Shown: piece after piece, positions 1 to 64,000 of the stretch
How the letters are laid out: every line of letters starts with the position of its first letter
Numbering within the stretch: position 1 is the stretch's first letter
IMG/VR virus record: IMGVR_UViG_3300037041_001875
Location: 1 to 64,000 of that record
DNA length: 64,000 bases
Source of the DNA: a virus
Reading direction: 5' to 3' (one strand)
The notes under the pieces: model-generated
The model's database searches: none
Told to the model about the DNA's origin: nothing
Seen by the model: the letters and a program-made list of their open reading frames with translations, nothing else
Program-made: the position numbers and the translations under genes

Positions 1-369
1 TTCTCTCGGCTCGACCTCTTCGAGCATCCAAGCATGGTTGACGGCCCACTGGCTCACTTTGGCTCTCATCTCGTGCAGTTCTCTCTCGAGCTCGTCTCGG
101 CCGGCTTTCAATGCTTGTATACAATCAACGATTCGATTTGCGACCTCTTTGGCGGTGCAAGGCCCCTCAACATCGACCTCCCCAATTAGAGCACCTTTGG
201 CCTCTTCTAATACTTTACGAAGAGCCATGTTCTCTTGGTCGAGGTCTTCTATCACACTTTCTACCTCGTCTACTTCGATCTTGAGAGCGTCGCGCTCGCC
301 TTCTATTTCGGCAAACTTAGCCTCTCGACAATCACACGCATGATGATGGACTGTACATTCTCTTGTCAT
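1..369 (-). CDS. Coiled-coil protein with CxC/CC pairs, 3' part cut by the window edge
   Basis: N-terminal 123 codons of the gene seen whole at 61700-62233. The start ATG at 369 overlaps the stop of the preceding 31-codon gene as ATGA. It carries Gly rather than Asp at codon 90. See the complete copy for description. Confidence 0.8.
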   Translation of the reverse strand, partial: MTRECTVHHHACDCREAKFAEIEGERDALKIEVDEVESVIEDLDQENMALRKVLEEAKGALIGEVDVEGPCTAKEVANRIVDCIQALKAGRDELERELHEMRAKVSQWAVNHAWMLEEVEPRE

Positions 370-461
370 CCTTTAACCCCCTTAAAGGCCCTGGCCATAA
401 TCTCGAGGGGGCGCCGTAGCCTAGTCAATTCGATTTCTAACTGGTCGTCCTCGTCAGACAT
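366..461 (-). CDS. Small 31-aa acidic/basic protein
   Basis: A 31-codon reading frame begins MSDEDDQLEIE and ends with a basic tail (ARAFKGVKG). It sits exactly between two real genes: a GGAG ribosome site lies seven bases before its ATG inside the end of the upstream gene, and its TGA overlaps the next ATG. An ATG two codons earlier also overlaps the upstream stop but is too close to the GGAG. Function unknown. The case rests on the tight stop-start coupling on both sides. Confidence 0.55.
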   Translation of the reverse strand: MSDEDDQLEIELTRLRRPLEIMARAFKGVKG

Positions 462-463
462 TG

Positions 464-982
464 TCATTCTCCTTCGAGGCTTTCGAGCTCATCGAGCGCT
501 TCGACGAGTCGCGTAAGAGACTTGATCTCGTGCTCTGGTCCGTAGGACACATAAGGCGCCCCGCGAGCTTCACGTTGCAGGTTGACAATCACGGCGAGCT
601 CGAGTTGATAGTCTCGAGATGAGCTGAGCTCGGCCTGCCGTGGGTCGCTGTTCACGAGGTCTTCCCGCCGAGTTACCGCTTCGATTTCCTCGACGGTGTC
701 GTCTTGCGGCGGCAAGGCCTCGGCGGGAACCTGCTCAGCCTCGAGCACTGGCTCTGAGCGAGCTTTGAAGCACTCATCGCAATGATCCGTGCGCGTGCCG
801 TCGAGGTTACGGCCTCCATGCCAACCAGGCGCGTGCAGACCGTCGAGGAACCATATCGACGGGATCGGCCCCTTCCATTGGGGGTCGTATATCGTATGCT
901 CGATGCCGCATAGGTCGCACTTGATATGCGGCTTGCCGGGAACGCCGTCCAGTCTATCGTCTAAACCGCAATGGTAGCTCAT
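464..982 (-). CDS. Hypothetical protein with two CxxC pairs
   Basis: The 172-aa protein has CDLCGIEH near residue 22 and HCDECF near residue 67, a likely single zinc-ribbon-type site, followed by an acidic, charged C-terminal half rich in Glu and Arg. I chose the internal ATG at 982 (MSYHCGLDD) rather than the longer frame because it limits the overlap with the preceding Cys-rich gene to about 29 bases. The ribosome site there is weak, so the start is uncertain. It belongs to a coupled minus-strand run of small genes. No specific function can be assigned. Confidence 0.7.
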   Translation of the reverse strand: MSYHCGLDDRLDGVPGKPHIKCDLCGIEHTIYDPQWKGPIPSIWFLDGLHAPGWHGGRNLDGTRTDHCDECFKARSEPVLEAEQVPAEALPPQDDTVEEIEAVTRREDLVNSDPRQAELSSSRDYQLELAVIVNLQREARGAPYVSYGPEHEIKSLTRLVEALDELESLEGE

Positions 983-1250
983 GAAAAGTCGTGTCCACTT
1001 TCCGGGCCTCTTCGACCTCTTCGGGCGTAGGTACTCGATTCTCTCGCTGATAGGTGTTAAGGCCACAGCAACACCCCGCGCCTGCACACAATGTCGTTGC
1101 ATAAGCTATGCTCATCGCAATAAGGTGGCAGCGCCAACGCTGGCCGTCCCAGAATAAGTGCTTGCAATACGTAACAGGATCAAACCCACCATAACTGCAT
1201 GGTCCCTTACGGCAACAAAAACCGCAACCTATGCAGGCCTTCCCGATCAT
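954..1250 (-). CDS. Cys-rich YkgJ-like metal-cluster protein
   Basis: The 98-aa protein opens with CIGCGFCCRKGPC, followed by a Cys-His-Leu-Phe segment, a WRCHL segment and a CAGAGCCCG segment. This order (CxxC-x2-CC, then spaced single Cys, then a Cys cluster) is like the YkgJ/Fe-S-cluster-containing family, whose members bind metal through conserved cysteines, often with unknown substrates. Its ATG overlaps the stop of the upstream gene as ATGA, with a GGGAGAAG ribosome site. The C-terminal third is charged and helical. Family call is moderate; role in the virus is unknown. Confidence 0.75.
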   Translation of the reverse strand: MIGKACIGCGFCCRKGPCSYGGFDPVTYCKHLFWDGQRWRCHLIAMSIAYATTLCAGAGCCCGLNTYQRENRVPTPEEVEEARKVDTTFHELPLRFRR

Positions 1251-1468
1251 TTCTTCTCCCAGCTAGAGCAAAGACTCGAGCCGTCTGTATAAACCGTGAC
1301 TCTTCGAGGAAAGACCTCGTTGGCGTCCAAATAGCTTCGAAGCTCACACTTCCAATAACGTCCCTTGTAGCCGAAATCCGCCAAAATTTCAGCGCTAGTC
1401 TCATAGCCGCTCTTGTGTTTGCAATCCTTACAGCTCTTGCCCCTTGGATGTAACACGTCAACAGTCAT
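1247..1468 (-). CDS. Small CxxC protein
   Basis: This 73-aa protein has SCKDCKHK near residue 12, a single Cys near 41 (WKCELR) and SLCSSW near the end, so it could hold one metal ion. The start at 1468 is preceded by GGAAGGAAAG and lies inside the last codons of the upstream gene. Its stop overlaps the next ATG. Unknown function; one of several tiny putative zinc-binding proteins in this operon. Confidence 0.65.
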   Translation of the reverse strand: MTVDVLHPRGKSCKDCKHKSGYETSAEILADFGYKGRYWKCELRSYLDANEVFPRRVTVYTDGSSLCSSWEKK

Positions 1469-1658
1469 GGCTTTCCTTCCAGCCGTCCTTTTCGAGGATT
1501 GCCTCGAAGGGACGTTTGTGCATACGGTGTCCATATTCCCATAGCTTTGAATCAGCCCAGCGACCGCCGTAGTACACTTCTTGGTCGTTGATACACTGCA
1601 CAAGCAGGTCTGACCCATCGGGCGAAACGAACCTTTGTCCTGCTCTAACGACTATCAT
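1458..1658 (-). CDS. Hypothetical 66-aa protein
   Basis: The protein begins MIVVRAGQRFVSPDG and looks like a small beta-rich fold (a SH3-like start followed by an aromatic, charged tail with YYGGRW). The ribosome site AAGG lies nine bases upstream. It overlaps the next gene by 11 bases. Not recognised. Confidence 0.6.
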   Translation of the reverse strand: MIVVRAGQRFVSPDGSDLLVQCINDQEVYYGGRWADSKLWEYGHRMHKRPFEAILEKDGWKESHDC

Positions 1659-1698
1659 GACAACTAACCTTTTTTATCCGCCAAATACAATGGAATCT

Positions 1699-1788
1699 CT
1701 AGGTGCTTACCTTGTTATGCCCCATGGAGTAATAATACGCCCAGCCATGATTTCCTAAATCCGCAACAATCTGCTCATTGTCTAGCAT
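1699..1788 (-). CDS. Possible 29-aa peptide
   Basis: A short frame begins MLDNEQIVADLG and contains WAYYYS. A purine-rich GAGGGAAG site lies in the end of the upstream gene about seven bases before its ATG. It fills a gap that would otherwise be empty, but at 29 codons it could be chance. Confidence 0.3.
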   Translation of the reverse strand: MLDNEQIVADLGNHGWAYYYSMGHNKVST

Positions 1789-1791
1789 GGG

Positions 1792-1971
1792 TCACTTCCC
1801 TCTTTCTAAATAACGGTCACAAGCTCTGCTATTAGCATGTGCTGGCCGTTCCGCCGTGTGTCCCGATACGTATATCAAGCATCGACCATACCCATAAGGC
1901 CAGTTTGCGTTAGTGCCTCTGCCATTGATGTAGCACTTACAGGTTCGGCAGGTCTTAGGTGGGTGTCCCAT
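1792..1971 (-). CDS. Small CxxC zinc-ribbon-like protein
   Basis: The 59-aa protein has KTCRTCKCY near the N-terminus, a Cys near residue 30 (GRCLIYV) and a Cys near residue 51 (ACDRY): a plausible four-Cys metal site. The start at 1971 (MGHPPKTC) is supported by AGGAG six bases upstream; a longer frame to 2010 has no such site. Unknown role. Confidence 0.65.
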   Translation of the reverse strand: MGHPPKTCRTCKCYINGRGTNANWPYGYGRCLIYVSGHTAERPAHANSRACDRYLERGK

Positions 1972-1987
1972 GGGGAGCTCCTTGCGG

Positions 1988-2299
1988 TCAGTCGTCCTTG
2001 ACAGTGCCAAAAATGCGGTACGACTCGATCCCTGTGGCCTTGTCGTTGAAAGGCCCCTCGACCATCGCGTCGGGAATGAACGTCAAGGCCTCGGCAACTT
2101 GATCGCCGAGCTGCGTCGACACTTGCACGAGCACCCCACGGCCTTCGATGTTCATGGCCTTTGTGGATTTCATCCAGCCATGGCCGTCAGAGTAAATCTT
2201 AGAGATGATCTTCCAGAGGTCTGGATTGCCGATGATTTTTACGGTGCTATCGAGCTCCTTGACGTCAGCAGTGTTTTTTGCGTTGACTTGCTTTACCAT
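1988..2299 (-). CDS. Hypothetical 103-aa protein
   Basis: The protein begins MVKQVNAKNTADVKELD and has mixed alpha/beta character with a central FW-like WKIISKIYSDGHGW segment. It sits three bases after the HTH gene at 2303-3358, so the two are co-transcribed. No recognisable domain. It may be a nucleic-acid metabolism accessory by position only. The start has a GGAGTGACC site upstream. Confidence 0.7.
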   Translation of the reverse strand: MVKQVNAKNTADVKELDSTVKIIGNPDLWKIISKIYSDGHGWMKSTKAMNIEGRGVLVQVSTQLGDQVAEALTFIPDAMVEGPFNDKATGIESYRIFGTVKDD

Positions 2300-2302
2300 T
2301 GG

Positions 2303-3358
2303 TCACTCCTTTATGTGTTCTATCTGCAAAGCGCATGATCCACAGGTTGGGCATATGCCGTAGACCCCAACCTCTTCGGGCAGGTCTACCACGGTGTCGA
2401 GAATCCACGAACATCCCTGCGGGCAAGCGCAGCGCCATGCCAAGAGCGGCCGCGAAGACCTCGAGATCAAGAGGAGCTGTTCCTTGTCGCGGAAGAACTT
2501 GGCCACGAATCTATCGAAAACAGATTCGCCCGGTAGCAAGAGCAACCGCACCGCAGCGTGACCTTCCCCGCGAGCGATGAGGCGCATATAAACAGGAACT
2601 CTGCTCAAATCTCCCCAAATCGACCCCTGATCCCCAGGCCGAGCGCTCCCACGGGTGTCCTCAGAGAGCTCGAAGAGCGCTTGGTATTCTCCCACTTGGT
2701 CTATGGGAAGAATCTCCGCGAGGAGCTCGAGATCGATGGGCAGACGCTCGACGAGCAAGCGCTCCTCTTGCCACTGCCTCTGAGCGGCCTGGGCCTTGCC
2801 CCCAGGTGTCCACCCGCCCTTGTCCCGGCGAATCTCCCCACGAGGAACGACCGCGGGGGCCTCGACGGCGCCGAAGGCTAGAGCGGCCTCGCATTCGTCC
2901 TTGCCGCAGCTCTTCGGCGGAACGGCTACGCCGTCAGCTCCATAGAAGAAGCGCTTCGCAGGGATAAGCTCTTGGCAAACTGGGCAAAGCACCTCGGGTG
3001 CCACCACCCGCGGCCGGCCGGTCGGCTTGATGGGCTCGTTCACACGGCCGAGCTCCACGACGAGCTTTTTCGCATCGCAATGGAAGTGAGCGGCAAGAGC
3101 CTCGAGGCCTTCCCCGTCGCGGTAGCGCTGAACAAGCTCGACGAGCTGGTCTGTGGTGAACTCGTACTTATTAGGCGGCGGCCGGCGTATGGGCCTATCA
3201 GGGCTCCCAGTGATACCAAGCTCGCGGCAGACGACCTTGACCACGGTCGACCAGGCTACGCCAGTCTTGCGGGCAATGTCGGGACCAGTCATGCCCGTTT
3301 CGTATAGTTCAACGATTTCAGTGATCTGCTCGCGTGTTAGGTGAACTCCGCTGGGCAT
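2303..3358 (-). CDS. Large DNA-binding protein: two helix-turn-helix motifs plus zinc ribbons
   Basis: This 351-aa protein has two N-terminal resolvase/transposase-type helix-turn-helix segments (residues about 7-45, LTREQITEIVELYETG...IARKTGVAWSTV, and about 67-105), then a Cys cluster near 128-160 (CPVCQEL, then CGKDEC) and a C-terminal zinc ribbon (CACPQGC...CPTCGSC). The combination suggests a sequence-specific DNA-binding regulator rather than an enzyme; no catalytic motif is seen. Its ATG overlaps the stop of the upstream membrane protein. It is the largest product of this leftward operon and could act on the palindromes at 3673-3713, but that is inference. Confidence 0.75.
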   Translation of the reverse strand: MPSGVHLTREQITEIVELYETGMTGPDIARKTGVAWSTVVKVVCRELGITGSPDRPIRRPPPNKYEFTTDQLVELVQRYRDGEGLEALAAHFHCDAKKLVVELGRVNEPIKPTGRPRVVAPEVLCPVCQELIPAKRFFYGADGVAVPPKSCGKDECEAALAFGAVEAPAVVPRGEIRRDKGGWTPGGKAQAAQRQWQEERLLVERLPIDLELLAEILPIDQVGEYQALFELSEDTRGSARPGDQGSIWGDLSRVPVYMRLIARGEGHAAVRLLLLPGESVFDRFVAKFFRDKEQLLLISRSSRPLLAWRCACPQGCSWILDTVVDLPEEVGVYGICPTCGSCALQIEHIKE

Positions 3359-3633
3359 TATCGTTTGATCCTTATTGATTCCTTGACGGTGTCAAGGAGC
3401 TGCGATTCGATGCAAGAGCCGAGGCATGCCTGCAAGGTCGCCGAGCAGCTCTTATTTACGGTTTCGATTTCTGTTACGTGCGCCTTGAGAGCTCTTATTT
3501 CCGATTCAAGAGTTTGAATCTGCTTAAGCTTTTCGTCACTTCTGATAGTGAAAACAGTTATCAGGAACACCATTAATGCAACCCAAAGCATATAAAGGAT
3601 TGCTACCGTGCGCCCACTTAAAAAATCTATCAT
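3358..3633 (-). CDS. Membrane-anchored coiled-coil protein
   Basis: The 91-aa protein has one N-terminal membrane helix (residues about 9-30, VAILYMLWVALMVFLITVF) followed by a heptad-like coiled coil (about 34-60) and a Cys-containing tail. Small inner-membrane spanins look like this, but so do many unrelated phage proteins. It is the first gene downstream of the 3634-3832 control region, with AAAGG upstream of its ATG. Confidence 0.65.
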   Translation of the reverse strand: MIDFLSGRTVAILYMLWVALMVFLITVFTIRSDEKLKQIQTLESEIRALKAHVTEIETVNKSCSATLQACLGSCIESQLLDTVKESIRIKR

Positions 3634-3672
3634 TTTTTCGCCTTTTTTAGCTCACGAGCCTTTCCCTATCAC

Positions 3673-3690
3673 GACAAATAGGTATTTGTC
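3673..3690. repeat. Inverted repeat GACAAATA-GG-TATTTGTC
   Basis: Perfect 8-bp arms around a 2-bp centre, 17 to 40 bases upstream of the start region of the leftward membrane-protein gene. Typical size for a dimeric repressor operator. Confidence 0.6.
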
Positions 3691-3698
3691 AAGCGCCT

Positions 3699-3713
3699 GT
3701 TTACAATGTAAAC
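3699..3713. repeat. Inverted repeat GTTTAC-AAT-GTAAAC
   Basis: Perfect 6-bp arms around a 3-bp centre, placed 26 bp (centre to centre about 24-25 bp) from the neighbouring palindrome. The two have different arm sequences, so two proteins or one tolerant protein could bind. Confidence 0.55.
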
Positions 3714-3832
3714 GTGCAAAATCGGCGCGGAGCGCTGGGCACGTTTCGAGAAAAATTTACCTAAAAAGGCAGTTGACCGCCTTTGACCGGACCTTGACTC
3801 GATTTTTTGGGGTTTTTTGGGGTTTGGCCGGA

Positions 3833-4177
3833 CTAGCGTAAAAATTCATTTAAAATCAACGAAACGTCGCGTTTGTCTTCTTTGGTAGCATAACGCAATT
3901 TACCGGCGATAAATTCGGCCAAATCGCGCAATGGCGGGTCAAAATTTTCAATTAGACTCTGGTGCACTGTGCTAGCCTGACCACAAACGGACCTAGCTAC
4001 GGCTATCGCCACAGCTTCCCGGTCTATCGAAATAATCTCTTTCAATGCCTCGTGCCGCGTCTTTGGGAATCCATCGAAACTAGGCATGGAGGTTTCATCA
4101 ATTGCAAGGTCGATATCCTCGCAAGCTTTTTCAAGCGCTCCGTTGATCTCAAATTCTGTGAATAGTTCCATTTTCAT
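3833..4177 (-). CDS. Hypothetical 114-aa helical protein
   Basis: The protein begins MKMELFTEFEINGALEK and reads as an all-helical acidic protein. It is the last gene of an AT-rich leftward cluster (5767-3833), and AAAGG lies five bases before its ATG. Base composition is clearly more AT-rich than the genes left of 3.6 kb. Unknown function. Confidence 0.6.
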   Translation of the reverse strand: MKMELFTEFEINGALEKACEDIDLAIDETSMPSFDGFPKTRHEALKEIISIDREAVAIAVARSVCGQASTVHQSLIENFDPPLRDLAEFIAGKLRYATKEDKRDVSLILNEFLR

Positions 4178-4191
4178 CGCCGCCTTTCGTT

Positions 4192-4449
4192 TCAGATTGA
4201 CCCTAGTTCGCCGTGTTCATAGCGCTGTGCCTCAATTATTGCCTCGTTTGCCTCGACTAAGAAACCGAGACGAGCGGCTACTAGTGCGGCAATGGCGTAT
4301 TCCCATGACTCACCCACAGTCCATCCATCAAGCCAGTCCATGCCTGGTGTCACGATACCGTTGAAATTGGGTAAATTGTTGATAATATCCACATCTTTTT
4401 TTGATAGCACTGGCCATGTTTTGCGCCAATGATCGAGCGGTTGATTCAT
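4192..4449 (-). CDS. Hypothetical 85-aa protein
   Basis: The protein begins MNQPLDHWRKTWPVLSKK, with a central amphipathic Ala-rich helix (WEYAIAALVAARLGFLVEANEAI). GAAAGGGG precedes the ATG. No recognisable domain. It is part of the AT-rich small-gene cluster. Confidence 0.6.
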   Translation of the reverse strand: MNQPLDHWRKTWPVLSKKDVDIINNLPNFNGIVTPGMDWLDGWTVGESWEYAIAALVAARLGFLVEANEAIIEAQRYEHGELGSI

Positions 4450-4463
4450 TTACTGCGCCCCTT

Positions 4464-4877
4464 TCAAATTGAGAGACCTAGCGAATTGATTAGGCTTTTC
4501 CGCTTTTCAATAGCGTCAAGCAATTCTTCCCGGTTAGTACAACCAAAATAGTCATAGTCTTCATTTTCAAGCGCAATTTCGAGCGCGTCCAATTGGATTT
4601 TTGCCCAAGTATCGGCGCACTGGTCGCCATTATCGAACGTTTCACAGTAATTAAATCCATCGTTAGATTGCCTCACAATGGCGTGGAAACCCTTGTCTTT
4701 ATCGCTCATGACTCCATACCAATTGCAAACAAACGGGCCAGGATCGCCGCTCGAGCCTGCGGTATCATCGAACCATGAATGATCTAGTCTGGCCAGAATA
4801 TCGGCCAAACCGTCAATTTCGCGCAATACTGCGGCCGGTGTATGAATGTACTCTCTTTTGAATTGATCAACGTCCAT
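4464..4877 (-). CDS. Hypothetical 137-aa acidic protein
   Basis: The start is placed at 4877 (MDVDQFKREYIHTP), where the leader GAAAGGACAAACGAAA sits just upstream; the longer frame begins within the preceding gene. The protein is acidic and aromatic, with no known motif. The same AAAGGACAA leader recurs before plus-strand genes of this island, which ties the two arms together. Confidence 0.6.
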   Translation of the reverse strand: MDVDQFKREYIHTPAAVLREIDGLADILARLDHSWFDDTAGSSGDPGPFVCNWYGVMSDKDKGFHAIVRQSNDGFNYCETFDNGDQCADTWAKIQLDALEIALENEDYDYFGCTNREELLDAIEKRKSLINSLGLSI

Positions 4878-5241
4878 TTTCGTTTGTCCTTTCGTTTGTG
4901 TCCTGGTCCATGCAGTAGCTTTCAACAATTTGAAACGGCACTAGTTCAATGCGCACAGTAAACTCGCAAGATTCTTCGCAATTTTCATGCTTTTTGATTC
5001 GAACACTAATCCGCCCACTTGACCAACCATAAGAACACTGACCAGGAACCAAACCACTGACCAGGCTCAATACATGCAGGAAAATATCATCGACACTAGG
5101 CACTTTCATGCCTTGAGCACTGGTCCATCGCCAGTCGTTTAGCACAAACATTGGATGGACCTTTACCGCAAATTCATAGGCCTTGTTTCTCACGGTTTCG
5201 ATAGCACAGTGCAATTCACTTTGGGTCATTGGATTATTCAT
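4867..5241 (-). CDS. Hypothetical 124-aa protein
   Basis: The protein begins MNNPMTQSELHCAIETVRNK, helix first and then beta-rich with alternating charged/hydrophobic residues. It overlaps its neighbours on both sides (4 bases upstream, 11 downstream), so it is translated as part of a coupled set. Not recognised. Confidence 0.6.
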   Translation of the reverse strand: MNNPMTQSELHCAIETVRNKAYEFAVKVHPMFVLNDWRWTSAQGMKVPSVDDIFLHVLSLVSGLVPGQCSYGWSSGRISVRIKKHENCEESCEFTVRIELVPFQIVESYCMDQDTNERTNENGR

Positions 5242-5531
5242 TGGTAATATCTCCCCACGATCACATGTTCGTGATCGTCACAAATATGCACCAGTGTTCC
5301 GGCGAAATAGTTGTCGCCTTGACTACCGTGCCATGTGATACCGTCGATAGTCATTTCGCTTCGCATGAAATTGCCAAGGCAATAAACGTCGCCTCGATAT
5401 CGGAAGAACAGATCGCAATCAATTTCGTCCGATGAAAGAAAATCGAATTCAGCTCTTTCTTTCTCGTTTAGCTCAATTCCATGAATCAATTCACGAGGAA
5501 CGCGATTTGTTATGACTTTCATTTGGTTCAT
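5238..5531 (-). CDS. Hypothetical 97-aa phage/plasmid-type protein
   Basis: The C-terminal half (FRYRGDVYCLGNFM...WHGSQGDNYFAGTLVHI) has the look of a small beta-rich protein that I have seen in plasmids and phages, of unknown function. ATG and the upstream stop overlap as ATGA. Confidence that it is a gene is better than any functional statement. Confidence 0.6.
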   Translation of the reverse strand: MNQMKVITNRVPRELIHGIELNEKERAEFDFLSSDEIDCDLFFRYRGDVYCLGNFMRSEMTIDGITWHGSQGDNYFAGTLVHICDDHEHVIVGRYYQ

Positions 5532-5767
5532 TTGTTGCCGTCTCTTTCTTCGATTGTGAGTTGTGGTTCATATGTTTCAGAAAGTGGGTCAGTGTAGGTT
5601 TTTGTTTCACAAACTGAACATACATAGACAGTCTTAATTGTCACCATATCATCAAATTTATAGTTATTATTCTCGTCAATTATCGAGATACTTATATAAG
5701 TATCTCTCTTTTGCCACTTTTGCGATTTGCATTTTCGGCACTTCTCAATTTTTACTATCCGTTTCAT
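5528..5767 (-). CDS. Zinc-ribbon protein, first gene of the leftward AT-rich cluster
   Basis: The 79-aa protein has KCRKCKSQKW near residue 9 and VCSVCETKT near residue 48, a classic two-knuckle zinc ribbon that may bind nucleic acid. The start at 5767 follows GAAAGGAAAGGG; the longer frame (to 5851) begins in AT-rich noncoding DNA. As first gene after the divergent region it could be a regulator of the cluster. Confidence 0.65.
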   Translation of the reverse strand: MKRIVKIEKCRKCKSQKWQKRDTYISISIIDENNNYKFDDMVTIKTVYVCSVCETKTYTDPLSETYEPQLTIEERDGNK

Positions 5768-6070
5768 TTTTTGTTTCCCTTTCCTTTCCTTTCGTTTCTC
5801 AAAAATATGTTTCCTGTATTTTTTGACATACCATATCACAAAAAAATTCACAAAAAAACAAAAAAAGATAAAAAAGAATATCCCACAATAACTTGTGACA
5901 ATTTTGACATACTGAACAATCTTTCAGAGTTACTTATGTTAAGTTTTAGTGATACTGTAATAAAAAATAATAAGAGAAAATCATTTTTGTGTGAATTTGT
6001 TTCAAACTGGGATAGTCTGAAAAATAAAAAACAAAATTTTTGGGAAAATGAAAGAAGTGAGGCAAACAAA
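5768..6070. promoter_or_regulatory. AT-rich divergent intergenic region
   Basis: These 303 bp separate the leftward cluster (from 5767) and the rightward cluster (from 6071). The region is very A/T-rich with A-tracts and carries the 11-bp direct repeat TTTTGACATAC at 5821-5831 and 5902-5912. Both contain a -35-like TTGACA on the plus strand, but I cannot place a convincing -10 at standard spacing. No gene is supported here. Confidence 0.5.
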
Positions 6071-6301
6071 ATGAAAGAGACGGGAAAAGCGCTAAACTAT
6101 ATCGCCAAAATGAGGAACAAGGAAAAACAACGATATGCGCAGGCATACTATGAATACTGTGAAAATATTCGATCTGACGATCCTACACTAAGCTCGACTT
6201 ATGGTTGCGATCGTATGGCCAAACAAGCGGTCAGACTTGAACTCGCATTTTTCGGCATATGCGAAAAAAACAGACCATTTGCATCATACTGGCCACAATG
6301 A
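6071..6301 (+). CDS. Hypothetical 76-aa protein
   Basis: The start at 6071 (MKETGKALNYIAK) follows GAAAGAAGTGAGG. The upstream frame extension is a low-complexity reading of noncoding AT-rich DNA. The protein is Tyr- and Arg-rich and ends in ASYWPQ, a tail echoed as GAYWPQ in the next gene, suggesting a shared module or ancestry. Unknown function. Confidence 0.6.
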   Translation: MKETGKALNYIAKMRNKEKQRYAQAYYEYCENIRSDDPTLSSTYGCDRMAKQAVRLELAFFGICEKNRPFASYWPQ

Positions 6302-6313
6302 AAGGACAACCAA

Positions 6314-6715
6314 ATGAAAGAGAAACTATTTCGAGAGTACGGGATAAGCGAAACTAGCACGGACAACGATATAGAAAGGGTTTCTGAAATACTGGCAATT
6401 GATTACGATATAATAGCTGAATATCGAAAGCACCGTAGAGAAGTATACATAAATCATGTACAATATGTCGTAACTGATCCGACTTGTGCCGATACACGAG
6501 AATATTTTAATTGCCTCGAAAAAGCGCTAGATCGAGCAATGGAACTTGCCATTGATCAAGCGGATACTGCCGATGAAATAACCGACCTTGATCAATGGGG
6601 CGACTCCATGGAAACCGGATGGGGAGTATGTCCAGAAAATGAAAGCGGCGCATACTGGCCACAAGTTCACGCTGAATTCGATGGTAAACGCATCGACAAA
6701 CTACCGTGGGAATAG
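6314..6715 (+). CDS. Hypothetical 133-aa acidic protein
   Basis: The protein begins MKEKLFREYGISET and is strongly acidic in the second half. The leader GAAAGGACAACCAAATGAAA that contains its ATG is repeated exactly before the next gene. GAYWPQ occurs near residue 117. No family recognised. Confidence 0.65.
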   Translation: MKEKLFREYGISETSTDNDIERVSEILAIDYDIIAEYRKHRREVYINHVQYVVTDPTCADTREYFNCLEKALDRAMELAIDQADTADEITDLDQWGDSMETGWGVCPENESGAYWPQVHAEFDGKRIDKLPWE

Positions 6716-6728
6716 AAAGGACAACCAA

Positions 6729-7172
6729 ATGAAAAAGCAGAAAGACAATTACAAAGTGATAGGACGTGGAAAAGCGGGTTGGCATGCGCGGGCTAAAAAT
6801 TTAAGCTCAAGCGGCGGTACACTAGAGACCTACATTGATCAAGCGGCCGAAAATTGTCTCGTTTACGATGCGGATAAAACCGACTATGATCTATTCGCAA
6901 AATTGATTATCGCCGGTCCTATGGTTGACGTAGACCTGCCTGAAAATACCGTTGACCGGTTTACGTGCGAGGATAGACTAACCGCCAAAGCCATGCTCCC
7001 CGGTTTTTCTGGTGGCTTTGAAAAACTGGCAAAAATGGCGATTGAAAATGAAAACTTTCAAGGTCTGGACAAGGTATCCATTGACGTTTTCGAAAGGTTA
7101 TTGCGACAATTACCGGGAATGAAGATCGGACGGGTGATCAACGGCAAAGTAGAATGGGAAAGTGAGGTTTGA
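6729..7172 (+). CDS. Hypothetical 147-aa protein
   Basis: The start at 6729 (MKKQKDNYKVIGRGKAG) is fixed by the repeated AAAGGACAACCAAATGAAA leader at 6715-6734. A mixed alpha/beta protein with a Gly-rich N-terminus and a hydrophobic middle; no catalytic motif seen. Same AT-rich base use as its neighbours. Confidence 0.65.
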   Translation: MKKQKDNYKVIGRGKAGWHARAKNLSSSGGTLETYIDQAAENCLVYDADKTDYDLFAKLIIAGPMVDVDLPENTVDRFTCEDRLTAKAMLPGFSGGFEKLAKMAIENENFQGLDKVSIDVFERLLRQLPGMKIGRVINGKVEWESEV

Positions 7173-7175
7173 ATC

Positions 7176-7802
7176 ATGCGAACGCTAACCCGTGAATTCT
7201 ACATAGCAAAAGACGGCCAAAAAGTAACGTCCAACAAACTGCCGGAAGAAAGTGCCGTCTGCTATATTTCCACAGCGGCAAGTGGTCGAGTGAGTGTCCA
7301 GTTTTTCATTGGAAAACAGAGTAAACCGGATAAGTACCTCGCCTACAAATCACGCGAATCAGCAAACACTGCAATCGAAGCTTTTTTTGATAATTTGGTA
7401 CGTGTTTACGCGTATAAACAGGAACAAAAAGAGCGACAAAAACTAGCGCGGCAAGCGGCAAAAGCTGAATTCGAAGGAACGATAGGATCTGTTTTTGTAG
7501 CGTCATGGGGCTATGACCAAACGAACGTCGACGCATACCAGATCACGGCCCGAATCAATAATCAAACCGTCGAGGTGGTTGAAATCGGTTTCGAGCACCT
7601 CCCCGAGGAAAGCAAAGGTTACAGCTCGATGGCCGAAAATGTTAAACCTTTACCGGTATCGGCAGAAAAAGCCGCAAAAATGCCAAAATTGTTGGCGCGC
7701 ATTACCGCGAAGGACAGTATTCAAGTAGCAAACAAACGGAGCGCTGGCAACGCGGATTTATGGGACGGTGCGCGTAGTTATTACCATTCCTGGTATGCGT
7801 GA
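7176..7802 (+). CDS. Conserved-type 208-aa protein with SWGYDQTN motif
   Basis: Residues about 108-122 (VFVASWGYDQTNVDAYQI) match a motif I associate with a widespread family of hypothetical phage/plasmid proteins in which a WGYDQTNVDFY-type segment precedes a beta domain. The N-terminal half contains a Lys/Gln-rich helix. Three bases separate it from the upstream gene. Function is unknown for the family as far as I recall. Confidence 0.7.
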   Translation: MRTLTREFYIAKDGQKVTSNKLPEESAVCYISTAASGRVSVQFFIGKQSKPDKYLAYKSRESANTAIEAFFDNLVRVYAYKQEQKERQKLARQAAKAEFEGTIGSVFVASWGYDQTNVDAYQITARINNQTVEVVEIGFEHLPEESKGYSSMAENVKPLPVSAEKAAKMPKLLARITAKDSIQVANKRSAGNADLWDGARSYYHSWYA

Positions 7803-7817
7803 ACGAAAGGCGAAACA

Positions 7818-8009
7818 ATGACAAAAACAATGTATGCAGTTATTCGGTTATCATCCGACGGTCATAAGTGGCTCGATATGAGTACTTTGGCCAATTTGCG
7901 CGAAGAAGCACAATTAAAAGCGGATAACATGGACAATGAATTGCCACAATGGGCAAAAAACAATCGGCAAATCCAAGTCATTGAAACGACTTTGATTTAT
8001 GCCGGCTAA
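7818..8009 (+). CDS. Hypothetical 63-aa protein
   Basis: The protein begins MTKTMYAVIRLSSDGHKW, a beta-strand followed by a helix. GAAAGGCGAAAC precedes the ATG. Small, acidic/basic balanced, unrecognised. Confidence 0.6.
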   Translation: MTKTMYAVIRLSSDGHKWLDMSTLANLREEAQLKADNMDNELPQWAKNNRQIQVIETTLIYAG

Positions 8010-8030
8010 CAGAAAGGAAAAGGGCAACAA

Positions 8031-8660
8031 ATGGCGCAAAGAAGGACACCGGTCGAAAAATGGCTCGAGCAGGCACTAGGAACGGACGAAACGCGCCCGT
8101 TCTTGCTTAAACCTGCCGTTTCGGCAGACGATGAGAATATCAGAGCTTGCACCGATGGCCATAGACTGCACGTTGCGAGTTCTAAACTCTACACTGCGGA
8201 AATCAAAAATGAATGGCAAGCTCCCACGGATTGCATGTTCAAACCACGAAAAGGTTTCAAAATATCAAACAAGTTCTTACGAACGGCGCTTGTTGATGAA
8301 ATCAACGAAATAATCAACGAAAATCTAAATTCCAAGCTAGTCGAGCAAATATCAGAACTAAACCGTAGCTCTGAACTGTTCAGTGCTATCAAATGCGAAA
8401 CGCACCGAGACACCTTCGAAGAAGCAATCAAAGAAACGCTGGCCACCTTGCGTGAATACCGAAATCCGCGAAGCATGGTATCGTTGAAAAAGTGGCTCGG
8501 CGTTAACGTAACTGTAAATCCATTATATTTACTCGAGGCACTCAATTACCGACTAGCCAATTATGTGAATCTGAACTCCGATGGTGACGAGCTTGGACCA
8601 GTGATTGTGGAATATCTTGACGTAAAACTCGCCGCATGCATAATGCCGATGAGACACTAA
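8031..8660 (+). CDS. Miniature DNA polymerase sliding-clamp-like protein (DnaN-like)
   Basis: The 209-aa protein has CTDGHRLHVAS at residues about 40-50, matching the ATDGHRLA signature of bacterial beta clamps, a VNPLYLLEAL segment like the start of clamp domain III, and ends ACIMPMRH, like the clamp ending of the VMPMRL type. Bacterial DnaN is about 366 aa with three clamp domains per subunit, so this would be a two-domain or degenerate version; a ring would need a trimer. It might act with the family A polymerase encoded at 19442-21952. Family call from motifs only. Confidence 0.6.
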   Translation: MAQRRTPVEKWLEQALGTDETRPFLLKPAVSADDENIRACTDGHRLHVASSKLYTAEIKNEWQAPTDCMFKPRKGFKISNKFLRTALVDEINEIINENLNSKLVEQISELNRSSELFSAIKCETHRDTFEEAIKETLATLREYRNPRSMVSLKKWLGVNVTVNPLYLLEALNYRLANYVNLNSDGDELGPVIVEYLDVKLAACIMPMRH

Positions 8661-8674
8661 CGAAAGGAACGGAC

Positions 8675-9046
8675 GTGGCTAAAGTAAAGCTTTTATTGAG
8701 AAAGATGCTAAAAGACGGTCAGGTCGTCGACCTAGTCGACGCGTGGACGGCAAACATGCGGGCAAAGATCGAAGCCCATGACTATGGCGACGCCGAGCCA
8801 TATATGGTGGCAGTAGCTCACGCATCTGTGCGCAGGCATGCTCGCGTTATGGCCGAGTTGTCTACCGATGAAGGCGTGATTTTTCCGCCGGTTATCCCAA
8901 AGAAAGTAAGAGAACCTTTACTTCGAGCGCTCAACGAAGCAATAGACGTTTGTGACGGCGCACACTTAGGCAGGCAATACGACCAGGCAAAGAAACACGG
9001 CACGTGGCCGCCACCCAAAGAAACCTGGATCAAAAAAGAACCATGA
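8675..9046 (+). CDS. Hypothetical 123-aa helical protein
   Basis: The start is placed at the GTG at 8675, which follows AAAGGAACGGAC; a longer frame begins inside the clamp gene. The protein is helical and basic at its C-terminus (KETWIKKEP). No motif recognised. Confidence 0.55.
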   Translation: MAKVKLLLRKMLKDGQVVDLVDAWTANMRAKIEAHDYGDAEPYMVAVAHASVRRHARVMAELSTDEGVIFPPVIPKKVREPLLRALNEAIDVCDGAHLGRQYDQAKKHGTWPPPKETWIKKEP

Positions 9047-9062
9047 ACAAGGAGCAAAAAAG

Positions 9063-9407
9063 ATGAAAAAGCTACATTGGCTCGTGATTGTGCTCGCGTG
9101 TTCCTCGCCGCCATGTTTGTGGACTGCTTGTGAACAAGCAGACGAGCAAGAGTCATACGAAACCGTTCAAGATTGTGGTGAGTTTTATCAAGCTTTGCTC
9201 AATGAGTGGACAATCTGCTCGGACGGCGACGAGCAGATCAAGAAAAATTTGTCGAACATGCAACAATGGTGCGAAACCACAGTGAAATCGGTAAATATTC
9301 CCATATCGGTGTATAACGAGTGCATCGACGTAGGCATTGGTTGCGATATGTCGACCGGTCACGTGATCATCATCGAGCCATGCCTCATCGTTATCAATGC
9401 AGAGTGA
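9063..9407 (+). CDS. Secreted Cys-rich protein
   Basis: This 114-aa protein starts with a signal peptide (MKKLHWLVIVLACSSPPCL) followed by at least six Cys residues in the mature part, suggesting export and disulfides. A Cys shortly after the hydrophobic segment (WTACEQ) resembles a lipobox but with Trp at -3, so lipoprotein status is doubtful. It ends the rightward cluster, facing the transglycosylase gene on the other strand 12 bases away. It could act in the envelope, for instance in superinfection exclusion; that is speculation. Confidence 0.6.
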   Translation: MKKLHWLVIVLACSSPPCLWTACEQADEQESYETVQDCGEFYQALLNEWTICSDGDEQIKKNLSNMQQWCETTVKSVNIPISVYNECIDVGIGCDMSTGHVIIIEPCLIVINAE

Positions 9408-9418
9408 TCGAACCTGCC

Positions 9419-10078
9419 TCAAAAAATCCGATTCACTAAAATTTGCGTTTCATCGAGCAAGAACGGTCGGATCTTTTCGGCCAGTTTTAGCCGGCCACGA
9501 ATGATCTGTGCTGTGCGCACAGTGCGCGCTGAACAGCTTCCACTTGCGTAGCCAGCTAAACCGCCGCTGCATGCGCCTCGAGCGCCTGTATTTCGGCACT
9601 TCTCTGCATCGAGCACCAGGGACCCCCCGCATTCTTGAACGACCCTGGCCAGCCAACGAGCGCCACATGCCGCTTGGCCCTCGGCCGTGGCCAGATCGCA
9701 CCCACGTTTGGCTTTGCCGTGGACCTGGACTAGGCCAAGCTCGCCAAGTCGACCTCGAGCTGACGTGTCGAACGAGCTCTCCTTGTAGGCCATGGCAATG
9801 AAGAGTGCAGGATCGAGCCCAACGTCCGCCGCGGCGCCAGCTAGGGCGACCTCGAAGCGTTCACTTTCTCTCCATCTTGGGTCGTTTGCAGGGGTGTGAT
9901 CGCGCTCGAGCAGGTAAGCTACAGCTCCAAGGGGCCTTGTTTGGCCCGTATTAGGCTCGGCCGGCTCGGCAAAAGCTGGTTTCAGATTGCACGTTTCGAA
10001 GATTATTGCGAGGCAAATCCCTATAAACAAGGCGAGAAATACAAATTTCATTCCAGCGGTTAAGTCTCGTCGATCCAT
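9419..10078 (-). CDS. Membrane-anchored lytic transglycosylase (SLT-type)
   Basis: The 219-aa protein has an N-terminal membrane/signal segment (about residues 9-33) and a soluble-lytic-transglycosylase-like domain: ALFIAMAYKESSFD places the catalytic Glu near residue 98, and GELGLVQVHG matches the conserved GxxGLxQ strand. Such enzymes cleave the glycan chain of peptidoglycan in the periplasm, here for entry or release. The start at 10078 is set by GGAGG six bases upstream; longer frames lack it. Extra Cys residues in the C-terminal part suggest disulfides. It is the last gene of the long leftward operon, downstream of the gene-free 10.1-10.9 kb region. Confidence 0.8.
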   Translation of the reverse strand: MDRRDLTAGMKFVFLALFIGICLAIIFETCNLKPAFAEPAEPNTGQTRPLGAVAYLLERDHTPANDPRWRESERFEVALAGAAADVGLDPALFIAMAYKESSFDTSARGRLGELGLVQVHGKAKRGCDLATAEGQAACGARWLARVVQECGGSLVLDAEKCRNTGARGACSGGLAGYASGSCSARTVRTAQIIRGRLKLAEKIRPFLLDETQILVNRIF

Positions 10079-10866
10079 TTTGTACCTCCATGTTCCATTG
10101 GTTTCAATGACCTTAGCAGGCATCGCGGATCGTTTCAATATTGACAAAGTTGCGCGACTTCTGTAGACTACGTCCCGTAAGGGGCGGTGTAGGCTTTATA
10201 TAATCAAAATATATGGAAAAAGGCGCAAAAAAGGGAATTCCCCAGCTTTCGCCGAGGAGCTCCCCATTCAACCGGACGGACTTGGAGTTACTCCGTTTTA
10301 CAGCGGGAAAGCTCAGAGTCAAGGAATATCAGCCGGCAGGATAAGGGAGCACCTCCGAAGGCGTTCGAAGACGCTCCCAGGACAACAACACAGCCGAGGG
10401 GACGAAGCGAACCTATCACGAGCTCCAGGGGAACGCAAGTTGCGCGGCTTGTGCGGAAAATGTGCGGCCTTAAAATGTATCTGAGCCCCGCGTGGAATCT
10501 AACAAGGCGCTTCATCCATCCTGGTTCCGCACGGGGCTCGTTTTCCGTGCGAAAAGAGGGCGGTGCGCCCGCGGCCGGCAGTTGTATGCAGTTATATGCA
10601 CTTTATGGTATAACTATGTATTACCTTGCCGCCGAAACGGTAAACTCAACTACACCGGGCCTCGGAGCATTTTTTGCTTGTCTCGGGGAGCTCTCCGCGG
10701 TATCATAAAAGTGGCTCCGTTGCAGGTTCCTGTCTAATACCCAGCAGGGGCCTGCATCGCCTGCCCATCTAGGCCTCGGCGCGGTTCGCTGGTCTCTTTA
10801 AGACAGTTCCGGCTTTCTCTAAGGGCTAGAGCTTTGGATGGCACGAGCCTCGCCGAGGCCCCCTTT
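10079..10866 (+). ncRNA. Gene-free 788-bp region, candidate large structured RNA
   Basis: No convincing coding frame on either strand. Downstream of the plus promoter at 10141-10169 lie many stable stems: GGCG(10223)...CGCC enclosing GGGAATTCCC, GGAGTTACTCC, GGGAGC 10345-10350 with GCTCCC 10373-10378, CGCACGG 10528-10534 with CCGTGCG 10545-10551 (competing with AGCCCCG 10484-10490 / CGGGGCT 10532-10538), GGGCG-GTG-CGCCC 10558-10570 and GTTATA/TATAAC. Strand is inferred from the promoter. The region could instead be an origin or a long leader; it also lies between CheR and the transglycosylase on the minus strand. Confidence 0.4.
10141..10169 (+). promoter_or_regulatory. Sigma-70-type promoter
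   Basis: TTGACA at 10141-10146 and TAGACT at 10164-10169 with a 17-bp spacer. It points away from the transglycosylase gene into a region without plus-strand genes, hence the non-coding RNA proposal. Confidence 0.55.
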
Positions 10867-11661
10867 TCAAACCTTCGTGTACAACATGGGCTCGAGCTCC
10901 CGGAAGAGCCCGTGCGGCGGCTTCGGGTCGGGAGGTCCGATGCCCAGCAGGCCGTGTTGCTTGAGCGCCTTCGAAATCTCTGTGAAGGTATCCTCGACGA
11001 CCGATTCCTCGAGGTACATGAGCAGATGCCGGCAGAGCACGAGGTCATAGACCGCTGGCTCGGCGCCCCACCAATCGCCCGTTCTGGTCCGCACGTCGGC
11101 GATCCTGGCGTGGATGCGCTCCGCGAGCTCGGGAATGAGCCGCATACGGCTCCCACGGATCTCCACGAGGGACTTCCAAACCCTCGCCGTCAAGAAGGTC
11201 AGCTTGTTCAAATGCCTCTTGGGAAAGGCCGGGTTCATGGCATTCTTGACGCACTTGGGCGAGATGTCCAGGGCGTCAATCGTGATGTTCTTCGCCGTGG
11301 TGAACTGGTGCAAGAGCAGGGCAATCGTGGCGAGTTCATGCCCGTCGGAGCACCCAAGAGACAGAACTCGCACGCTCTCGCCGGACCGGATTCGGCAGAG
11401 AAAGTGCCGCTGCAAGGCTTCCCAGAACGTGTGATTTCGACCGAAGTACGTCGAGTGCACCAGGCCATGATCGGCCAAGTTCGGCATCTCTTGGTCAATG
11501 TTCTCTCGGAGGTGTACTAAATAGGCCTTGGCCGTGGGGAATCCGCGAGAATGCGCATATTTTTTGATATGCCTCGCTGAGAAGTTTTTGACCACCGCAA
11601 TCTGAGCTCCAGTGTGCTCAACGAGAACGGCGCAGAACTGGGCATAAACCTTCTTTTCCAC
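10867..11661 (-). CDS. cheR: CheR-type SAM-dependent methyltransferase
   Basis: The 264-aa protein fits CheR: a short helical N-terminal domain, the SAM-binding segment VRVLSLGCSDGHELATIAL (about residues 95-115, CheR pattern GCSxGEE...), an IDALDIS acidic-loop strand, and VYDLVLCRHLLMYL, matching the CheR DLILCRNVLIYF strand. CheR methylates glutamates of chemoreceptors in the cytoplasm; a virus copy might retune host sensing or modify another target. The start is a GTG at 11661 with GGAGG five bases upstream. Its first 145 bases overlap the preceding zinc-ribbon gene in another frame. No CheB or receptor gene is nearby. Confidence 0.8.
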   Translation of the reverse strand: MEKKVYAQFCAVLVEHTGAQIAVVKNFSARHIKKYAHSRGFPTAKAYLVHLRENIDQEMPNLADHGLVHSTYFGRNHTFWEALQRHFLCRIRSGESVRVLSLGCSDGHELATIALLLHQFTTAKNITIDALDISPKCVKNAMNPAFPKRHLNKLTFLTARVWKSLVEIRGSRMRLIPELAERIHARIADVRTRTGDWWGAEPAVYDLVLCRHLLMYLEESVVEDTFTEISKALKQHGLLGIGPPDPKPPHGLFRELEPMLYTKV

Positions 11662-11849
11662 GACAACCTCCGATAGAAAAACAGCGCTTGCGAGGCATCG
11701 AGAATCATCTTACAGGCAGGACACCGAAATAGCCACTCCAACGGGTCACGTCTCAGGGCCGCCACGACGATCTTCTCCGCGAATTCTACTGGAATTGGGT
11801 GCCCTCGCTGGCCGCAATGGGGGCAACCGAGTACCGCTTGGTAGGTCAT
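11517..11849 (-). CDS. Zinc-ribbon protein overlapping the cheR start
   Basis: A 110-aa frame starts at 11849 (MTYQAVLGCPHCGQRG), with its ATG fused to the upstream stop as ATGA. CPHC near residue 9 and CPAC near residue 47 form a zinc ribbon. The last 48 codons lie over the cheR start in a different frame and look arbitrary, so either the genes truly overlap or a frameshift has extended a protein that once ended near 11660. Confidence 0.5.
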   Translation of the reverse strand: MTYQAVLGCPHCGQRGHPIPVEFAEKIVVAALRRDPLEWLFRCPACKMILDASQALFFYRRLSWKRRFMPSSAPFSLSTLELRLRWSKTSQRGISKNMRILADSPRPRPI

Positions 11850-12136
11850 AGGCTGGACACGAGGATCTTTGCGATGTGCTCGCGCAAGGAGGTCAGGGTT
11901 AGCGAGGAGCACCACGTCACCTCGCCGAGCAGGATAGGGTCGTCGCCGACCTCGCACGGGTGTCTGTTCCAGTAGGCCATGTAACGGCCGTCCTCGCCGT
12001 TCATCTTGATGTCAAACTCCATCTCCCGGCCGCACTTCTGGCACTCGCCGCGCCAAACATCCACATGTTGCCAGCGTAGGACTGGACACTTACAGCTTTC
12101 CATACACACCTCTAAGTATTCACTATTCTTGGTCAT
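11846..12136 (-). CDS. CxxC protein, paralog of the next gene
   Basis: The 96-aa protein has CxC and CQKC pairs (residues about 15-38) and a segment FDIKMNGEDGRYMAYW...HPCEVGD...EVTW, which matches the neighbour at 12133-12366 (SVKMSMADGNYLLQF...HGCTQGD...EVTY). The two are tandem duplicates with the same metal-binding layout. Stop-start overlaps on both sides show coupling. Unknown role. Confidence 0.65.
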   Translation of the reverse strand: MTKNSEYLEVCMESCKCPVLRWQHVDVWRGECQKCGREMEFDIKMNGEDGRYMAYWNRHPCEVGDDPILLGEVTWCSSLTLTSLREHIAKILVSSL

Positions 12137-12366
12137 TTCTCAGTTATAACGGTGTAGCCCTGCCGAGGTAAGACTTGGTTGCGTAGCAATGAGAGCGTCT
12201 TGGCTGAATACGTCACCTCGGGGGGCTCTTGGTCGCCTTGTGTGCACCCATGGTGAGTGAACTGCAAGAGGTAATTTCCGTCTGCCATGGACATTTTAAC
12301 GCTCATGTCAACCACTTGCGAACAGTAGGTGCACTTGCAGACCCATTCAGCCACATGTTGAATCAT
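12133..12366 (-). CDS. CxxC protein, tandem paralog
   Basis: The 77-aa protein has CKCTYC near residue 10 and the shared KM...DG-Y...H-C-x2-GD...EVT pattern with the gene at 11846-12136. Its TGA overlaps the ATG of that paralog. Probably a small zinc-stabilised beta fold; function unknown. Confidence 0.6.
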   Translation of the reverse strand: MIQHVAEWVCKCTYCSQVVDMSVKMSMADGNYLLQFTHHGCTQGDQEPPEVTYSAKTLSLLRNQVLPRQGYTVITEK

Positions 12367-12370
12367 GAGC

Positions 12371-13198
12371 TCATCCTTTGCGCGTCAAGGCCCACCCTAT
12401 GAGGCCCCCCACCACGGCGAGGAGCACGAGGCCCCACCATCCTCGAGCCGAGCCGTGATCGATGTTGTTGAGGGCAAAATCTTGGGCCTTGGCGTTCTGT
12501 GCCGGGTCGGCGCGGAAAATCTCCGATCGGACGCGAGCGACGAGCTTCGAGAAGGCCTCGCCGTCGAAGGACGGCGCCGTGTAGTAACCGCCTGCGATGA
12601 TAGAATCCCAGTATCGGGCGTCGTACCCAGGCCCACCGGCAATCAAATACCTCGAGGCACTCTGGTAGCCGGCATTCTGTGAGGTCGGGGAGATGCGCGT
12701 CAGGAAGTCGTCTATCGCCTCTTTCCAGTTCTTGAACGCTCGCCACTGCTCGTCGGGCACAGGATAGGTGTTGCCGGCCGTGTCGACCTCTTGCGTACCC
12801 ATCTTGTAGTAGCCGTCAGGCCACGTGCCGCGCTTCGCTCCCCAAGCGTTGTAGTGCCAGACCTTCTGGTCCCAACCACTTGAGAAGATCGCGTGTGCGG
12901 TCATGCGAGCCCGCTGGTCGGCGTTCGTGATGCCGTAGCGGGATAGGAGCGCGTCCATGTTCAGCGCGAGCTGTTGATGGTTGCCGACTTCTCCCCAGGG
13001 TGTTCGTTGTGCTTGTAGGAGCTCACCCAAGAGGATACCTCCATAGACCAGGCCAGAGAGCAGACTCACCATGAGGAAAGAGTTGATCCATATAGATACA
13101 CCTCTCCCGCGAGACGCTAGTCTACCCTTGAGCTTTTCCGCCGTCAAGCTCAAAAAACCTTTTTTTGAATTCGAGGTAGTCTCTTCTCGGGTTCGCAT
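12371..13198 (-). CDS. Membrane-anchored glucosaminidase-like wall hydrolase
   Basis: The protein of up to 275 aa has a membrane helix near residues 36-60, a domain resembling FlgJ/Mannosyl-glycoprotein endo-glucosaminidase folds (MTAHAIFSSGWDQKVWHYNAWGAKRG, where the AHAIFSSGWxxxxxxxNxWGxK pattern equals the AQAaLESGWG...NLFGIK motif) and a second membrane helix at the C-terminus (WWGLVLLAVVGGLIGWAL) with a basic end. It would cleave peptidoglycan in the periplasm. The start is uncertain: the first 25 codons overlap the HD gene and lack a ribosome site; an in-frame TTG or the ATG at 13072 are alternatives. Confidence 0.65.
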   Translation of the reverse strand: MRTREETTSNSKKGFLSLTAEKLKGRLASRGRGVSIWINSFLMVSLLSGLVYGGILLGELLQAQRTPWGEVGNHQQLALNMDALLSRYGITNADQRARMTAHAIFSSGWDQKVWHYNAWGAKRGTWPDGYYKMGTQEVDTAGNTYPVPDEQWRAFKNWKEAIDDFLTRISPTSQNAGYQSASRYLIAGGPGYDARYWDSIIAGGYYTAPSFDGEAFSKLVARVRSEIFRADPAQNAKAQDFALNNIDHGSARGWWGLVLLAVVGGLIGWALTRKG

Positions 13199-13727
13199 TG
13201 CACGTGTCCAGTTCCATGGGTCGGACCATGAGACCGTATCTCTGGCCGATGTACTTGTTTAGGAGCACCCGCCCGTAATCTCGAAAAGGCCCCTCGGGGG
13301 CTAAACTCGTGATTTCACGAGCCATTTGTAGGTCATCGGCATCGTTTATGCGCTGGATTTGTTCTTTATGCACTGGCATGCATTTATATTTATTCCAGAT
13401 CAATTTCTGCCAAATAGACTCATAATCATCAAGGTTTACACCAAGCTGCTTGAGGTAGCGCTTCACTGGTCGGGTGACGTCGCCGACGTAGGTCTCATGG
13501 GCGTCGTGTAAGAGGGCGGCGAGCTGGAGCTCGTCAGGCACCAGGCGAGACACCTCCAACGAGTGCCGCGCAACCGAGATGTGCGTCGACAAGTGGCCAT
13601 TGAACCGCAGGATTCCCGCTAGACTCCATGCAATATCTTCTATATCAATGTCTTCCATTTTGGGATCACTTAAGTCTACCCAAACACCAGAAGACACCCC
13701 TAGCCAACATGGCTCAGTTGAACTCAT
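13122..13727 (-). CDS. HD-domain phosphohydrolase (YfbR-like)
   Basis: The 201-aa protein carries H...HD...D metal ligands: ARHSLEVSRLV (His near 54), AALLHDAHETYVGDVTRPVK (His-Asp near 73-74). The GDxxxPVK ending of this motif is typical of YfbR-type 5'-deoxynucleotidases and related phage HD enzymes, which hydrolyse dNMP or dNTP. In phages such enzymes shape the nucleotide pool, for example to exclude a normal base when a modified one is used. Its ATG overlaps the upstream gene by four bases. Confidence 0.75.
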   Translation of the reverse strand: MSSTEPCWLGVSSGVWVDLSDPKMEDIDIEDIAWSLAGILRFNGHLSTHISVARHSLEVSRLVPDELQLAALLHDAHETYVGDVTRPVKRYLKQLGVNLDDYESIWQKLIWNKYKCMPVHKEQIQRINDADDLQMAREITSLAPEGPFRDYGRVLLNKYIGQRYGLMVRPMELDTCNANPRRDYLEFKKRFFELDGGKAQG

Positions 13728-14278
13728 TTAGAAATTCCCCATAACATACCAAAGGTTATCGTTCCAGCGGCAAGTAGCCCTATGCCACCCCACTTTAGCC
13801 CATTTTTGATTTTTCGAATCCTTTCTGCTCGAGCATATTCCTTTCGCTGTTCACCTACTAACGCTTGTAACCTATTAATTTCCAATTGGCTCGCTTCCAA
13901 TTGGCTCGCTCTTATTTCAGATGCTTGCCCTACAACGGTCAATTCTGCTTTAGTAGTATCAAGTAAAACATTCAATTCGTGATTTACATAATGGAAATGT
14001 TTGGCAATTTCTATCCAAATGACAATTTTTCTAAATTCTTCGGTAGGATAACACTCGCGCAATCCAGAAGGTGTCTTTATCGTGTACCCATCGGGTATTT
14101 CGGGCAGCTCGTCGGCCTTCAAGCTCCATGCGAAGGCTATTAGAGCCCAGAAAATTAGTCCGAGGATTAGATCCTTCAAGAAATCAATCAACGTCCTTTC
14201 GAGATAAACGATCTTTGAGTTCCTCGTGGGTAGCGTTAGCCATTGATTTCCTGGTCTGTTCGAAGTCGGCTCGGGCAT
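13724..14278 (-). CDS. Two-helix membrane coiled-coil protein (spanin-like)
   Basis: The protein of up to 184 aa has one membrane helix near residues 36-53, a periplasmic part with a long coiled coil (about 105-150, including the repeat ASQLEASQLE) and a C-terminal membrane helix (GGIGLLAAGTITFGMLWG). The start is uncertain: the first 30 codons overlap the upstream gene, and in-frame TTG codons follow AAAGGACG. It resembles envelope-spanning lysis proteins but no lipobox is seen. Confidence 0.55.
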   Translation of the reverse strand: MPEPTSNRPGNQWLTLPTRNSKIVYLERTLIDFLKDLILGLIFWALIAFAWSLKADELPEIPDGYTIKTPSGLRECYPTEEFRKIVIWIEIAKHFHYVNHELNVLLDTTKAELTVVGQASEIRASQLEASQLEINRLQALVGEQRKEYARAERIRKIKNGLKWGGIGLLAAGTITFGMLWGISK

Positions 14279-14567
14279 TTTGAATCACCTTCTCAACAAT
14301 TGCCGCCTTGTCCGCCAAGGTTTTCTGTTGTCCTTTCAGCTTTTCGATGGATTTGTCGCAGGATTTATTTAGGCTGTCAAGCGGTGCATTCTTCGCTCGC
14401 TCGGCGTAGTTATCCGTCAACCTGCTCGAGTTTAGCATCCACCAAAAACCTGCCACGGTGAGAAGGGCAATCCACGGAAGAATCAATAAAAGTATCACCC
14501 ACCATTTTTTGTTACGGAAAAGGCTTGTGGGATCATATAACGCCTGGTCCCATATATTTTTCAGCAT
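14184..14567 (-). CDS. Membrane-anchored coiled-coil protein
   Basis: This 127-aa protein has an N-terminal cytoplasmic stretch, one membrane helix (about residues 22-45, KWWVILLLILPWIALLTVAG) and a C-terminal coiled coil of about 60 residues. Together with the following membrane/coiled-coil gene and the wall hydrolase it may form a lysis group. Confidence 0.65.
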   Translation of the reverse strand: MLKNIWDQALYDPTSLFRNKKWWVILLLILPWIALLTVAGFWWMLNSSRLTDNYAERAKNAPLDSLNKSCDKSIEKLKGQQKTLADKAAIVEKVIQNARADFEQTRKSMANATHEELKDRLSRKDVD

Positions 14568-14578
14568 TCTGGGAGCTC

Positions 14579-14845
14579 CTACGCTTGGTGCCTCGTGGAC
14601 GTGGAATCTAGAGCAGTGACGCTTGCCTCATCTTCCACGAGTTCGCCTATTATATGCTCACGGCACATTACCCATGAGCGTCTATCGGCCGAGGTATCCC
14701 CTCGAGAAGCAATATCAAACAGAGCACACCACGTCCCACATTGGGCAGCGCCGTCACCGTAAGGGCAATTGAGCTTGCGGCCATCTTCGGCCACGAGAAC
14801 CTTAGTGGTCTTGGTATTCTTTCGGACTAGGCTAACCTTTTTCAC
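14579..14845 (-). CDS. Small Cys-motif protein downstream of CysH
   Basis: The 88-aa protein contains NCPYGDGAAQCGTWCALF (residues about 26-43) and a later Cys (VMCREH), a CP-x6-C-x2-C-x-C-like arrangement seen in small phage proteins that may bind metal. Its ATG overlaps the stop of the CysH-like gene as ATGA, so the two are made together. It may be an accessory of the sulfur cassette, or unrelated. Confidence 0.6.
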   Translation of the reverse strand: MKKVSLVRKNTKTTKVLVAEDGRKLNCPYGDGAAQCGTWCALFDIASRGDTSADRRSWVMCREHIIGELVEDEASVTALDSTSTRHQA

Positions 14846-15465
14846 GGTTTCACCTCATGGATTCCACATTCCTGCCGCTCGCCGGCCCAGCGGCCAGAGC
14901 GTTCGTCGCTCGAGGTCGGCAACGCGGTGCAAGGACGGCACCCGATAGATCGGTATCCCTGGTCGTGCAACGATTGAACAGGCACGTCGTTATCTCGAAT
15001 GTATTTCCAGCATTCCTCGCTTGTCCAGTTTAGCATTGGAGCCAAACGGATCTTGCCTTTCCGGTCTGTCTCAATTTCCTTCGAGTCTTTGCGCGTCGAG
15101 GCTTGGTCCCACCGCAGGGCAGAAACCCACGCCTGGTAGGGCTCGAGCGCGTACCATAAAGGAAGCACCTTTCGCTCATTGCAGCACTCTTGCGCAGGCG
15201 GGAGGTGAGTGCCTTCCGTAGGACCGATCCAACGCAAGGCCAAATCCCATTGCTGGTGCATACGGTTGGCAAAGGCCACTGTTTCACTGAACAGCATGCC
15301 CGTGTTGATCGAAAGGACCGGGACGTGCTCCCAGACCTTGCGGGCATGATCGAGCAGAACCATCCCTGAATAGCCCCAAGCCGTCGTGAAGATTACCTTG
15401 TCATCGTACATATCACGATAGAAGTTCAGAGTCTCACGCAGCTTGTCAGACTTCTCTGTCACCAT
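14842..15465 (-). CDS. cysH: APS/PAPS reductase-like enzyme (CysH family)
   Basis: The 207-aa protein has the CysH order: a nucleotide-binding PP-loop-like strand VIFTTAWGYSGMVLLDHA (about residues 24-41), SINTGMLFSET (52-62), the Cys pair ECCNERK (94-95), QASTRKDS, NWTSEECWKYI, the CRPC pair (176, 179) and the C-terminal QECGIHE with the catalytic Cys at 200. The CC/CxxC set is the [4Fe-4S] ligand pattern of bacterial APS reductases. These reduce (phospho)adenylyl sulfate to sulfite with thioredoxin. cysH is a known auxiliary gene of phages; its coupling to PLP and ATP-grasp genes is unusual. DndC-type DNA sulfuration enzymes are related, but the ECGIH tail favours a true reductase. Confidence 0.85.
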   Translation of the reverse strand: MVTEKSDKLRETLNFYRDMYDDKVIFTTAWGYSGMVLLDHARKVWEHVPVLSINTGMLFSETVAFANRMHQQWDLALRWIGPTEGTHLPPAQECCNERKVLPLWYALEPYQAWVSALRWDQASTRKDSKEIETDRKGKIRLAPMLNWTSEECWKYIRDNDVPVQSLHDQGYRSIGCRPCTALPTSSDERSGRWAGERQECGIHEVKP

Positions 15466-16229
15466 GGCACTGGACCTTTCAGAGCTCCGGTGAGGTTGAT
15501 CACCGGGGGTCGCTCTGGATACCCATACTTCTTAGCCCAATGCCACCATCCTGCAAGGCTCACTGCGGCCTCGAGGCCTGGGGGAGGTAGGGAGCTCACG
15601 AGGCTCCGTAGATGCTCCGCGGCGCGGTAAATCTCCGATGCCGAGACCTCGATAACCTCTGGGAGCTCGGGCGCGTCGGCAAGAGCAGGTGCCCAACGGG
15701 GGATGAGCTCGGCCTCGGGGCGCACGGGAACAACCGTGGTGCTTCGAGCTGGCCAGACCGCTTTGACTGCGGCGCAACCGTATCCGCCGCCCGTGGCCTG
15801 GAAGTAATGGTGCGAGGGATTGTCGCGGTAGACCTCATGGATTTGCTGCAATATCTCTCGAGCCATAATCTGGTGAGCAATCATTTTCAATTGATTGTTA
15901 CTCCCAGCAAACAAAAATGTCCTTCCCTTATCGGACATTTCGTATTCGTCCATAACTTGCTTTATGACACGAATACGAGGAACTTTATCGTCCCATGTGT
16001 ATACTATAACATCTAAATCTTTGCATATGCTAGTTATAGCCTCGCCAGTATTACCACTAGTCGCCACAATAACCGTTCTCACGCCTTGTAAGGCCGCAAA
16101 GTGCTTCACGGCCATAGCTTCGCGGTATTTAAATGATCCCGTTGGGAGCATATAGTCACATTTAAAATAGACCATGCGTCCGCAACTATCATCTGATAGA
16201 ATTAAAGGGCTTCTTGTTATTTCTTCCAT
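15459..16229 (-). CDS. Fold-type II PLP enzyme, threonine-synthase-like
   Basis: The 256-aa protein has the PLP lysine motif PTGSFKYRE (Lys near 34), the SGNTG asparagine loop (58-62), the phosphate loop TGGGYG (146-151) and ends in LTGALKG like threonine synthases. It is shorter than typical members (300-420 aa), with a reduced C-terminal half. Members do beta or gamma replacement on serine/homoserine derivatives: cysteine synthase, threonine synthase, diaminopropionate synthase. Seven bases of overlap couple it to cysH; thirteen couple it to an ATP-grasp gene. Substrate cannot be told from the sequence; a cysteine or diaminopropionate-type product would suit its partners. Confidence 0.8.
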   Translation of the reverse strand: MEEITRSPLILSDDSCGRMVYFKCDYMLPTGSFKYREAMAVKHFAALQGVRTVIVATSGNTGEAITSICKDLDVIVYTWDDKVPRIRVIKQVMDEYEMSDKGRTFLFAGSNNQLKMIAHQIMAREILQQIHEVYRDNPSHHYFQATGGGYGCAAVKAVWPARSTTVVPVRPEAELIPRWAPALADAPELPEVIEVSASEIYRAAEHLRSLVSSLPPPGLEAAVSLAGWWHWAKKYGYPERPPVINLTGALKGPVPW

Positions 16230-17041
16230 GCTGCCCCCAAGAATTGTGCACCAGGGAAATGATTCATTTCAATGACTACATACTTGTTATTCTCATCGAA
16301 GGTTCCATCAACAGACCATCGGTGGTTCTTACAACCCTTAACCTTTGGCGCAACTTCTTTATTTATCTGCTCCACCACTTCGGGTATACCATCAATCCTA
16401 CCGCCAAAATGAGCAACGTTGAGAGTCTTTTGTAGTACTACCTTTGTACTTTTAGAGTCAAGATTGCTCAAATCCATATCTTCCGTGTCCCTTACAAAAC
16501 CATCTAAATCTACCAAGATATATTTTGGTTTTTTCCAGCCAGCAGTAGAAATACCTTCAAGGTTAAAATACACTGGCGTCATTGTTATAAAGTCCACACA
16601 GTCTTGCCCAATGAATCTAATAATGGGCGGGCATCGAGTATCATCCGTGAACTTGTGCAGTTGATCGGCCGGGTGAATCCATTCTTCGACAAACCACGCA
16701 CGAGAAGATAGTAATTTTTTGCGGGTATTTAATTTTATTCTTCTTATCTTATCTAGTTCAGAAGGTAAATCACTCGCTGAAAATAAACAGTCGTATGAAA
16801 AAATCATAAACCCTTCAGCAGTCTTCTCTAACAGAGCTACGCCACTATTCTGCCGACCACACCGCGGTTTCCAAACATATTTACCTATAGGCGCTTTTAT
16901 TAACCTATCTATATTGTAGTAAAACTCGCCTGGATTAATTAAGGTCGCAGGATAAGCAAGTGACGTGTTATCACTTAACCACTGCTTAGTGAAAATCTTG
17001 TCCCAAAACTCTTTAGCATTTAAAATCATTACTTCTTCCAA
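16217..17041 (-). CDS. ATP-grasp ligase-like protein, paralog 1
   Basis: The 274-aa protein has N-terminal KIFTKQWLSDNTS shared with its two neighbours, then the ATP-grasp landmarks: the strand with the ATP lysine YVWKPRCGRQNSGVAL (about 54-69), the adenine-contact strand WFVEEWI (about 116-122) and the C-terminal metal-binding DGTFD...YVVIEMN (about 244-262). ATP-grasp enzymes join a carboxylate to an amine or thiol via an acyl phosphate. AT-rich base use, more so than the reductase gene downstream. The family call is from motifs only; its overall look recalls tubulin-tyrosine-ligase-like members. Confidence 0.65.
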   Translation of the reverse strand: MEEVMILNAKEFWDKIFTKQWLSDNTSLAYPATLINPGEFYYNIDRLIKAPIGKYVWKPRCGRQNSGVALLEKTAEGFMIFSYDCLFSASDLPSELDKIRRIKLNTRKKLLSSRAWFVEEWIHPADQLHKFTDDTRCPPIIRFIGQDCVDFITMTPVYFNLEGISTAGWKKPKYILVDLDGFVRDTEDMDLSNLDSKSTKVVLQKTLNVAHFGGRIDGIPEVVEQINKEVAPKVKGCKNHRWSVDGTFDENNKYVVIEMNHFPGAQFLGAAWKK

Positions 17042-17853
17042 ACAACACCTAAGAAGGGTGTTCCTATGGCAGAGTTCATTTCAATTATAACAAACTTGTT
17101 ATCTTTATCAAATACGCCGTCAACAGACCAACATTTATTGTGGATTAACTTCAGTTTTGGGCTAATCTCACGATTCACTTGGTCAATAATCTCTCGAACA
17201 CCTTCAATTTTATGCCCACATAAATCGGTGTCTATACGCCTCTCCACAACAGACACTAGAGTTTTCTTGTCTGCGTTAGACAGGTCCATTTCATCGGTGT
17301 GCCTAACAACGCCATTGAAATCTAGCCATAAATACTTTCGATGGTCCCAACCAAAAGACGATATGCCGACCTCGTTAAAGTATACCGGCGAAATCACTAC
17401 GAAATGAACGGCGCTTCGTCCACAGATACGAATAATCGGCGGGCAACGCATATCATTTGTGAACTTGCCAAGTCTTTCGTGCGGTTTAACCCATTCCTCG
17501 ACAAACCAGTTTCGGTGATCTTTAGCTTCTTTAGCTTCTGAAATAGTTAATCGTTTTATTCTAGTTAATTCTTCAATTGTGTCCTGTAAAGGCATAACTG
17601 TATCAGATGGGAATATTTTATATCCGTCAACAGTTTTATTTATAAGAGCGATTCCCCAGCCTTTCCGGCCAAAACAAGGCTTCCAGACGTACTCACCTAC
17701 AGGCAAATCTTCCAATTTTTTAGCAACCTCGTTGAAAAGGGCTAATTCTACTATAGTTTTAGGATAGGCAAACGACGTGTTTTCACTTAGCCACTGCTTA
17801 GTGTAGATCTTATTTGCAAATCTCTTCGGTACTATTTTCAAATTGATAATCAT
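17029..17853 (-). CDS. ATP-grasp ligase-like protein, paralog 2
   Basis: The 274-aa tandem duplicate of the previous protein has KIYTKQWLSENTS, YVWKPCFGRKGWGIAL, WFVEEWV and VDGVFD...FVIIEMN in the same positions. Sequence similarity is spread over the whole length. Keeping three copies suggests that each adds a different unit or acts on a different acceptor. Its ATG overlaps the stop of paralog 3 (ATGA). Confidence 0.65.
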   Translation of the reverse strand: MIINLKIVPKRFANKIYTKQWLSENTSFAYPKTIVELALFNEVAKKLEDLPVGEYVWKPCFGRKGWGIALINKTVDGYKIFPSDTVMPLQDTIEELTRIKRLTISEAKEAKDHRNWFVEEWVKPHERLGKFTNDMRCPPIIRICGRSAVHFVVISPVYFNEVGISSFGWDHRKYLWLDFNGVVRHTDEMDLSNADKKTLVSVVERRIDTDLCGHKIEGVREIIDQVNREISPKLKLIHNKCWSVDGVFDKDNKFVIIEMNSAIGTPFLGVVWKK

Positions 17854-18740
17854 GGCCGTCTCAATGCGTCAAAATTGTGCAAGTGCTTCACATTTGGAGC
17901 ATGTTCTATTTCAATACAAACAAAATCCACTGAATCATCTTTGTTATGCCTATAGACTCCATCAAACGCAAACAAGGCGTTAGGGCTCATTACCGCACAC
18001 ACCTCAATTTTTATAGCCTCTATAATCTTATCAAAAAAGGGTAAAACCATCCCCGTAACGTCTTTCACCGTTCCATAATTCTCGATTGACCAAGGCAAAT
18101 CGTTTGGTATGTCTGGTCGGGTCTGTAAGAGCTCGCCCTTGTAGTTGAAACAGATGCGCCGTGCACCGCCCTGCAAGGTTCCGCGCCCTCGAGAAGCTTT
18201 CGTAGGTATGTGGAGCTCCCCAAAGTGGAAATCTCCGCGACTCATGATGATCCTCACGAGCGGATTGAACGGAGCATCATATCCAAGAGTTTTTAGTTCT
18301 TCTGGTGCCGGCGAAACATATTCCTCGACTATCCATTTATGTGCAGAGGGCACTCTTGGCATATCCGAAGAAATATCAACAAACAGTTCCGCGGCGTTGA
18401 GTAGTCTTAGATTAGCGTCTCTAAAACCCAAATCGTTAGGCTCTTTCCAAACCATTCGAACGCCTCTGGAACGCGATAGATTAATCGGTTTTACTACCAC
18501 CCAACGCTCTGTAGGACAACTAGAACTGACTAGCCACGTACATAAATCTGCCCATGTAGCTGAGCAGACTAATGTAGGCGGAACTTGAAATGACGTGTTA
18601 TTTAGAAGCCAATTCTTAGTCCATACTTTATTCCAAGTGGATCGCAGTAATTTCTTTTGAGGCGCAGCTATATTCTTTTTGCGCTCTCTAGGTGTTATTC
18701 GAACAACATGGGTCACCGTAGTTATGACAACTTTACCCAT
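17850..18740 (-). CDS. ATP-grasp ligase-like protein, paralog 3 (divergent)
   Basis: The start is set at 18740 (MGKVVITTVTHVVR), after GAAAGAAG; a longer frame to 18941 lies over the upstream gene. The 296-aa protein keeps KVWTKNWLLNNTS, WVVVKP (ATP lysine), KWIVEEYV and FDGVYR...VCIEIEH, but the Gly-rich loop and the C-terminus differ from paralogs 1 and 2. It also has an extra 30-residue basic N-terminal stretch. First ligase of the coupled set. Confidence 0.65.
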   Translation of the reverse strand: MGKVVITTVTHVVRITPRERKKNIAAPQKKLLRSTWNKVWTKNWLLNNTSFQVPPTLVCSATWADLCTWLVSSSCPTERWVVVKPINLSRSRGVRMVWKEPNDLGFRDANLRLLNAAELFVDISSDMPRVPSAHKWIVEEYVSPAPEELKTLGYDAPFNPLVRIIMSRGDFHFGELHIPTKASRGRGTLQGGARRICFNYKGELLQTRPDIPNDLPWSIENYGTVKDVTGMVLPFFDKIIEAIKIEVCAVMSPNALFAFDGVYRHNKDDSVDFVCIEIEHAPNVKHLHNFDALRRP

Positions 18741-19125
18741 CTTTTGGCTTCTTTCGTGGTGTTTTGGAGCGTACAATATGCCGAGGTGTATTCTTACCTT
18801 CTGCGGCCGCTTTGGTCTGGCGAGCTTTCTTCTCTTTTGCCCTACGCTCAAAGGGTCCAGTTCCATGCTCTGACATGAACTTGCCAGGGGAACTGGACAA
18901 AACTTGATTGTCACGTACCTCTTCCATCCCGCAAACATCACACGAATTCTCGCCCATCAAGCGATTGCCACACTTCTCGCACGATTTTGCGCCCATCCAA
19001 CATACAAAGCACAGGTCACCCACATGGGTGTCCCTGATTGGAGCACTATGCCGGTGACATTTCCTGCATGCCCTTATCGTGAGGGGGTAATGCCCCCAGC
19101 TCTTACTTGTAAAGGTTGTGGTCAC
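18733..19125 (-). CDS. Zinc-ribbon protein with basic tail
   Basis: This 130-aa protein has CRKCH, CFVC, CEKC and CDVC pairs (residues about 20-67), a double zinc ribbon, followed by a Lys/Arg-rich tail of about 40 residues that could bind nucleic acid. It is coupled (8-base overlap) to ATP-grasp paralog 3. It might deliver an acceptor or regulate the cassette; no direct evidence. Confidence 0.65.
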   Translation of the reverse strand: MTTTFTSKSWGHYPLTIRACRKCHRHSAPIRDTHVGDLCFVCWMGAKSCEKCGNRLMGENSCDVCGMEEVRDNQVLSSSPGKFMSEHGTGPFERRAKEKKARQTKAAAEGKNTPRHIVRSKTPRKKPKDG

Positions 19126-19381
19126 GGTACTCTTTCAGCGCCACAAAAACAGTGTCGGCGACCTCCCGCATTACCACGCCCTTGGCGCTATGCCAAAGCT
19201 GTGCGGTGATCTGCTCTTGCGATGAGCCCAGGGCGCTCGCAATGAGAATTCTAAGTGCGGCCGATATATTAAGCGATCCGCCCTCGTTTACAAGCCCGTT
19301 ATGCTCGGCAAAGACCTCAATTCGTTGGATTGTTTCAGCGTCCAATCTAACTGCAAGTGCTCGTGTTTGTTCTTTATTCAT
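19103..19381 (-). CDS. Ribbon-helix-helix-like regulator
   Basis: The 92-aa protein starts MNKEQTRALAVRLDAETIQRIEVFAEHNG, a beta-strand then two helices as in Arc/CopG/MetJ-type DNA-binding proteins (xxxVRLDxETxxRIE). The start at 19381 follows GGGGATCAAC. It precedes the zinc-ribbon and ATP-grasp genes and is a natural candidate for cassette regulator. Confidence 0.6.
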   Translation of the reverse strand: MNKEQTRALAVRLDAETIQRIEVFAEHNGLVNEGGSLNISAALRILIASALGSSQEQITAQLWHSAKGVVMREVADTVFVALKEYRDHNLYK

Positions 19382-19441
19382 GTTGATCCCCATATCACAG
19401 TTTTGGAATGTTTACAAGGACTGAAAATAGTAAACTGTTTT

Positions 19442-21952
19442 TTATTTTGGAACGTGGAGATCGAGGTGGTTGAAGCCTATTTTGCCTTCGACCTCAAAGG
19501 GCATGCAGTACGTTTTGCCGGTGATAGGCGAGGCCAGCTTCTTCGAGCAGCGTAACGAGTTCATGCAATCCTCGAGGGCTTGCTGAGCATAGTCGATGGT
19601 GACCTCGGCGCGGAGGTCATCATGAATCTGCATAATTGGCCAAACTCTTGTATGATAGTCGCCTTTCTCTTCCAATAGGCGTAACCATCTAATGGTAGCC
19701 GCATCTACAATATCTCCCGCGCCGCCTTGAACTGGGTGGTTCGTGGCCTCGGTGTCAGGCACTCCGCCCAATGGCCAGCGGCGTCGACGGCCGAGCCATG
19801 GCGTTCGGAGCTCGAAGGTTCGGTTGGCAATTTCAGTGACGTAAGCAGAATACTCGTTGACATTTTTGTATTTTGCCCGTTTGCGGGCCTGCATGGTCTG
19901 AACTTCTTGGAACGTGATCCCTGGAACATCCTCGCGCACATTCTCAAATAAGGTCTGCGGACCAGCTCGGTAAATGTCACCGAAGGTCACGGGCTTCGAG
20001 TTCGTCCTCAAGAGCTTGCGCTGGTCCGTGCTCGCTCGATTCCAAATCTCCCCGAAGTAGACCTCGGCGAACATAGAGTGCACGTCGGTCCCGTTGATGA
20101 AGGCCTCAATGAGATCCTCTTGGCCCGCGAGCAACACCGATATGCGCAGCTCGAGCGCCGCGAAGTCCACTGAGATGATGCAGCGCCCCGGAGCGGGCAC
20201 GAGCATACGTCGCATGGACCTCGGCCAGTTCTGCACAGCAGGCTTTGTGCCGAAGCGTCCCGAAGGCGTCGCGGTCTTGTTCCAGCGCGTGTGAATGCGC
20301 CCATCTTTGCCGACCTCCTGACCCAAACCGTCGATGTACGTCGAGAACAATTTCGTCTTGGTTCGGTAGGCCTGCAAGAGCTCGACGAACGGGTGATCTC
20401 TAAACTCAAAAAGGCTCGCGGCATCGGTCGAAAGCTGTCCGCTCTTCGTGACCTTCTTGGGTATCAAATTGAACTGGTCGACGAGCACCTTTTGAAGCTG
20501 CGGGGGGCTGTTCGGATTGAAATCTCGACTCCCCACGAGAGACCATATATTCTCTTTTAGGCATGCAATACTCTCACTGAATTCCTTATGCAGCACAAGG
20601 CGCGCAGCTTCGTCGACTCCGAGGCCGACCTTCTCCCAATCCATGGCGTAGCGCGTGATAATCCGATCCGTCTCGTACACGTTCAGAACGTTCTCACGAC
20701 GCATCTCTTGGCGCAATTTGTCATGCAGTAGAATCGTGTTCGCGGTGTCTGCACCGTTGTAGTAGAGCAGCGCGGGGATGTCCTCGTCGCTCACGTTTAT
20801 GAACCGCTTATCGTAGTATTCCTTCCAGGGCTCGACCGGGAAAAATTGGGTCGCCACAGCTTGCAAATCGTGGGGCGTCTTTGGGTAGATCGCATGGTGC
20901 TCAAGGAGAGTGTCTTCGATCTTCCCGGCGATCTTGATCTGCATCATTCGCTCGATGATCGGGACGTCAAAAGCCATGTTATGGAAGACCCACGTTCTCT
21001 CTGGATCTTGGAAAGCCGCTTTAAGAGCTCTCCAAGAGGAATGCCAGTCTTCCGTGGTGAAATACGAACGCAACCCTGGGCATGGAATAGCCACGGCGAA
21101 AGGCTTCTCTTCGCCTGTCTCGTCATCATAGATGAGACGCGCCAAACCTACCGTCGTGATCCCGCATTCGCGCACGTCTAGGCCATCGGTCTCGAGGTCC
21201 ACGGCCACAGGTTCCGAAGGCGACTCGAGCACTCGTTGAACAGCTTCGAAGGTGAAAGCCTCGACCACGGGCTGGCGCAACGCGATCTTCTCGTTGGCCA
21301 AGAGGTGTGCCTTCTCGACGTCAGCAATGAATAGATCCAACCATACGTGCCTTGCCGGCGAGCGCAGCATAGCTGCGGGATGGATGGTCGACACCACAAG
21401 CGTTCGCCATTCCTCTTCAGCAAAGGCCTCGGGCCGCAGTTGCGGCTCCACTATCTTCGGGTCAAAGTCAACAGGAAACTGAGCAGTCTCGGGCGCCAAT
21501 ACCTCGAGGGGATACTTGATACTAAAGTCTTGCCAAGTAGTAGCTCCTCGAAACTTCTCGACGCCTTTGAGGCCGGTCGTCGACTGCAATGCAATGCCCC
21601 CCAAGGTCAAGATCGCCCGTGGCTTGATCTCGACAATGTTGGCCTCGAGCTCCCCCTGGCAACACTCCCGAGCAATCTTCATTGCGGCATCCGATGGTTT
21701 GGTCCCGCCGCTGAAGTTGCACCGAATAGCATTCGTGATATGGGTCGCCTCGATTGACGTGTGCAGATAGTCCAGGACCGTCTTCAAGATGTGTCCCGAG
21801 GCCCCCACGAACGGAACTCCCCGCTTGACCTCTTCGCGGCCCGGGCTCTCCCCGATGACCATCAAGTTGTTCCACGCGACGAGGGGGTGTTTGTCCATGA
21901 CTTCCAATCCATTCTCGAAGAATGGGCAGGTAATCTGATTACATGGCTTCAT
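19442..21952 (-). CDS. Uracil-DNA glycosylase domain fused to family A DNA polymerase
   Basis: The 836-aa protein has three parts. Residues 1-215: a family 4-type uracil-DNA glycosylase domain with GESPGREE (34-41), PFVGASGHIL and HPAAMLR (191-197). Residues about 245-430: a DEDD 3'-5' exonuclease with VDLETDG (exo I), HNMAFD (exo II) and YNGAD (exo III). Residues about 430-836: family A polymerase with ATPSGRFG, motif A VDFAALELR (595-603), motif B RTNSKPVTFGDIY (649-661) and motif C IHDDL (776-780, Asp instead of the usual Glu of HDE). I recall that phage SPO1 polymerase has a similar N-terminal UDG-like domain. It replicates the element's DNA; the UDG part may read uracil or a modified base. 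GGGAG lies upstream of the ATG. Confidence 0.9.
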   Translation of the reverse strand: MKPCNQITCPFFENGLEVMDKHPLVAWNNLMVIGESPGREEVKRGVPFVGASGHILKTVLDYLHTSIEATHITNAIRCNFSGGTKPSDAAMKIARECCQGELEANIVEIKPRAILTLGGIALQSTTGLKGVEKFRGATTWQDFSIKYPLEVLAPETAQFPVDFDPKIVEPQLRPEAFAEEEWRTLVVSTIHPAAMLRSPARHVWLDLFIADVEKAHLLANEKIALRQPVVEAFTFEAVQRVLESPSEPVAVDLETDGLDVRECGITTVGLARLIYDDETGEEKPFAVAIPCPGLRSYFTTEDWHSSWRALKAAFQDPERTWVFHNMAFDVPIIERMMQIKIAGKIEDTLLEHHAIYPKTPHDLQAVATQFFPVEPWKEYYDKRFINVSDEDIPALLYYNGADTANTILLHDKLRQEMRRENVLNVYETDRIITRYAMDWEKVGLGVDEAARLVLHKEFSESIACLKENIWSLVGSRDFNPNSPPQLQKVLVDQFNLIPKKVTKSGQLSTDAASLFEFRDHPFVELLQAYRTKTKLFSTYIDGLGQEVGKDGRIHTRWNKTATPSGRFGTKPAVQNWPRSMRRMLVPAPGRCIISVDFAALELRISVLLAGQEDLIEAFINGTDVHSMFAEVYFGEIWNRASTDQRKLLRTNSKPVTFGDIYRAGPQTLFENVREDVPGITFQEVQTMQARKRAKYKNVNEYSAYVTEIANRTFELRTPWLGRRRRWPLGGVPDTEATNHPVQGGAGDIVDAATIRWLRLLEEKGDYHTRVWPIMQIHDDLRAEVTIDYAQQALEDCMNSLRCSKKLASPITGKTYCMPFEVEGKIGFNHLDLHVPK

Positions 21953-22303
21953 TGTGGTACTCCCTTGGGGGGTGAGTGACTAGAAAACTGTATAAAAACG
22001 AGTGGCACGAGCAGGATTCGAACCTTCCACGGCGACGTAACAACCGAGGAGAAGAGAGACAGTCCGTTTACTTCGCCGCATCACCAGATCGTGCCAGAAG
22101 GAGCCCTAACGTTGCAGGTGTGTTGGGCAACCGGCGCATCTTTTTGAGTAGATACTGCCTGCAACGTGAGGGACTCCATAAAATTGCCAGTGACCAATTT
22201 AAAGTCCAGCAAACTGGCAACCTGGACACCGGAAGGAATAAGGGCAGATCTTCCTTCCAAGGCTCGAGTTAGGGGTGTGACGTCCGCCCGAGCCAGTCTC
22301 GCC
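21953..22303 (-). ncRNA. Structured non-coding region upstream of the polymerase gene
   Basis: These 351 bp lie between two minus-strand genes. In 5'->3' order on the minus strand there are: a hairpin with arms 22294-22289/22266-22261, a hairpin with arms 22258-22251/22238-22231 (GGAAGGAA/TTCCTTCC), an H-type pseudoknot 22227-22184 (stems GTCCAG/CTGGAC and TTGCCAGT/ACTGGCAA interleaved), a 10-bp stem 22167-22158/22118-22109 and a tRNA-like element 22095-22003 followed by a T5 run. No coding frame is convincing. It may be one multi-domain RNA or a leader of the polymerase mRNA. Confidence 0.5.
22003..22095 (-). ncRNA. tRNA-like structure without a normal anticodon arm
   Basis: GGCACGA (22095-22089) pairs perfectly with TCGTGCC (22010-22004) as a 7-bp acceptor stem. 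Immediately inside the 3' strand is a T-arm with canonical loop TTCGAAT and 4 of 5 stem pairs. In place of the anticodon arm an 11-bp stem with one mismatch (CGGCGAAGTAA with TTACGTCGCCG) encloses a 27-nt pyrimidine-rich loop. A discriminator A follows, but no encoded CCA. It could be a degenerate tRNA, a tmRNA-like tRNA domain or an attachment site derived from a host tRNA. Confidence 0.5.
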
Positions 22304-22888
22304 TTAACGCCCTCGCCGCATGACTGTGGGCGGTGTAGCCGGTCGTGGTTGCGGTGTCGCCATGGGTGGAGCCACAGCTTGGGCCACAGCTTGGGCCACA
22401 ACTTGGGCCGCGACTGCTGGGGCCTCTACGGCCGCAACAGGGAACTCCCCTGCGGTAGCGTGCGAAATGGGAATGATATTCGAGAGGTTGACTTTTGGGT
22501 TCCCATCTGCTCCGGTCTTGATCTTCACGTCCGCCGCGAAGGTGGTGTCGATGAGGTTCTGTGTGTCGGCGTCCTCGCCGGCCTCGAGCAGGTCATAGCG
22601 CCCCCACGCCTTGAGGTAACCGACCGTCTGCTCAATGGGCCTGCCCCACTTGCCAGGCTTATCGGATAGCCCCAAGTATTGGCTGTGGACCTTCGTGCCG
22701 GGGTCATCGCCGCTGATTTGCACACACTTGGCGGTGATGTAGCGCTCGCCGACATGCTCCCCCTGGGAGTTGACGCCCTCGGTGATCCCTGTGATTTGGA
22801 ACTCCTGCCGACCTGGGTCTGGCGGAACCCATCCAGCTCCAGGGGTTTTGCCTTCGAACTCGTTCATGTTGATTCCAAAAACGCCCAT
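22304..22888 (-). CDS. Single-stranded DNA-binding-like protein
   Basis: The 194-aa protein has a beta-rich core (REFQITGITEGVNSQGEHVG...YITAKCVQISGDD...LGLSDKPGKWGR) of the type found in phage SSB/DUF669-like proteins, then an Ala/Val/Gln/Pro-rich flexible tail (about 150-190) ending in basic residues (MRRGR). Bacterial SSB tails are acidic, so the basic end is unusual. It sits between the exonuclease and the polymerase genes, as expected for a replication SSB. GGAGAG precedes the ATG. Confidence 0.55.
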   Translation of the reverse strand: MGVFGINMNEFEGKTPGAGWVPPDPGRQEFQITGITEGVNSQGEHVGERYITAKCVQISGDDPGTKVHSQYLGLSDKPGKWGRPIEQTVGYLKAWGRYDLLEAGEDADTQNLIDTTFAADVKIKTGADGNPKVNLSNIIPISHATAGEFPVAAVEAPAVAAQVVAQAVAQAVAPPMATPQPRPATPPTVMRRGR

Positions 22889-22951
22889 TTGTGTCTCTCC
22901 TTGTCAGTGATTGGTTTAGATTCGATCCTTCTGGCATAGCCAGCATTCGAG

Positions 22952-22965
22952 TGTCAACCAAAAAA
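22952..22965 (-). promoter_or_regulatory. T-tract/TTGACA element, likely promoter of the SSB-like gene
   Basis: On the minus strand this reads TTTTTTGGTTGACA, identical over 14 bases to the element upstream of the helicase gene (29349-29362) and close to that at 31384-31397. The -35 box is perfect, but no good -10 lies at 16-18 bp. Confidence 0.4.
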
Positions 22966-22973
22966 TACACCCG

Positions 22974-23576
22974 TTAGGATTTTCGCAAACTGTTCAGAAT
23001 ACTAAAAGTTATTTTTGCTGTAGCACGAGCATCCTCTAAAGCATCGTGAGCATGCGACAGTTCAATTTTCATATTTTTTGCCGTTGTTTCCAGCTTGTAA
23101 TCTAGCGGCTCTATATTATGAACTGCAAAGTACAACATAACGAATTGCATCGTGTCCCATACGCGCATATCCATCGGCAAGAATATATTCACAAACCGGC
23201 ATACGTTTAGAATGAATGGGTGGTCAAACTTCGCCGCGTTATAGCCACAACCTTGCACGACGTAATAACTTTTCCCCGATTTGGCTATACGTTTTTGATC
23301 CGTGAACCGGCCGACCCATCCAGCAAACCTTTGCAGGGCCATAGCACTATGAACGCCTTCCAGGCCCCATATTTCTGGGTCGTAACAGTTATTAAAACCC
23401 GATTCTTTCATCTTAATTAACGATTGGACACCCTTTTCAGTGGGTAAAAGCTTGACTTCAAAACTAGAAATCTCTTTTCCTGTAATACTATCCATACAAA
23501 TAGCGCCTATTTGTATGATTTCATCTTTGGAAACGTCTACACCCGTCGTTTCAAGGTCAAAAATTACTACGTTCAT
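22974..23576 (-). CDS. DnaQ-like 3'-5' exonuclease (DEDDh)
   Basis: The 200-aa protein has exo I VIFDLETTGVD (Asp-x-Glu near residues 6-8), exo II GYNAAKFDHPF (Asp near 118) and exo III HAHDALEDA (His and Asp near 176-181). This is the DEDDh order of DNA polymerase III epsilon-type exonucleases. It would trim 3' ends during replication or recombination, or degrade host nucleic acid. Its ATG directly follows the stop of the Sak4-like gene. Confidence 0.85.
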   Translation of the reverse strand: MNVVIFDLETTGVDVSKDEIIQIGAICMDSITGKEISSFEVKLLPTEKGVQSLIKMKESGFNNCYDPEIWGLEGVHSAMALQRFAGWVGRFTDQKRIAKSGKSYYVVQGCGYNAAKFDHPFILNVCRFVNIFLPMDMRVWDTMQFVMLYFAVHNIEPLDYKLETTAKNMKIELSHAHDALEDARATAKITFSILNSLRKS

Positions 23577-24299
23577 TTATCTGCCCTCAATTTTGGCGCA
23601 GGATTCGAGGCCCAATATTTCTGCGAAGTCGTCGTAATGAGGCGACGGCCCTATACGGGCGAATCCAGCATTGTTTGCGTGAGCTCGAGCGAGGCGCATG
23701 CGCGCTGGCCACGTGCCAAATTTGCGCCCGTGGACGTACCATTCGAGGCCCTTAGTTCCCATGTCCTTCACGTCACTGTACAATAGCAGGTCTGCGTTAC
23801 CTGGAAAGAAATTCTTGGAGTCGCCCTTGAGAGTGAAGGTGCGCTCCTTGTCCGAATGGCAAATCCAAATTGAATGAATCGGCCATTTTTTGATGGTTGT
23901 CATAAGATGCACGAAGAAGCTCGTAAATTTGCCCCAGTGCTCCCACTCGAGTTTGTTGACCTTGAACTCCTTCTTAATCTCGTCTTCGAATAGGAGCTGT
24001 GTTATCGTTAGGTTGTCCAACACGAGAGTCTTACAAGCCAGCTCGCCGCTCTCAATGGCTTTGCCGAGCGCTTCGAGTTGCACTTTCAAGTCTTCCATGC
24101 TCTTGAAAAAGACCACGGGCAGATTGAAGTCAGCCAAGGTCCGCATTTCTCCCCGAGCAATGGTAGGCACCAGGAACACCGGATAGGGCCATGTCCCAGC
24201 GAAGTGCGTCTTACCGGCGCCATTCTCACCGTACAATAGAACGTTGTACGTTGCATCTGATAGCAGATCCGACGTGCTGGACAATCGCAAATTACCCAT
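23577..24299 (-). CDS. Sak4-like RecA-fold ATPase
   Basis: The 240-aa protein has Walker A YGENGAGKTH (about 23-32), then PVFLVPTIARGE (where Sak4-type proteins have ...fldtE.G), Walker B TLVLDNLT (about 92-99) and a sensor-like IWICHS strand. Phage Sak4/AAA_24 proteins are single-domain RecA relatives promoting single-strand annealing recombination with an SSB. The neighbouring SSB-like, exonuclease and PD-(D/E)XK genes fit. It is also the only intact P-loop that could be considered for packaging, but context argues for recombination. Confidence 0.75.
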   Translation of the reverse strand: MGNLRLSSTSDLLSDATYNVLLYGENGAGKTHFAGTWPYPVFLVPTIARGEMRTLADFNLPVVFFKSMEDLKVQLEALGKAIESGELACKTLVLDNLTITQLLFEDEIKKEFKVNKLEWEHWGKFTSFFVHLMTTIKKWPIHSIWICHSDKERTFTLKGDSKNFFPGNADLLLYSDVKDMGTKGLEWYVHGRKFGTWPARMRLARAHANNAGFARIGPSPHYDDFAEILGLESCAKIEGR

Positions 24300-25195
24300 T
24301 AAAATTCGCTCCGATCCTTCTTACGCAAGCCGTCCATCGAGTCTCTAAGGCACATGCCCATGTATTCGCACGTCCGGTTCCACATGACGCAATTGTGCAT
24401 GCGCTGTGGCCACTTCCCGAAGTGGAAACACTCTTCCAATTCCCAGGAAATTTTCTTCATGGATCTTTCCCAGGCTTTGAGCATCTCGTCAGGAATGACC
24501 ACCTCTTCTTGGTAAATCATGACCTCGCGTTCATGCTTTACGATCTGGTCAACCATGAAGGCTCGCAAGTCACCACGATCACACTTTTTCCAAAGCCAAA
24601 CTTGCCCCAGAAATTGGGGGTTCAGCTTGTAGCTGTCAAGCAGTACGGTAGACCTTCTCGCCGCGGTCTTGTGCTCGCAGATGGTCGGCCGGCCCTGGAC
24701 TTGGATGACCGCGTCTAGGCGTGCCGAGTAATGGAAGGGCTTCTTCACCTCGAGCGCGAGCTCGACGTGCAAAATGTCTGACTCCTGTATCTTGAGCACG
24801 CCCCCCGGACCCCAAAAGCGCGCCCATGCCGATAACAGTCGACGTGCCTCGTTGGCAGTCACGGGCGCCACGGTAGAAGCCAGGTCGACGACATACCAGA
24901 GCGAAGCCCAGAAGGCCTCGTCACCATCCTGCCACGCGAGCAGCGCTTGGGCAATGGCCTCGTGAACCAGTCCGCCGAGTTCGAGTGCAGGAAAGAGCTC
25001 GACCGTGGTCAATCGCTTCACGAACTGATAGAAATACCTCTTCGGGCAGCGAACGAACTCGGCCCACTTGGAATTTCCCATGAGCGAAGGCCCACCGGCC
25101 AAATCTTCTTTTCGAAAAGCAGTTTGCCAGCTCGGCTCTTGCGCGAGCAGGCCACCTTTGACGTCAACGCCTGAAAAGTCTACTCCAAATTTCAC
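24299..25195 (-). CDS. PD-(D/E)XK nuclease with likely Fe-S cluster (Cas4/RecB family)
   Basis: The 298-aa protein has FVRCPKRYFYQF near residue 50, a GGLVHEAIAQAL helix, the nuclease core RLDAVIQVQGRPTICEHKTA (Asp...Glu-x-Lys, about 177-195) and three C-terminal cysteines (NCVMWNRTCEYMGMC). One N-terminal and three C-terminal Cys is the [4Fe-4S] layout of Cas4 and AddB. It is likely an exonuclease working with the Sak4-like ATPase. The start is the GTG at 25195, which shares bases with the upstream TAG; the longer frame lies over the neighbour. Confidence 0.8.
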   Translation of the reverse strand: MKFGVDFSGVDVKGGLLAQEPSWQTAFRKEDLAGGPSLMGNSKWAEFVRCPKRYFYQFVKRLTTVELFPALELGGLVHEAIAQALLAWQDGDEAFWASLWYVVDLASTVAPVTANEARRLLSAWARFWGPGGVLKIQESDILHVELALEVKKPFHYSARLDAVIQVQGRPTICEHKTAARRSTVLLDSYKLNPQFLGQVWLWKKCDRGDLRAFMVDQIVKHEREVMIYQEEVVIPDEMLKAWERSMKKISWELEECFHFGKWPQRMHNCVMWNRTCEYMGMCLRDSMDGLRKKDRSEF

Positions 25196-25578
25196 TATGC
25201 CCTCGGCCCGTTTCCTGCCGGAACGCTCACTATGAGCGGCTGATCCTTTTGTCCCTCGTGTGTGTGTGTCCACGCGGCCTCGACACCCATGCGAACAGTT
25301 GTGGCTAAGAGATCACCGATAGCCTGCAACTGGGCTTGGAGCTCTTCCCGTGTCTCGACGGTCTGCACAACGGCCGCGGCGACAAAGCGAGCAGCAGCGT
25401 AGCCCAAAGCGACCAAACCATGCAACGTCGGCATCTCGCCGCCAAATGCTTTAATCAGTTCAGTCGTCGCGGTCATCGAAAATTGATTTAGGCCAATAGC
25501 AGAAGGAACACCATTCTCGGGCGTTTTCGCCATCAAATACCTAGTAGCTTCAGCCACCACTTGCTTTGTGCTAGTCAC
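25195..25578 (-). CDS. Hypothetical 127-aa helical protein
   Basis: The protein begins MTSTKQVVAEATRYLM. It is all-helical with an Ala-rich middle (LGYAAARFVAAAVVQTVETREELQAQL), amphipathic rather than membrane-spanning. It lies in the recombination group and overlaps both neighbours slightly. Unknown. Confidence 0.65.
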   Translation of the reverse strand: MTSTKQVVAEATRYLMAKTPENGVPSAIGLNQFSMTATTELIKAFGGEMPTLHGLVALGYAAARFVAAAVVQTVETREELQAQLQAIGDLLATTVRMGVEAAWTHTHEGQKDQPLIVSVPAGNGPRA

Positions 25579-25951
25579 TTAGCATCTCCCTTTCGTTGTT
25601 AAATGCGATGTAAACGAATTTACCAATTTTCTTTCGGCACTCTTTACAGCAATCCGACAAATCCGCCAGTGACCTTCCAATATTTATCGTGACCGATCCA
25701 TACCATCGGGCGAAAGCGAGGCACTCCGCTGCGCTCAGGGGGCTATCGAGCTTTCCGCCTCTTGCCATGATCTCGTCCTCGAGCTCCTTATGCCGTGCGT
25801 AAATACTTGAAATGTCTATTACTTGCTGCAACAGGTACTTTCGAATATCTCTTCCCTTGCGGAGATTTGCCACGAGCCGATGGATTTCGCAATGCTCCCG
25901 ACACAGATGCCGAGTACACATGATCCTTGGATTGGCCATCCACATACGCAT
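25571..25951 (-). CDS. T4 EndoV-like (pyrimidine-dimer glycosylase-type) protein
   Basis: The 126-aa protein begins MRMWMANPRIMC and contains HLCREHCEIHRLVANLRKGRD, IYARHKELEDEI and MARGGKLDSPL. The HLxxEhxEihRl...RHxxLxxEmxxRG-x-SPL order matches phage proteins related to T4 endonuclease V (HLMAEYRELPRVFGAVRK). T4 EndoV excises UV dimers through an N-terminal amine. Here the mature N-terminus would be different, so activity is uncertain. A C-terminal CCKEC adds a possible metal site. GGGGAGG seven bases upstream fixes this start. Confidence 0.55.
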   Translation of the reverse strand: MRMWMANPRIMCTRHLCREHCEIHRLVANLRKGRDIRKYLLQQVIDISSIYARHKELEDEIMARGGKLDSPLSAAECLAFARWYGSVTINIGRSLADLSDCCKECRKKIGKFVYIAFNNEREMLSD

Positions 25952-25980
25952 CTCTACACCTCCCCAAGACACCGAAGGTG

Positions 25981-26433
25981 TCATGTTGGCGTCACCGTTA
26001 TGTTTGGGTCTTCATAGAGCAGTCTTCTTGAGAGCTCCTCGACGACCTTCTCGTGCATCTCGTTTGCTTCCAAGTCTGTCTCGCGCTCGCATTCTGGGAG
26101 CTTCCAAGGGCTTTTAAACCTAACAGGTTTTGTAACGTCAATCTCCCAATAAGGATCATCCCACAGGGCCATAAAAGCAGCAGTTTCATAGTAATGATCA
26201 ACCCCAATTTTAATCGGTTCAGTACAACCAAATGGAGAATCAAAATCTATTTGGTTTCCCACGGTAGAAATTACTATACGTTTTTCTCCGTATTCTAACA
26301 AGGTGTTTCGCCTAAAACCACATTTTGTAGCATTACAAAAATGCCCTGCCCAGCCTCGCTCAGTCCTTACAATTAAGCCTGGACGGTGTATTTCGTTGTC
26401 AGGTTTAGTGCCACAGTCAAAAAAGTAGTTAGG
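25981..26433 (-). CDS. Hypothetical 150-aa protein
   Basis: The start at 26433 (MPNYFFDCGTKPDNE) overlaps the preceding stop by five bases. Aromatic, beta-rich N-terminal half with Cys residues (HFCNATKCGF) and a Glu-rich C-terminal helix. No family recognised. Confidence 0.65.
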   Translation of the reverse strand, partial: PNYFFDCGTKPDNEIHRPGLIVRTERGWAGHFCNATKCGFRRNTLLEYGEKRIVISTVGNQIDFDSPFGCTEPIKIGVDHYYETAAFMALWDDPYWEIDVTKPVRFKSPWKLPECERETDLEANEMHEKVVEELSRRLLYEDPNITVTPT

Positions 26434-26698
26434 CATCTTCTTTGCCTTCAACCGCAGGCATTACCGGAACCCTACCCGTCAACGCGACGAATCTCACGTA
26501 CTTGTCGAGCTCCGCTTGCTTTGCGTTGAATGCAACGGCAATGAAGCCCATGTTCATGACAACGGTCATGAGCAATGTAGCCATGGGCCAGCCAATGGAG
26601 TCAAGATGGAAAACAGCATAGAACGCAAGACCCCCTAAGACGGCTTCCATGATGAGAAACGCTAAGAATTTCTTGCTCTTGTGCCATACCTTTTCCAT
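26429..26698 (-). CDS. Small two-helix membrane protein
   Basis: This 89-aa protein has two membrane helices (about residues 11-32 and 37-58) with a short turn and a charged C-terminal tail. Holin-like topology, but it sits among recombination genes far from the wall hydrolases, so a holin call would be a guess. Confidence 0.65.
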   Translation of the reverse strand: MEKVWHKSKKFLAFLIMEAVLGGLAFYAVFHLDSIGWPMATLLMTVVMNMGFIAVAFNAKQAELDKYVRFVALTGRVPVMPAVEGKEDA

Positions 26699-26705
26699 TT
26701 TGCTC

Positions 26706-27341
26706 CTATCGCACCCGTAGGTGTACTTTGTCTGTTACCAGTCTTGCAAACTGTATTGTCTTATCGCCCTCTTTCAATGCTACTAGTAATGCTCTTTTAT
26801 CCACTTCAAGCTTGACACGAAGGAACTTCGGAGGCCAGTCCAAATCAATCATGTTCGGTTTCTTCAATACCGAAAATGTAAATGGGTTTGTACCATCCCA
26901 AAGGTGTTCCATCCCTTCAAGAACACAAGAATTAATGAACTTTTCCTCGTTGTCCACGGCCACGCTATCAGGGCTCTTCTGCACTGCGGCCGTGAAATTT
27001 AACGTCTTGAGCTTGTCAATGCTAACCGTGATCATTGCTCCCAAGACGTAGTCTTCCAGGCGAGCTGCTTGATTTTTCAAGACCTTGGCTCGGTCGGCGA
27101 AGGTCTTTGACCTCTCGGCCCAGACCCCGGCTTGCGCCTCGGCTTCTCGAGCGACCCAAAGACACCGGTCGACCTTGTCGGCGAGGCTCGTCTCGCATGC
27201 GGTGAGCTCCTCTTCGAGCTCGGGCGTGACTTCGCCCTCGAGGTCGTCTATGGAGTGAAGCACCTTCCGCAGATCGTCTATGATTTCGGTTAAGGTTCGC
27301 TTCTTCGGTTTCGGTTGCTCGATGATTTCCACAGCTTCCAT
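26706..27341 (-). CDS. Gp157-like phage protein
   Basis: The 211-aa protein has an extended N-terminal coiled coil (about 20-100, with the ERSKTFADRAKVLKNQAARLEDYV helix) followed by a short beta part with the KSPDSVAV segment. This matches the siphovirus Gp157 family (helix bundle, then TxxFxxxxxxS-xxVxV). Family members occur next to phage recombination genes; some are reported to confer phage resistance. The start at 27341 follows AGAGG. Confidence 0.6.
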   Translation of the reverse strand: MEAVEIIEQPKPKKRTLTEIIDDLRKVLHSIDDLEGEVTPELEEELTACETSLADKVDRCLWVAREAEAQAGVWAERSKTFADRAKVLKNQAARLEDYVLGAMITVSIDKLKTLNFTAAVQKSPDSVAVDNEEKFINSCVLEGMEHLWDGTNPFTFSVLKKPNMIDLDWPPKFLRVKLEVDKRALLVALKEGDKTIQFARLVTDKVHLRVR

Positions 27342-27342
27342 A

Positions 27343-27678
27343 TTAAGCACCCTCTTTCTTTTGTTCTTCTATATCTAAGGCTGTTAATTCGTCGACACTT
27401 ATCTCTTGTAGCATCGCTTGATTGTTAACGTAAATAACTCGATGGACACCATGAGCTATATCGTCCCTATAAGGAAATCTATCCAATGTTTCCATTCCAA
27501 TGAACATGACCGTGCTAGGGGCTTCTTCGAAGAAGAACCGCGAAGTATATTCGTCGCCCTCTTCCACGATGTGACGTATCGCCGATTCCGTGGCAATAAT
27601 GTCAGAAGAATCGTCTAGTAGGATATTGAAAGTCCTACGCTGAGCCTTACGCACCAGGATTCGTACAATTTTCTTCAT
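27343..27678 (-). CDS. Hypothetical 111-aa protein
   Basis: The protein begins MKKIVRILVRKAQRRTF, alpha/beta, acidic towards the end. Overlaps the helicase gene by 32 bases and ends two bases before the Gp157-like start. No recognisable motif. Confidence 0.65.
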   Translation of the reverse strand: MKKIVRILVRKAQRRTFNILLDDSSDIIATESAIRHIVEEGDEYTSRFFFEEAPSTVMFIGMETLDRFPYRDDIAHGVHRVIYVNNQAMLQEISVDELTALDIEEQKKEGA

Positions 27679-29281
27679 AGTCCGATCCCATTAACATACG
27701 TTTCGCCGCCCTGGCAACAATTTCTTGCTCAGTCAAGTGAGAATTTTCGGAATCGAGCAGAAGCCGCATCTGAGCTAGAGATCCGTCTTCGCCAAGAGCG
27801 CCCTCGGACTCCTCTTGCTTCTGGGCGAGGGACAGCGCCATGGCCTCGTCCACGGTCCCAGGGACCACATAGTAGTCAGTCCACAGATCGGGGTAGAACG
27901 AGCCGAAGCGATGGTGACGCTTCTCCGCTTGGATGAGATTCAACGGTGTCCAGTCGAGGTCCACGAACTGGGCAGCTCGAGCGTTTGACAGGGAGATGCC
28001 CGTGGACGCGGCCGCGACCGACGCTATCAGAGCTCGAGGCTCGCGCAGCTTGTCGGGCGAGCCCCACTCCTCGAGGATACGGGTGCGCTTGGCCGTGGGC
28101 GCGTCGCCGGTCATGACGTCGACCGGGACACCGAAGGCTTTGATGCGCTCTTCCAAGATCTTGGCGGTCTCTCGGAACCAGATCCACCAAACCACTCGAT
28201 GATGCGTGAGCTGAATATGCCCCACCGGGACGGCTCGAGCTTTTTCGGCCGAAATGTGTTGACGCAGTTCGTTGATGATGGTAAGGTGCGCGCCGCTCGG
28301 GGCAGACACACCATTCAATATTTCAGCCAGGGTCGGGAACTTTCTAGCGACGCGAAGCTCGTGAACGGTTCGATGGTGCACTGGGACCGGAATGTTCATT
28401 TGCTCGCGGGTCCGTTTGTAGACGACCTCGGTGAGCCTCGAGGCAAGCTCGTCCACATTTGTTCGGCCTGTATCAATCATGCCGCCATAAGGGCTCGGCG
28501 ACGCACCACAATATCGAGCTCGAAATTCGTTGCGTCCGCCAAAAGCTCTTCCGCAAGCTGCATCGAGCAACCCCCACAAGCTGACCATTCGGTTCCGCAT
28601 GGGTGTGGCCGTGATCAAGATGGTCCTGTCTCGAGGAATACCTCGAAAGGCTTGGCTCCAAGTCACGTACTTGTTGCTCACCGTGTGCGCCTCGTCGCAC
28701 AGCACTGCGCCCATGCGGTGTCGCGTGAAGTACCCCGCGAGACGGTCGGCCTGGGAATAGGGCAGGATGTAACAGTCGGTCTTGCCGGCCTTGAGCGAGG
28801 CCTTGAGATCTTCAGCGTTGACACAGACATGAAAGGTCCATCCGAGCCGGCGACACTCAGTGCGCCACACGTCGATGACACTCACTGGCACACCCACGAC
28901 AATGGGAAGGTCTACCGCAGCCGTGGCCGTCGCGGTCTTCCCGCCGCCGAGGTCCAGAGCCAAAATAGCTCCGTGGCGTTGGCGTAACCAAGCCACGGCT
29001 TCGATCTGGAAGGGACGCAACCACTCTCGGGATGCTAGTGGAATAGCGTGGTGGTCGTCGAGTTGCGCCCCCAAAGGGGAAAGCCCGGACAACACGGGCA
29101 GGTGGCTCCGATGGACATCGACTTTCAAGGACTCGGGTGGCACTGAGTTGAACCAGCCTTGGTGAGGGGAAGCCCCCATAACCCTTATCCCAGGAATATT
29201 GGATAGACCCCTAGCGGTGCTAGCATAACGTTTGATTTCTTCAGTGTCAAGAGCCCACCAGTCGTTTCCGATCAATTTCAT
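27647..29281 (-). CDS. SNF2-type superfamily 2 DNA helicase/translocase
   Basis: The 544-aa protein has all landmarks: Q-like REWLRPFQIEAVAWL, Walker A ALDLGGGKTAT, DEAH box VLCDEAH, motif III LITATPMRN, motif V ASVAAASTGISLSNA and motif VI QAEKRHHRFG. The GGGKT and QxxxRxxR forms are those of SNF2/phage SF2 proteins. Likely a replication-fork or recombination translocase. ATG at 29281 with GGAGG seven bases upstream; the GTG two codons earlier is too close. First gene of the 20-kb leftward operon. Confidence 0.85.
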   Translation of the reverse strand: MKLIGNDWWALDTEEIKRYASTARGLSNIPGIRVMGASPHQGWFNSVPPESLKVDVHRSHLPVLSGLSPLGAQLDDHHAIPLASREWLRPFQIEAVAWLRQRHGAILALDLGGGKTATATAAVDLPIVVGVPVSVIDVWRTECRRLGWTFHVCVNAEDLKASLKAGKTDCYILPYSQADRLAGYFTRHRMGAVLCDEAHTVSNKYVTWSQAFRGIPRDRTILITATPMRNRMVSLWGLLDAACGRAFGGRNEFRARYCGASPSPYGGMIDTGRTNVDELASRLTEVVYKRTREQMNIPVPVHHRTVHELRVARKFPTLAEILNGVSAPSGAHLTIINELRQHISAEKARAVPVGHIQLTHHRVVWWIWFRETAKILEERIKAFGVPVDVMTGDAPTAKRTRILEEWGSPDKLREPRALIASVAAASTGISLSNARAAQFVDLDWTPLNLIQAEKRHHRFGSFYPDLWTDYYVVPGTVDEAMALSLAQKQEESEGALGEDGSLAQMRLLLDSENSHLTEQEIVARAAKRMLMGSDYEENCTNPGA

Positions 29282-29325
29282 GCTCACACCTCCACTAAAT
29301 GACCTCTAATTTCAAGGGGTACCCT

Positions 29326-29362
29326 GTTTTAATGGGGCTAGAAACATATGTCAACCAAAAAA
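29326..29362 (-). promoter_or_regulatory. Promoter of the leftward replication operon
   Basis: On the minus strand: T6 tract, TTGACA (29354-29349), 17-bp spacer, TAAAAC (29331-29326). Transcription would start about 30 bases before the helicase ribosome site. Confidence 0.6.
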
Positions 29363-29387
29363 CTCCCTTGCGCCCCAAAGGGCGGCT

Positions 29388-30653
29388 GTGCTACCCAAGC
29401 GCATGCGGAAAAAATTAGGCTCTCCTATCCCAAAATGGGCTATAAGTCAACAGGATATTGTTGACGTGAACCTACCTATTGGATTTCTAAGGGATTTTAT
29501 TGATTACGTTGAGCTATGTACTGACGCTCCTAGAGTTTTTGCGCTTGGAACAGGGCTAGGTATATTAGCCGTTGCGTGTGGTAAATGCAACGTTGTCGTT
29601 AAAAGTTCCGATCCTAAGCTAGAGTCTATTTTGCCCATTCGTCTATGGCAAGCGCTACTTGGAACGTCGGGACAAAGAAAATCTAAAGTAATGGATTTAG
29701 GTGTCGGATTATTACAACGCACAAATCATACTTTTTTATTGCCCGATGATGGCTCAGTAGAAGCTTGGCATGACGAGATGGTTGAGCAACCCATATCTTT
29801 AATGTATCAAGAAGAGTTGTCAGGGTTATTTGATGCTCAACAGAGGTCATATAGTAATGGATTGCAATCTTGGATGTTAAAGTTATGGTCTGGCACAGAT
29901 AAAGACAGGAAAACTAAAGGTGGTGGTATTAAATCCATAGTACGACCTAGATTAAATGTTCTTGGGGCCATACCTCCTGATGTGTTTCTGAAAAAAACTA
30001 GATCAACTGATTGGAGAAGTGGATACCTTCCACGGTTTTTATATTGGGGCGGCGCTAGAGAAGAATGGGCAGATAACTGCTACAATGCTCCTAAACAAGA
30101 ACTATTCTTATCTGAGCAATTAAAACAGGTTCATTTTAATAGTGATGGTAATATAATAATACCCCATCTGATTAGCAAAATGCTATCAGAATGGTTTTAT
30201 GACACAATAGAATCAAAAAGGGAAGATTTTTTAGAAGATACTTATGCAGGACTGCTAAGACTTCAAGAAGTAGGTCATATTATAGCCGCTTTGGTGGCAT
30301 TATCACGATCTATGAGAATTGTTAGTAAAGTGTCTTCAACACGACTTCTTGTATTAGAGAGTGATATGAGTGTAGCAATTAAGATTCTTAACTTATGTAA
30401 GAAAACGATTGAATCTATATCCAGCAGAGCGAATAAAGACGGTGTATCGGTTATTGAAGAATCCATAGTCGACCTTTTAATCGGGAACTCCGCAGGGTTA
30501 ACCGCAAGAGAAGTGGTCAGTAAATTACCTATGTCCTATGATGCCGCTTCTAAACATTTGAAAAGCTTAGCAACCGCCGGGATAGTATCAGTGACTTTTC
30601 GCCCCGGGCCTAGTAGAGGCAGGCCGTCTAATGTTTACAAATATAGTGAATAA
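29388..30653 (+). CDS. DUF3987-like replication protein with C-terminal winged helix
   Basis: The 421-aa protein has an N-terminal region of the DUF3987 type (phage/plasmid primase-helicase relatives): a helical FIDYVELCTDAPRVFALGTGLGILAV segment, then LLGTSGQRKSK (92-100), a P-loop-like GxSGxxKS in which the Gly before Lys is Arg. The last 70 residues (IGNSAGLTAREVVSKLPMSYDAASKHLKSL...GIV) form a winged helix. It is AT-rich compared with flanking genes and sits just before the repeat array at 31.2 kb, so it is the best candidate initiator. GTG start at 29388 after AAAGGG; the ATG at 29403 is an alternative. Confidence 0.7.
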   Translation: MLPKRMRKKLGSPIPKWAISQQDIVDVNLPIGFLRDFIDYVELCTDAPRVFALGTGLGILAVACGKCNVVVKSSDPKLESILPIRLWQALLGTSGQRKSKVMDLGVGLLQRTNHTFLLPDDGSVEAWHDEMVEQPISLMYQEELSGLFDAQQRSYSNGLQSWMLKLWSGTDKDRKTKGGGIKSIVRPRLNVLGAIPPDVFLKKTRSTDWRSGYLPRFLYWGGAREEWADNCYNAPKQELFLSEQLKQVHFNSDGNIIIPHLISKMLSEWFYDTIESKREDFLEDTYAGLLRLQEVGHIIAALVALSRSMRIVSKVSSTRLLVLESDMSVAIKILNLCKKTIESISSRANKDGVSVIEESIVDLLIGNSAGLTAREVVSKLPMSYDAASKHLKSLATAGIVSVTFRPGPSRGRPSNVYKYSE

Positions 30654-31198
30654 AATCCCCTCGGGAGCGTCGATTTATTTTTGAGCCTCCATAATTTAAA
30701 GCTTAATGATTTCATATTTTTAGGTATTATTTATTTTTTATTTTTTGGAGCCCCCCCTCTCTCTTTCTCTTCTGTATAAATACCCGGGCAGGTATCTCCT
30801 CTACCTGTTCCTATGCACACTATATGCAAGGAACTAAATTGAACATCTCTCGCACCTTCTCACTCTCGCGCTCTCCTTCTTGCGAGCCTCAGATGGCCAG
30901 TTCACAGCTAGTTGAAGCCGTGTACCGTTGTAAACGCCCCACGCGAAGAACTTGGTGGGCGCGTGAACAGATGATCAAACTATGAGAAAATAAAAAAAAT
31001 ATTCTAAATACATATGTAAGAGTGCGAGATCACTGAGGTTGTTTCTTTGTGATTTAACTACTTTTGACTGTTTTTAACCTTATAAACTTGAAATCGTTAA
31101 GCTTTTTGGCCTATATCGCCATGTGATTTTTATGTGTTTTTATGGGTTTTTATGAGGGCATTAATAAGGTAACTCTTAATAAACAGATTGAAACAAAA

Positions 31199-31297
31199 AC
31201 GTTCTAACTGTCGTTACAACGTTGAGACAACGTCTATACGACGTCGTCTCTTAGCTTCAGACGACGTTGTATCTTCGCTTCAAACGACGTTTGTCTC
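31199..31297. repeat. Helically phased ACGT repeats, consensus GACGTTGTCTC
   Basis: ACGT cores start at 31199, 31219, 31230, 31241, 31264 and 31287 (spacings 20, 11, 11, 23, 23). The best units are GAGACAACGTC 31225-31235 (inverted), GACGTCGTCTC 31240-31250, GACGTTGTATC 31263-31273 and GACGTTTGTCTC 31286-31297. Each lies on about the same face of the helix. Confidence 0.65.
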
Positions 31298-31383
31298 GAA
31301 ACTGTGTAAGACCTTCGAAGCATCAAAAGCGATCTGAACAAGAGACGCTGTGAAGGACAAGAAGAAAAGTTGAACCCCGACGC

Positions 31384-31419
31384 TTTTTTGTTTGACACCG
31401 TTGGAAGCTTTGGTAAACT
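31384..31419 (+). promoter_or_regulatory. Likely promoter of the virion operon
   Basis: T6 tract, TTGACA at 31392-31397, 16-bp spacer, TAAACT at 31414-31419. The TTTTTTG(G/T)TTGACA block is shared with two other intergenic sites. It overlaps any start earlier than 31428 for the next gene. Confidence 0.5.
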
Positions 31420-31427
31420 GCTGGGCA

Positions 31428-32165
31428 ATGAACGCGGCAACGCACGACCTCTGCTTGTTCTGGGTTCCCAATAGGGTGGCTCCCACCCCACGTAGTTCCT
31501 CAGTAAATACCGAGAATCCCGACGACATTTGCGCCTATCAGGACGAGGTCACTGCCCTCGAAACCCTACGCGAAAAGCTGAGCGTGGTAGCCCAAAAGGC
31601 TACTGGGACCATTCACGAGCTTCCCCAAATTGACGGTGCTCCTAAGCTCATCGAGAAGCCTTGGGCTACCTTCGAGGCAGGGCAGCGCTATGTGGCTTGG
31701 AACCTGTTCGCCGTCGACCCTATCAGCGGTCATGAGGTCCAGCTCTCAAAGCGCCTCGAGAACGTTGGCGGCGGGGTCATGTGGCTCGAATCGATCCGCT
31801 CAGATCGTGCCGTGACACGAGTTGTGCCACCTCAAGAGAACATCGAGCGAGGATATCGGTGCGAAACGTGTCGGAGATTCTCCTACGAGCAGGGCCAAAA
31901 ATGGCTCAACCAAGAGACGCACCGCTTCGAGAGCGCTAACGCGCAGATGTGGCGTGATGTCATGGAGCTCATCGCCGAAAAACAGGATGTAGAGGTTCCG
32001 AATTCCCTAGAAGACTTCGGCGCCTGTTTGGAAGATTCCAAGCTGGTTGCAAAAGTATACCCTGGCTGTAATAAGTACAAAGCTCGCGTAGCCTGGAGAG
32101 TCGACCAATGCCCAACGGGAACGACTCTCGGAGAGGAGAATGGCGAGTCTCGCCTTGGGCGGTAA
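31428..32165 (+). CDS. Hypothetical 245-aa protein
   Basis: The protein begins MNAATHDLCLFWVPN; mixed fold with a CETCRRFS pair near residue 143 and charged helices. The ATG at 31428 would be almost leaderless relative to the promoter at 31384-31419, and no ribosome site is seen, so the true start may be a later GTG. First gene of the long rightward virion operon. Unrecognised. Confidence 0.6.
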   Translation: MNAATHDLCLFWVPNRVAPTPRSSSVNTENPDDICAYQDEVTALETLREKLSVVAQKATGTIHELPQIDGAPKLIEKPWATFEAGQRYVAWNLFAVDPISGHEVQLSKRLENVGGGVMWLESIRSDRAVTRVVPPQENIERGYRCETCRRFSYEQGQKWLNQETHRFESANAQMWRDVMELIAEKQDVEVPNSLEDFGACLEDSKLVAKVYPGCNKYKARVAWRVDQCPTGTTLGEENGESRLGR

Positions 32166-32203
32166 CAACCGCTAGCGAGGCTCGAAACGTAGCAGGGCCA
32201 AAG

Positions 32204-32590
32204 ATGATCGTGCCGGATTCCCAAGCGAATTCAATGCGTTTGGCGTCTGGAAGGCCCCATGGACTGTGCGCACATTTTTCGTTATCCGATGGACAAGAGC
32301 TCGTTAACGATCAATCGTTTTTCAGAGAGCTTTTAAACGGAGGATTGGCGGACACCGCCTACCTACCTGAGTGGCTTGACAAGTCAGGTGGCTACGGGAT
32401 CTGTACGCTCATTGGTTCGGATACGTTGATCCATGCTCTGCATCCGGGAACTTGTACGCTAACCCAGGCAAATGCCTGGGGAAAAGCCGAAGGCTTGCAT
32501 GCTTGGCGTCGTGGTGACGGCGATATCGTCGTCTGCCCGTGCTGGCAAGAGAAATCCGCACAATCTGGCAAGGGGTCCAGGCGTCGATGA
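32204..32590 (+). CDS. Hypothetical 128-aa protein
   Basis: The start at 32204 (MIVPDSQANSMRLASG) follows GCAGGG; a longer frame starting at 32108 overlaps the previous gene. Contains GGYGICTLIGSDTLIHAL and a Cys pair near the end (VVCPCW). Stop overlaps the next ATG. Function unknown. Confidence 0.6.
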   Translation: MIVPDSQANSMRLASGRPHGLCAHFSLSDGQELVNDQSFFRELLNGGLADTAYLPEWLDKSGGYGICTLIGSDTLIHALHPGTCTLTQANAWGKAEGLHAWRRGDGDIVVCPCWQEKSAQSGKGSRRR

Positions 32591-32934
32591 TTCCACTTAT
32601 CCCCTTCCAAGACCTGCTCGTGATAACCCTAATTGCCGTGGGATTCTCATTCGTTGTGACTGGTTCCACGATAGGATATCCCATCCGTTTCGTGGCCTAT
32701 AAGGCCCTCGGCTGGATAGGCTCAAGCCCCATTTGGCTCGATAGCATCGCTCGTTGCCCGTACTGTCACGCATGGTGGCAGGGGCTCGGGTGGGCTTGGT
32801 ACACCGGACACGGATTCTGGGAATCTCTTCAGGCGGCTTTCGCCGCATGCGGAATCGCCGCCATAGTACAAGCTCAGTGGTCACTCGCAGCAGGGAAAGA
32901 AAGCTACGTCAGGGAAGGGCGCAAAAATGTCTAA
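32587..32934 (+). CDS. Membrane protein of DUF1360-like type
   Basis: The 115-aa protein has an N-terminal membrane helix (about residues 8-30), then ARCPYCHAWWQGLG, the Cys-Pro-x-Cys-x3-W signature of small DUF1360-type membrane proteins, and a second hydrophobic helix (about 80-100). ATGA overlap at both ends. Could be virion membrane or assembly protein. Confidence 0.65.
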   Translation: MIPLIPFQDLLVITLIAVGFSFVVTGSTIGYPIRFVAYKALGWIGSSPIWLDSIARCPYCHAWWQGLGWAWYTGHGFWESLQAAFAACGIAAIVQAQWSLAAGKESYVREGRKNV

Positions 32935-34738
32935 AGTCAGCAAAGAAGAGGTCTTGAAGGCCTTGGGCACGGCCCAATTGCAGGGCGTCAAAGAGGCCGT
33001 CAAAGAGCAGACCAAGGAGATGGGCATGCTCAGCGGGATGATGCCGGGAAGGGCGAATCCCGTGGTCACAGGGGCCTTTGAGCAGGTCGCTCAGCAGGCC
33101 ACAGCCGTGCGGCTCAACATCCAACGGCGAGATCCAGTCTCGGGCAAAATGACGTATATCAGAGGCCCTGGCGAAATCGACGCCAACCTCATCGCCAGCA
33201 AGGGCCTGCCCGAGATTATTGATGACTGGTGCGGCGGCGGCGAGTACACCGTCGAGGTCATGGCGCCCGGTCAAGAGCGCCTCATGCAGAACTTCACGGT
33301 CGGCGGGGCTCCGCAAGATCCTGGCTATCGAGCGAAGACTGCCGTTGCCGGCGGGGTTCCGGTCAATCAGGCCTATGACCCCTCGCACTACTTCGGCGTG
33401 CCGAGGCCGATGTACGCATCTCCGCAAGACAACTCGAGCAATATGGCCGTCAAAATGATGGAAATCATGATGGCCAAGGAAATGATGAGTGCCAAACTGG
33501 GCAGCGTATCCAACGCAGGTCAAGCCTCGTCCGAGGTCCAAGAGCTCCGCGCCGAGCTCGCTCGCATGCGGGATGACCAGAAGCGCGCCGAAGAAGATCG
33601 CCGCCGCACCGACGAGATGGAACGCTTGCGGCGCGAGGCGGCCGAAGACCGGCGCAAGTCCGAAGAGCGCTTCGAGAAGCTGCTCTCCGAGATGCACAAG
33701 GACAAGACCCCGGCGTGGGTAGGCCTGGCACAAGCGGCGATGCCTGCGCTTGCCGAAGTCTTCAAGGGCAAGGACGCCACAATGGGCCTGCTCTCGAACA
33801 CGTTCGGGACCGTCTTGCAAGCGCAGCAAATGGCCGCACAGCAGCAGTCTGAGACCTTCAAGATGCTGTTGAACCGGCCCACGGCTACGGACGAAATCTC
33901 GAAGATGACCTCGGTCTTCGCACAGAGCCAGCTCACGAACTTGCAAACCATCAACCAGATCGTGAGCTCAGGCCTGCTCGACAAGGGCGGCGGACACCCG
34001 CTGGTCGAGCTCCTCTCGCAGATCATCGACCAGGGCGGGCAAGTGCTTCAGGCCGGTCTATCGGGCAAGCAGGCGGCCGCAGGCAACATCGCCGGCATAG
34101 AACCGGAACCGGCTCCAGTGCTCCCACCTCGAGCAAGCTCTGAGGTTCCGCAGTTGCCGGCGCCCAAGGACACCCAGAAGCAATATGACCTAAACGCCGA
34201 TCCCTCGTTTCGGGTTATCATCGAGCAGATCAAGGGCAACGGCGATCCACGAGAGATTGCTCTGAGACTCTATCGCCACGGACAACCCCTTCGAGAAGAC
34301 CAAGGGCACCCGTTGGCGAAGTCTTGGTGTCGAGATCCTGAGAGTTACTCACGCCTCGTGCTCAGCCAGCTAGGTGTGCCTGACGCACGCATTCAGCAGA
34401 TCACAACGGCGCTGGTAGACCTCGCGCTGTGGGTCAAAGATGGCCGTGACCCAGAGGAATTCGCCAAGGTCGAAACACGCCGACGTCGACGCAAGAGGTT
34501 AGTGCCTTCAGCATCACCAGAGATGCAAGCGACACACGGCTTCTCGTTCAACCCTGACGAGCTTGATGATAGCGCCGAAGAAGAGTTCTACGAGGACGAC
34601 GACGGCGATGATGAACTGAGCAGAAGTCTCGAAGACGACGAGCTTGACGGTGAGGACGATGCACAGCAACAAGAGATGAGCTCGGTCATCGCAGAAGAGG
34701 CTCGGGCCGCCGAGGCTTCTTCAGTTGCGGAGTCGTGA
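32927..34738 (+). CDS. Large coiled-coil virion-operon protein
   Basis: This 603-aa protein has a mixed N-terminal region (1-180), a highly charged coiled coil (about residues 195-255, with Arg/Glu-rich QKRAEEDRRRTDEMERLRRE), an Ala/Gln-rich helical middle and a strongly acidic C-terminal tail (about 540-590, runs of Asp/Glu). The length and composition suit a scaffold or internal organiser. No ATPase, portal or protease motif. An acidic tail could contact the many basic small proteins of this operon. It overlaps the previous gene by eight bases. Confidence 0.7.
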   Translation: MSKVSKEEVLKALGTAQLQGVKEAVKEQTKEMGMLSGMMPGRANPVVTGAFEQVAQQATAVRLNIQRRDPVSGKMTYIRGPGEIDANLIASKGLPEIIDDWCGGGEYTVEVMAPGQERLMQNFTVGGAPQDPGYRAKTAVAGGVPVNQAYDPSHYFGVPRPMYASPQDNSSNMAVKMMEIMMAKEMMSAKLGSVSNAGQASSEVQELRAELARMRDDQKRAEEDRRRTDEMERLRREAAEDRRKSEERFEKLLSEMHKDKTPAWVGLAQAAMPALAEVFKGKDATMGLLSNTFGTVLQAQQMAAQQQSETFKMLLNRPTATDEISKMTSVFAQSQLTNLQTINQIVSSGLLDKGGGHPLVELLSQIIDQGGQVLQAGLSGKQAAAGNIAGIEPEPAPVLPPRASSEVPQLPAPKDTQKQYDLNADPSFRVIIEQIKGNGDPREIALRLYRHGQPLREDQGHPLAKSWCRDPESYSRLVLSQLGVPDARIQQITTALVDLALWVKDGRDPEEFAKVETRRRRRKRLVPSASPEMQATHGFSFNPDELDDSAEEEFYEDDDGDDELSRSLEDDELDGEDDAQQQEMSSVIAEEARAAEASSVAES

Positions 34739-34741
34739 GCC

Positions 34742-34954
34742 ATGGCGGTCAACATCGACCGCGGACAGATTTCGGTGCGCTTGACGGACGACCAAGCACG
34801 CGCCCTCGAGCGGTATCGGGTAACGCTTCAGAAGAGAATCCGATGCCACGCCCCCGGGTGGTCATGCAGTTCGGCACATGCGATCCGCGATCTGATTTTG
34901 AGAGGATTGAAGACCGAAGGCCTCATTCCTGACGTTGTAGAACCCCCAGAATAA
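34742..34954 (+). CDS. Ribbon-helix-helix-like protein
   Basis: The 70-aa protein reads ISVRLTDDQARALERYR (strand then helix) and AIRDLILRGLKTEG (second helix), the Arc/CopG-type fold. It is likely a DNA-binding regulator, perhaps of the promoter/operators just downstream at 34955-35115. Confidence 0.6.
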   Translation: MAVNIDRGQISVRLTDDQARALERYRVTLQKRIRCHAPGWSCSSAHAIRDLILRGLKTEGLIPDVVEPPE

Positions 34955-35115
34955 TGGTTTCCACTAGTTAACGCTCAACATCCCCCTGTTAACTCCCACC
35001 TACAACCGCCCAATATAATTGCGGTTTCATTGAACACACTGGAAAACCTAAGTATTCAAAAACACCCAAGATTTAGCTATTGACCACTAAATAGCTAGTT
35101 GTAGTCTGCCAGTGT
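34955..35115. promoter_or_regulatory. Internal promoter/operator region
   Basis: This 161-bp gap holds AGTTAAC...GTTAACT (7-bp arms, about 34967-34999), a TATAAT at about 35015 with a weak TTAACT -35 nineteen bases before it, and a perfect inverted repeat at 35074-35097. It probably restarts or regulates transcription of the capsid genes. Confidence 0.5.
35074..35097. repeat. Inverted repeat TAGCTATT-N8-AATAGCTA
   Basis: Perfect 8-bp arms, ending 18 bases before the protease gene start. Suits an operator; in RNA it would make a weak hairpin near the ribosome site. Confidence 0.5.
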
Positions 35116-35703
35116 ATGAGTCTATCTGGCAGAAGGATTGTCGACGCGCAATTCGGGACGGCCGAAGTTCACGATGTCTATTCGCTCAACGACCGTTTAT
35201 CCCTCATCAACGGTCAAGTTTTCAAAAGCCTGCGAGACCCTTCCATACGCGCCCTTGCGTTAGACCTCGTTCGAGGCACCCCGCAACATGGCAATGAATC
35301 CGAGCTGTCTGAACTGTCAAGAGTCTTCTGGTTCGTCAAGAAGAACGTTGAATACAGGCAAGACCCACACCAGTACGATTTATACTCTACAGCTTCTAGG
35401 ACCATCCAAGTGCATGCCGGGGATTGTGACGATCACTGCACGTTGATCGCTGCCTTAGTTGGAAATCTTGGATTCATTCCAGGGGCTAAAGTGATTTCAC
35501 CGGATGGAGCTAACTGGCACATTTACGCGCTAACTTCAGTGTTTCCGCGTAGCAACCCGCAAGCTCCCACGGCAAGATACCTAGCTCTCGACACCACACA
35601 ACCACTGAGTCATCCAGGTTGGGAACCTCCCGCGAAGTTCCAACGCTATGCACGGGTGGTCACGTTCACTGAAAGCGGGCCACTGGTCCAAACCGTGAGG
35701 TAA
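35116..35703 (+). CDS. Transglutaminase-like cysteine protease
   Basis: The 195-aa protein has the transglutaminase-core triad in order: AGDCDDHCTLIAALVGNLGF (Cys near 104), NWHIYAL (His near 135) and YLALDTT (Asp near 159). The GDC-D(D)-x2-LxxxLL motif is typical of bacterial transglutaminase-like peptidases. Placed before the structural genes, it may mature or cross-link virion proteins. First gene after the 34955-35115 control region. Confidence 0.75.
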   Translation: MSLSGRRIVDAQFGTAEVHDVYSLNDRLSLINGQVFKSLRDPSIRALALDLVRGTPQHGNESELSELSRVFWFVKKNVEYRQDPHQYDLYSTASRTIQVHAGDCDDHCTLIAALVGNLGFIPGAKVISPDGANWHIYALTSVFPRSNPQAPTARYLALDTTQPLSHPGWEPPAKFQRYARVVTFTESGPLVQTVR

Positions 35704-35705
35704 TC

Positions 35706-36623
35706 ATGGAATATCATCGTTTCATTACGGACCCCAGTCGAACATTGTCTGCGGCAGATCGCATGGATGTGTTCGGCGGCGGGATGGACCCTGCGGGCCT
35801 CGGCACTTTGGGAGCTCCAGTGAATCCAGCGCACGTCTTTGAGTACCTCGGCGAGAATCTCCCGCCCTCGGGGAATCCGAAGGAGATCATCGGGCGCGGC
35901 GGGGATCGTTGGAGTCGGGGCGCTCAGGATATCTACGGTGGCAAGTATATCACGGAAACGCAAGACCGTCTCTCGCCCAACACCAAGACGATCACCGTCG
36001 AGGATGCGAAGCCGGTCGTCATGCGACCAGACGAGCTCACTGAGATCAAGAACAACTCGCAGATCGTTCGGGAGATGACGCAGAACATCGGCTCAGTTCG
36101 AATGTTCGCTGCTCGTCCGAATGCGAACGTGCTCGCTGAGCAGGTCAGTGCCGATGCCGAGGCGCGTAACGTTCAGGACCAAGCTGTCGCGCTCGTTTAC
36201 GAGAGCCAGATGGATGCCATTCGAGCGACGCACCTGGGTGCTCGAGCTCGAGGCGCTGCTCTTCGCGGTGAGACCATCGGCGCATTGCCCACGGTGTCTC
36301 TAAATCGCAAGTTCTTGCCGACAACGAATATCGTTCGCATGCAAGCGCCAGTTCTCATGAAGACTATGGTGACACTCTACCCCGCGGGGAAGGCGAGCTC
36401 CCCACCGGCCGGTAGCAGTGACCCCGCACCAGTGTCTTTCACGACCGGCGAGAACATGTCCTTGGCCACCTTCCCCACAACCTCGAACGGCTCGTTTTCA
36501 GCCGAAGAGGCCGGCATGGGGGAAACCTACGTGGACACGCGCTTCGAGCCCACGAAGATTGCCTTGATTCTCGGTGGCGTCGCAGTCGCGGCCCTTGCCG
36601 CCTACTTTTTCATGAGGCAATAA
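35706..36623 (+). CDS. Virion-operon protein with C-terminal membrane anchor
   Basis: The 305-aa protein has Gly/Pro-rich N-terminal 80 residues, helical Ala-rich centre, and a C-terminal membrane helix (IALILGGVAVAALAAYFFM) followed only by Arg-Gln. Such tail-anchored proteins are common in membrane-containing phages. No enzyme motif seen. Confidence 0.7.
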   Translation: MEYHRFITDPSRTLSAADRMDVFGGGMDPAGLGTLGAPVNPAHVFEYLGENLPPSGNPKEIIGRGGDRWSRGAQDIYGGKYITETQDRLSPNTKTITVEDAKPVVMRPDELTEIKNNSQIVREMTQNIGSVRMFAARPNANVLAEQVSADAEARNVQDQAVALVYESQMDAIRATHLGARARGAALRGETIGALPTVSLNRKFLPTTNIVRMQAPVLMKTMVTLYPAGKASSPPAGSSDPAPVSFTTGENMSLATFPTTSNGSFSAEEAGMGETYVDTRFEPTKIALILGGVAVAALAAYFFMRQ

Positions 36624-36626
36624 CCC

Positions 36627-37604
36627 ATGAAGACCTGGGTATGGATTGTCGGTGGAGTTGGCGTTGCGGCTGGCGCGTGGTGGTATCTCAAGGGTCGCAA
36701 CTCTGCAACGACCGAGATGAGTTACCCCGAAGGCGTGGTCCCTGGTGTAACTCCTGGTTATCCTCTTGCTCCTAGCGTCGATGAGCTCCCGCCTGACGTT
36801 GCTCAACAAGAAACTCCAATGGGAGGATCGAATGCTCCACAGCAATCCTCTTCGCAAGCGTCCGCGTTCAGTCCTGTGGCTATGGCAAGCTCCGCTTCAA
36901 GCAGCGGCTCGCCATATGCCGTGGGCACCGGAAACGGATCAACCACAACGTCGACGACGACGGCGCCAGCGACAACAAGCCTGCTGAAACGTGCTCCCGT
37001 GCGGGTCAAGGCTGTGCCCCCGAGGCCTATGGTAGTGGTTACGCCGATGGCAGTAGCGCCAAAGGTTACTTCAATAGTAGCAACAAAACCAGTGGCAGTG
37101 TTTGAGCCAAAGGTTACGCCGATGGCAGCAACAGAACCGGTGGCGGTGTTTGCTCCAATGGTGCCAATAGCGGCACCAGTGTCCGTGCCGACACCAATGT
37201 TCGCGCCAAAGCCGGTGGTTACCGCCGAAGCTGTAGCTCCGACTGTAGCTCCGACTGTAGCAGCTCCATTGGTGAAACGTGAACTGGTGCCGGTTATGGT
37301 CACGACCTACCGAAGTCCGGTGACGAGCGCCACGCGGACGGTCGTCGTTCCGATGGTGAAGGCTCCAAGTCCGACTGTTGTCGCTCCGAGGCCGAAGAGC
37401 CCAACGCCGACCGTGGTCACTCCTTTGACCAGGCCACTGGCCGTGGTCCGACCGACGAATCTTCGAGGCGTCTATGCTGTGGGAGCCGACTTCACCGAAG
37501 CCGAGTATCGCGCTATGGGAGTTCGTGCCGAGCTCGAGACGCGGCGGCGTGAGTGGGCAGCAAATCAAATGTCTGAACAGACAAATGCAATGGCAAGGAG
37601 ATAG
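36627..37604 (+). CDS. Membrane-anchored Pro/Val/Thr repeat protein
   Basis: The 325-aa protein has an N-terminal membrane helix (WVWIVGGVGVAAGAWWYL) then a long low-complexity region (about residues 80-285) of imperfect units built on P-x-V, such as KVTPMAATEPVAVFAPMV. The end (about 290-325) is charged and helical. It is likely an extended spacer between membrane and capsid, or a surface projection. Repeats are visible at DNA level, implying slippage or recent duplication. Confidence 0.65.
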   Translation: MKTWVWIVGGVGVAAGAWWYLKGRNSATTEMSYPEGVVPGVTPGYPLAPSVDELPPDVAQQETPMGGSNAPQQSSSQASAFSPVAMASSASSSGSPYAVGTGNGSTTTSTTTAPATTSLLKRAPVRVKAVPPRPMVVVTPMAVAPKVTSIVATKPVAVFEPKVTPMAATEPVAVFAPMVPIAAPVSVPTPMFAPKPVVTAEAVAPTVAPTVAAPLVKRELVPVMVTTYRSPVTSATRTVVVPMVKAPSPTVVAPRPKSPTPTVVTPLTRPLAVVRPTNLRGVYAVGADFTEAEYRAMGVRAELETRRREWAANQMSEQTNAMARR

Positions 37605-37606
37605 TC

Positions 37607-37894
37607 ATGACACAGAAGAGCAAAAAGTCCTGCAAGTTGACCACGGCAAAAGCCGCAAGAGGAAATTTGGCAGCGGCGCGAGCGCACAAAGCTTTCCAGG
37701 ATTGTGCGTCTGGAAAGAAAAGTTGCAGTGCCGCCGAAGAAAAGAAGCTCATGGGGCAGATCAATAAGCTTCACGCTTCTTCCAAAAAGGACACAGACAA
37801 GCTTTGGTTTGTTTGTTCTAAATCAGAATATGACAAGGCAATGAGCGCTTCTCAAAAGCCTGCCGTAGCTTTTTGGAAGAACCTGAAAAAGTAA
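37607..37894 (+). CDS. Small basic Cys-containing protein
   Basis: The 95-aa protein is Lys- and Ala-rich with four Cys (KKSCKL, DCASGKKSCS, VCSK). It starts 3 bases after the previous stop with AAGGAG upstream. Basic character suggests contact with the genome inside the particle. Confidence 0.65.
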   Translation: MTQKSKKSCKLTTAKAARGNLAAARAHKAFQDCASGKKSCSAAEEKKLMGQINKLHASSKKDTDKLWFVCSKSEYDKAMSASQKPAVAFWKNLKK

Positions 37895-37913
37895 GGATTG
37901 GAGAACCCCAACC

Positions 37914-38297
37914 GTGGCTAAAGCTATCACATTGTCTGGAATAGCACAAGCGGCAAACGTCCCTTGGCAGTATCGTGCATGCACGCCCGTCGAGGTCTTC
38001 TCCCCGCCGCTAAACCAGAACGTGACGGTATGCCGTGAGTCGCTTCCAGCGGCCACGCCGACGACGGTTGTGCCAGCGGCACCCATGCCTATGCCGAAGA
38101 AGCGCGGCCGGCCTCGAGGCTCAAAGCCAGGCGCCCTCGATAAGAAGGGTCGACCGATTCATCGGCCGCAGTTCCCGGTATGCTCTCGGTACGAGTGGAT
38201 TCAGACGAAAAAAGGCCTGCGGTGTAAGTGCACTCGCGGTCAAGGAAAGTATGCCCCGAATGACATGTGTCGTCGAGGGTCAAACAACGCGGGCTAG
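37914..38297 (+). CDS. AT-hook-like basic protein
   Basis: The 127-aa protein has KKRGRPRGSKPG near residue 61, a perfect AT-hook core (RGRP flanked by basic residues), a Pro-rich linker before it and a Cys-rich basic C-terminus (CKCTRGQG...CRRG). AT-hooks bind the minor groove of AT-rich DNA. Likely a packaged DNA-binding protein. GTG start at 37914. Confidence 0.65.
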   Translation: MAKAITLSGIAQAANVPWQYRACTPVEVFSPPLNQNVTVCRESLPAATPTTVVPAAPMPMPKKRGRPRGSKPGALDKKGRPIHRPQFPVCSRYEWIQTKKGLRCKCTRGQGKYAPNDMCRRGSNNAG

Positions 38298-38318
38298 CTT
38301 TGCCCGTAGGAGGTCGAC

Positions 38319-38813
38319 ATGGGAAAAGACATGATCGCCCGCAACGACGGGCAAGATGAGTCGGATGGCGATTTCGGTGCGCTCGACATTCAAGTGTTGA
38401 GTGGACTGGACCTCTCTGCTGACAACGTGATCCCGCCGATTCTGGGTGTGGGCGCGGCCGCGATTTCCTCGCTGCTCGTCCGAAAGTTCGTCGCGCACGA
38501 ACTGGTCCAGAACTGGGCGGACGCGATTGGCGGTGTGATCGGTGCAGCTCTCTGCATGCCGATCAAATACTGGAAGGGCGACGAAGCCATGAGCTCTGCC
38601 ATGGTGTCGTCTCTCGCTTACGGCGTGGTCACAACTGCCGTGAAGAAGCTCGGCCCCATGCTCGGCATCGGCTATCTGGTTCCCCAGATGAGCGGCTTGG
38701 CCATGGAGCGCATGGGCTATCTGCCGCAGATCCCGACCATGTCCGCACAGCAAGCATCTATTCCACGTGAGGTCCGTGCGTCCGCTGACATTTCGGCTTT
38801 CGGCCGTCCGTAG
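38319..38813 (+). CDS. Multi-helix membrane protein
   Basis: The 164-aa protein has hydrophobic segments near residues 38-57 (VIPPILGVGAAAISSLLV), 69-80 and 95-125, with a Met-rich tail. Strong ribosome site TAGGAGG. Placed directly before the main capsid candidate, it is a good candidate for an abundant virion membrane protein. Confidence 0.65.
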   Translation: MGKDMIARNDGQDESDGDFGALDIQVLSGLDLSADNVIPPILGVGAAAISSLLVRKFVAHELVQNWADAIGGVIGAALCMPIKYWKGDEAMSSAMVSSLAYGVVTTAVKKLGPMLGIGYLVPQMSGLAMERMGYLPQIPTMSAQQASIPREVRASADISAFGRP

Positions 38814-38879
38814 TCAGTACGCAAAAACAAATGCCGCTTTAAGGCATAGAAGACCGAAAAGGTCACTGGAGATTTCAAC

Positions 38880-39599
38880 ATGGCACAGATCAAGAAAATC
38901 GAGTTCGGCGACGGATCACAAGTAACGATCACTGACTGGGGTGATTACCCCCTCTGGTCGCGCATCTGCGTCGGCGTGAACACGTTCGGCACGGACCAAG
39001 CTTTCTTCCAGTACCAGAGTGGACAGGCGGCGCCTGGCATCACTCTGTCGACTGACCTGGACACGAACATGCTCGCCAACGGCCAGCTCCCGGCGTCGCA
39101 TGAGTTCCTCGTTTACTCGTTCCAGATCATCCCCGACGAGATCCTCGGCGTGGATACGGTCGTAGGCGAGACGACCTACGTGGCCGGTCAGCACCTCCCC
39201 GAAGTGGACGTGACGGCGGGCTTCCAGAAGATGAACCAAATCTTCAACTCGACGCTGTTCCAGTTCCGCATCGAGCAGAGCAAAACCTACGTGGAAGGCC
39301 CCATCGCGTACTTCCCCGCAGGCGGCGGCTCGCACATCGAGCACAACTCGGCTGTGGACGGCCAAGCTTCCGAAGCCGCGGACTACATCGAGGCCTACTC
39401 GATTCACAACGGCCGGCAGGGCTGGGACCACGTCCGTCGCTTGTGGATGCCGATCTACATTGCCGGACTCGAGACCTTCCGGGGCACCCTGCGTGCTCCT
39501 CGTGGAACCGGGTTCAGCACAAACGTTCCCATCGACTGGGACTTCGGCATGGGCTTCACGTGCCGCATGACCGGTCCGCGCAAGCGTCCGACCTACTGA
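38880..39599 (+). CDS. Candidate major virion protein, beta-rich (single jelly-roll size)
   Basis: The 239-aa protein is almost free of long helices, rich in Gly, aromatic residues and alternating hydrophobics (DGSQVTITDWGDYPLWSRI; LFQFRIEQSKTYVEGPIAYF), and GC-rich with regular codon use, as expected for a highly expressed gene. Its size suits a single jelly-roll capsid protein. It is followed by a strong RNA structure (39612-39693). The capsid call is an inference from place, size and composition. Confidence 0.5.
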   Translation: MAQIKKIEFGDGSQVTITDWGDYPLWSRICVGVNTFGTDQAFFQYQSGQAAPGITLSTDLDTNMLANGQLPASHEFLVYSFQIIPDEILGVDTVVGETTYVAGQHLPEVDVTAGFQKMNQIFNSTLFQFRIEQSKTYVEGPIAYFPAGGGSHIEHNSAVDGQASEAADYIEAYSIHNGRQGWDHVRRLWMPIYIAGLETFRGTLRAPRGTGFSTNVPIDWDFGMGFTCRMTGPRKRPTY

Positions 39600-39611
39600 T
39601 CTGACCGGTCG

Positions 39612-39693
39612 CGTGTTCGAATTCTGCCCCTGGGTGGCTTAAAAAACACCCTTCCCGTTGGCTTGGCTGTCCGGGGGCAGTCTCGAGAACACG
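39612..39693 (+). promoter_or_regulatory. Three-tier RNA stem-loop between capsid-candidate genes
   Basis: Nested perfect stems: CGTGTTC 39612-39618 / GAACACG 39687-39693; CTGCCCC 39624-39630 / GGGGCAG 39674-39680; GGGTG 39632-39636 / CACCC 39647-39651. No T-run follows, so it is more likely an mRNA stability, processing or attenuation element than an intrinsic terminator. Confidence 0.55.
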
Positions 39694-39713
39694 ACCCATA
39701 GGAGGTTTCAAGC

Positions 39714-40586
39714 ATGGGCAAGAAGAGATACGTTCCACGGTGGATGCACTCCCGTGTGGTCGTTACGTCCTTGGGTGACATGATCGCCGACCCCGAGCTG
39801 TTCATGAACAAGACGGCGTGGCCTTTCAAGATCGAACATCTCACAATCTTCGGCTATCCATTGGACGTTGATCACAACTTCCTTCAAGCGGGTGGCATCG
39901 GCTCTCTCATCCAAGGAGAGATTGGTATCAGCGGGTCGACCGACGTCAATCTAGTTCCTGCCCCTGTCAATGCATCTTTTGGGTGCACTGAACTGCATAC
40001 ACAAATCGGCGCCTTCATGGAAGGCACCACGATGAAATTTAAACACCCTTATCTACTCTCGCGTGATAGCGGGTTCAATGTCGAGTGCACTCTGAACCTC
40101 GACGATTGCGGTACGCGCACTTTTCTTACTTCTATGAAACATGGTGTAGCTCTCTTCGGAGTGAAGGTCCAGTCGGGCAAGCCTGCGATGCTGGCTGGAT
40201 TGTTCCGGCATTTGGATGTTCCTACAGGAAGCTCCTTCACCATCGAAGCGGCAGACCTGTTCAACGATGGCGAAGAAGATGTGCTAATTCAAAGTATGCA
40301 GTTAACGCACCCAATGGAAGATATGCACTCTATCCTTATGGGTGTTTACTGGAAGATAAATCCAATGTCTGGCTTGACTTGGATGGATCAACCGGTGCAT
40401 ATCTCTGGAATCACGCCTTACACGATGTCTCGACGCAACTTCGATGGCATAAAACCATTTTCCTTAACTCCACTAGAAGACACTTATTTGTATCGGCGGC
40501 AAAGATTGGGGATCAAGTTGACACCTCTAGTGGATGAAGACCAGCCAGTCAATATAACTCTCTTCGGCTATTTGGAGGTGGAGTGA
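39714..40586 (+). CDS. Beta-rich virion protein, possible double jelly roll 1
   Basis: The 290-aa protein appears to have two similar halves. Each half opens with a strand after a charged turn (AWPFKIEHLTIFGY; EDVLIQSMQLTHP) and closes with a GV-LFG-type strand (GVALFGVKVQ; VNITLFGYLEVE). The closing strand is shared with the next two genes. This is the pattern expected of double jelly-roll capsid proteins, the smallest known (about 270 aa, phage PM2) being of this size. AGGAGG upstream. Confidence 0.5.
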   Translation: MGKKRYVPRWMHSRVVVTSLGDMIADPELFMNKTAWPFKIEHLTIFGYPLDVDHNFLQAGGIGSLIQGEIGISGSTDVNLVPAPVNASFGCTELHTQIGAFMEGTTMKFKHPYLLSRDSGFNVECTLNLDDCGTRTFLTSMKHGVALFGVKVQSGKPAMLAGLFRHLDVPTGSSFTIEAADLFNDGEEDVLIQSMQLTHPMEDMHSILMGVYWKINPMSGLTWMDQPVHISGITPYTMSRRNFDGIKPFSLTPLEDTYLYRRQRLGIKLTPLVDEDQPVNITLFGYLEVE

Positions 40587-41458
40587 TGGCTAAAAACTAT
40601 CTCCCATTTGCCCGTCGAGTTTACCTCGATGTCCCTGCCGGGACTAGAAGGTCAATTCTACGTGAGCAGTTTTCGAGTGGTATGGGCAATCGAGCTTTTC
40701 TGTCTGATGTGGCAATCGACTTAATTTATATTGATGGGATTACCACGTATAACTACAATTGGCAGGTAGGGCGCGTGCTAACTGAGCGTGTGTTCATGCG
40801 TATGGGTATTTTTGGCGCTCCTTACTTGACAGAAGATTTCTATCCTATCGCGCTATTCAACGATTCTCCTATGGAAGAGGTCGGTGTATGGAGATTGCCA
40901 AAACCATACACAATCTTTCCAGGTGAGAGGTTGAAAGCTCGTGTGCAGTTTTCTCCCGGCGGCGCTGTGGCTCCTTTGCCCAGTGAGGCATATGGTGGGT
41001 ACTATGCAACTTGGCCGAGCATAGCTTTTCACGGTGTCCGTCAAGACAACAAAAGACCCATAGTTTTGTATGATACGTTCCCTTCAACCTTCGATCAAAA
41101 CGACGTGTTCGTGACTCCACCATTAGGGACTCCAGTTATTTTGCAAGGTGAACGCTTGCAATGTCCCAAAGAGACACCCGTAGACATTTATGCCGTGAAA
41201 AATCCCACTTGCGGCGATGGTCAGCAAGGCCAGTTCCCGGGTGTGCAGATTTGGTCGCCCGACGGCCGGAAGTGGTGGGAAGATGATCGGTGGCCGCTGG
41301 TTCTGTATCCCACGTTCGTGATAAAAAATTTGCGTGGGCCTGAATGGGTTTTGGATGTTAGTGAGACGCTGCAAATTGAATTCGAGAATCTTCCTGTTTA
41401 CTCGTTCGATAGAACCTTAATGGTCACGTTGCGCGGTCAAGTGGAGGTAGAAATATGA
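40586..41458 (+). CDS. Beta-rich virion protein, possible double jelly roll 2
   Basis: The 290-aa protein has FLSDVAIDLIYIDG near residue 35, a mid-protein strand WPSIAFHGVRQDN and a C-terminal TLMVTLRGQVEVEI strand like the ending of the preceding protein. The ATG at 40586 shares a base with the upstream TGA, and GGAGG lies seven bases before it. Likely a paralogous capsid or vertex protein. Confidence 0.5.
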   Translation: MAKNYLPFARRVYLDVPAGTRRSILREQFSSGMGNRAFLSDVAIDLIYIDGITTYNYNWQVGRVLTERVFMRMGIFGAPYLTEDFYPIALFNDSPMEEVGVWRLPKPYTIFPGERLKARVQFSPGGAVAPLPSEAYGGYYATWPSIAFHGVRQDNKRPIVLYDTFPSTFDQNDVFVTPPLGTPVILQGERLQCPKETPVDIYAVKNPTCGDGQQGQFPGVQIWSPDGRKWWEDDRWPLVLYPTFVIKNLRGPEWVLDVSETLQIEFENLPVYSFDRTLMVTLRGQVEVEI

Positions 41459-42525
41459 AAAACATTTTCGTGACTACCCCTGGTGTTCCAAGTCCTGTTG
41501 TGGCCTCGAGGTTCACGGCCTTCAAGGGCGAGCGCCCCAAGGTACTCTCGCAAGTTCCCGCGGGTGAAAATGTCGCCGAAGTTTACCCGTGGATTTCGGG
41601 CGTGCGGCACATGATTAACGGTGTGACGGACTCGGAAACCAAGGTTATTCGAGAAGGCTACGGGTCTTCCGCTTTCGTGAACAACACCGACCGAGTTATA
41701 AGTATCAAGCAGTTGAGGTTTTTCTCTTCTCAACCGCCCGGTCTTGTCATGATATTAGGGAATTCGATGATTTATGCCCGCATGGGCATTAAAGTAAGAC
41801 ACACCGATTTCGAAATCGTGTCTGAATGGCTCCCATGCGGCATGCTCGAGACGCAAAACAATGTATGGGAAACAGTTGCCCGTAGCAATCTCTGTATGTC
41901 CCTGCCAACCCCGTACTATTTGCAGTCGGGACACACGTTCAGGACACGCATACGCTCAACTAATCCGTTCATGGCCGCTGCGAATTATTCTTTTTCTATG
42001 ACTTTGTTCGGCAAAGACCCAAAGAACGGCAAACCGTATGAGCTTTGCAAGCAAGTGACCGTGCCCTACCGCGCCACGCCGGCAGTTAGCGCCGCAAACC
42101 CCCTGTATGTGGACGTTGTGTTTGATGACAACCGCGACTATCCCATGCGAGATATGCTGTTAACGCATATTTTGTTTTCGATAGCTCCACACGCAGGCGT
42201 GGGGTACGAGCAGGTTTTGCGTTACGCACAGCAACTAGATTTTCAGTTTATGCCGCCCGAAGGGCCAAAGTGGCTAGACTTTGCCGACTGGGCTCCAGTG
42301 GGTAACTTGGTAGATCAAACAATATGTAGCAATGTTAGTGCTTCGTTTGTTTCATACAGGCCAGAAACGCCTATACTTTTCGCTCCTAGCCAGCAGATAG
42401 ATATTGACGTCAGAGCGCTTGCGCCGTTGTCTTATCAGGATGCCGAGGAGCCTAGAGAGCTTATCTACGAGGTTCCGTTGTGGGTCACGTTGATCGGCAC
42501 GCAAGAGCAGCAGGTGAACAGATGA
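41455..42525 (+). CDS. Beta-rich virion protein, possible double jelly roll 3
   Basis: The 356-aa protein has two halves ending in matching strands, NYSFSMTLFGKDP (about residue 180) and VPLWVTLIGTQEQ (end), each preceded by an opening strand (RVISIKQLRFF; YPMRDMLLTHILF). The longer loops (for instance after residue 210) could form surface towers. The three tandem paralogs would let the particle use different proteins at different lattice positions. ATGA overlaps at both ends. Confidence 0.5.
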   Translation: MKNIFVTTPGVPSPVVASRFTAFKGERPKVLSQVPAGENVAEVYPWISGVRHMINGVTDSETKVIREGYGSSAFVNNTDRVISIKQLRFFSSQPPGLVMILGNSMIYARMGIKVRHTDFEIVSEWLPCGMLETQNNVWETVARSNLCMSLPTPYYLQSGHTFRTRIRSTNPFMAAANYSFSMTLFGKDPKNGKPYELCKQVTVPYRATPAVSAANPLYVDVVFDDNRDYPMRDMLLTHILFSIAPHAGVGYEQVLRYAQQLDFQFMPPEGPKWLDFADWAPVGNLVDQTICSNVSASFVSYRPETPILFAPSQQIDIDVRALAPLSYQDAEEPRELIYEVPLWVTLIGTQEQQVNR

Positions 42526-42815
42526 GCCAGCTCGACCGATACTATCTGAAGTCGTCGCCAGAGGTGATCGTCAAGGTTCAGGTTCCATCGTTGGTCACCC
42601 TTTGGGTGGTTCCCGTCGTGGACATGGAAGATGAAACCTTCGAGTCGTCGATGGTCTACATCACGATCAACGATGAGCCGAAGTGCCGTTTGTGGAAGGG
42701 GACACCCCTCATGACAAACCGGCTCCATTTCCTGCATCTCGAGGCCGGGGATTCCATCTGGGCATGCACTCGTGACCAGGCCCTTGTAGGAATCCAGATC
42801 GACGCGGAGAACTGA
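42522..42815 (+). CDS. Small beta-sandwich-like protein
   Basis: The 97-aa protein starts MSQLDRYYLKSSPEVIVKV (ATG at 42522 overlapping the previous stop). It alternates hydrophobic strands and turns throughout (VTLWVVPVVD; DSIWACTRDQALVGIQI). It may be a minor capsid or cement protein; not recognised. Confidence 0.6.
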   Translation: MSQLDRYYLKSSPEVIVKVQVPSLVTLWVVPVVDMEDETFESSMVYITINDEPKCRLWKGTPLMTNRLHFLHLEAGDSIWACTRDQALVGIQIDAEN

Positions 42816-42817
42816 AG

Positions 42818-43366
42818 ATGGACGTCACATATGGGCATGACGAACGCTGGCCGGCAAACACATGGATAAACCTGTGGGTCGAGACCTATAATCGTCCGCC
42901 CGTCATGCCCCAAGAGATGCGCCCTGAGCTCGAGAAGCTAGACCTCGACGTGTTCAATCCCGAAGAAGGCATGCTTTCCGTGTTCGGCGAATCTTTGGTG
43001 AGCTACGATCCTGACAAGCAGGTTGGAAAGTCCCTCGTGTTTGTTCGTGACCGTTCTGGTCTTATGACCAAAACCAATCTGATCTCGTCGCTCACACGAG
43101 CTCCTTGGACGCCTGTCGCATCGGGACCGTTCATGCCGTCGGTGTCATACTGGCCGGGAATGAGCGACACGCTCAAGACGAATCAGGACACTATCACAGC
43201 GCTTTGGAATACCCAGCAGGGAACTGAGGGCGCTTGGAGCTTCGCTAAGTTCTTTGGTACAGTGCTCAAGGTGAGTGCGGTGGGTGCGATTGGGATCTTG
43301 CTGTTTTCCCTTTACACCCGCGCCATGCCTGAACCTCGACTACCAAGAAAGCGAGCCTACCGATGA
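42818..43366 (+). CDS. Tail-anchored virion-operon protein
   Basis: The 182-aa protein has a Pro/aromatic-rich soluble part and one membrane helix near the C-terminus (about 148-168, VSAVGAIGILLFSLY) ending in a basic tail (RLPRKRAYR). Spaced two bases after the previous gene. Likely links capsid and membrane. Confidence 0.65.
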   Translation: MDVTYGHDERWPANTWINLWVETYNRPPVMPQEMRPELEKLDLDVFNPEEGMLSVFGESLVSYDPDKQVGKSLVFVRDRSGLMTKTNLISSLTRAPWTPVASGPFMPSVSYWPGMSDTLKTNQDTITALWNTQQGTEGAWSFAKFFGTVLKVSAVGAIGILLFSLYTRAMPEPRLPRKRAYR

Positions 43367-43521
43367 ACACAAGTGACAAGATCAAGCTCGGTACAAGCCT
43401 TTTGAAAGCGCTCGTTGCCGGCGCGGCGAAGAACCGCTCTCAACGAGGCAGCGAGGCAGAAACGAAACAGAATACGAACGTGAGCGGCTGTGGAGGTTGC
43501 ACGCGGTCGGATCACAAGTGA
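43363..43521 (+). CDS. 52-aa protein with CxxC
   Basis: A 52-codon frame starts MNTSDKIKLGTSLLKALVAGAAKN, an amphipathic helix, then a polar tail with SGCGGCTRSD. Its ATG overlaps the upstream TGA as ATGA, supporting translation. Unknown. Confidence 0.5.
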   Translation: MNTSDKIKLGTSLLKALVAGAAKNRSQRGSEAETKQNTNVSGCGGCTRSDHK

Positions 43522-43534
43522 AGTGAGGTGAGTC

Positions 43535-44452
43535 ATGGCGGAAACCTGGGATACCGGCGAAGACAGTAGCTCTTGGGACACGACCACGCAGGACTACAGC
43601 ACGCAAACCGAGCGTGACCAGTGTGGCCAGACCTTGGACGAGTCGTGGGAGTATCAGACGGACGACTATGGCTACACCAAGCAGGACAACAGCCAAACCA
43701 CGGGCTACAAAGAGGCGCGCAAGACTGAGATCAAGCGGATTCAGACCGCCTTATTGCGAGCGACCTTCAACCCGGGCACCGTCGACGGCTCTTGGGGGCC
43801 GAAGACCTGCTCGGCCATGCTCGCATTCCAGAAGAGTCGCTTCGGCTCGGCGAAGAAGGCCTGGTTGGATATCGAGACGTGGACCAAGCTCGACTTTGAC
43901 ATGAGCACCTCGAAGAGATTCGAAGACCTCTACGGCCGGTCATGCGGTGGAGCTCCACCGGCTGGTTGGGCGGGCGCAGGAAGCGGAACGAATGTCGGTA
44001 TCAGCGCTACCGAAATCCAGAAGATTCAGTACGGACTCGGCGTGCTCACAACGGGTGTGTTCGACAAGGCCACGTGCGCTGCGCTCTACAAGAAGCAAGC
44101 GGCTCTTGGAGTGAGTGGCTCAGTGCTCACGAAGCGCGTCTTCGAGACGCTCGGCTTCACGACTTCGGACGCTCAGAAGTTGGCTATGCAGCTCGGCACG
44201 GCTTGCACAGCCTACTACAAGGCGGCTGGAAGCACAACCCCGGCGAAGCCATCGACGACGCCAGCTAAGCCAACCACGCCAACCACGCCAACCAAACCTC
44301 CGACGACTCCAGGCACAACGCCAACCAAACCCACAATCACTCCACAGACCGCAGGGCTCAGTGGATGGTGGATCTTGGCCGGCATGCTCGTCGTGGGCAT
44401 CGGCGGCATGATTTTCATGAAAGACCAGAAGCCTGGTAAGAGGCGTCGATAA
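43535..44452 (+). CDS. Peptidoglycan-binding, tail-anchored virion protein
   Basis: The 305-aa protein has an acidic, Gln/Thr-rich N-terminus (1-60), a peptidoglycan-binding type 1 domain (EIKRIQTALLRATFNPGTVDGSWGPKTCSAMLAFQKS, about 67-103), a second divergent copy (EIQKIQYGLGVLTTGVFDKATCAAL, about 166-190), a Thr/Pro-rich linker (about 235-275), and a membrane helix (WWILAGMLVVGIGGMIFM) with a KRRR end. It has no catalytic domain. It would tether the virion membrane to cell wall peptidoglycan during entry. Confidence 0.75.
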   Translation: MAETWDTGEDSSSWDTTTQDYSTQTERDQCGQTLDESWEYQTDDYGYTKQDNSQTTGYKEARKTEIKRIQTALLRATFNPGTVDGSWGPKTCSAMLAFQKSRFGSAKKAWLDIETWTKLDFDMSTSKRFEDLYGRSCGGAPPAGWAGAGSGTNVGISATEIQKIQYGLGVLTTGVFDKATCAALYKKQAALGVSGSVLTKRVFETLGFTTSDAQKLAMQLGTACTAYYKAAGSTTPAKPSTTPAKPTTPTTPTKPPTTPGTTPTKPTITPQTAGLSGWWILAGMLVVGIGGMIFMKDQKPGKRRR

Positions 44453-45135
44453 TGTCAACTGTTCATGCAGAATTCGGACTTCCGATTTTCATCGCCGATG
44501 CCGGTGAAAAACCTCAACGCGGTGCGTTCTTCGCAACGAACGGCAAGTGGACGTTGTCTGGCATTGCGAAGGCAGCGTACAATGATGCTTCAGCGTGGAA
44601 GATCATCAACAAGAACGGTTGGAACACTTCGAATCTCGTCTACCGGGCAGATTCCACGAAGTGCACTTCAGTAAAGCGCGAGAGCTCTTGGGCGCTCACG
44701 ACGTTGTCGCCCGTGGCGAGCACAAAGTCGGCGTTCATTGCATTGTGCCAGCGCGACGCGAAGTCAATTCCATCCGTTCCGCCGAGGGTCTTCAAGTTCC
44801 CAGTGATTTGGATTCCTGACCTCGACAAGATGCCGTTGCCGGTCGCTGGAAAGCCTACCGCAGAACCCGAAACTAAACCGGTTGGACCAACGGTGTTCGT
44901 GGACCCTATCAAAGTGTACTCTGACGTCGCCGTGGACCCCGGCAAGCCCACGAGCGGCGGCGGTTCTGGGAGCGGCTCTAGCGGCGGTTCTGGGAGCGGG
45001 GCGCCCATTACCACCCCTGGGACACCACGGCCGCAAGAGGCCGGCATGGGACCGTTTGTGCTGATTGGCGGTGGACTGCTCATGTTGCTTGGCCTGCTCG
45101 TCTGGCCGGTGACGAAAGGCAAAAAGCGTCGATGA
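44452..45135 (+). CDS. LysM-like, tail-anchored virion protein
   Basis: The 227-aa protein has a LysM-like N-terminal segment (KWTLSGIAKAAYNDASAWKIINKNGW, about 24-50; LysM pattern TLxxIAxxxy...W..I...N), a Gly/Ser-rich flexible linker (about 160-190) and a C-terminal membrane helix (FVLIGGGLLMLLGLLVW) with a KKRR tail. Same architecture as the preceding peptidoglycan-binding gene but with a different wall-binding head. Start shares one base with the previous stop. Confidence 0.6.
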   Translation: MSTVHAEFGLPIFIADAGEKPQRGAFFATNGKWTLSGIAKAAYNDASAWKIINKNGWNTSNLVYRADSTKCTSVKRESSWALTTLSPVASTKSAFIALCQRDAKSIPSVPPRVFKFPVIWIPDLDKMPLPVAGKPTAEPETKPVGPTVFVDPIKVYSDVAVDPGKPTSGGGSGSGSSGGSGSGAPITTPGTPRPQEAGMGPFVLIGGGLLMLLGLLVWPVTKGKKRR

Positions 45136-45356
45136 ACACGGCGGTCGTGAAGCATGTGGAAGTCTTAGAAGCTCATCGACTCGTGGCGTTGTGCGTCTGG
45201 TGCAAACGCGACGCGGAAGATGCAGCTCAGTGGATTTCCTTGAACGGTCGGCCAGTGGTCCCACTCTGCCCAAGGTGTCATAAGGACGTCGAACGAGTCG
45301 CTCAAGCTATGGTTGTTTTCGGGCGCTTTGTGTTGCCCAAGATGGTGAAAAAATGA
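45132..45356 (+). CDS. Small zinc-ribbon-like protein
   Basis: The 74-aa protein has LCVWCKRDAED near residue 20 and LCPRCHKDVER near residue 46, a two-knuckle zinc site, then a hydrophobic helix. Overlapping stop/start at both ends (ATGA). Unknown role, possibly assembly. Confidence 0.65.
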   Translation: MNTAVVKHVEVLEAHRLVALCVWCKRDAEDAAQWISLNGRPVVPLCPRCHKDVERVAQAMVVFGRFVLPKMVKK

Positions 45357-46876
45357 CGGCTAAGTCTCAGGATGTAAAAGTCTTTCCGGGCGACGAAAGC
45401 ACAAAGTTTCGCTTGCTCGAGCGTACTGTGGACACTGGTGCCGATCCGGCGTTCATTGAAGCGCCGCCCTACATCCTGAACGCCACAGGCAACAATGCCA
45501 ACGGCGTGGACGTGACTAAGTGGCACTCGGTGACGGTTACTCACACTGCGCAGGACTATTCCCAAGCGGGATGGACCGGGTGTTCGGTGACGTTCATTCC
45601 ATGGCGTTATTACAAGCCGATCACTCCCCAAGCGGCGGCGACACCTCCCGCGGTGAACATCCCGCCGCAAGGCGCATGGATCGCGGACAACGAAGAGACC
45701 ATTGCCATTGACGCGGTTACGCTTGGCATCACGCAACAGAAGGTGTACTCGACGCTCAACTGTGATCGGATGTTCTTCCAGGTCACGAGCGTTCTGAGCA
45801 CGGCCGAAGAAGAAGCGGTCATTGCCGGCGCCGAGGTCATGCGGCAGTCCGTGTTCGGTGTGACGCCTCGGCAGGACGACGGCTACTCGCCTACAGTGGT
45901 CGGTTCGGCCGGTGGGGCTGGCGGCGGTGGCGGCGGTACGGTCACGATCCCAGATCCGATCAACAATAACACGATTCAGTTGGCCGGCAACGCCATAGAC
46001 CTCCAGGCTGGCAACGTCGCGGCAGGAACCCAACGGGTCACGATTGCTACGGATGACGTGAACCTCGCGGCGATAAACACGAACATCGCTGACATCGAGG
46101 TCGACACTGGCAACATAGCCGGTGATACGGCCAACATTCTGATCGACACTGGTACTATTGCCAGTAACACCACAGACATATCGGCCGACACAGGTAACAT
46201 TGCCGGTGATACGGCAAACATTCTCATTGACACTGGTACAATCGTTACCAATACCGGAACGATTGTCACTAACACTGGCAACATCGCAACATCTACCGCT
46301 ATCATGGACGATTGGGATGCCGTTCATGACTCCCCGGCAGGAACCGACGGTGTTCGCCTCGAGGGGTATGCGTCCGATTCGCAGGTCGCTGCGGTGTCGG
46401 CGAATGCGGACGACGTCCGCCTGGCTCTGAGCAAGCACGGCGAGGTCTATGAGGCGAATCACACCTACGCCACGCAAAGCAATCGCACCGAAGAAATCGA
46501 CCCCGCCAACCAGTGGTATGAATTCTCGACGCTCGTTGCTGTGACCAATGGTGCGGACGCCACAAACTACTATTACATACCCATGGCGTCATATACGCGC
46601 TTGGATATGCAACTGATTTTGAGTGGTGGTTCTGGCACGGTCACGGTCACTGTGGAAGGTTCTCTACAGGCAGACGGCACCGCTCCCGCAAGCTTGGCCT
46701 ATGTCGACGTCACAAATCAGGCCTACGGTTCGGCCAGCTTCACGGCCAGCATCGTGCTAGTGGACAATACACAGTTTTTCTGTGCGTTCAACTACATCCG
46801 TGTGAAGGTTGTGGCGGCAACGGGCGGCGCGAATGATGGCGATTGGACAATCTACATAAAGAAGACGTGGGAATAA
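45353..46876 (+). CDS. Fibre/spike protein with ten-heptad coiled coil
   Basis: The 507-aa protein has a beta-rich N-terminal base (1-180), a Gly run (188-195), then residues 251-320 as ten consecutive heptads of the form (D/N)T-x-x-I-x-x, followed by DDWD and a beta-rich C-terminal head (about 375-507). Heptads with Ile and Thr/Asn are typical of trimeric phage fibres. The N-terminal part would anchor to the vertex, the head bind the host. It opens the host-recognition part of the operon. Confidence 0.75.
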   Translation: MTAKSQDVKVFPGDESTKFRLLERTVDTGADPAFIEAPPYILNATGNNANGVDVTKWHSVTVTHTAQDYSQAGWTGCSVTFIPWRYYKPITPQAAATPPAVNIPPQGAWIADNEETIAIDAVTLGITQQKVYSTLNCDRMFFQVTSVLSTAEEEAVIAGAEVMRQSVFGVTPRQDDGYSPTVVGSAGGAGGGGGGTVTIPDPINNNTIQLAGNAIDLQAGNVAAGTQRVTIATDDVNLAAINTNIADIEVDTGNIAGDTANILIDTGTIASNTTDISADTGNIAGDTANILIDTGTIVTNTGTIVTNTGNIATSTAIMDDWDAVHDSPAGTDGVRLEGYASDSQVAAVSANADDVRLALSKHGEVYEANHTYATQSNRTEEIDPANQWYEFSTLVAVTNGADATNYYYIPMASYTRLDMQLILSGGSGTVTVTVEGSLQADGTAPASLAYVDVTNQAYGSASFTASIVLVDNTQFFCAFNYIRVKVVAATGGANDGDWTIYIKKTWE

Positions 46877-46880
46877 CCAA

Positions 46881-47471
46881 ATGACTGTTAGCGGACGCAC
46901 AGGTATATTCACAGGAAAAGTAGATCCTATAACGGATTGTTTGCATGCCATAGAAAATGAGCATGCTAAAATACATGGTGGCCGTCATTTCTTTTCTTAT
47001 ACAGCAGACAGATACGGATCGCTAGATTCAGAGAGAACAGGCACAAATTTTCTTATAATTCCCCCGACAGTTAATTCGGGGTACAAGTGCCACTTTACAT
47101 TTAAAGTGCTGTATTTTGGCGCAATTGAGTTATGTCTTGAAGAAGACATCACCTATACCGGTGGCAGCGCAGTTTCTATTTATAATAATGACCGTGCTAG
47201 CGCCACTTCAGCTTTAACTCAAATAAAACAAGATGTAGCAATCACGGGTGGCACGCGGACACAATTAGTACCAGCATATCTAGGAGATATTCCTAATGGA
47301 TTAGGAACTAGTGGAAGTTTTTCGGTTGTTAGACCGGATGAAGAGATCATATTGAACGGTGCCTATAATTATATTCTTAAGATGGATGTTCACAATTCTG
47401 GAGAATTGTTAGCGGGTGATAACGTAACGACAACAATATTTCAATTTTACGAACATGTAAACATCGAGTAA
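46881..47471 (+). CDS. Virion-associated beta protein, paralog A
   Basis: The 196-aa protein has MTVSGRTGIF...ENEHAKIHGGRHFFSY at the N-terminus and FYEHVNIE at the end, shared with the next two genes (VHTGDAFYV; WYEHTNVEN). The H-x-IH-x-G-xxF pattern is common in phage minor structural proteins. This copy is clearly more AT-rich than its paralogs, indicating a separate origin. Confidence 0.7.
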   Translation: MTVSGRTGIFTGKVDPITDCLHAIENEHAKIHGGRHFFSYTADRYGSLDSERTGTNFLIIPPTVNSGYKCHFTFKVLYFGAIELCLEEDITYTGGSAVSIYNNDRASATSALTQIKQDVAITGGTRTQLVPAYLGDIPNGLGTSGSFSVVRPDEEIILNGAYNYILKMDVHNSGELLAGDNVTTTIFQFYEHVNIE

Positions 47472-47480
47472 GGTGATTTT

Positions 47481-48029
47481 ATGACGGTACGTGGACGAAC
47501 AGCAATCTACCCAGTACGCATCGATCAAACGACCGATGCCGCCGCAGTAGTTGACTATGAGCACAAAGAGGTTCACACGGGTGACGCCTTCTATGTGACT
47601 CAAGTGGATGAGCTTGATGATACGGAAATCACGTCTCATCGTTTCCTTCCGCCAAATACTGCGGAATGGATGCACTTCTTCTTTATTATCGAGGCTCAAG
47701 CAGCTTGTTTGATAGAAATACGCGAAGGCATAACCGATGGCATAGAAGCTAGCTCAGGTATTCTCAATCGAAATCGTAATTTCTCGGATGCTCTGGCCAC
47801 TATGAAGCATGAAAGACAACTGGGAGCGGCTACGCTTGGCACAGTGATATGGTCTTGGGCCAGTGGTGGGGCAACTGAAAATTCTAGGACTCCTATGCTA
47901 ACTCGGCAGAGTGGGGAAATCGTACTAAAGCAGAATACGCTATACGAAGTCCGCGTGACTTCAAGTGTGGATGATAACATCGTGTCGACTTATTTCACTT
48001 GGTATGAACATACCAACGTGGAAAACTGA
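47481..48029 (+). CDS. Virion-associated beta protein, paralog B
   Basis: The 182-aa protein begins MTVRGRTAIYPVRIDQTTD, contains YEHKEVHTGDAFYV (about 28-41) and ends WYEHTNVEN. Lies nine bases after paralog A. Nearest relative is paralog C. Probably a surface decoration or adaptor protein made in three variants. Confidence 0.7.
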   Translation: MTVRGRTAIYPVRIDQTTDAAAVVDYEHKEVHTGDAFYVTQVDELDDTEITSHRFLPPNTAEWMHFFFIIEAQAACLIEIREGITDGIEASSGILNRNRNFSDALATMKHERQLGAATLGTVIWSWASGGATENSRTPMLTRQSGEIVLKQNTLYEVRVTSSVDDNIVSTYFTWYEHTNVEN

Positions 48030-48038
48030 GGTGTTGTC

Positions 48039-48584
48039 ATGACAGTTGTAGGACGCACTGCACTATTCCCAAATAAGATAGACCAGACAACCTCTGGTAA
48101 AGCCCAGCTAGAGTATGAGCATAAGCAGGTTCATAGTGGTGATGCTTGGGTAGTGACATACAATGCGTCGACTGATGCAGCGGCAACCTTAGACCGTTAT
48201 ATAGTGGTCCCAAACACAACGAGATGGCCTCACGTATTTTGGGACATAGTTGGTCAAGGTCTAACAACCATTTCGTTGTATGAAGGTGCTTCTGGCACCT
48301 ATGATCCTGTCACAGCGTACAATAGAAATAGAAACAGTGTTCGGGCTAATACGACTGTCATAGGCAATCCAACGGGAATAATCACGGCAGGAACCTTGAT
48401 ATGGACGTGGCAGTCTGGCACAACGGGACCATCCCGGGCGCGGGGCTCGGGCGCTACGCGAGAGACCGGCGAGCTCGTATTGAAACAGGCTACAACCTAC
48501 TTGCTTCGATGCACGAGTGGCGTGAATAGCAACATAATCTCGGTAGACTTGATTTGGTACGAACAAACAAACATCGAAAACTAG
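48039..48584 (+). CDS. Virion-associated beta protein, paralog C
   Basis: The 181-aa protein begins MTVVGRTALFPNKIDQTTSG, contains YEHKQVHSGDAWVV and ends WYEQTNIEN. Ten bases after paralog B. A GC-rich patch with RARGSGATRETGEL near residue 128 interrupts otherwise AT-leaning sequence. Confidence 0.7.
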   Translation: MTVVGRTALFPNKIDQTTSGKAQLEYEHKQVHSGDAWVVTYNASTDAAATLDRYIVVPNTTRWPHVFWDIVGQGLTTISLYEGASGTYDPVTAYNRNRNSVRANTTVIGNPTGIITAGTLIWTWQSGTTGPSRARGSGATRETGELVLKQATTYLLRCTSGVNSNIISVDLIWYEQTNIEN

Positions 48585-48593
48585 GAGTTGCTC

Positions 48594-48881
48594 ATGGCAC
48601 AGACAGACAAATGGGTCACAGACCTAGTAAAAGAGCTCGATAAGAAGACGAAAGAGCAGCTCGACCCCACATATGTGACGCCGGACGCCAAATCGAACTT
48701 GATCGAGCCGACGCTTGTGGAGTCGCAAGCGATGGTCGAGCACTTTCGAGCGGGCAAGTTGCCGTGGGACGTCATGAAGCTCGTCCGACGAGGCAATCTG
48801 ACCTTCTCGTTCGAACAAATCAACGATGCCTTGATAGCGTGGCAGGGTGTTCTAAGTTCTAAGAGTCCGAAGAGCATTTAA
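48594..48881 (+). CDS. Hypothetical 95-aa helical protein
   Basis: The start at 48594 (MAQTDKWVTDLVKELDKK) has AGGAG six bases upstream. Helical, charged, GC-rich unlike the genes to its right. May be an assembly chaperone or adaptor; no motif. Confidence 0.65.
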   Translation: MAQTDKWVTDLVKELDKKTKEQLDPTYVTPDAKSNLIEPTLVESQAMVEHFRAGKLPWDVMKLVRRGNLTFSFEQINDALIAWQGVLSSKSPKSI

Positions 48882-48883
48882 TA

Positions 48884-49564
48884 ATGACGAGTTCGATTTA
48901 CAACTATCAGAACAATGCCAAGGTCTGGTTGCCCATGACCTCGGCATGTCATGATCCTGTCAATGTTCGCACGTTGGATAAGTCGGGAAATAATTTACAT
49001 TATCGTTTCGGTGATGGAGCTATTAGTGGCAGTTTTCCGACTAAGTTGTCAGGTAGCCGTGGCTATCTTAACGACACAGTAAATAAATATCTTGAAGCGC
49101 TAGCTAATGAAACAAATGCCATAACCCAAGGAACTTGGGCCATATTTTTTAAATTAGATGACTGGGTATCAAACCAGCATATTGTTAGCCATTATGATGC
49201 GTTAGGCAATTGTCGTTGTATTATTCAAATAGTTGCTAATATCGCAAGATTTTATTGTGGCGACGTAGCGAATCCGGTGGGATTAACTATTAATCTGCGA
49301 GGTAACAAGGTTTTCTTAGCTGGGTACAGAACCACTGACGGTTATAGAAGACTATATGTAAACGGTATAATAGCAACACCCGTAAATGCTGGGGTCAGTT
49401 TGCCGGGAGCCCCTACAACTAATCCAAGGATTTTTAATAACTACGTTCTAACTACAGCATGTTATGCTAACGTCTTTTGGTATGGTCACTGGGAATACGC
49501 CCTAACAGAACTTCAACTAAGAGACCTCGAAGCACGTCTGAGAAGACAACTGAATGATGTTTGA
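48884..49564 (+). CDS. LamG/concanavalin-like lectin domain protein 1
   Basis: The 226-aa protein has the layout of LamG-type jelly rolls: an opening LDKSGNNLHYRFGDG segment, a TWAIFFKLDDW strand, FLAGYRTTDGYRRLYVNG and a closing WYGHWEYALTELQLRDLEARLRRQL helix. Such domains bind sugars or proteins. AT-rich. Starts two bases after the previous gene. Likely a receptor-binding protein. Confidence 0.65.
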   Translation: MTSSIYNYQNNAKVWLPMTSACHDPVNVRTLDKSGNNLHYRFGDGAISGSFPTKLSGSRGYLNDTVNKYLEALANETNAITQGTWAIFFKLDDWVSNQHIVSHYDALGNCRCIIQIVANIARFYCGDVANPVGLTINLRGNKVFLAGYRTTDGYRRLYVNGIIATPVNAGVSLPGAPTTNPRIFNNYVLTTACYANVFWYGHWEYALTELQLRDLEARLRRQLNDV

Positions 49565-49573
49565 GGTAGGTTC

Positions 49574-50242
49574 ATGGGTTTAGGTGGTATATTACAAGAG
49601 CTGAAAACTGAAGGCGTTCTAGGCCTTTATCATGACTATAGATCGGGTAGATTGGTTGATTACTCGGGTAACAGTAACAATGGCACTGCTACAGCAGTCT
49701 CTTTTAGTAAGAAGGGTGCGGGTTTCTTAGGAACTGCCGGTAGAATTTTGGTTCCTTCTTCCGCTACGTTGCAAAGTGTTACGGGAACGTTAATTGGATG
49801 CTACACCGTTTCAAACAATACACAACAAATCAGAATAATAAATAAACGCGGGTTAACTACACAAATAGACTACTTTCAAGCAAGTACAACAGTATTAGCA
49901 CTGTTTGATGGGGTAAATATTCCACAATTAACCGTTCCTAGAACTAATGGAAAAGTTTGTAATTCTGTTAGCTGGACAAGTGGCGGAACCCCTGTAGGAT
50001 ACCAAAACGGTGTTTTGGTCGGTAACTACACTCTAACCCTATCACCAGTATTAAATAATACTGATGTCACTATAGGGAATCAAAACATAGGAATAGCTAA
50101 TGTATTATCAACTCAAATCTGCCACTATGCACTTATCATAAATCGTGTTCTCACGGCCACAGAGCATGCAAGGGTCTATGGCCAGCTAGAAAATATGACT
50201 TGGAATACTAAGGGACTAACACCCGGACCTATGATGCCCTAA
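49574..50242 (+). CDS. LamG/concanavalin-like lectin domain protein 2
   Basis: The 222-aa protein begins MGLGGILQELKTEGVLGLYH and has the LamG signature VDYSGNSNNGT (about 29-39), VGYQNGVLVGNYT and a closing helix LTATEHARVYGQL. The first 16 codons are nearly identical to the next gene, a recent duplication of the anchoring N-terminus with diverged lectin parts. Confidence 0.7.
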   Translation: MGLGGILQELKTEGVLGLYHDYRSGRLVDYSGNSNNGTATAVSFSKKGAGFLGTAGRILVPSSATLQSVTGTLIGCYTVSNNTQQIRIINKRGLTTQIDYFQASTTVLALFDGVNIPQLTVPRTNGKVCNSVSWTSGGTPVGYQNGVLVGNYTLTLSPVLNNTDVTIGNQNIGIANVLSTQICHYALIINRVLTATEHARVYGQLENMTWNTKGLTPGPMMP

Positions 50243-50254
50243 TAGGAGTTTTGA

Positions 50255-50866
50255 ATGGGTTTAGGTGGTATACTACAACGATTGAAAACAGAGGGCGTGA
50301 TGCTTGTGTATCATGACCATCGCTCTGGTACGCTATACGACTACTCTGGTAACAGTCGGACGGGCTCTCCTAATTCTGCTAACTGTTTCAGTAAACAGGG
50401 CATGATCACTAAGGGCTATGTAACCGTGACTAATGATGCCACGTTACAAGCTGCCACAACGGGAACTTTGATAATTCGTCAGAGTGTTACACGGGCAGGA
50501 TCATCTTCTTATTTTGCTAAGAAGAATAATCAATTTCAATTCACTTATTCTGATGGACTGGATAGGTACGATTTATATGTTAATGGAACCTCTCGCACGC
50601 TAACTTCTACTAATTTAGTAGGCATGCACACGCACGCAGTGGAGTTTGATAATGCTGGCGGTACTCCAATAGGATACCTGAACGGCATATCAATCGGTAA
50701 CTACTCTGGCGTACTCACGTCTGTAGCAGATGCGGCTAACTTAACTTATGGCTCGGCTTCGAGCGACGTTGAACCGCAGACGTTAAGGTATTTCTTATGG
50801 ATTTCTAGGAAACTAACGGCCGCGGAACATCAAGAGCTGTATCAACAATTGCAGGCATTATCATGA
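50255..50866 (+). CDS. LamG/concanavalin-like lectin domain protein 3
   Basis: The 203-aa protein begins MGLGGILQRLKTEGVMLVYH, with YDYSGNSRTGS, IGYLNGISIGNYS and LTAAEHQELYQQL. Clear tandem paralog of the previous gene. The end overlaps the next ATG by four bases. Confidence 0.7.
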   Translation: MGLGGILQRLKTEGVMLVYHDHRSGTLYDYSGNSRTGSPNSANCFSKQGMITKGYVTVTNDATLQAATTGTLIIRQSVTRAGSSSYFAKKNNQFQFTYSDGLDRYDLYVNGTSRTLTSTNLVGMHTHAVEFDNAGGTPIGYLNGISIGNYSGVLTSVADAANLTYGSASSDVEPQTLRYFLWISRKLTAAEHQELYQQLQALS

Positions 50867-52266
50867 GTTGGCCAAATAAAGTTTATAGTAAATCAAGGTC
50901 TACAAGCATTGTTGATGTTAACGATCCAGCACTTATTATAAACATCGATGGTCAGATAGTTAAAAATACTTTGTTAGATCGTAAAGGTATTGCAGATTTA
51001 ACAATAGTGGGAGGGGCATCTTCAATTAACAGTTTGAATGGTTATCTTACAAAAGGGTCTACAGGTTTAATAGCGTCTAATATTAATCCACTCGTGGCTT
51101 ATCCACAAGCTATAAATACGTCTTTCACTGTATTATTGTTGGCAAAAAATATATTGCCTGCGGTGCAATGTTTTGCTTCCAGTGGTGTTAGTGCAATTCC
51201 TGCTGGATGGGCGGTGTATTATGACGGCGGTGCTAGCGTAATTTTACAAGTTCTAGTTGCTGGATCTGCTTGGCAATATGGTCAATTTCTTATAGTAGGT
51301 TCGGATTTAACTAAAACTTTTCGTTTTATTAGTTTAAAATTCGATGCGTCTATACCGACTCTCGGAGTATCTATTAACGGAAACCCTTATTTATTTTCAT
51401 ATCTTCCCGGTTTTTATTCAGGTACCTTACCTAATGGTTTATATTTAGGAACTATAAACTCTGCCCCAAGTGTGAGTTCTGGAACAGGTTTAGGTAAGTT
51501 TTCAATACACTCGGGCGCCAAAACAGATGCTTGGGTAAGATCGCGGTGGGTAAAAGTAGCGCAAGCGGCCCAGTTGAAAACAGGGTGGGGAGCCAAGGTA
51601 TCCATCGCCAACGAAAACACGGTAGGGAATTTCGTCGGCAACGGCTCGACCCCCTTCGAGATTTTGTCCGGGACGTGGAAGACGAGCACGCAACTGGTCG
51701 ACGGCGAGCTCCACAAGGTCGTTGAATGCGTGGCCGCTGGCACGGTCTGGCTTGACCGCCACTTCATGAACATCAACAGTTCCGAAGCCGCCTACGGGTC
51801 GTGGCGCCTATCCTACGGTCACGCCAAGGACACTGTGAACGTTGCCCATATCGGGCTGACCTCGACAAGTAAAGCGGCCTGGGACGGTGCGAGCAATACC
51901 GGCTACGTCTTGCGCCTGTCTGCTACAGCGGCAGGCGATAAACTTCTCCGCTACAGTGGCAGCGGTGCGGCGAACCTTTGTTTCAATATGCCCAACAGTT
52001 CTGCCGTCACAAATCAGGTCCAGATAACTCGGCGATTTGACAATGTGTGGCAGGGTTATCAGACACCTAGCATCGTTGCGGCCGATGCGCTGGCCACACC
52101 TCCATGGGCACCATCAACGGATGGGCCTTTTACCGATGCCACCTACACCACGTCGGCAGGCATGAGCTTCACGTTCAATCCAGGCGACTGGGTATCTTTG
52201 GGTAATGTGCGCGACAACTACTCGTTGACCAAATACCTCGGTGAATTCGATCCTCGGGAGGTTTGA
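50863..52266 (+). CDS. Mosaic lectin-like protein (AT-rich half joined to GC-rich half)
   Basis: The 467-aa protein has an N-terminal lectin-like part (about 1-225; IVDVNDPALIINIDGQIV, TFRFISLKFD, LGVSINGNPYLF) resembling the upstream genes, and a C-terminal part (about 240-467) with Trp/aromatic beta structure. Third-base composition switches from AT-rich to GC-rich at about 51540, inside the frame, marking a recombination joint. Likely a receptor-binding protein built by domain swapping. Confidence 0.7.
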   Translation: MSWPNKVYSKSRSTSIVDVNDPALIINIDGQIVKNTLLDRKGIADLTIVGGASSINSLNGYLTKGSTGLIASNINPLVAYPQAINTSFTVLLLAKNILPAVQCFASSGVSAIPAGWAVYYDGGASVILQVLVAGSAWQYGQFLIVGSDLTKTFRFISLKFDASIPTLGVSINGNPYLFSYLPGFYSGTLPNGLYLGTINSAPSVSSGTGLGKFSIHSGAKTDAWVRSRWVKVAQAAQLKTGWGAKVSIANENTVGNFVGNGSTPFEILSGTWKTSTQLVDGELHKVVECVAAGTVWLDRHFMNINSSEAAYGSWRLSYGHAKDTVNVAHIGLTSTSKAAWDGASNTGYVLRLSATAAGDKLLRYSGSGAANLCFNMPNSSAVTNQVQITRRFDNVWQGYQTPSIVAADALATPPWAPSTDGPFTDATYTTSAGMSFTFNPGDWVSLGNVRDNYSLTKYLGEFDPREV

Positions 52267-52267
52267 C

Positions 52268-52453
52268 GTGAAGCTGAAGTGCCCACGGTTGCCGAAGGGA
52301 ATCTCGAAGAAGACGCTCGCCGAGGGTGTGAAGGTCGAGCTCGAGCACACGGACGACCGACGAGCGGCGACCTGCATAGCGAAGGTGCACCTCCATGAAT
52401 GCCCGACCTACTACGCTCGCCTCGAGAAGCTCGAGAAGGCCTGCAAGAGATGA
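52268..52453 (+). CDS. DUF5661-like small protein
   Basis: The 61-aa protein starts at GTG 52268 after GGGAGG. The motif KKTLAEGVKVELEHTDDRRAATCIAKVHLHECPTYYARLEKLE matches the phage pattern GxxVExEHTdd...A..IAxDHLxExpxYYxxL. These small proteins are widespread in phages; function unknown. Confidence 0.6.
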   Translation: MKLKCPRLPKGISKKTLAEGVKVELEHTDDRRAATCIAKVHLHECPTYYARLEKLEKACKR

Positions 52454-52932
52454 ATATGGACCTCGGCAAGACCTACCGCGGCACGCCTGAAGCAAGCCTC
52501 TTGCAGGTGGTCATGGCCAGCCAAGAGCAGATCCGTTCCGAGATCAACAAGCTCGTCCAGGTCACGGCGGCGCAGGGCGCGAAGCTCGAGTCGTTCGACA
52601 AGCGCTTCGACCTCTTTCAAGACTCGATTGCCAAGCTCTACGAGCACAACAATAATTGCCCGACCAAGACTCACTTGCAAGAGCTTCGCGGTGACGTGTC
52701 GGAGATTCGGGTTATGGTGAGTACACATGATCGCCAGCTTGCCGAAGAGCAGGGCTTCAAGGCCGGCCGGAAGATCAAGCCCACGCCCTGGGCAGGTCTC
52801 TCGAAGTACACAAGCTCGCCACCTGTGACCCTATCGTTGTCCATCAAAGATCCGAAGGTTTGGGGCAAGATCATTTTCTACACCGCTGTAGCAGCGGCCG
52901 CCGCGGCGAGCCTGTTTGCGCAGTACGCATGA
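52450..52932 (+). CDS. Coiled-coil protein with C-terminal membrane helix
   Basis: The start is at 52450 (ATGA with the previous stop) or at 52456. The protein of about 160 aa has a coiled coil over residues about 15-95 (IRSEINKLVQVTAAQGAKLESFDKRF) and a C-terminal Ala-rich membrane helix (IIFYTAVAAAAAASLFA). Resembles XhlA/holin-accessory or spanin-like proteins in layout. Confidence 0.65.
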   Translation: MNMDLGKTYRGTPEASLLQVVMASQEQIRSEINKLVQVTAAQGAKLESFDKRFDLFQDSIAKLYEHNNNCPTKTHLQELRGDVSEIRVMVSTHDRQLAEEQGFKAGRKIKPTPWAGLSKYTSSPPVTLSLSIKDPKVWGKIIFYTAVAAAAAASLFAQYA

Positions 52933-52940
52933 GGTGACGC

Positions 52941-53075
52941 ATGGCCGATGAGAACATTCAGAATCGACCCAACAACATGCCGGTGTTCGGAGCTCTGGTG
53001 GGCATCATGGCCTTCTCAGCGTTCACGTATTTCATCATCCAGTGGATGGGATCGGGGATGACTCGTGACTACTAG
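52941..53075 (+). CDS. 44-aa single-helix membrane protein
   Basis: A 44-codon frame starts MADENIQNRPNNMPVFGAL with one membrane helix (about 15-36). GAGGTGACGC precedes the ATG, and it abuts neighbours tightly. Small virion membrane proteins of this size are normal in membrane phages. Confidence 0.55.
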   Translation: MADENIQNRPNNMPVFGALVGIMAFSAFTYFIIQWMGSGMTRDY

Positions 53076-53154
53076 CAATTGGGGCTTCAAAGATGCGTTG
53101 ATTGTGGGCGGCGTTCTGGTGCTCTTCTTCTACGTCGCCAAGACGCGAGGGTGA
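53065..53154 (+). CDS. 29-aa single-helix membrane peptide
   Basis: A GTG-started frame overlaps the previous gene by 11 bases; the product is essentially one membrane helix (ALIVGGVLVLFFYV) with a basic end (KTRG). GGGG lies upstream. Short, so only moderately supported; the fit between its neighbours (5-base gap) is the main argument. Confidence 0.45.
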   Translation: MTTSNWGFKDALIVGGVLVLFFYVAKTRG

Positions 53155-53158
53155 GTCT

Positions 53159-53533
53159 ATGAAGCTCGACCAGTACATGGCAGAGCGCGGCTATCAGCAC
53201 CTCGTCGATGACTTCTTCATCGACGGTGTGAGGCAACCTGTTTTGCCCGATGAGGCGGTGCTGCTACCGCTCAGCAACTTGAAGGCGGACACCAACGCGA
53301 CGACCGTCTATGACCTGGCCCGAGCCGACTATGGCACCTTCGAGGGTCCGGTAGAGCTCTACGTTTGGCGACAGACCGATGGCTCTGAGCTCGAGTACGT
53401 CACGGTTGCTGGCCAGGCCTTCGAACGACTGCGGTTGTCGGCAACAGAGGCTCGAAACAAGGTTCGCACGCTTCTCCTATTCGCTAGCGGACTAGGATTG
53501 CTCGGCACGGGGATTTACCTCGGCAAAAGGTGA
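53159..53533 (+). CDS. Hypothetical 124-aa protein with C-terminal membrane helix
   Basis: The start at 53159 (MKLDQYMAERGYQHL) follows GAGGGTGAG. Acidic soluble part, then a hydrophobic C-terminal helix (LLLFASGLGLLGTGIYLG) with KR end. Tail-anchored like many products here. Confidence 0.65.
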   Translation: MKLDQYMAERGYQHLVDDFFIDGVRQPVLPDEAVLLPLSNLKADTNATTVYDLARADYGTFEGPVELYVWRQTDGSELEYVTVAGQAFERLRLSATEARNKVRTLLLFASGLGLLGTGIYLGKR

Positions 53534-53536
53534 GTC

Positions 53537-53707
53537 ATGACAGAAGACTCGAAGAAGAACCTTTGGGGCCTGTTGATAGCGGCCGTGGTGATCGGCGTGT
53601 ACGAGTACTCACAAAATCGAAGTCGCCAGCTTCAGGAACGGGTCGACGAGTACGAGCGTCGGAAGGTCGAGCGTCAACGGTTTGAGGAACAACTGCCAAC
53701 AGCGTGA
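53537..53707 (+). CDS. 56-aa membrane protein with charged coiled-coil tail
   Basis: A 56-codon frame starts MTEDSKKNLWGLLIAAVVIGVYEY, membrane helix near 10-24, then an Arg/Glu-rich helix (LQERVDEYERRKVERQR). AGGTGAGTC precedes the ATG. Confidence 0.55.
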   Translation: MTEDSKKNLWGLLIAAVVIGVYEYSQNRSRQLQERVDEYERRKVERQRFEEQLPTA

Positions 53708-53732
53708 TGAATAAATAGGATATATTCCCCCT

Positions 53733-54041
53733 ATGGGCGTAAGCATAGCCGAGAGAAGAGTACGAGTCAAGGAAAAAATCGAGTTTGAAAGTGAAAAGAT
53801 GAGCTTGACGAGGCAAAACGATGATAGTAGACTCTCCCACGGGAAGGGTGTTGATAGGATCATCTGCTTGGATGAAGACCTCTCAACTCCCTGTTCTGCT
53901 ATGGTAGAGTCGCTCTCCTCGTCTCTCCTCTCTGTCAAGTATCCGAAAAGTTTGGGCAATTACGCCCGCAAGGGTCTCGGGAAGGGTTTATCCTCACGAG
54001 CCCACAACGGCCCATTGGGCAATGAGGTTCATCATGGCTAA
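53733..54041 (+). CDS. Possible 102-aa charged protein
   Basis: The frame begins MGVSIAERRVRVKEKIEFES and is basic/charged at the start, Ser-rich later. Ribosome site is poor, opposite-strand frames of similar size exist, and it overlaps the next small gene by eight bases. It may be real or the stretch may be a 320-bp regulatory gap with an AT-rich start (53705-53735). Confidence 0.35.
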   Translation: MGVSIAERRVRVKEKIEFESEKMSLTRQNDDSRLSHGKGVDRIICLDEDLSTPCSAMVESLSSSLLSVKYPKSLGNYARKGLGKGLSSRAHNGPLGNEVHHG

Positions 54042-54153
54042 GCGTCGTCGCGCTGCTCGCAAGTCCGGTTCCTGCAAGATCGTCACGATGAAGACCGGCC
54101 GTCGCTGCAAGTGCAAGGGCAAGTTTCGGAAGATGTCTTCCTGCAAGCGTTAG
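54034..54153 (+). CDS. 39-aa very basic Cys protein
   Basis: A 39-codon frame reads MAKRRRAARKSGSCKIVTMK then CKCKGKF and SCKR: about 40% Lys/Arg with four Cys. GAGG precedes the ATG. Likely condenses DNA within the particle, like the paired genes at 57759 and 57948. Confidence 0.6.
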   Translation: MAKRRRAARKSGSCKIVTMKTGRRCKCKGKFRKMSSCKR

Positions 54154-54167
54154 GATCGAGGCAGTCA

Positions 54168-54320
54168 ATGGACCGAGAGCGCTCGCTGCTTGAGGCGTAT
54201 CTACAAGGAACGGCCGACCTCATCGTTTGGCTGTTTCCTGCTGTCGTCATGGGCATTGTAGTTGCCCTCGCGCAGCGAGCGCTTTTGGAACCGGCGAAAT
54301 CACGAGGAGAGATGAAATGA
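54168..54320 (+). CDS. 50-aa single-helix membrane protein
   Basis: The start is 54168 (MDRERSLLEAYLQG) after GGATCGAGGC; the longer frame runs through the basic gene. One membrane helix (LIVWLFPAVVMGIVVALAQ). Stop overlaps the next ATG as ATGA. Confidence 0.6.
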   Translation: MDRERSLLEAYLQGTADLIVWLFPAVVMGIVVALAQRALLEPAKSRGEMK

Positions 54321-54667
54321 ATTTTGCGCAACTGGCAATCGCAGTTGTTACGGGCGCTGTTCCTCTCACGGCCAGCTTCTACACCTACGATCGGTTGGCG
54401 GGCTCGAGCTCGTTCAAGCGTTCGGTGTACTCGGCGCTTGCCGGCCTCGGTGCGGGTGTTGTCGCTTCTTTGGCGATGACGCAGCTCATCGGGGTGACCG
54501 CGGAAAATCCCGTCATGACCCTGAACAGATCGCGTAGCAGTGCGATTAGTGGTTTAGTCGATGCGTGGAACGTCAACATGATGCCACCACGTGGCGGAAT
54601 CCCGACGAACGTTTACTCCAAGATGCCCGAGACTGCCGAGGTCGGTAAGTCGTTCGGCGTCGTGTGA
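54317..54667 (+). CDS. 116-aa membrane protein
   Basis: The protein begins MNFAQLAIAVVTGAVPLTAS with two hydrophobic helices (about 5-20 and 34-55) and a polar C-terminal half. Start fixed by ATGA overlap. Likely virion membrane component. Confidence 0.65.
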   Translation: MNFAQLAIAVVTGAVPLTASFYTYDRLAGSSSFKRSVYSALAGLGAGVVASLAMTQLIGVTAENPVMTLNRSRSSAISGLVDAWNVNMMPPRGGIPTNVYSKMPETAEVGKSFGVV

Positions 54668-54681
54668 AAGGATCTGATCTC

Positions 54682-54990
54682 ATGATGAAGCTACTCGGAT
54701 TCTTCATGGTCGCGCTTCCCGGCATCGCCGGATTCGCTGCCTATGGTGTGGCTCAGAACAAGGGCATGAACCCCCTCGCCAGTGCCGCTCTTGCCGGTGC
54801 TGCTTTCGCCGCGGCCGAAATCGGCGGCAACATGTTGTCTGGCAGTCTCGCGGGCCTCTCCATGGAGCACGTCGGCGCCATGATGCTGAACCCCCAACCA
54901 CAATCTTGGGCGGCTTTAGACGCGGCTCAGCGCGGCAACATGGGGTATCTATCCCCTGAGCGCATCGCCGCCTGCTACGGAACGTGTTGA
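54682..54990 (+). CDS. 102-aa Gly/Ala-rich membrane protein
   Basis: The start at 54682 (MMKLLGFFMVALPGIAGF) follows AAAGGA; the GTG overlapping the previous stop is less likely. Two hydrophobic helices (about 3-20 and 32-60) with GxxxG-like spacing. Confidence 0.65.
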   Translation: MMKLLGFFMVALPGIAGFAAYGVAQNKGMNPLASAALAGAAFAAAEIGGNMLSGSLAGLSMEHVGAMMLNPQPQSWAALDAAQRGNMGYLSPERIAACYGTC

Positions 54991-54991
54991 G

Positions 54992-55336
54992 ATGATTCGC
55001 TCGGCCTTCGTCAGAGCAGTCCCAGTGGTCAGCACTGTGGCCGCCGTGATCTACGCCAAGGAGCACAAGGGCTGGACGTGGGCCATTCCTGCTGGGATTG
55101 CTGCCCACTTTGCCAGCTCTTGGCTCGTTGGGCAGTTGCTTGGAGCTCTCGATGCCGTGCAAGCCATGCCCTTGAAGCCTGCCGAGGTCTCTGGCGGGGA
55201 AGTGAAGATCCCTGCGAGTGGGGCCTCGATGAGCTCGAGTAGTGTGGCCGGCGTTGGAGCTCTAGCGAAAACAACCGATGTGATCGACAAGAATGACAAC
55301 GTGATTCGGCTCCCCACGGCGATGGGCGAGCCTTGA
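54992..55336 (+). CDS. 114-aa membrane protein
   Basis: The protein begins MIRSAFVRAVPVVSTVAAV, with hydrophobic helices near 10-24 and 33-52 and a polar Ser-rich C-terminal half. One base after the previous stop; weak ribosome site suggests coupling. Confidence 0.6.
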   Translation: MIRSAFVRAVPVVSTVAAVIYAKEHKGWTWAIPAGIAAHFASSWLVGQLLGALDAVQAMPLKPAEVSGGEVKIPASGASMSSSSVAGVGALAKTTDVIDKNDNVIRLPTAMGEP

Positions 55337-55345
55337 AGGTGAACC

Positions 55346-55531
55346 ATGTCTCGAAATCTCCTTCTGTTCTTGGGCCTCGTTGCAGTGAGCGGCGGTGCAT
55401 TCTATCTCTACAAGAGCGGCAAGCTCGTGGGCATGCCTGGACAAATGTCTCAGGGAACGCCTATGCAGGAGTTCAAGCTCGCTAAGCGGTTGCCCATCCC
55501 TATGCCGACACTATCCGGTTACTATTGGTAA
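55346..55531 (+). CDS. 61-aa membrane protein
   Basis: The protein begins MSRNLLLFLGLVAVSGGAFYLYK, one N-terminal membrane helix, then a Pro/Met-rich tail ending GYYW. GAAGGTG upstream. Confidence 0.65.
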   Translation: MSRNLLLFLGLVAVSGGAFYLYKSGKLVGMPGQMSQGTPMQEFKLAKRLPIPMPTLSGYYW

Positions 55532-55562
55532 GTGAATGAGACTCCCGCCCACGAGGTGACAA

Positions 55563-57710
55563 ATGGCTTTAGATGCAAAAGAAGAAGTTGGAATCGCCGC
55601 GTTAGCCGCAGTCACCGTGGGCGGGTTTGTTTATTACTTATCTAAAAACTCTCCGGGTAACTCTGAAATACTCCAAGCTACAGTAACTAAAGATAAAAAG
55701 AATGTAGTCATTGTTAAATCTGTCCAAGAAATAAAGCCAAAAGATAAAGCTATCTTGGACTGGCAGTTTTCTGCGAAGGTAGCCACTTCAATATACAAGC
55801 CAACACTTCCGACATTTAAAGAGGTGTCTGGATTGTCAAACGAACCGCGCATGAATAGCGGTTTGCTGGGAAAACTTGTTTCAGCTTATTGGGCTTATTC
55901 GCAAACCAGATTATGGTACATGACTCATTGCAAGCAATATCATCCATTCGACGAAACCACGCAATGGTTAGCAAGAGATGCTTCCTATGGCGGTCACGAT
56001 ATGAACAAAGCTCATTACAAAGAGCTCATGAAAACAGACCGTGGAACCTGGCCGGTAGGTGTTCCACGGGCCTTTCTCATGAACCGCTTCGAAGGAGAAA
56101 ATCCTTCGAAGTTCAACCAATATCGGAGATACACTTCGTTAGATCAAACATTCCCTAATTGGTCCATGCCTTTTGGCGGATTCGACTGCGTTCGAACACA
56201 AGCATCATTAAAACACTCAAATACTGCTAGTGGCGCGGGCTATAAAAATAGTTGTTGGACTTATTGTGGATGGAGAAGACCTTCGGGGGGGTCAACTTCC
56301 GGGTGTGTTCCTAAAATGTGTCCTAGACCTCTCCCAACAAGATGGTTTTCTCCAATTAATTGGGATATAAAAACAGAAAGAACTGCTGCTTATTTTACTT
56401 ATAGAGAGCCTTTTGTTGTAGGAAAGATGTTTGATGGCCAAGTTGTAAGTAATCAGATTGTGGCGACAAGAGGCTATAAGTACCAAGACGGTGCATGGGA
56501 AGATGACAAGGCTTTTGCTGGTATAGTTGAGAAGTATACCTACAACGTTGGGGTTCCTGCAATAGGCGGCTATCCTGGTAGAATATGGGGAAAAATTTCG
56601 ATTCCCGAAAGAATGAATGCTAGATACTTAATAAAAGTTCCTAAAGACTTCTCATCAAAATATTCTCTTGCGAACAAGGCAACTAAAGAAGATTCAAAAA
56701 ACGTCGAAGATAAATTTATAAAAGAATTGCACCGATATTATCATAGAGGATACAATCTAGTTAATACCTGTTTGGATATTCTGATAGACCGCAAGCATTT
56801 TGATTTGGAGAAAGAGTTTCCAAAATTCGTTAAACATTGCAATTGGTGGTGGATATTCCCACCCAACAAGGCAATGTTAGCGACTATCAAAGATAAAGAT
56901 GGTGAGCTCGTCAGAATGGCGCGCTTTGCTGATATTGGCGGCGGCAATATGGGTCTTAGCGACGTGAAATCTGAATATTTAGTTGACTATGTTATGAAGC
57001 TAACTCCACCGCCGGGAACTATCCCGCCTTGGGAAGACAAAGGTCCGTTATGGTTATGGCCGAGTACGGCAGGACAAATGAGACTGACCGGTGCTCCGAC
57101 CATACCATATCAACCGGCCCCTGGTTCTTATATCACGGGTGGCAGTGACTATCTTAGAAGCGCGGAAACAAATGCTTGGAGTAGTTGGAATAATATGTTT
57201 GAGTACATGTTAACCACTTTAAATGAAGCTATCTATTCTTATGTAATGAAAGAAGCCGGCGGGGCTATTGGAGGATATGTTACCAAAACGGCCGCTGCAT
57301 GGGCAGAAAATGTAGGAATAGATATATTAGAGCAGCTTCAAGATAAGCTTGGAAGCTCTTTTGGTGGTGTAATGGAATTAGGTTCTAAGGTTGCGGCCTT
57401 TGCGGGCCTAGTAGAAAATATTGATATAGCAGACAGTCTAAATAAAACAATAAAGCAGTCTTTCGAGGGAACAGGTTTAAACGCATATGATCTGTTAAAA
57501 AAATATCTGAAGGGAGCCGTTGACGGGATGAATCCAGAGGATCTTCGCAGAGTCCGAAATATGTTAGACCTGGGAATGTCCGAGCTGCGTTCGTGGGGGT
57601 GGCATGATGATCTCATCGGAGAACTTGGTTCAGTAGGTAGTACCTACGGTGACAGAGGTATTAAAGCAATAAAGTCCAAATATGGGTACAACGTCCAGAA
57701 GTTTGGTTGA
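55563..57710 (+). CDS. Large membrane-anchored virion protein (715 aa)
   Basis: One N-terminal membrane helix (about 9-26), then a long aromatic- and Lys-rich soluble region with a Cys cluster near residues 230-260 (SCWTYCGWRRPSGG...CVPKMCPRP) and a C-terminal Gly/Ala amphipathic helical part (about 555-660) that could insert in membranes. AT-rich, unlike the operon around it. It is the largest virion-operon product and could be a vertex, penetration or membrane-fusion protein. No match recognised. Confidence 0.7.
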   Translation: MALDAKEEVGIAALAAVTVGGFVYYLSKNSPGNSEILQATVTKDKKNVVIVKSVQEIKPKDKAILDWQFSAKVATSIYKPTLPTFKEVSGLSNEPRMNSGLLGKLVSAYWAYSQTRLWYMTHCKQYHPFDETTQWLARDASYGGHDMNKAHYKELMKTDRGTWPVGVPRAFLMNRFEGENPSKFNQYRRYTSLDQTFPNWSMPFGGFDCVRTQASLKHSNTASGAGYKNSCWTYCGWRRPSGGSTSGCVPKMCPRPLPTRWFSPINWDIKTERTAAYFTYREPFVVGKMFDGQVVSNQIVATRGYKYQDGAWEDDKAFAGIVEKYTYNVGVPAIGGYPGRIWGKISIPERMNARYLIKVPKDFSSKYSLANKATKEDSKNVEDKFIKELHRYYHRGYNLVNTCLDILIDRKHFDLEKEFPKFVKHCNWWWIFPPNKAMLATIKDKDGELVRMARFADIGGGNMGLSDVKSEYLVDYVMKLTPPPGTIPPWEDKGPLWLWPSTAGQMRLTGAPTIPYQPAPGSYITGGSDYLRSAETNAWSSWNNMFEYMLTTLNEAIYSYVMKEAGGAIGGYVTKTAAAWAENVGIDILEQLQDKLGSSFGGVMELGSKVAAFAGLVENIDIADSLNKTIKQSFEGTGLNAYDLLKKYLKGAVDGMNPEDLRRVRNMLDLGMSELRSWGWHDDLIGELGSVGSTYGDRGIKAIKSKYGYNVQKFG

Positions 57711-57758
57711 TTCAAAACAGTAGCCAAACAAGGCTACCACAACTGTAAGAGGTACGTC

Positions 57759-57935
57759 ATGCCAAAGAAAAGAAGCAAAAGACAACCAGGCTACTACTGC
57801 GTCAACACCAAGGCCGCTACCCGTGGCAAGCGCTGCCTGCACAAGGCTGTCGGCGGCGCGGTGCGGTTCGTCAAGTCCGGCAACATCAAGTGCCCGAAGA
57901 CCTGCCGCTCCTACGCGAAGAAGCGTCACGGCTGA
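57759..57935 (+). CDS. 58-aa very basic Cys protein
   Basis: A 58-codon frame begins MPKKRSKRQPGYYCVNTKAA and has RGKRCLH, KCPKTCRS and a KKRHG end. High Lys/Arg with four Cys. AGAGG precedes the ATG. Candidate genome-condensing protein. A small hairpin (GTAGCC/GGCTAC, 57720-57737) lies just before it. Confidence 0.6.
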   Translation: MPKKRSKRQPGYYCVNTKAATRGKRCLHKAVGGAVRFVKSGNIKCPKTCRSYAKKRHG

Positions 57936-57947
57936 TCGGAGGTTCCC

Positions 57948-58076
57948 ATGCCCTACAAGTGTGCACCCGTCAAGAACCGCAAGGGCAAGGTTGTCCGCAA
58001 GCAGTGCTACCACATGGTCAACGGCAGGCCCCGTTTCGTCAAAAATTCGACGAAAGGGTGTAGCTGTTCCCGCTGA
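57948..58076 (+). CDS. 42-aa very basic Cys protein
   Basis: A 42-codon frame begins MPYKCAPVKNRKGKVVRKQC and ends CSCSR; related in composition (not clearly in sequence) to the previous and to the 54034 gene. The RFVK segment (PRFVKNS; VRFVKSG) is shared with the 58-aa neighbour, suggesting common origin. Confidence 0.6.
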   Translation: MPYKCAPVKNRKGKVVRKQCYHMVNGRPRFVKNSTKGCSCSR

Positions 58077-58145
58077 TTTTCACTTTATAGACGTTGACGC
58101 CTACATCCTTCACGGGGTAAGCTCCCCGCAGGAGGAGCGTAGCAT

Positions 58146-58502
58146 ATGTCTATAAATTCATGCCGGCCCAACGTACTCAAGATGACCGCAGGCCAGGCGA
58201 AGAAATTCCTCGAGGCCCAAGACAAACCAACGCTCGTCCAGTTCGCCGCAGATTGGTGCGAGTTCTGCGAAGCCTCGAAGCCGGAAGTCGAAGCGGCCTC
58301 GGCGGCACTGTGTGATCGAGCCCGAGTGGTCCGCGTGAACGTCGATAAAGCTCCCCAGCTCGCGGACAAGTTTGGCGTGAACGCTCTCCCCGATTTCGTG
58401 GTCATGCACCGCGGCAAAGTCGTGGCGCGCATCAAAGGCTATGCGGACCGGAAAACGTTGCTACGAGCGGTTTCTAAGGCCTTGCAGGCGAGGAAACACT
58501 AA
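58146..58502 (+). CDS. Thioredoxin-like protein
   Basis: The 118-aa protein has the thioredoxin fold order: TLVQFAADWCEFCEASKPEVE with active site CEFC (38-41), VVRVNVDKAPQLADKFGV and the cis-Pro loop ALPDFVV, RGKVVARIKGY. No signal peptide, so it is cytoplasmic. It may keep the many Cys proteins reduced until assembly, or supply electrons to the CysH-like reductase. Strong GGAGGAG ribosome site. Confidence 0.85.
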   Translation: MSINSCRPNVLKMTAGQAKKFLEAQDKPTLVQFAADWCEFCEASKPEVEAASAALCDRARVVRVNVDKAPQLADKFGVNALPDFVVMHRGKVVARIKGYADRKTLLRAVSKALQARKH

Positions 58503-59155
58503 TGCAGGTTGCGACATACAAAGGGCCTGCCGGGACGCTTCAGTTGACGGCAAAGGATCGCCTGCTGGCCGCTCGAGGCGTCCTCGGTGAAGGCGACAAG
58601 AACCCGTCGGACGAGGTCATGCGAGCCTACTTGTGGGCCATCATGCGAAGGTGCTTGATACGCGGGACAGTCATTGGTTACGGCACGATGTGGGAGCAAT
58701 TCTCCCAGCCGATCAACCCTGCTTGGCGTGCCGATGGTGTGTTTTGTCGTGAGGGGGGTCTTTATCACGGGAAAGACGAATGCGCAAGCGAAAAATTGGC
58801 TCGGCGCGCAAAAATTTCTGCGACCCCCTGGGATAACATTCCTGTCAAGATCCGAAACGCCGTGGACCAGTTTGCCAGCGGAGCTCTCCCGCCGCCGATG
58901 ACCGAGAGGCTCTTGCCTGCCGGCCGCAACCGCCTGTCGAACTGGGCAAGCTACAAGGGCGTCCGCGAGAAATTCCCGTGGGGCGTGGCCATTGGGGGTG
59001 AGTGGTTCCTCGAGGATAGACCCATGCGAGCTGGCAACGTTGAGATTGTCGGCGTCACAGACGTTGTCGAGCCCTCAAGCATGATCTTGAAGGTTTCTTC
59101 TATCGGTATTGGGATTGTCACTGCTTTAGCGTGGTTGTTCTTCTACCGTAAGTAG
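58502..59155 (+). CDS. Membrane-anchored cell-wall hydrolase-like protein (SleB-type)
   Basis: The 217-aa protein has AKDRLLAARGVLGEG, an YLWAIMRR helix, GYGTMWEQFSQPINPAW and WGVAIGGEWFLED. The QFSxxxxP-W...GGxxF order resembles SleB/hydrolase_2 lytic transglycosylase domains. A C-terminal membrane helix (VSSIGIGIVTALAWLFFY) with RK end anchors it, as with the other virion proteins. Likely opens peptidoglycan on entry. It starts within the thioredoxin stop and ends the virion operon, 4 bases from the convergent gene. Confidence 0.55.
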   Translation: MQVATYKGPAGTLQLTAKDRLLAARGVLGEGDKNPSDEVMRAYLWAIMRRCLIRGTVIGYGTMWEQFSQPINPAWRADGVFCREGGLYHGKDECASEKLARRAKISATPWDNIPVKIRNAVDQFASGALPPPMTERLLPAGRNRLSNWASYKGVREKFPWGVAIGGEWFLEDRPMRAGNVEIVGVTDVVEPSSMILKVSSIGIGIVTALAWLFFYRK

Positions 59156-59159
59156 AATA

Positions 59160-59426
59160 TCAGGAAGCTTTTTCGAGGGCGTTCTTTGCCCGTCGGGCAG
59201 CGCCAGCTTCTTGCAAGCGCTTCTTGTGATCTTCTCGCATCACGCGCTTTACGGGCTTCGCCACTTCCTTGCTCGCCAGCCATTCTTCGAGAGTGGTGAT
59301 CTTCACGAATCGCTGCTTGCCCACGATAACTAGCGGCAGATTTCCCTTTTTGTGCTCATTGAGAAGGGTGACTTCACGTAGTCCGAGCTCAGCGGCGGCT
59401 TCTTCGAGGGTCTTCATTCCTACCAT
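59160..59426 (-). CDS. Excisionase/MerR-like DNA-binding protein
   Basis: The 88-aa protein reads MKTLEEAAAELGLREVTLLNEHKKGNLP...VKITTLEEWLA, the helix-turn-helix layout of phage excisionases (HTH_17), followed by a basic C-terminal tail. AGGAG seven bases before the ATG. Near the integrase, it is probably the recombination directionality factor. Confidence 0.7.
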   Translation of the reverse strand: MVGMKTLEEAAAELGLREVTLLNEHKKGNLPLVIVGKQRFVKITTLEEWLASKEVAKPVKRVMREDHKKRLQEAGAARRAKNALEKAS

Positions 59427-59437
59427 GATAGGGCTCC

Positions 59438-59788
59438 TTACGTTTGTGGATAAATTCGTCGCTCATAGAACATCATTCGGCCGTCGTCATCATGGCCAAG
59501 GTTATCTGTGAAGTCAAGCGGTCTGAAAGCACTCTCCGAAAGAAAAATTACGTTGTCAACGGCTTCGCTCTCCCGATTCTTTTGCAGGTCGCCGTGTTTT
59601 GTTTTGCTGCGAATCCACCTTCCCTCTTCTGGATGCAGCAATACGAGCACTAGATATTCCCTACTAGGAGCTTCGGGCGCCTCAACGCCCAGCAACACTT
59701 GCCTTTCCGTGGACACAGGTTTGTAGTAAGACCGTGTCAACCAAATGGAGTGGGGATGCACGAATTCGTTGTAGGGAACCCAGTTCAT
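59438..59788 (-). CDS. Hypothetical 116-aa protein
   Basis: The start at 59788 (MNWVPYNEFVHPHSIW) overlaps the upstream stop as ATGA and follows AAAGGA. Beta-rich, aromatic, acidic near the end (DNLGHDDDGR). Not recognised. Confidence 0.65.
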   Translation of the reverse strand: MNWVPYNEFVHPHSIWLTRSYYKPVSTERQVLLGVEAPEAPSREYLVLVLLHPEEGRWIRSKTKHGDLQKNRESEAVDNVIFLSESAFRPLDFTDNLGHDDDGRMMFYERRIYPQT

Positions 59789-60429
59789 AGCGCGATCCTT
59801 TCCAGCAGGTCGTCGATGCTCGAGCACAACGGAATCTGAAATCGCAGAGTGGAGTCTAACAGGTGGAGGTGTTTGTAGAGCGTTTTTATCTGTTTTGGGC
59901 TTGCAAGCGAGTAATTATGGGCAGTTATGCACGCCAGATTCGGGTTTTTCGTATTATGCCCTGCCGTATTATGCCCTGCCGTAGTATGCCCCCACGCGGT
60001 GAGCTCGCAAGCGTCGCAGAGTCGAACAATCTCCTCGAGAAGGCCTCGATTCTCAGAGCCCCTCTCTCGAGGATTGTGCGCGGCCGTCCGGCCGGAGGCA
60101 AACCACAAGGTGGCCTTGGGTGCCATGATTCCTTCGAGGAGCCCCACGAGCCCGCCGATGCGCGTCAGAAGGTGTCCTGTTTGAATCCATTGCTCAGTGC
60201 CATGGCCGAAATAGGCGAACACGTTGAAAGGCGCTTTGTTGTGCTGCTGGAACACTTGGGTCACGGTGTTTTCCACGGCCGCAGACCTTCGAAGAGCTGG
60301 AAGCTGGCACGGAACCGGGACCATGAGCACCTCATGGCCGAGCGCGTTGTGATGCTTCGCGTAGGCTGCGGCTTCCCGCTCGAATTCAGCGCTGGTGTTC
60401 TTGTTTACATACAAGATTAAATGTCGCAT
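59785..60429 (-). CDS. Possible caspase-like fold protein lacking the catalytic Cys
   Basis: The 214-aa protein starts MRHLILYVNKNTSAEFERE (GAAGAAGG upstream). NVFAYFGHGTEQW places a His-Gly pair as in caspase/CHAT peptidases, but the later strand ATLWFASGRTAA has Gly where the ACxS cysteine is expected. A short repeat (TAGHNTAGHNT) follows. The fold call is weak; it may be an inactive relative or a different Rossmann-like protein. Confidence 0.5.
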   Translation of the reverse strand: MRHLILYVNKNTSAEFEREAAAYAKHHNALGHEVLMVPVPCQLPALRRSAAVENTVTQVFQQHNKAPFNVFAYFGHGTEQWIQTGHLLTRIGGLVGLLEGIMAPKATLWFASGRTAAHNPRERGSENRGLLEEIVRLCDACELTAWGHTTAGHNTAGHNTKNPNLACITAHNYSLASPKQIKTLYKHLHLLDSTLRFQIPLCSSIDDLLERIAL

Positions 60430-60683
60430 CCTATGCCTTCTTCGCGGAACAAATCGCCCATAGACCTGCAAAGGGTCGCGGACGAAACGCGCAGGATGCG
60501 GCTGTCTCGAGCTAGGTAAAACTCATATTTCGTTGGGTCGAGCAGTTCTGAGGCCGACAGACCCTCGTCTCTTAGCTGTTTTATTGCGCTCTTTAGTGTC
60601 TCGTGCATCGAGATTGTGCTGTCTTCTAGGTCGATAGACAAAACTGAAAACGTTGGGGCCTTTTTTGAGCACTCGTCAGTCAT
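60417..60683 (-). CDS. Hypothetical 88-aa protein
   Basis: The protein begins MTDECSKKAPTFSVLSIDLE, helix and strand mixture, overlapping neighbours by 8 and 13 bases. Coupled to the integrase gene. Not recognised. Confidence 0.6.
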   Translation of the reverse strand: MTDECSKKAPTFSVLSIDLEDSTISMHETLKSAIKQLRDEGLSASELLDPTKYEFYLARDSRILRVSSATLCRSMGDLFREEGIGCDI

Positions 60684-61716
60684 TTGAATCCTCCATGTCG
60701 TCGTCCGTTGCGTACATATCCTCGAGCCTATCGTTCATCTCATCCATTCTATTCGAATGGAGGTAGATTTGAGTGGTCTCTATGCTCGTGTGACCGAGAA
60801 AGTTTGCTACAAGCATGATGTCCTTGGTTGCCTGATACAACCGAAGAGCGGCCGTCTTGCGAAAGCGGTGCGAGCGGACCTCCGAGGCCTCGATGCCACA
60901 CGCCACGGCGTAGTCCTTGAGATGCTTCGAGATGTGCGCGTAGGAGCTCTTCGGCCGGTTCTCTGCCGACGCGGCCGGCGCGACGATATCCGCGATGTAG
61001 TTCCAAGCTCCTGGCCATCTGCTCAGTACTTCGAGCTCTTCGCGGACCACGCCCGAGGGCAAGCTGCGCTGCTTCAACCTCTTCGACCAGATCATCAAAG
61101 GAGCACCAGTCTCGACCGAGTGGAGCACGGATTCTCGTTGAATCCATGGTGTGTCCGCACCTGCTCGAAGGCCGAGTTTGATAGCGATGCGCAGCACTGG
61201 CCACGTCCAGGGCCATCGAGGATTGCCCTTGTCGGCGTCGATCACCGCAAGGATTTTACCTACCTCTTGTTCAGTGAACGCGGGAAGGATCTTCTTGGTC
61301 GGCGCTTCCCGGTCGCGGAGCATCTTCTTCACCTTCAGGCCGGCGAGCTCGACGATCAACTCTCCGCGGTTCGTATAGAGCGCGTACTGCCTGATAGCGG
61401 CGCGGATCGCGTGCTTAGTGGTCAGTTGCAGGTCACGTCTGCGCAGGGCGTCGACCGGCGTCCCGCCTGTGGTAATGAGCGCGTGCCAGACGTAGTTGGC
61501 ATACGTCTCAGCGCTGTTCTTCGACAACGCGGCATCCTCAATCATGAAGCGGACGAACGCCTTGCAACTCTCCCGGCAACACTTGGCGACGTAGGTCCGC
61601 GCCGCATGCACAATCTCAATGGGCACGGGCTCAAAAATCGCGTCCTTGCCGTTGATAAGGGCCTCGGCGCCCTCGAGGCCGTTCACGAGCCGGTTGGCGT
61701 TATCGTTTTGGCTCAT
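60676..61716 (-). CDS. int: Tyrosine recombinase (integrase)
   Basis: The 346-aa protein has an N-terminal SAM-like core-binding domain (about 45-130) and a catalytic domain with Arg in KLGLRAGAD (near 184), HRFRKTAALRL (His 283, Arg 286), LGHTSIETTQIYLH (His 309, Tyr 318). All active-site residues are present. It would integrate the element or resolve multimers of the circle. An attP site was not identified next to it. Confidence 0.9.
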   Translation of the reverse strand: MSQNDNANRLVNGLEGAEALINGKDAIFEPVPIEIVHAARTYVAKCCRESCKAFVRFMIEDAALSKNSAETYANYVWHALITTGGTPVDALRRRDLQLTTKHAIRAAIRQYALYTNRGELIVELAGLKVKKMLRDREAPTKKILPAFTEQEVGKILAVIDADKGNPRWPWTWPVLRIAIKLGLRAGADTPWIQRESVLHSVETGAPLMIWSKRLKQRSLPSGVVREELEVLSRWPGAWNYIADIVAPAASAENRPKSSYAHISKHLKDYAVACGIEASEVRSHRFRKTAALRLYQATKDIMLVANFLGHTSIETTQIYLHSNRMDEMNDRLEDMYATDDDMEDSND

Positions 61717-62233
61717 TCTCTTTTTCTTTTATCTCCTTGCGCAAATTGTCGTCGCACGTCAGGTCATCGCAGCAATGACAAAGTTGAATATGCGTCCGCT
61801 TGCACCACTCACTGATACTGATACCTTCGGGGGGTGAGATAACCCGATTTATCTTTTCTATGTCTTCTCTCGGCTCGACCTCTTCGAGCATCCAAGCATG
61901 GTTGACGGCCCACTGGCTCACTTTGGCTCTCATCTCGTGCAGTTCTCTCTCGAGCTCGTCTCGGTCGGCTTTCAATGCTTGTATACAATCAACGATTCGA
62001 TTTGCGACCTCTTTGGCGGTGCAAGGCCCCTCAACATCGACCTCCCCAATTAGAGCACCTTTGGCCTCTTCTAATACTTTACGAAGAGCCATGTTCTCTT
62101 GGTCGAGGTCTTCTATCACACTTTCTACCTCGTCTACTTCGATCTTGAGAGCGTCGCGCTCGCCTTCTATTTCGGCAAACTTAGCCTCTCGACAATCACA
62201 CGCATGATGATGGACTGTACATTCTCTTGTCAT
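61700..62233 (-). CDS. Coiled-coil protein with His/Cys-rich ends
   Basis: The 177-aa protein has a HHHACDC start, a long Glu/Leu coiled coil (about 20-115) and a C-terminal HIQLCHCCDDLTCDD cluster, possibly a metal site. It overlaps the integrase start by 17 bases. Asp at residue 90 here, Gly in the copy at 1-369. Role unknown. Confidence 0.7.
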   Translation of the reverse strand: MTRECTVHHHACDCREAKFAEIEGERDALKIEVDEVESVIEDLDQENMALRKVLEEAKGALIGEVDVEGPCTAKEVANRIVDCIQALKADRDELERELHEMRAKVSQWAVNHAWMLEEVEPREDIEKINRVISPPEGISISEWCKRTHIQLCHCCDDLTCDDNLRKEIKEKENEPKR

Positions 62234-62325
62234 CCTTTAACCCCCTTAAAGGCCCTGGCCATAATCTCGAGGGGGCGCCGTAGCCTAGTCAATTCGATTT
62301 CTAACTGGTCGTCCTCGTCAGACAT
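62230..62325 (-). CDS. 31-aa protein (second reading)
   Basis: Identical to 366-461; same molecule seen again past the circle junction. Confidence 0.5.
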   Translation of the reverse strand: MSDEDDQLEIELTRLRRPLEIMARAFKGVKG

Positions 62326-62327
62326 TG

Positions 62328-62846
62328 TCATTCTCCTTCGAGGCTTTCGAGCTCATCGAGCGCTTCGACGAGTCGCGTAAGAGACTTGATCTCGTGCTCT
62401 GGTCCGTAGGACACATAAGGCGCCCCGCGAGCTTCACGTTGCAGGTTGACAATCACGGCGAGCTCGAGTTGATAGTCTCGAGATGAGCTGAGCTCGGCCT
62501 GCCGTGGGTCGCTGTTCACGAGGTCTTCCCGCCGAGTTACCGCTTCGATTTCCTCGACGGTGTCGTCTTGCGGCGGCAAGGCCTCGGCGGGAACCTGCTC
62601 AGCCTCGAGCACTGGCTCTGAGCGAGCTTTGAAGCACTCATCGCAATGATCCGTGCGCGTGCCGTCGAGGTTACGGCCTCCATGCCAACCAGGCGCGTGC
62701 AGACCGTCGAGGAACCATATCGACGGGATCGGCCCCTTCCATTGGGGGTCGTATATCGTATGCTCGATGCCGCATAGGTCGCACTTGATATGCGGCTTGC
62801 CGGGAACGCCGTCCAGTCTATCGTCTAAACCGCAATGGTAGCTCAT
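62328..62846 (-). CDS. Two-CxxC hypothetical protein (second reading)
   Basis: Identical to 464-982. Confidence 0.7.
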   Translation of the reverse strand: MSYHCGLDDRLDGVPGKPHIKCDLCGIEHTIYDPQWKGPIPSIWFLDGLHAPGWHGGRNLDGTRTDHCDECFKARSEPVLEAEQVPAEALPPQDDTVEEIEAVTRREDLVNSDPRQAELSSSRDYQLELAVIVNLQREARGAPYVSYGPEHEIKSLTRLVEALDELESLEGE

Positions 62847-63114
62847 GAAAAGTCGTGTCCACTTTCCGGGCCTCTTCGACCTCTTCGGGCGTAGGTACTC
62901 GATTCTCTCGCTGATAGGTGTTAAGGCCACAGCAACACCCCGCGCCTGCACACAATGTCGTTGCATAAGCTATGCTCATCGCAATAAGGTGGCAGCGCCA
63001 ACGCTGGCCGTCCCAGAATAAGTGCTTGCAATACGTAACAGGATCAAACCCACCATAACTGCATGGTCCCTTACGGCAACAAAAACCGCAACCTATGCAG
63101 GCCTTCCCGATCAT
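62818..63114 (-). CDS. YkgJ-like Cys-rich protein (second reading)
   Basis: Identical to 954-1250. Confidence 0.75.
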   Translation of the reverse strand: MIGKACIGCGFCCRKGPCSYGGFDPVTYCKHLFWDGQRWRCHLIAMSIAYATTLCAGAGCCCGLNTYQRENRVPTPEEVEEARKVDTTFHELPLRFRR

Positions 63115-63332
63115 TTCTTCTCCCAGCTAGAGCAAAGACTCGAGCCGTCTGTATAAACCGTGACTCTTCGAGGAAAGACCTCGTTGGCGTCCAAATAGCT
63201 TCGAAGCTCACACTTCCAATAACGTCCCTTGTAGCCGAAATCCGCCAAAATTTCAGCGCTAGTCTCATAGCCGCTCTTGTGTTTGCAATCCTTACAGCTC
63301 TTGCCCCTTGGATGTAACACGTCAACAGTCAT
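63111..63332 (-). CDS. Small CxxC protein (second reading)
   Basis: Identical to 1247-1468. Confidence 0.65.
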   Translation of the reverse strand: MTVDVLHPRGKSCKDCKHKSGYETSAEILADFGYKGRYWKCELRSYLDANEVFPRRVTVYTDGSSLCSSWEKK

Positions 63333-63522
63333 GGCTTTCCTTCCAGCCGTCCTTTTCGAGGATTGCCTCGAAGGGACGTTTGTGCATACGGTGTCCATAT
63401 TCCCATAGCTTTGAATCAGCCCAGCGACCGCCGTAGTACACTTCTTGGTCGTTGATACACTGCACAAGCAGGTCTGACCCATCGGGCGAAACGAACCTTT
63501 GTCCTGCTCTAACGACTATCAT
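63322..63522 (-). CDS. 66-aa hypothetical protein (second reading)
   Basis: Identical to 1458-1658. Confidence 0.6.
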   Translation of the reverse strand: MIVVRAGQRFVSPDGSDLLVQCINDQEVYYGGRWADSKLWEYGHRMHKRPFEAILEKDGWKESHDC

Positions 63523-63562
63523 GACAACTAACCTTTTTTATCCGCCAAATACAATGGAATCT

Positions 63563-63652
63563 CTAGGTGCTTACCTTGTTATGCCCCATGGAGTAATAAT
63601 ACGCCCAGCCATGATTTCCTAAATCCGCAACAATCTGCTCATTGTCTAGCAT
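63563..63652 (-). CDS. Possible 29-aa peptide (second reading)
   Basis: Identical to 1699-1788. Confidence 0.3.
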   Translation of the reverse strand: MLDNEQIVADLGNHGWAYYYSMGHNKVST

Positions 63653-63655
63653 GGG

Positions 63656-63835
63656 TCACTTCCCTCTTTCTAAATAACGGTCACAAGCTCTGCTATTAGC
63701 ATGTGCTGGCCGTTCCGCCGTGTGTCCCGATACGTATATCAAGCATCGACCATACCCATAAGGCCAGTTTGCGTTAGTGCCTCTGCCATTGATGTAGCAC
63801 TTACAGGTTCGGCAGGTCTTAGGTGGGTGTCCCAT
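63656..63835 (-). CDS. Zinc-ribbon-like protein (second reading)
   Basis: Identical to 1792-1971. Confidence 0.65.
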   Translation of the reverse strand: MGHPPKTCRTCKCYINGRGTNANWPYGYGRCLIYVSGHTAERPAHANSRACDRYLERGK

Positions 63836-63851
63836 GGGGAGCTCCTTGCGG

Positions 63852-64000
63852 TCAGTCGTCCTTGACAGTGCCAAAAATGCGGTACGACTCGATCCCTGTG
63901 GCCTTGTCGTTGAAAGGCCCCTCGACCATCGCGTCGGGAATGAACGTCAAGGCCTCGGCAACTTGATCGCCGAGCTGCGTCGACACTTGCACGAGCACCC
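63852..64000 (-). CDS. 103-aa hypothetical protein, C-terminal part only (second reading)
   Basis: Matches the end of the gene at 1988-2299; its start lies beyond the window. Confidence 0.7.
   Translation of the reverse strand, partial: VLVQVSTQLGDQVAEALTFIPDAMVEGPFNDKATGIESYRIFGTVKDD

Follow-up and report, generated by a model that had tools for sequence, protein, structure and literature searches.

A packed operon encoding CysH, a fold-type II PLP enzyme and tandem ATP-grasp-like ligases in a previously undescribed DNA virus

The window analysed here is a stretch of 64,000 nucleotides (positions 1 to 64,000 of IMG/VR record IMGVR_UViG_3300037041_001875) from a previously undescribed DNA virus. 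Its minus strand carries, from 18740 to 14842, five open reading frames for three tandem putative ATP-grasp ligases, a fold-type II PLP enzyme and CysH (Table 1), all of them where the earlier note had placed them. In the order ATPg1 to CysH these genes overlap by 4, 1, 13 and 7 bp. The ATG of ATPg3 overlaps the ATPg2 stop codon as TAATG, and translation may instead begin further upstream at a TTG at 17041; the range of 4 to 13 bases initially given for the junctions holds with the TTG start, which makes the second overlap 13 bp, but not with the ATG, which leaves 1 bp. ATPg1 has an alternative in-frame GTG at 18941, upstream of its ATG, which is the less likely start because it overlaps the zinc-ribbon gene. 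The flanking genes are packed in the same manner, with 8 bp shared by the zinc-ribbon gene and ATPg1, 4 bp by CysH and orf88, and further overlaps involving the ribbon-helix-helix gene, the zinc-ribbon gene, orf88, orf184/HD and orf77/orf96, so that overlaps do not delimit the five-gene cassette. The whole run from 19.4 to 11.8 kb is one packed operon with genes of mixed function, including a UDG-DNA polymerase (UDG-PolA fusion) and an HD deoxynucleotidase-like gene. We rejected the idea that the zinc-ribbon protein is a carrier like LysW, its C-terminus being basic and not of the acidic EDWGE type that LysW-type carriers have. A thioredoxin-like gene is also present in the virus, as found in the NCBIfam search.

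Table 1. Genes of the cassette and its immediate operon neighbours (positions refer to the window)
Feature	Position	Strand	Basis
Ribbon-helix-helix-like regulator, upstream operon neighbour	19103..19393	-	PHROG transcriptional repressor 0.015
Zinc-ribbon protein, upstream operon neighbour	18733..19125	-	Zinc-ribbon Pfam models, weak
ATPg1, divergent ATP-grasp-like ligase, 296 aa	17850..18740	-	ORF, ATG start; weak profile matches
ATPg2, putative ATP-grasp ligase, 274 aa, RimK/ATPgrasp_ST-like	17029..17853	-	Profile and Foldseek matches
ATPg3, putative ATP-grasp ligase, 270 aa	16217..17029	-	Paralogy to ATPg2; weak ATPgrasp_ST
PLP enzyme, fold-type II, threonine synthase/cysteate synthase-like, 256 aa	15459..16229	-	PALP 4.1e-17
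CysH, iron-sulfur-type APS/PAPS reductase, 207 aa	14842..15465	-	PAPS_reduct 3.7e-35
orf88, small cysteine-containing protein, downstream operon neighbour	14579..14845	-	No family in Pfam and PHROG searches

One relative was found, a colinear 42-kb virus contig with approximately 80% DNA identity, which has the same operon in the same order with four ligases in place of three. All cassette genes are under purifying selection in this comparison (dN/dS 0.04-0.19), with values of 0.06 for ATPg1 (81% identical), 0.04 for ATPg2, 0.19 for ATPg3 and its orthologue (61% identical), 0.09 for the PLP enzyme (88% identical) and 0.14 for CysH. The zinc-ribbon (82% identity) and ribbon-helix-helix (96%) genes, suggested in the earlier note as possible members of the cassette, are kept, as are orf88 (80%), the polymerase and the genes downstream, so that conservation does not set these two genes apart from the rest of the operon. 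The linkage of the five genes is thus kept in the only relative found; with two viruses this close and colinear, a shared gene order gives little support to a pathway.

To find other carriers, viral contigs were scanned with the PLP enzyme, ATPg2, their alignments, a DNA motif spanning GSFK-RE ... SGNTG, CysH and the polymerase; searches of this type depend on short peptides that are conserved, so that distant relatives can be missed, and they gave no carrier of the cassette beyond the one relative. A 10.8-kb viral contig breaks off within the polymerase and does not reach the cassette. Scans of genome contigs with the ATP-grasp alignment and the PLP motif, subject to the same limit, gave no match. 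Using tblastn, the ligases had no match in phages (ATPg2 and ATPg1) or in plasmids (ATPg2), and the PLP enzyme had none in phages, plasmids returning generic PLP enzymes alone. The literature searched contained no paper joining cysteate with ATP-grasp enzymes, and the view that the gene set has no described phage equivalent agrees with the collections and papers searched.

The CysH protein matches PAPS_reduct (PF01507) with 121.9 bits (Pfam cut-off 22.5) and, over nearly its full length, passes the NCBIfam equivalog cut-off of NF002537 (178.1 bits against 154). Its ECC, CxxC and ECGIH cysteines align with the APS reductase 2goy and with 7lhr: the cluster cysteines C94, C95, C176 and C179 (CC ... 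CxxC) align with those of 2goy, and the catalytic C-terminal ECGIH, at 199-203, is invariant in the relative. The CC, CxxC and ECGIH motifs attributed to this protein are therefore all present, and at the level of sequence its identity as an APS/PAPS reductase is secure; the cut-off of the APS-specific model TIGR02055 is not reached (155 of 235), so that either APS or PAPS may be the substrate. As many papers report, cysH is a common viral auxiliary gene. The protein shares with known viral CysH the near full-length match, the equivalog score and the iron-sulfur cysteines, and differs from it in having a PLP enzyme and ligases as neighbours. Matches to cysH annotated in phage records are all below 32% identity; the best of them adjoins bacterial-looking genes (wax synthase, MreBCD), and its record probably consists of bacterial DNA under a wrong label. 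PADLOC gave nothing beyond BrxP/QueC superfamily echoes of CysH, and a role in defence was rejected on that ground.

The PLP enzyme belongs to the PALP family (PF00291; 62.9 bits, Pfam cut-off 35), and its Lys34 (GSFK), Asn60 (SGNTG) and phosphate loop Gly147-Gly149 (GGG) align with known PLP enzymes. The GSFK, SGNTG and TGGGYG motifs by which it had been recognized as a short fold-type II enzyme are present and kept in the relative. Sequence comparison makes its superfamily membership secure and leaves it a short orphan with no statistically secure subfamily. Its best NCBIfam match is the threonine synthase model thrC (TIGR00260; 4.2e-10, 39.3 bits, far below the cut-off of 167.1), followed at a distance by cysteate synthase (TIGR03844; 7e-5, 21.8 bits, cut-off 324.9). 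Threonine synthase is also the best match in pairwise hhalign; the PDB profile search ranks cysteate synthase first (6.9e-5), with O-acetylserine sulfhydrylase (1.1e-3) and serine racemase (1.4e-3) behind it, and gives no significant match for the C-terminal half alone. CysK/CysM-type enzymes are among the other matches of the profile. With 256 aa the viral enzyme lacks segments found in all compared enzymes, cysteate synthase having about 400-435 aa. It has in common with cysteate synthase a YFQA-x-G-x-G-x-G stretch where the aligned threonine synthases have PVGNAGN, and it is without the GN-GN loop and middle segment of ThrC; its C-terminus, INLTGALKG, is nearer to the ends of threonine synthase (TG-GLK) and cysteate synthase (NITGGG) than to that of CysK. 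A fold search with its structure model placed threonine and tryptophan synthases near the top, the remainder being unusable. Cysteate synthase uses a phosphoserine-type substrate and sulfite, and is found in the coenzyme M pathway of Methanosarcinales and the sulfonolipid pathway of Bacteroidota. It is held to descend from threonine synthase, as a 2009 paper by Graham et al. has it in its title (cited in PMC6286981), and it is the first enzyme of the four-step sulfonolipid pathway from L-phosphoserine (PMC11211663).

The ligase profile matches are weak and nearly all to ATP-grasp families, with no curated cut-off reached. ATPg2 matches ATPgrasp_ST (PF14397; 2.9e-6, 27.2 bits, below the gathering score of 31.4), YheCD (0.009), MptN (NCBIfam, 3.4e-5) and rimK_fam (0.0017), the RimK family model TIGR00768 giving 17.7 bits against a cut-off of 143.4. 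ATPg3 is 46% identical to ATPg2 and has a weak ATPgrasp_ST match; the divergent ATPg1, 25-28% identical to the other paralogues, has ATP-grasp_4 (0.036) and rimK_rel_E_lig (0.005). ATPgrasp_ST, a sugar-transfer-associated family and the best Pfam match, is found in five of the seven ligase homologues (E 0.1). The N-terminal signature reported as K-x-x-TK-x-WL-x2-NTS is invariant through NT in all the ligases, three from this virus and four from the relative; at its last position two of them have T in place of S. Also invariant in all seven are K58, E119/E120, R142, D245 and E258; N260 is Glu in ATPg1, which keeps the metal-site D and E and shows EIE in place of the E-[IM]-N of the others. We take the K, hinge E, R, D and E-x-N to be the ATP/Mg residues of the ATP-grasp superfamily.

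The comparison with ATP-grasp structures gave a divided answer. The Foldseek PDB list for the ATPg2 model has ATP-grasp enzymes on top, including ArgX, Ddl and the graspetide ligase PsnB, with no match passing E 0.001 and a low-confidence model (pLDDT 50, pTM 0.47) that is fair in the C-terminal half alone; structure predictions were poor because the alignments are shallow. BFVD matches include a Tenacibaculum phage ATP-grasp protein and viral tubulin-tyrosine ligases. On the other side, a PDB sequence-profile search with the ligases gave no ATP-grasp match, and none was obtained when the ATP-grasp profile was compared by hhalign with RimK, GshB and DdlB of E. coli, each as a single sequence. 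Taken together, convergent lines from sequence and modelling, each modest, support assignment of the three ligases to the ATP-grasp fold. They resemble RimK, MptN, LysX-ArgX and ATPgrasp_ST enzymes in these profiles, fold matches and residue positions, and differ from them in the tandem arrangement of three to four paralogues and in the N-terminal signature. R2K/TTL-type ligases of jumbo phages and giant viruses are likewise virus-encoded ATP-grasp enzymes, predicted to join amino acids to proteins, and in the available text of PMC7824862 are described without the PLP or CysH partner seen here. Given the Pfam/NCBIfam E-values, the conservation in the relative and the low dN/dS, the cassette is far from chance, and the enzyme identities and tight linkage put forward in the earlier note are supported.

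We tentatively favour a virus-borne biosynthetic module in which CysH would supply sulfite, the PLP enzyme would make a sulfur amino acid, preferably cysteate, and the ligases would attach it to an acceptor. CysH would reduce the APS or PAPS that sulfate activation in the host provides; as the gene families found in the genome include neither a sulfite reductase nor a sulfide-making gene, the end product of the virus's own CysH would be sulfite. The PLP enzyme would catalyse a β-replacement in which sulfite, as the nucleophile, attacks a serine-type compound, probably a phosphorylated one like O-phosphoserine; the product would be L-cysteate or a sulfonated amino acid related to it. That sulfite is the nucleophile, where the earlier note had left room for another, is a reasonable reading given a sulfite-using enzyme as best PDB profile match, which is also why cysteate is favoured; it falls short of a secure subfamily assignment, and the threonine synthase match in NCBIfam (4e-10), well ahead of cysteate synthase (7e-5), counts against cysteate. 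The RimK-like paralogues, probably of the ATP-grasp fold, would turn a carboxylate into its acyl phosphate and so couple the amino acid by amide bonds to an acceptor, perhaps a peptide, a protein or a cell-surface sugar acid. The suggestion that three ligases mean three successive additions was not supported, the relative having four and ATPg1 being a very divergent paralogue; paralogues with different partners would explain three ligases against four. Lying in a replication-gene operon, the module would probably act early or midway in infection and change the host cell or the nascent particle.

CysH may instead be an ordinary sulfur gene beside a separate PLP and ATP-grasp module for peptide or surface modification, for example adding an amino acid to an envelope sugar acid, which we regard as somewhat unlikely. 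The operon is a run of overlapping genes of mixed function, and the best Pfam match of the ligases is sugar-transfer-associated. The ATP-grasp genes also differ from CysH and the polymerase in GC (0.39-0.49 versus 0.55-0.58), and from the PLP and CysH genes in synonymous divergence, so that parts of the cassette may have separate origins. However, the GC boundary is not clean and falls inside the PLP gene, whose 5' third is low like the ligases and whose 3' part is like CysH; the order and tight overlap of the PLP and CysH genes are kept in both viruses, and no sugar-transfer gene was recognized beside the cassette.

Unlikely, in our judgement, is a route to thiols, in which CysH would feed a host sulfite reductase, a cysteine-synthase-type PLP enzyme would use the sulfide and the ATP-grasp enzymes would build glutathione-like cysteine peptides that keep the infected cell in redox balance. 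CysK/CysM-type enzymes match the PLP profile, glutathione synthetase belongs to the ATP-grasp enzymes, cysH is common in viruses and this one has a thioredoxin-like gene; yet the NLTGALKG C-terminus is unlike the end of CysK, the CysK motif GTGG is missing from the phosphate loop, and neither sulfite reductase nor serine acetyltransferase was recognized in the virus. Attachment of an amino acid to a nucleobase is very improbable: the operon holds the UDG-PolA fusion and the HD deoxynucleotidase-like gene, but thymidylate-synthase-like, hydroxymethylase, base kinase and PurZ-type genes are absent among the families found in the virus. Least probable is a graspetide-like RiPP pathway with crosslinking of a short precursor peptide, suggested by PsnB among the ATPg2 fold matches, since the five genes overlap end to end and leave no space for a precursor gene between them, the small flanking proteins are cysteine-rich or basic, and we know of no role for a PLP enzyme or CysH in such pathways.

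As a rule, the metabolic genes of viruses strengthen a pathway that the host already has. The linkage of a nucleophile maker, an amino-acid maker and several ligases, as in the module we favour, looks like a pathway for a product that the host may not have. In its most specific form, which we consider doubtful, the minimal PLP enzyme and the sulfite from CysH would yield cysteate that the ligases write onto a host or viral molecule, a virus-encoded sulfonate pathway in which the differing number of ligases in related viruses would look like a specificity still in evolution. The putative ATP-grasp ligases, three or four in number, small and divergent, are subjects for enzymology, as is the 256-aa PLP enzyme. 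Should the product be cysteate or another sulfonated amino acid, and should it end up on proteins, on surface sugars or on the particle, the virus would be using a type of chemical modification new to viruses, which might serve defence evasion or the exclusion of other viruses.

The five cassette genes, encoding three ATP-grasp-like ligases (ATPg1 to ATPg3), a PLP enzyme and CysH, are indeed joined by tight overlapping junctions of 1-13 bp; the earlier note had given 4-13 bases. Gene overlaps extend beyond the cassette on either side and the cassette is therefore part of one long mixed-function operon. The upstream UDG-PolA gene encodes a family A DNA polymerase with an N-terminal uracil-DNA glycosylase domain, a fusion also present in both related contigs (60-93% identity), and orf88, a small cysteine-containing protein, is followed downstream by membrane-protein-like, HD-nucleotidase-like and glucosaminidase-like genes. 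A CheR-like methyltransferase is found at window 10867-11661, downstream of the cassette-bearing gene run.

Coordinates of the cassette and its neighboring genes in the window
Feature	Position	Strand	Remark
UDG-PolA fusion polymerase	19442-21952		directly upstream of the RHH-to-orf88 run
RHH-like (ribbon-helix-helix)	19393-19103	minus	first in transcription order
Zinc ribbon	19125-18733	minus	second in transcription order
ATPg1	18740-17850	minus	
ATPg2	17853-17029	minus	
ATPg3	17029-16217	minus	
PLP enzyme	16229-15459	minus	
CysH	15465-14842	minus	
orf88	14845-14579	minus	last in transcription order of the listed genes

The contig IMGVR_UViG_3300048831_000066 (L003, 42.3 kb) aligns colinearly with window 13,072-54,221 at ~80% identity and keeps the cassette order, with four ligases. 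The additional ligase (L003:7162-8004), of which the window holds no trace, shares 52% identity with ATPg2 and 45% with ATPg3 from the same genome, and falls among ATPg2/ATPg3 on a branch older than the split of the two viruses. Ligase number is thus labile, which weakens the proposal that three ligases perform three successive additions. The cassette is linked, conserved and under purifying selection: dN/dS between the two viruses is 0.04-0.19, and all its genes have therefore been kept functional. The linkage holds in this one relative; no further carrier appeared in viral, phage, plasmid and genome collections, where the contig scans were pattern-based and may miss carriers, and the third contig, L004, includes the polymerase and stops before the cassette. 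The ligase genes (window 16217-18740) are AT-rich (GC 0.39-0.45, GC3 0.38-0.41, versus 0.56/0.69 for the polymerase), a low GC that the PLP gene shares over its first 240 bases, and between the two viruses they are near-saturated at synonymous sites (pS 0.63-0.74, versus 0.36-0.49 for the polymerase, PLP, CysH and HD genes), which suggests that the ligase genes are of foreign origin and have evolved separately or faster. L003 also bears a probable dCMP deaminase gene, judged from sequence (1030-1446), missing at the matching window place (near 23577).

The superfamilies originally assigned to the five enzymes were confirmed, ATP-grasp less firmly than the others. CysH matches PF01507 (3.7e-35), scores above the NF002537 cut-off and aligns along the greater part of its sequence with both 7lhr and the APS reductase 2goy, ECC, CxxC and ECGIH included; the iron-sulfur cysteines point to the APS-reductase type. 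A thioredoxin-like protein with a WCEFC motif (window 58146-58502), unmatched in the incomplete L003 contig, is a possible reductant. Among database sequences, CAKLQH020000002.1, labelled Acinetobacter phage MD-2021a, has its cysH surrounded by mreBCD, rng and wax synthase and is probably bacterial DNA.

The PLP enzyme (256 aa) matches PF00291 (4e-17). In an alignment with a threonine synthase, a cysteine synthase and further PLP enzymes, its Schiff-base lysine (GSFK), SGN and glycine phosphate loop are all conserved, but the viral protein lacks segments that those enzymes possess. Threonine synthase is its top NCBIfam match (4.2e-10) and ranks first in pairwise hhalign (97%), whereas cysteate synthase leads the PDB profile search (6.9e-5). 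Its YFQATGGGYG resembles YFQAVGSGTG of cysteate synthase, unlike PVGNAGN of threonine synthases, and its NLTGALKG end is of the kind found in both. We provisionally place it on an orphan branch close to this pair.

The ligases gave weak profile matches (ATPgrasp_ST 2.9e-6, YheCD, ATP-grasp_4, MptN 3.4e-5, rimK), nearly all to ATP-grasp families, the sole exception being a marginal EAGR_box. A seven-sequence alignment displays the ordered residues expected of ATP-grasp: the KP lysine, W[FI][VA]EE[WY], an Arg, the DG Asp and E-[IM]-[NE]. ATPg1 branches deeply outside the other paralogues (25-28% identity to them) and has Glu where their metal-site Asn stands. Searches by hhalign against single E. 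coli ligases and by sequence profile against the PDB were negative. The AlphaFold2 model was poor (pLDDT 50; residues 138-266 alone fair), and its top Foldseek PDB matches, none passing E 0.001, are ATP-grasp-fold enzymes; matches include Ddl, ArgX with LysW, PsnB, PurP, tubulin-tyrosine ligase, synapsin and carboxylases. We regard the ATP-grasp identity as very likely.

Sulfite is the established product of the CysH family and, by analogy, should be its product here. The PLP enzyme would turn this sulfite into cysteate, and the ligases would form amide bonds with acceptors. That the PLP enzyme makes a sulfur-containing amino acid of some kind for the ligases to use is slightly favored; that this product is exactly cysteate is a tentative proposal. 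One rival is a cysteine/thiol route; nothing that would reduce sulfite any further was found among the families of this genome. Another is that two unrelated modules share the operon, a reading that the comparison of just two close genomes leaves plausible. Attachment of the amino acid to DNA is disfavored because no hypermodification genes were recognized in the virus.

The virus record is 65,599 bases long and bases 1-2136 recur at window 61865-64000 with one mismatch, which puts the genome at ~61.9 kb, either circular or bearing long direct repeats at its ends. PHROGs and Pfam list none of its 51 main proteins under a terminase, portal or major capsid family, and a strict Walker A scan gave no packaging-ATPase candidate; the virus possibly represents an undescribed lineage. 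Several predicted late proteins (window 31392-61815) start with a single membrane segment, and three similar tandem genes of the late region (window 46881-48584; MTVxGRTxxFxxKxDxxT..., xEHKxVHxGD) probably encode virion proteins.

Each family of the cassette is already known, as is viral CysH, and PMC7824862 describes virus-encoded ATP-grasp ligases. The combination of CysH, PLP enzyme and ATP-grasp ligases had no description in the literature and collections searched. The cassette is an instance of virus-borne biosynthetic genes, with an outside chance of new chemistry.

Follow-up and report, generated by a model that had tools for sequence, protein, structure and literature searches.

Between the gene for an SSB-like protein and the DNA polymerase A gene of an uncultured DNA virus lies a structured, non-coding RNA of several domains, which ends in a tRNA-like domain (TLD) lacking an anticodon arm. 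The RNA is real: its shape has been preserved by evolution while the letters have changed. Among these uncultured DNA viruses it is apparently new to description. An earlier note, made from the letters alone, had proposed this architecture, and both the covariation and the lack of a conserved reading frame described below bear it out. As to function, the comparison of sequences leads us to favour, with a probability of about 40%, a conserved cis element of the leftward replication operon, in which the TLD would serve as an RNase P processing signal splitting the SSB and polymerase messages.

The stretch of DNA analysed, here called the window, comprises positions 1 to 64,000 of the 65.6-kb IMG/VR virus record IMGVR_UViG_3300037041_001875. 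The RNA locus is the 351-nt gap at 22303-21953 on the minus strand, between the end of the SSB-like gene at 22304 and the polymerase, and is the largest gap of a tightly packed block of genes on the same strand; an apparent gap of 297 nt at 25274-25570 is occupied by an ORF (25195-25578). The gene on the 5' side had no match in the Pfam search and is called SSB-like by its fold alone. An AlphaFold model of the protein built from five homologs (pLDDT 69, with a confident core at about residues 16-146) has as its best structural match the ssDNA-binding OB-fold protein PrgE (Z 8.7); many SSB and OB-fold proteins come after it at lower Z. The polymerase carries an N-terminal domain of the UDG superfamily (PF03167).

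Features of the RNA locus and its flanking genes, in window coordinates
Feature	Positions	Strand	Details	Basis
SSB-like OB-fold protein gene	22304..22888	-	directly 5' of the RNA in 5/5 homologs	predicted structure and synteny
Hairpin H1	22261..22294	-	22294-22287/22268-22261	6 Watson-Crick pairs, 8 counting a G.U
Hairpin H2	22231..22258	-	22258-22251/22238-22231	8 bp
H-type pseudoknot	22184..22227	-		S1 22227-22222/22209-22204 (6 bp), S2 22220-22213/22191-22184 (8 bp)
Stem A, outer stem	22100..22177	-	bulged T22173	22177-22174/22103-22100 and 22172-22170/22106-22104
Stem A, inner stem	22167-22158/22118-22109	-	10 bp	sequence
Predicted RNase P cut	22095..22096	-	U22096/G22095	geometry of the TLD
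TLD	22000..22095	-	acceptor, D-like loop, P2, T-arm, A73, three tail bases	covariation and covariance model R1
Acceptor 5' strand	22089..22095	-	GGCACGA, pairs with 22010-22004	perfect 7 bp; 6/7 pairs covary
D-like loop	22079..22088	-	TCTGGTGATG, without D-stem	length 8-11 nt in homologs
P2 helix and loop	22030..22078	-	22078-22068/22040-22030 with a 27-nt loop, replacing the anticodon arm	
T-arm	22011..22027	-	loop TTCGAAT	T-stem 22027-22023/22015-22011
Acceptor 3' strand and discriminator	22003..22010	-	TCGTGCC, then A73 (22003)	A73 in 5/5
Shine-Dalgarno-like site of the polymerase gene	21960..21966	-	AAGGGAG; ATG at 21952	sequence; same in L003
DNA polymerase A gene	19442..21952	-	downstream of the RNA	Pfam PF00476, PF03167, PF01612

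Homologous loci were obtained from IMG/VR by polymerase-based searches, two of them (L022 and L023) through a profile of the C-terminal part of the polymerase. Together with L003 and L002 they give a comparison set of five sequences, the window included, which represent three clades, divergent by the identity of their polymerases, two of them close pairs. The polymerase is 93% identical to that of the window in L003, 60% in L002 (best segment) and about 45% overall in L022 and L023. Gene order is the same in the compared stretches (PDDEXK, Sak4-like AAA, exonuclease, SSB-like gene, RNA, polymerase), with the exception of a small ORF between RNA and polymerase in L022 and L023. The RNA thus adjoins the SSB-like gene in all five and stands directly before the polymerase in three; the description 'upstream of the polymerase' in the earlier note is correct for these three, but the RNA is better assigned to the interval between SSB-like gene and polymerase than to the polymerase by itself. 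Six more distant relatives, with polymerases 22-25% identical, have a small gap or none before the polymerase and gave no match to the covariance model described below. No real match to the RNA was found by blastn in 50,697 phage records, scans of IMG/VR with DNA motifs returned only contigs of these same viruses and chance matches, and searches of genome contigs with polymerase profiles gave no relatives.

The core common to the five TLDs consists of a 7-bp acceptor, a D-like loop of 8-11 nt without a D-stem, an 8-bp P2 with about 27-33 nt in its loop, a 5-bp T-stem, a 7-nt T-loop that starts with TTC, and A73. The U at N-1 (U22096 in the window) is also present in all five. The 11-bp stem (P2) that the earlier note had claimed for the window is there, as is a T-stem, though neither is perfect, since 10 of 11 positions pair in P2 and four of five in the T-stem, with one A.G in each. 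In L022 and L023 the T-loop reads TTCGTTA and is without an A at position 58. These two are also the only ones to encode CCA (ACCA at the acceptor end), the window and L002 having ACTC. The sequence of the acceptor varies freely, and a G3.U70 pair occurs in L002 only, with C-G elsewhere, so that it is absent from two of the three clades. A pyrimidine stretch in the P2 loop, TGTCTCTCTTCTCCT (window 22041-22067, minus strand), is identical in L003 though the flanking helix has changed; it is not kept in L002 or L022. There is one confident copy of the TLD per genome, a second covariance-model match in one genome (G003; 11.8 bits, E 0.67) not being significant.

The evidence for the fold comes from comparisons of several kinds. 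The fold of the isolated minus strand is more stable than that of shuffled sequence (z = -4.5). Stem-based alignments were used because MAFFT misaligned L022 and L023 when given the full RNAs. In the resulting five-row alignment of the TLD (A10), which was built from hand-cut stems and therefore leans towards structure, 95% of cells pair and double compensatory changes are seen at 17 of 20 pairs, the covariation score being 0.89 against 0.35 in shuffles (reached by none of 500). This signal is destroyed when the partner strand is slid by one to three columns. Within P2, seven of the eight core pairs covary over the five sequences, and three double changes separate the window from L003. Three checks lean less on these hand-cut stems: a covariance model and a descriptor scan, both given below, and a pairwise comparison of the window with L003. 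The two RNAs of this comparison, which are 82% identical and were aligned by sequence, gave six double-compensatory changes, two single consistent changes and two broken pairs, whereas placing the same substitutions randomly within the stems, which are those of the window, gave 0.8 double and 8.2 broken (P < 5e-5 and about 5e-5). The compensatory changes by which the earlier note wished its stems to be judged are therefore present, both in the TLD and against L003. The folded RNA strand is the polymerase-sense strand, because G.U pairs occur there (six cells) and A.C is absent.

A covariance model (R1) was made from the window, L003, L022 and L023, with one D-loop base removed from L022 and L023 so that the rows align without gaps. 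L002, which was left out of the model, provides a check: within its 291-nt gap, searched with filters off, the best match is exactly the L002 TLD (3879-3966; 14 bits, E 0.0015). The match is weak, and a larger search that kept the default filters did not report L002 among its matches up to E 10. Scanning the 64-kb window with a descriptor of the TLD gave one match, the TLD itself, with 0.35 expected at random per 64 kb, and the same scan of L041, L042 and L043 found the TLD only. The descriptor did not pick up L002, since the TLD there falls below the lengths searched.

On the 5' side of the TLD, the two hairpins, the pseudoknot and the 10-bp stem listed in the earlier note are all present on the minus strand of the window, as is the T5 after the TLD; the list goes too far, however, if all of them are taken as general features of the RNA. 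In L003, H1 shows one compensatory and one consistent change, while H2 has seven of its eight pairs unchanged and the eighth broken. The pseudoknot is found in the window and L003, and a counterpart in L002 has the same topology with unrelated letters, which makes two clades only; in L022 and L023 no pseudoknot was recognised. What had been overlooked is the outer stem that encloses the 10-bp stem. This outer part of stem A, GGRG(Y)CCYT..ARGGCTCCTTC in all five, is the most sequence-conserved piece of the RNA; it is near-invariant, has a bulged pyrimidine and shows a single compensatory pair. In L002 and L022 other, unrelated stems stand in place of the inner stem. From these sequences the conserved core of the RNA is the near-invariant bulged stem A together with the TLD, with H1, H2 and the pseudoknot outside it. 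The T5 (21998-21994) is not conserved either, being T4 in L003, with no T-run in L002, L022 or L023. A hairpin, GACCTGA..TCAGGTC, followed by T6 stands directly before the TLD in L022 (about 1646-1696) and at the equivalent place in L023, and is without counterpart in the other clades; by eye it resembles a terminator, yet the terminator scan gave it no score.

Simpler accounts of the gap were examined and rejected. The five gaps share no conserved reading frame, and several insertions or deletions of 1-2 nt separate the window from L003, so that a coding explanation fails, as does a reading of the T5 as a terminator, given its lack of conservation and the lack of a terminator-like site scored there. 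No sigma-70-like promoter was seen in the gap at the four loci scanned. CTCCTT, the letters of an anti-Shine-Dalgarno sequence, occurs in the 3' strand of stem A (22098-22106, minus strand) and could pair with the AAGGGAG at the polymerase start; this complementarity may be trivial, and sequestration of the Shine-Dalgarno site was rejected since the pairing is inconsistent among the homologs.

The family to which the RNA might belong was sought in Rfam, where nothing in the window reached the gathering threshold. With the limit relaxed to E 5, no tmRNA appeared for the window region, L002, L003 or L022, only sub-threshold tRNA-Sec and chance matches (Plastid-psbl-rps4, Hammerhead_II, SNORA42 and mir-617). 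The best of the sub-threshold matches, tRNA-Sec, covers 22096-22003 with 17 bits, and its scores of 17 and 15.6 bits compare with a cut-off of 47. ARAGORN reported no tRNA or tmRNA in the window and eight loci. A tRNA, tRNA-Sec included, was rejected on these grounds and on the lack of a D-stem and an anticodon arm.

The closest likeness is to tmRNA (ssrA, RF00023). As in tmRNA, the TLD combines the upper half of a tRNA (T-arm and A73) and a deformed D-arm, reduced to a short D-like loop, with a long P2 in place of the anticodon arm, and pseudoknots occur within the same RNA; the TCTGG of the D-like loop is presumably a further resemblance. Unlike in tmRNA, the viral P2 ends in its loop of about 27-33 nt, which leaves no room for a tag domain; neither an mRNA-like domain nor a tag was found, and the pseudoknot and stems lie 5' of the entire TLD. 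The G3.U70 alanine identity pair, described as completely conserved in tmRNA (PMC3985003), is confined to L002 although A73 is universal. The identity with tmRNA was thus rejected on the G3.U70 pair, the lack of a tag frame and the curated models, in agreement with the earlier note, which had drawn the parallel while pointing to the different order of the parts.

Other systems share single traits. In MALAT1/mascRNA a tRNA-like domain also lies 3' of a structured RNA, and its maturation needs RNase P (PMC11693755); that is a nuclear long RNA rather than a DNA virus operon, here a long helix replaces the anticodon arm, and here the cleavage is a prediction. RNase P cuts pre-tmRNA, phage M3 RNA, phage C4 antisense RNA, plant-virus tRNA-like ends and mRNAs (PMC11143913). 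M3 and C4 are phage-encoded non-tRNA transcripts that are substrates of the host enzyme; the viral RNA differs from them in having a full TLD with a T-loop, and no Rfam match at threshold. The tRNA-like structures of plant RNA viruses such as TYMV are likewise viral tRNA mimics processed by RNase P (PMC11143913), but they stand at the 3' end of RNA genomes and form the acceptor via a pseudoknot, in contrast to the standard acceptor stem in a DNA virus operon found here.

The position, structure, strand and covariation of the RNA are directly supported, and a processing scheme would start from them. RNase P recognises the acceptor/T stack, the T-loop, A73 and N-1. The TLD offers a stacked acceptor/T-arm (7+5), a T-loop, A73 and a free N-1, with the RCC(A) tail partly present. 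We propose that the SSB-like gene, the RNA and the polymerase are co-transcribed and that host RNase P, recognising the acceptor/T stack, would cleave the transcript between U22096 (N-1) and G22095 (N+1), the single event that the scheme predicts; a tRNA 3'-processing nuclease possibly cuts near A73. The 3' end of the SSB message would then be shielded by the hairpins, the pseudoknot and stem A, and the polymerase message would be left with a short leader. The two messages, that for SSB presumably needed in bulk and that for the polymerase in small amounts, could thereby have separate lifetimes. We favour this processing signal because the TLD keeps the determinants for RNase P in all five sequences without what a decoding tRNA needs, because it stands in the same SSB-like/polymerase interval in each, because the gap is the largest of a packed block and has no promoter of the sigma-70 type at four loci, and because the distant relatives have neither such a gap nor the RNA. 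The reading is weakened by CCA being encoded in L022 and L023 only and by their T-loop lacking A58. A pure processing role also leaves the near-invariant stem A unexplained, which suggests, from its conservation, that stem A has a protein or RNA partner.

Such a partner is at the centre of one alternative, in which the SSB-like protein or the polymerase would bind the RNA at stem A, the pseudoknot or the TLD and repress translation of the polymerase. By analogy this is possible, if on balance unlikely. In T4, gp32 (SSB) represses its own translation through a leader pseudoknot and gp43 (polymerase) through a hairpin (PMC3014915, PMC535899), and the RNA here also stands beside, and between, genes for an SSB-like protein and a polymerase, with a bulged stem A that looks like a protein site. 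The T4 operators are, however, short, lie in the leader of the controlled gene and have no tRNA-like domain, which a simple operator does not need; here the RNA comes after, not before, the SSB-like gene, another ORF separates it from the polymerase in L022 and L023, and the inconsistent Shine-Dalgarno pairing again argues against it. It is unlikely too that a stand-alone anticodon-less mimic is freed from the replication transcript and acts in trans on host translation, for example by capturing SmpB, EF-Tu or a synthetase, or that a tRNA mimic within this viral RNA links the tRNA processing of the host to the expression of the replication genes. The tmRNA-type shape and the encoded ACCA of L022 and L023 speak for the released TLD as a tag-less, tmRNA-like RNA acting on host translation (by binding SmpB, EF-Tu, a synthetase or the ribosome), which is nevertheless quite unlikely. 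Against it stand the freely varying acceptor, which with G3.U70 in L002 only gives no common aminoacylation identity, the missing tag frame, and the constant location in one and the same interval, as would be expected of a role in cis. The processing, operator and trans-acting models are not exclusive of one another.

The location within a block of replication genes would suit a replication primer, as the earlier note had suggested, or an origin RNA, but this is very improbable: the turning point of the cumulative GC skew is near 28 kb rather than 22 kb, on which ground an origin was rejected, and a primer needs no covarying tRNA-like 3' domain directly before a gene start. We give hardly any credence to a tRNA-gene relic or attachment site taken from the host, although the 3' part in the window and L003 reads like the 3' end of a tRNA (GGTTCGAATCCTGC) and the same virus encodes an integrase. 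The integrase lies about 39 kb away, no homolog has an anticodon arm or a D arm, ARAGORN was negative, and the compensatory changes over three clades point to selection on the fold, which contradicts a relic.

Some observations concern the rest of the window. The tyrosine recombinase of the phage integrase family, at 60676-61716 (minus strand), suggests by its sequence a virus that is temperate or integrating. A metabolic cluster in the replication-side block (14842-17853, minus strand) consists of adjacent genes for a PAPS reductase, a pyridoxal-phosphate enzyme (PALP) and an ATP-grasp-like protein, the last having a similar neighbour. The presumed virion block is on the plus strand (32927-59155), where the larger ORFs that were scanned gave a PHROG match for an endolysin-like protein only (43535-44452) and no terminase, portal or capsid was recognised. 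Two ORFs of this block that were tested are common to the L003 and L022 contigs, and one ORF had no tblastn match in the 50,697 phage records; possibly the block encodes a virion of a type not yet described. The protein at 41455-42525, a capsid candidate, was dropped, its structure model being of low confidence (pLDDT 46) and the matches meaningless.

So far tmRNA, nuclear long RNAs and plant RNA viruses have been the main sources of anticodon-less tRNA mimics. Here a covarying mimic lies in the replication operon of a DNA virus, where it was missed by tRNA finders and matches no Rfam family at threshold; the covariance model from this analysis can be used to look for further TLDs. The finding points to tRNA-type recognition as a means by which viruses may organise the expression of their replication genes.

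Follow-up and report, generated by a model that had tools for sequence, protein, structure and literature searches.

A conserved tandem dyad array next to an AT-rich tract and a DUF3987 gene is a candidate replication origin in an unclassified virus

Results

Genome organization around a 738-bp gap

The DNA analysed here (hereafter the window) is a 64,000-nucleotide stretch comprising most of a 65,599-base IMG/VR virus record; the virus is unclassified. The first bases of the window occur again 61,864 bases further along. The resulting end repeat, 1–3735 of the window and 61865–65599 of the record, spans 3,735 bases with one mismatch, and the genome unit is therefore taken to be ∼61.9 kb. This repeat is either a real terminal redundancy or the assembly overlap of a circular genome. 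Leftward genes extend to ∼29.3 kb and include those for a UDG-domain family A DNA polymerase, an SNF2-type helicase, a PD-(D/E)XK nuclease, a Sak4-like protein, and Gp157. Three adjacent leftward ORFs at 16217–18941 have a repeated 51-nt stretch in common, which suggests from their sequence that they are tandem duplicated genes. A tyrosine integrase gene is present as well. The rightward genes are one at 29388–30653 and a long series from 31.4 kb, and the array described below lies in the 738-bp gap between them (30654–31391).

The gap was compared between two sequences, the window and IMGVR_UViG_3300048831_000066 (hereafter the relative), and conservation as used here rests on this one pair. 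The relative's initiator protein, encoded just before the gap, is 78% identical to that of the window, and the protein encoded at 32927–34738 is 92% identical. A second related contig stops inside the initiator gene and was left out of the array-conservation score. Protein and DNA-pattern queries of IMG/VR, GTDB genomes, GenBank phages, and PLSDB plasmids returned no further relatives reaching the gap. Other matches were to distant polymerases, one in a Zixiibacteriota MAG and thousands in phages (<60%); a 20-mer DNA match inside a terminase-like gene was dismissed as chance.

The 29388–30653 gene (plus strand) encodes a 421-residue DUF3987 helicase-like protein that matches Pfam PF13148 (48.4 bits, cut-off 27) and PHROG "DNA primase" families. 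Its C-terminus, at about residues 353–421, is modelled as a winged helix, and the DUF3987/winged-helix assignment of the first-pass annotation is thereby borne out. The mean pLDDT of the structure model is 40, with the winged helix alone reliable; fold matches to this domain are generic winged helices, Z-alpha domains among them, and a sequence search for a PDB relative of the protein found none. In the replication proteins of mobile elements, DUF3987 domains are predicted to be replicative helicases, and the C-terminal winged helices of such proteins have been suggested to recognize origins (PMC5862659).

On the far side of the gap, the rightward operon is headed by a conserved plus-strand promoter match, TTGACA-16-TAAACT (31392–31419), which begins 95 bp after 31297, as had been reported. 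Bases 31392–31427 are identical to the relative at 34 of 36 positions. The ATG of the first rightward gene (31428–32165, plus strand) is placed only 9 nt past the -10 element, and the first 80 codons from it carry 26 synonymous as compared to 5 nonsynonymous codon changes. Because the coding pattern starts at this ATG, so close to the -10 element, the first rightward mRNA may be leaderless. Read from ATG 31428, the gene has no Pfam or PHROG match. Among the 39 rightward ORFs (31428–59155), neither PHROGs nor Pfam recognized a terminase, portal, capsid, or tail family, and no Walker A motif emerged from a simple pattern search; the only matches were endolysin-like, thioredoxin, transglutaminase-like, and peptidoglycan-binding. 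The earlier label of "virion operon" is therefore unproven. Three consecutive ORFs at 39714–42525 appear to be distant paralogues with a common C-terminal TL.G..E motif and are candidate structural proteins; the structure model of the 40583–41458 product (pLDDT 35) was unusable.

Noncoding features of the gap

The gap contains the longest ORF-free stretch in the genome, 580 bp at 30654–31233 as compared to 169 for the runner-up (ORFs of at least 60 codons, both strands). Conservation with the relative is patchy: 79% of aligned columns are identical in the array and 82% in 30986–31035, and the weakly conserved parts, 30654–30735 and 31157–31205, are 46–54% identical. Located 3' of the replication gene is a conserved, C/T-rich and G-poor stretch of the plus strand (30742–30845, 81 of 110 columns identical) with 31 C, 15 G, 21 YC dinucleotides, and a small hairpin. 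Its composition makes it a possible Rho-dependent termination region that would end transcription of the upstream gene. An inverted repeat of 25 nt (30698–30722 and 31081–31105, 84% complementary, 358 nt apart) flanks much of the gap and, by eye, is absent from the relative.

The AT-rich stretch described in the first-pass annotation was confirmed at 30986–31205, where AT content is 71% as compared to 48% genome-wide. This tract, which includes the conserved A/T block at 30986–31035, corresponds to the adjacent AT-rich region expected of an iteron-type origin and is a candidate unwinding region, a role that is putative. Its 200-bp window is the second AT-richest of the genome, behind that at 5841. 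Three 10-bp AT-rich repeats, ATGTGTTTTT, were found at 31121–31154 (Tandem Repeats Finder score 52), 52–85 bp ahead of the first conserved array bases and in a part where the relative is 10 nt shorter. The AT-richest part of the genome, at 5600–6100 (78% over 200 bp, window 5841), lies between leftward and rightward genes and is itself an alternative origin candidate.

A locus-specific array of dyads and constant spacers

Both viruses contain a tandem repeat of ∼23 bp in which an imperfect dyad, AGACRAC-(n)-GTYGTCT, is followed by the constant spacer CTTMGCTTC. Tandem Repeats Finder reported it in the window at 31238–31291 with a period of 23, 2.3 copies, and a score of 80; across both viruses the period is 22–23, and the score in the relative is 83. 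Of 1000 dinucleotide-preserving shuffles of the window's gap the highest scored 55, and all of 1000 shuffles of the relative's gap likewise stayed below 77. Shuffling the whole window (n = 50) gave a top repeat score of 59. The array is thus a set of tandem repeats within the ∼17–23 bp range of iteron-type origins, at one locus and above chance.

The array opens with a left flank, ACTGTCGTTACAACGTTGAGA (31206–31226), identical to the relative in 20 of 21 columns (95%), which is followed by a partial or degenerate unit (31223–31235) that carries the half-site AGACAAC and coincides with a 13-nt indel against an extra unit in the relative. Dyad units 1 (ATACGACGTCGTCT, 31236–31249) and 2 (AGACGACGTTGTAT, 31259–31272) each have one mismatch to AGACRAC/GTYGTCT and are jointly the best sites in the genome; unit 3 (AAACGACGTTTGTCT, 31282–31296) has two. 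Two copies of the constant spacer, at 31250–31258 and 31273–31281, bracket unit 2, and the spacer sequence is restricted to the array in both viruses (31250 and 31273 in the window; 6775, 6798, and 6820 in the relative). Successive dyad centres are separated by 23 and 23.5 bp in the window and by 23.5 and 22 bp in the relative. Each step amounts to 2.1 to 2.2 turns, and the sites therefore do not lie exactly on one helix face. The relative, the only one to reach the gap, retains the same kind of array beside its initiator gene, with one unit more, so that the loss of the array named in advance as a refutation was not seen. Its dyads include AGACGACGTCGTCT and AGACAACAGTTGTCT, in which both halves changed together and symmetry was kept.

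The first-pass annotation had described this locus as a helically phased cluster of six ACGT cores. All six are present (31199, 31219, 31230, 31241, 31264, and 31287, with differences of 20, 11, 11, 23, and 23), and the cluster is exceptional: every other 99-bp window of the 64 kb has at most three ACGT, apart from those overlapping 31199–31297, and when the whole window was shuffled 200 times under a locally matched Markov model, the maximum was five per 99-bp window. The conserved unit is nevertheless something other than ACGT, given that only two of the six persist in the relative, where the array itself is kept. The consensus proposed around it, GACGTTGTCTC, was also wrong; it occurs exactly once, at 31224–31234 on the minus strand, and 31240–31250 and 31263–31273 are each one base off. 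The real unit is the dyad of ∼14–15 bp together with its 9-bp spacer. Helical phasing survives as an approximation, at ∼2.2 turns per step, and is loose in detail, with 23 bp equal to 2.19 turns and 31219 to 31287 spanning ∼6.5 turns.

Several explanations for the repeat were discarded. A dispersed regulon was ruled out because dyad matches beyond the array did not exceed chance level in either sequence, the best matches all falling within it. A coding explanation was rejected on the grounds that a period of 23 bp is not divisible by three, the indels break frame, and the window and the relative have no small gap ORF in common. A known RNA family was likewise ruled out, the sole Rfam match in 29.2–32.0 kb being sub-threshold, on the opposite strand, and inside the replication gene. 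The integrase gene lies about 30 kb away, making an attP site unlikely. The locus is occupied by a real, conserved, locus-specific dyad array.

Divergence of the winged helix

When the DUF3987 proteins of the two viruses are compared, identity is 91% in the ATPase region, 54% in the winged helix, and only 5 of 14 residues in the presumed recognition helix. It is doubtful that this domain is the specific reader of the array, because its presumed recognition helix has diverged and the dyad consensus, which the two viruses have in common, has not. Judged from these sequences, either the winged helix would contact DNA with no strong preference for particular bases or the array would be read by another protein.

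Discussion

The 30654–31391 gap is best read as an iteron-type replication origin or part of one, a reading to which we give about even odds. This assessment rests on the iteron-type architecture of tandem sites, AT-rich tract, and replication gene, together with parallels to lambdoid, DUF3987, and pRN1 systems. In the proposed mechanism, the array (31206–31297) would present about three 23-bp-spaced dyad sites to a dimeric initiator, whose binding is presumed. Cooperative binding of this initiator would help to melt the adjacent AT-rich tract and to load the DUF3987 helicase encoded immediately upstream, and the virus's own family A DNA polymerase would carry out extension. Both the start of replication at the gap and the identity of the binding protein are postulated here. 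The elements named in the first-pass annotation (array, AT-rich tract, replication gene, and promoter) are all in place, and an origin is the best single explanation for them, with the repeat unit corrected and the phasing reduced to an approximation. Compositional skew adds little. The AT skew changes sign at 29–31 kb, a change confounded with gene strand, and the GC skew, which the earlier annotation had named as a check, either tracks gene orientation or gives no clear signal when taken by window and by third codon position; at third codon positions there is no consistent switch at 29–31 kb and no clear origin signature. The conserved promoter 95 bp downstream counts against an origin, as do the location of the AT-richest region elsewhere (5841, 78%) and the divergence of the presumed recognition helix.

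The closest parallels differ from the present locus in instructive ways. The lambda origin has four iterons and Stx-phage origins have six, beside an AT-rich tract (PMC7466680). The window resembles these lambdoid origins in having a few tandem initiator sites by such a tract and a copy number that varies among relatives. In the lambdoid phages, however, the origin is contained within the O gene, whereas the array described here is 3' of the DUF3987/winged-helix gene. Its repeat sequence is unrelated to theirs, and the analysis identified no O-like protein. P4 alpha, which acts with an iteron origin of its own, has a Toprim-type primase domain, whereas the 421-residue protein shows only the DUF3987 region and the winged helix; it is doubtful that this protein recognizes the array. 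The Rep protein of the plasmid pRN1 ends in a winged helix, and an essential origin-like element is found 3' of the rep gene (PMC4234260). In pRN1-type replicons and phage BIP-1 alike, a replication gene of the helicase/winged-helix kind has an essential or proposed origin element on its 3' side, as it would here, but that element is one long stem-loop without iterons, whereas in the present pair the tandem dyads are conserved and a stem-loop is not.

This last contrast bears on whether the element might act through a long hairpin formed by a single strand, in the manner of the pRN1 stem-loop, rather than as protein sites in duplex DNA. Such a stem-loop 3' of the replication gene is needed by pRN1-type replicons, and the window array does fold better than its shuffles (z -3.58, 1 of 200). 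The array of the relative, however, has another, weaker fold (z -1.84, 8 of 200), so that a long stem-loop conserved as a structure is not seen. Neighbouring tandem palindromes pair automatically, and conservation extends beyond pairing to the unit sequence and the spacer; we regard a hairpin as very unlikely. A centromere-like or partition site, serving to segregate a prophage kept outside the chromosome, would also appear as a single cluster of short tandem repeats in a noncoding gap. The scanned ORFs, however, include no ParA-type Pfam family, although divergent ATPases could be missed by such a scan, and the tyrosine integrase gene suggests integration instead, which makes this the most improbable of the explanations weighed here.

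Regulation of the rightward operon is the main alternative, though less likely than an origin. Here the dyads would be tandem operators through which a homodimeric regulator represses or activates transcription from the promoter at 31392. They are of dimer-site type, their centres are 22–23.5 bp apart, and the strongly conserved promoter-like match stands right at the start of the rightward series. The tandem dimer operators of lambda OR and OL have a spacing comparable to that of the roughly three dyads seen here. Unlike OR/OL-type operators, however, the dyads overlap the promoter in neither virus, and the last dyad centre lies 103 bp before the -35 element in the window and 146 bp before it in the relative. 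This difference of 43 bp (∼4.1 turns) is close to four helical turns and roughly keeps helical phase, and action at a distance is therefore conceivable. Against an operator are also the lack of any promoter-like site called within the array and the size of the gap, which at 738 bp with a conserved AT tract exceeds the needs of a simple promoter.

An origin of this general kind is already known, and among its possible members the present array is a good candidate whose function is putative. A more specific proposal, in which a separate dimeric initiator reads a tandem-dyad iteron origin 3' of a DUF3987 helicase gene, in a lineage with structural genes outside known families, is speculative, and we consider it rather unlikely as a whole. 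Should the winged helix prove not to be the reader of the array, that role would fall to another protein, viral or host, whose identity would become the point at issue. The compact conserved dyad array, with its AT-rich tract and its DUF3987 gene, offers a concrete and testable candidate for the origin of replication of this virus.
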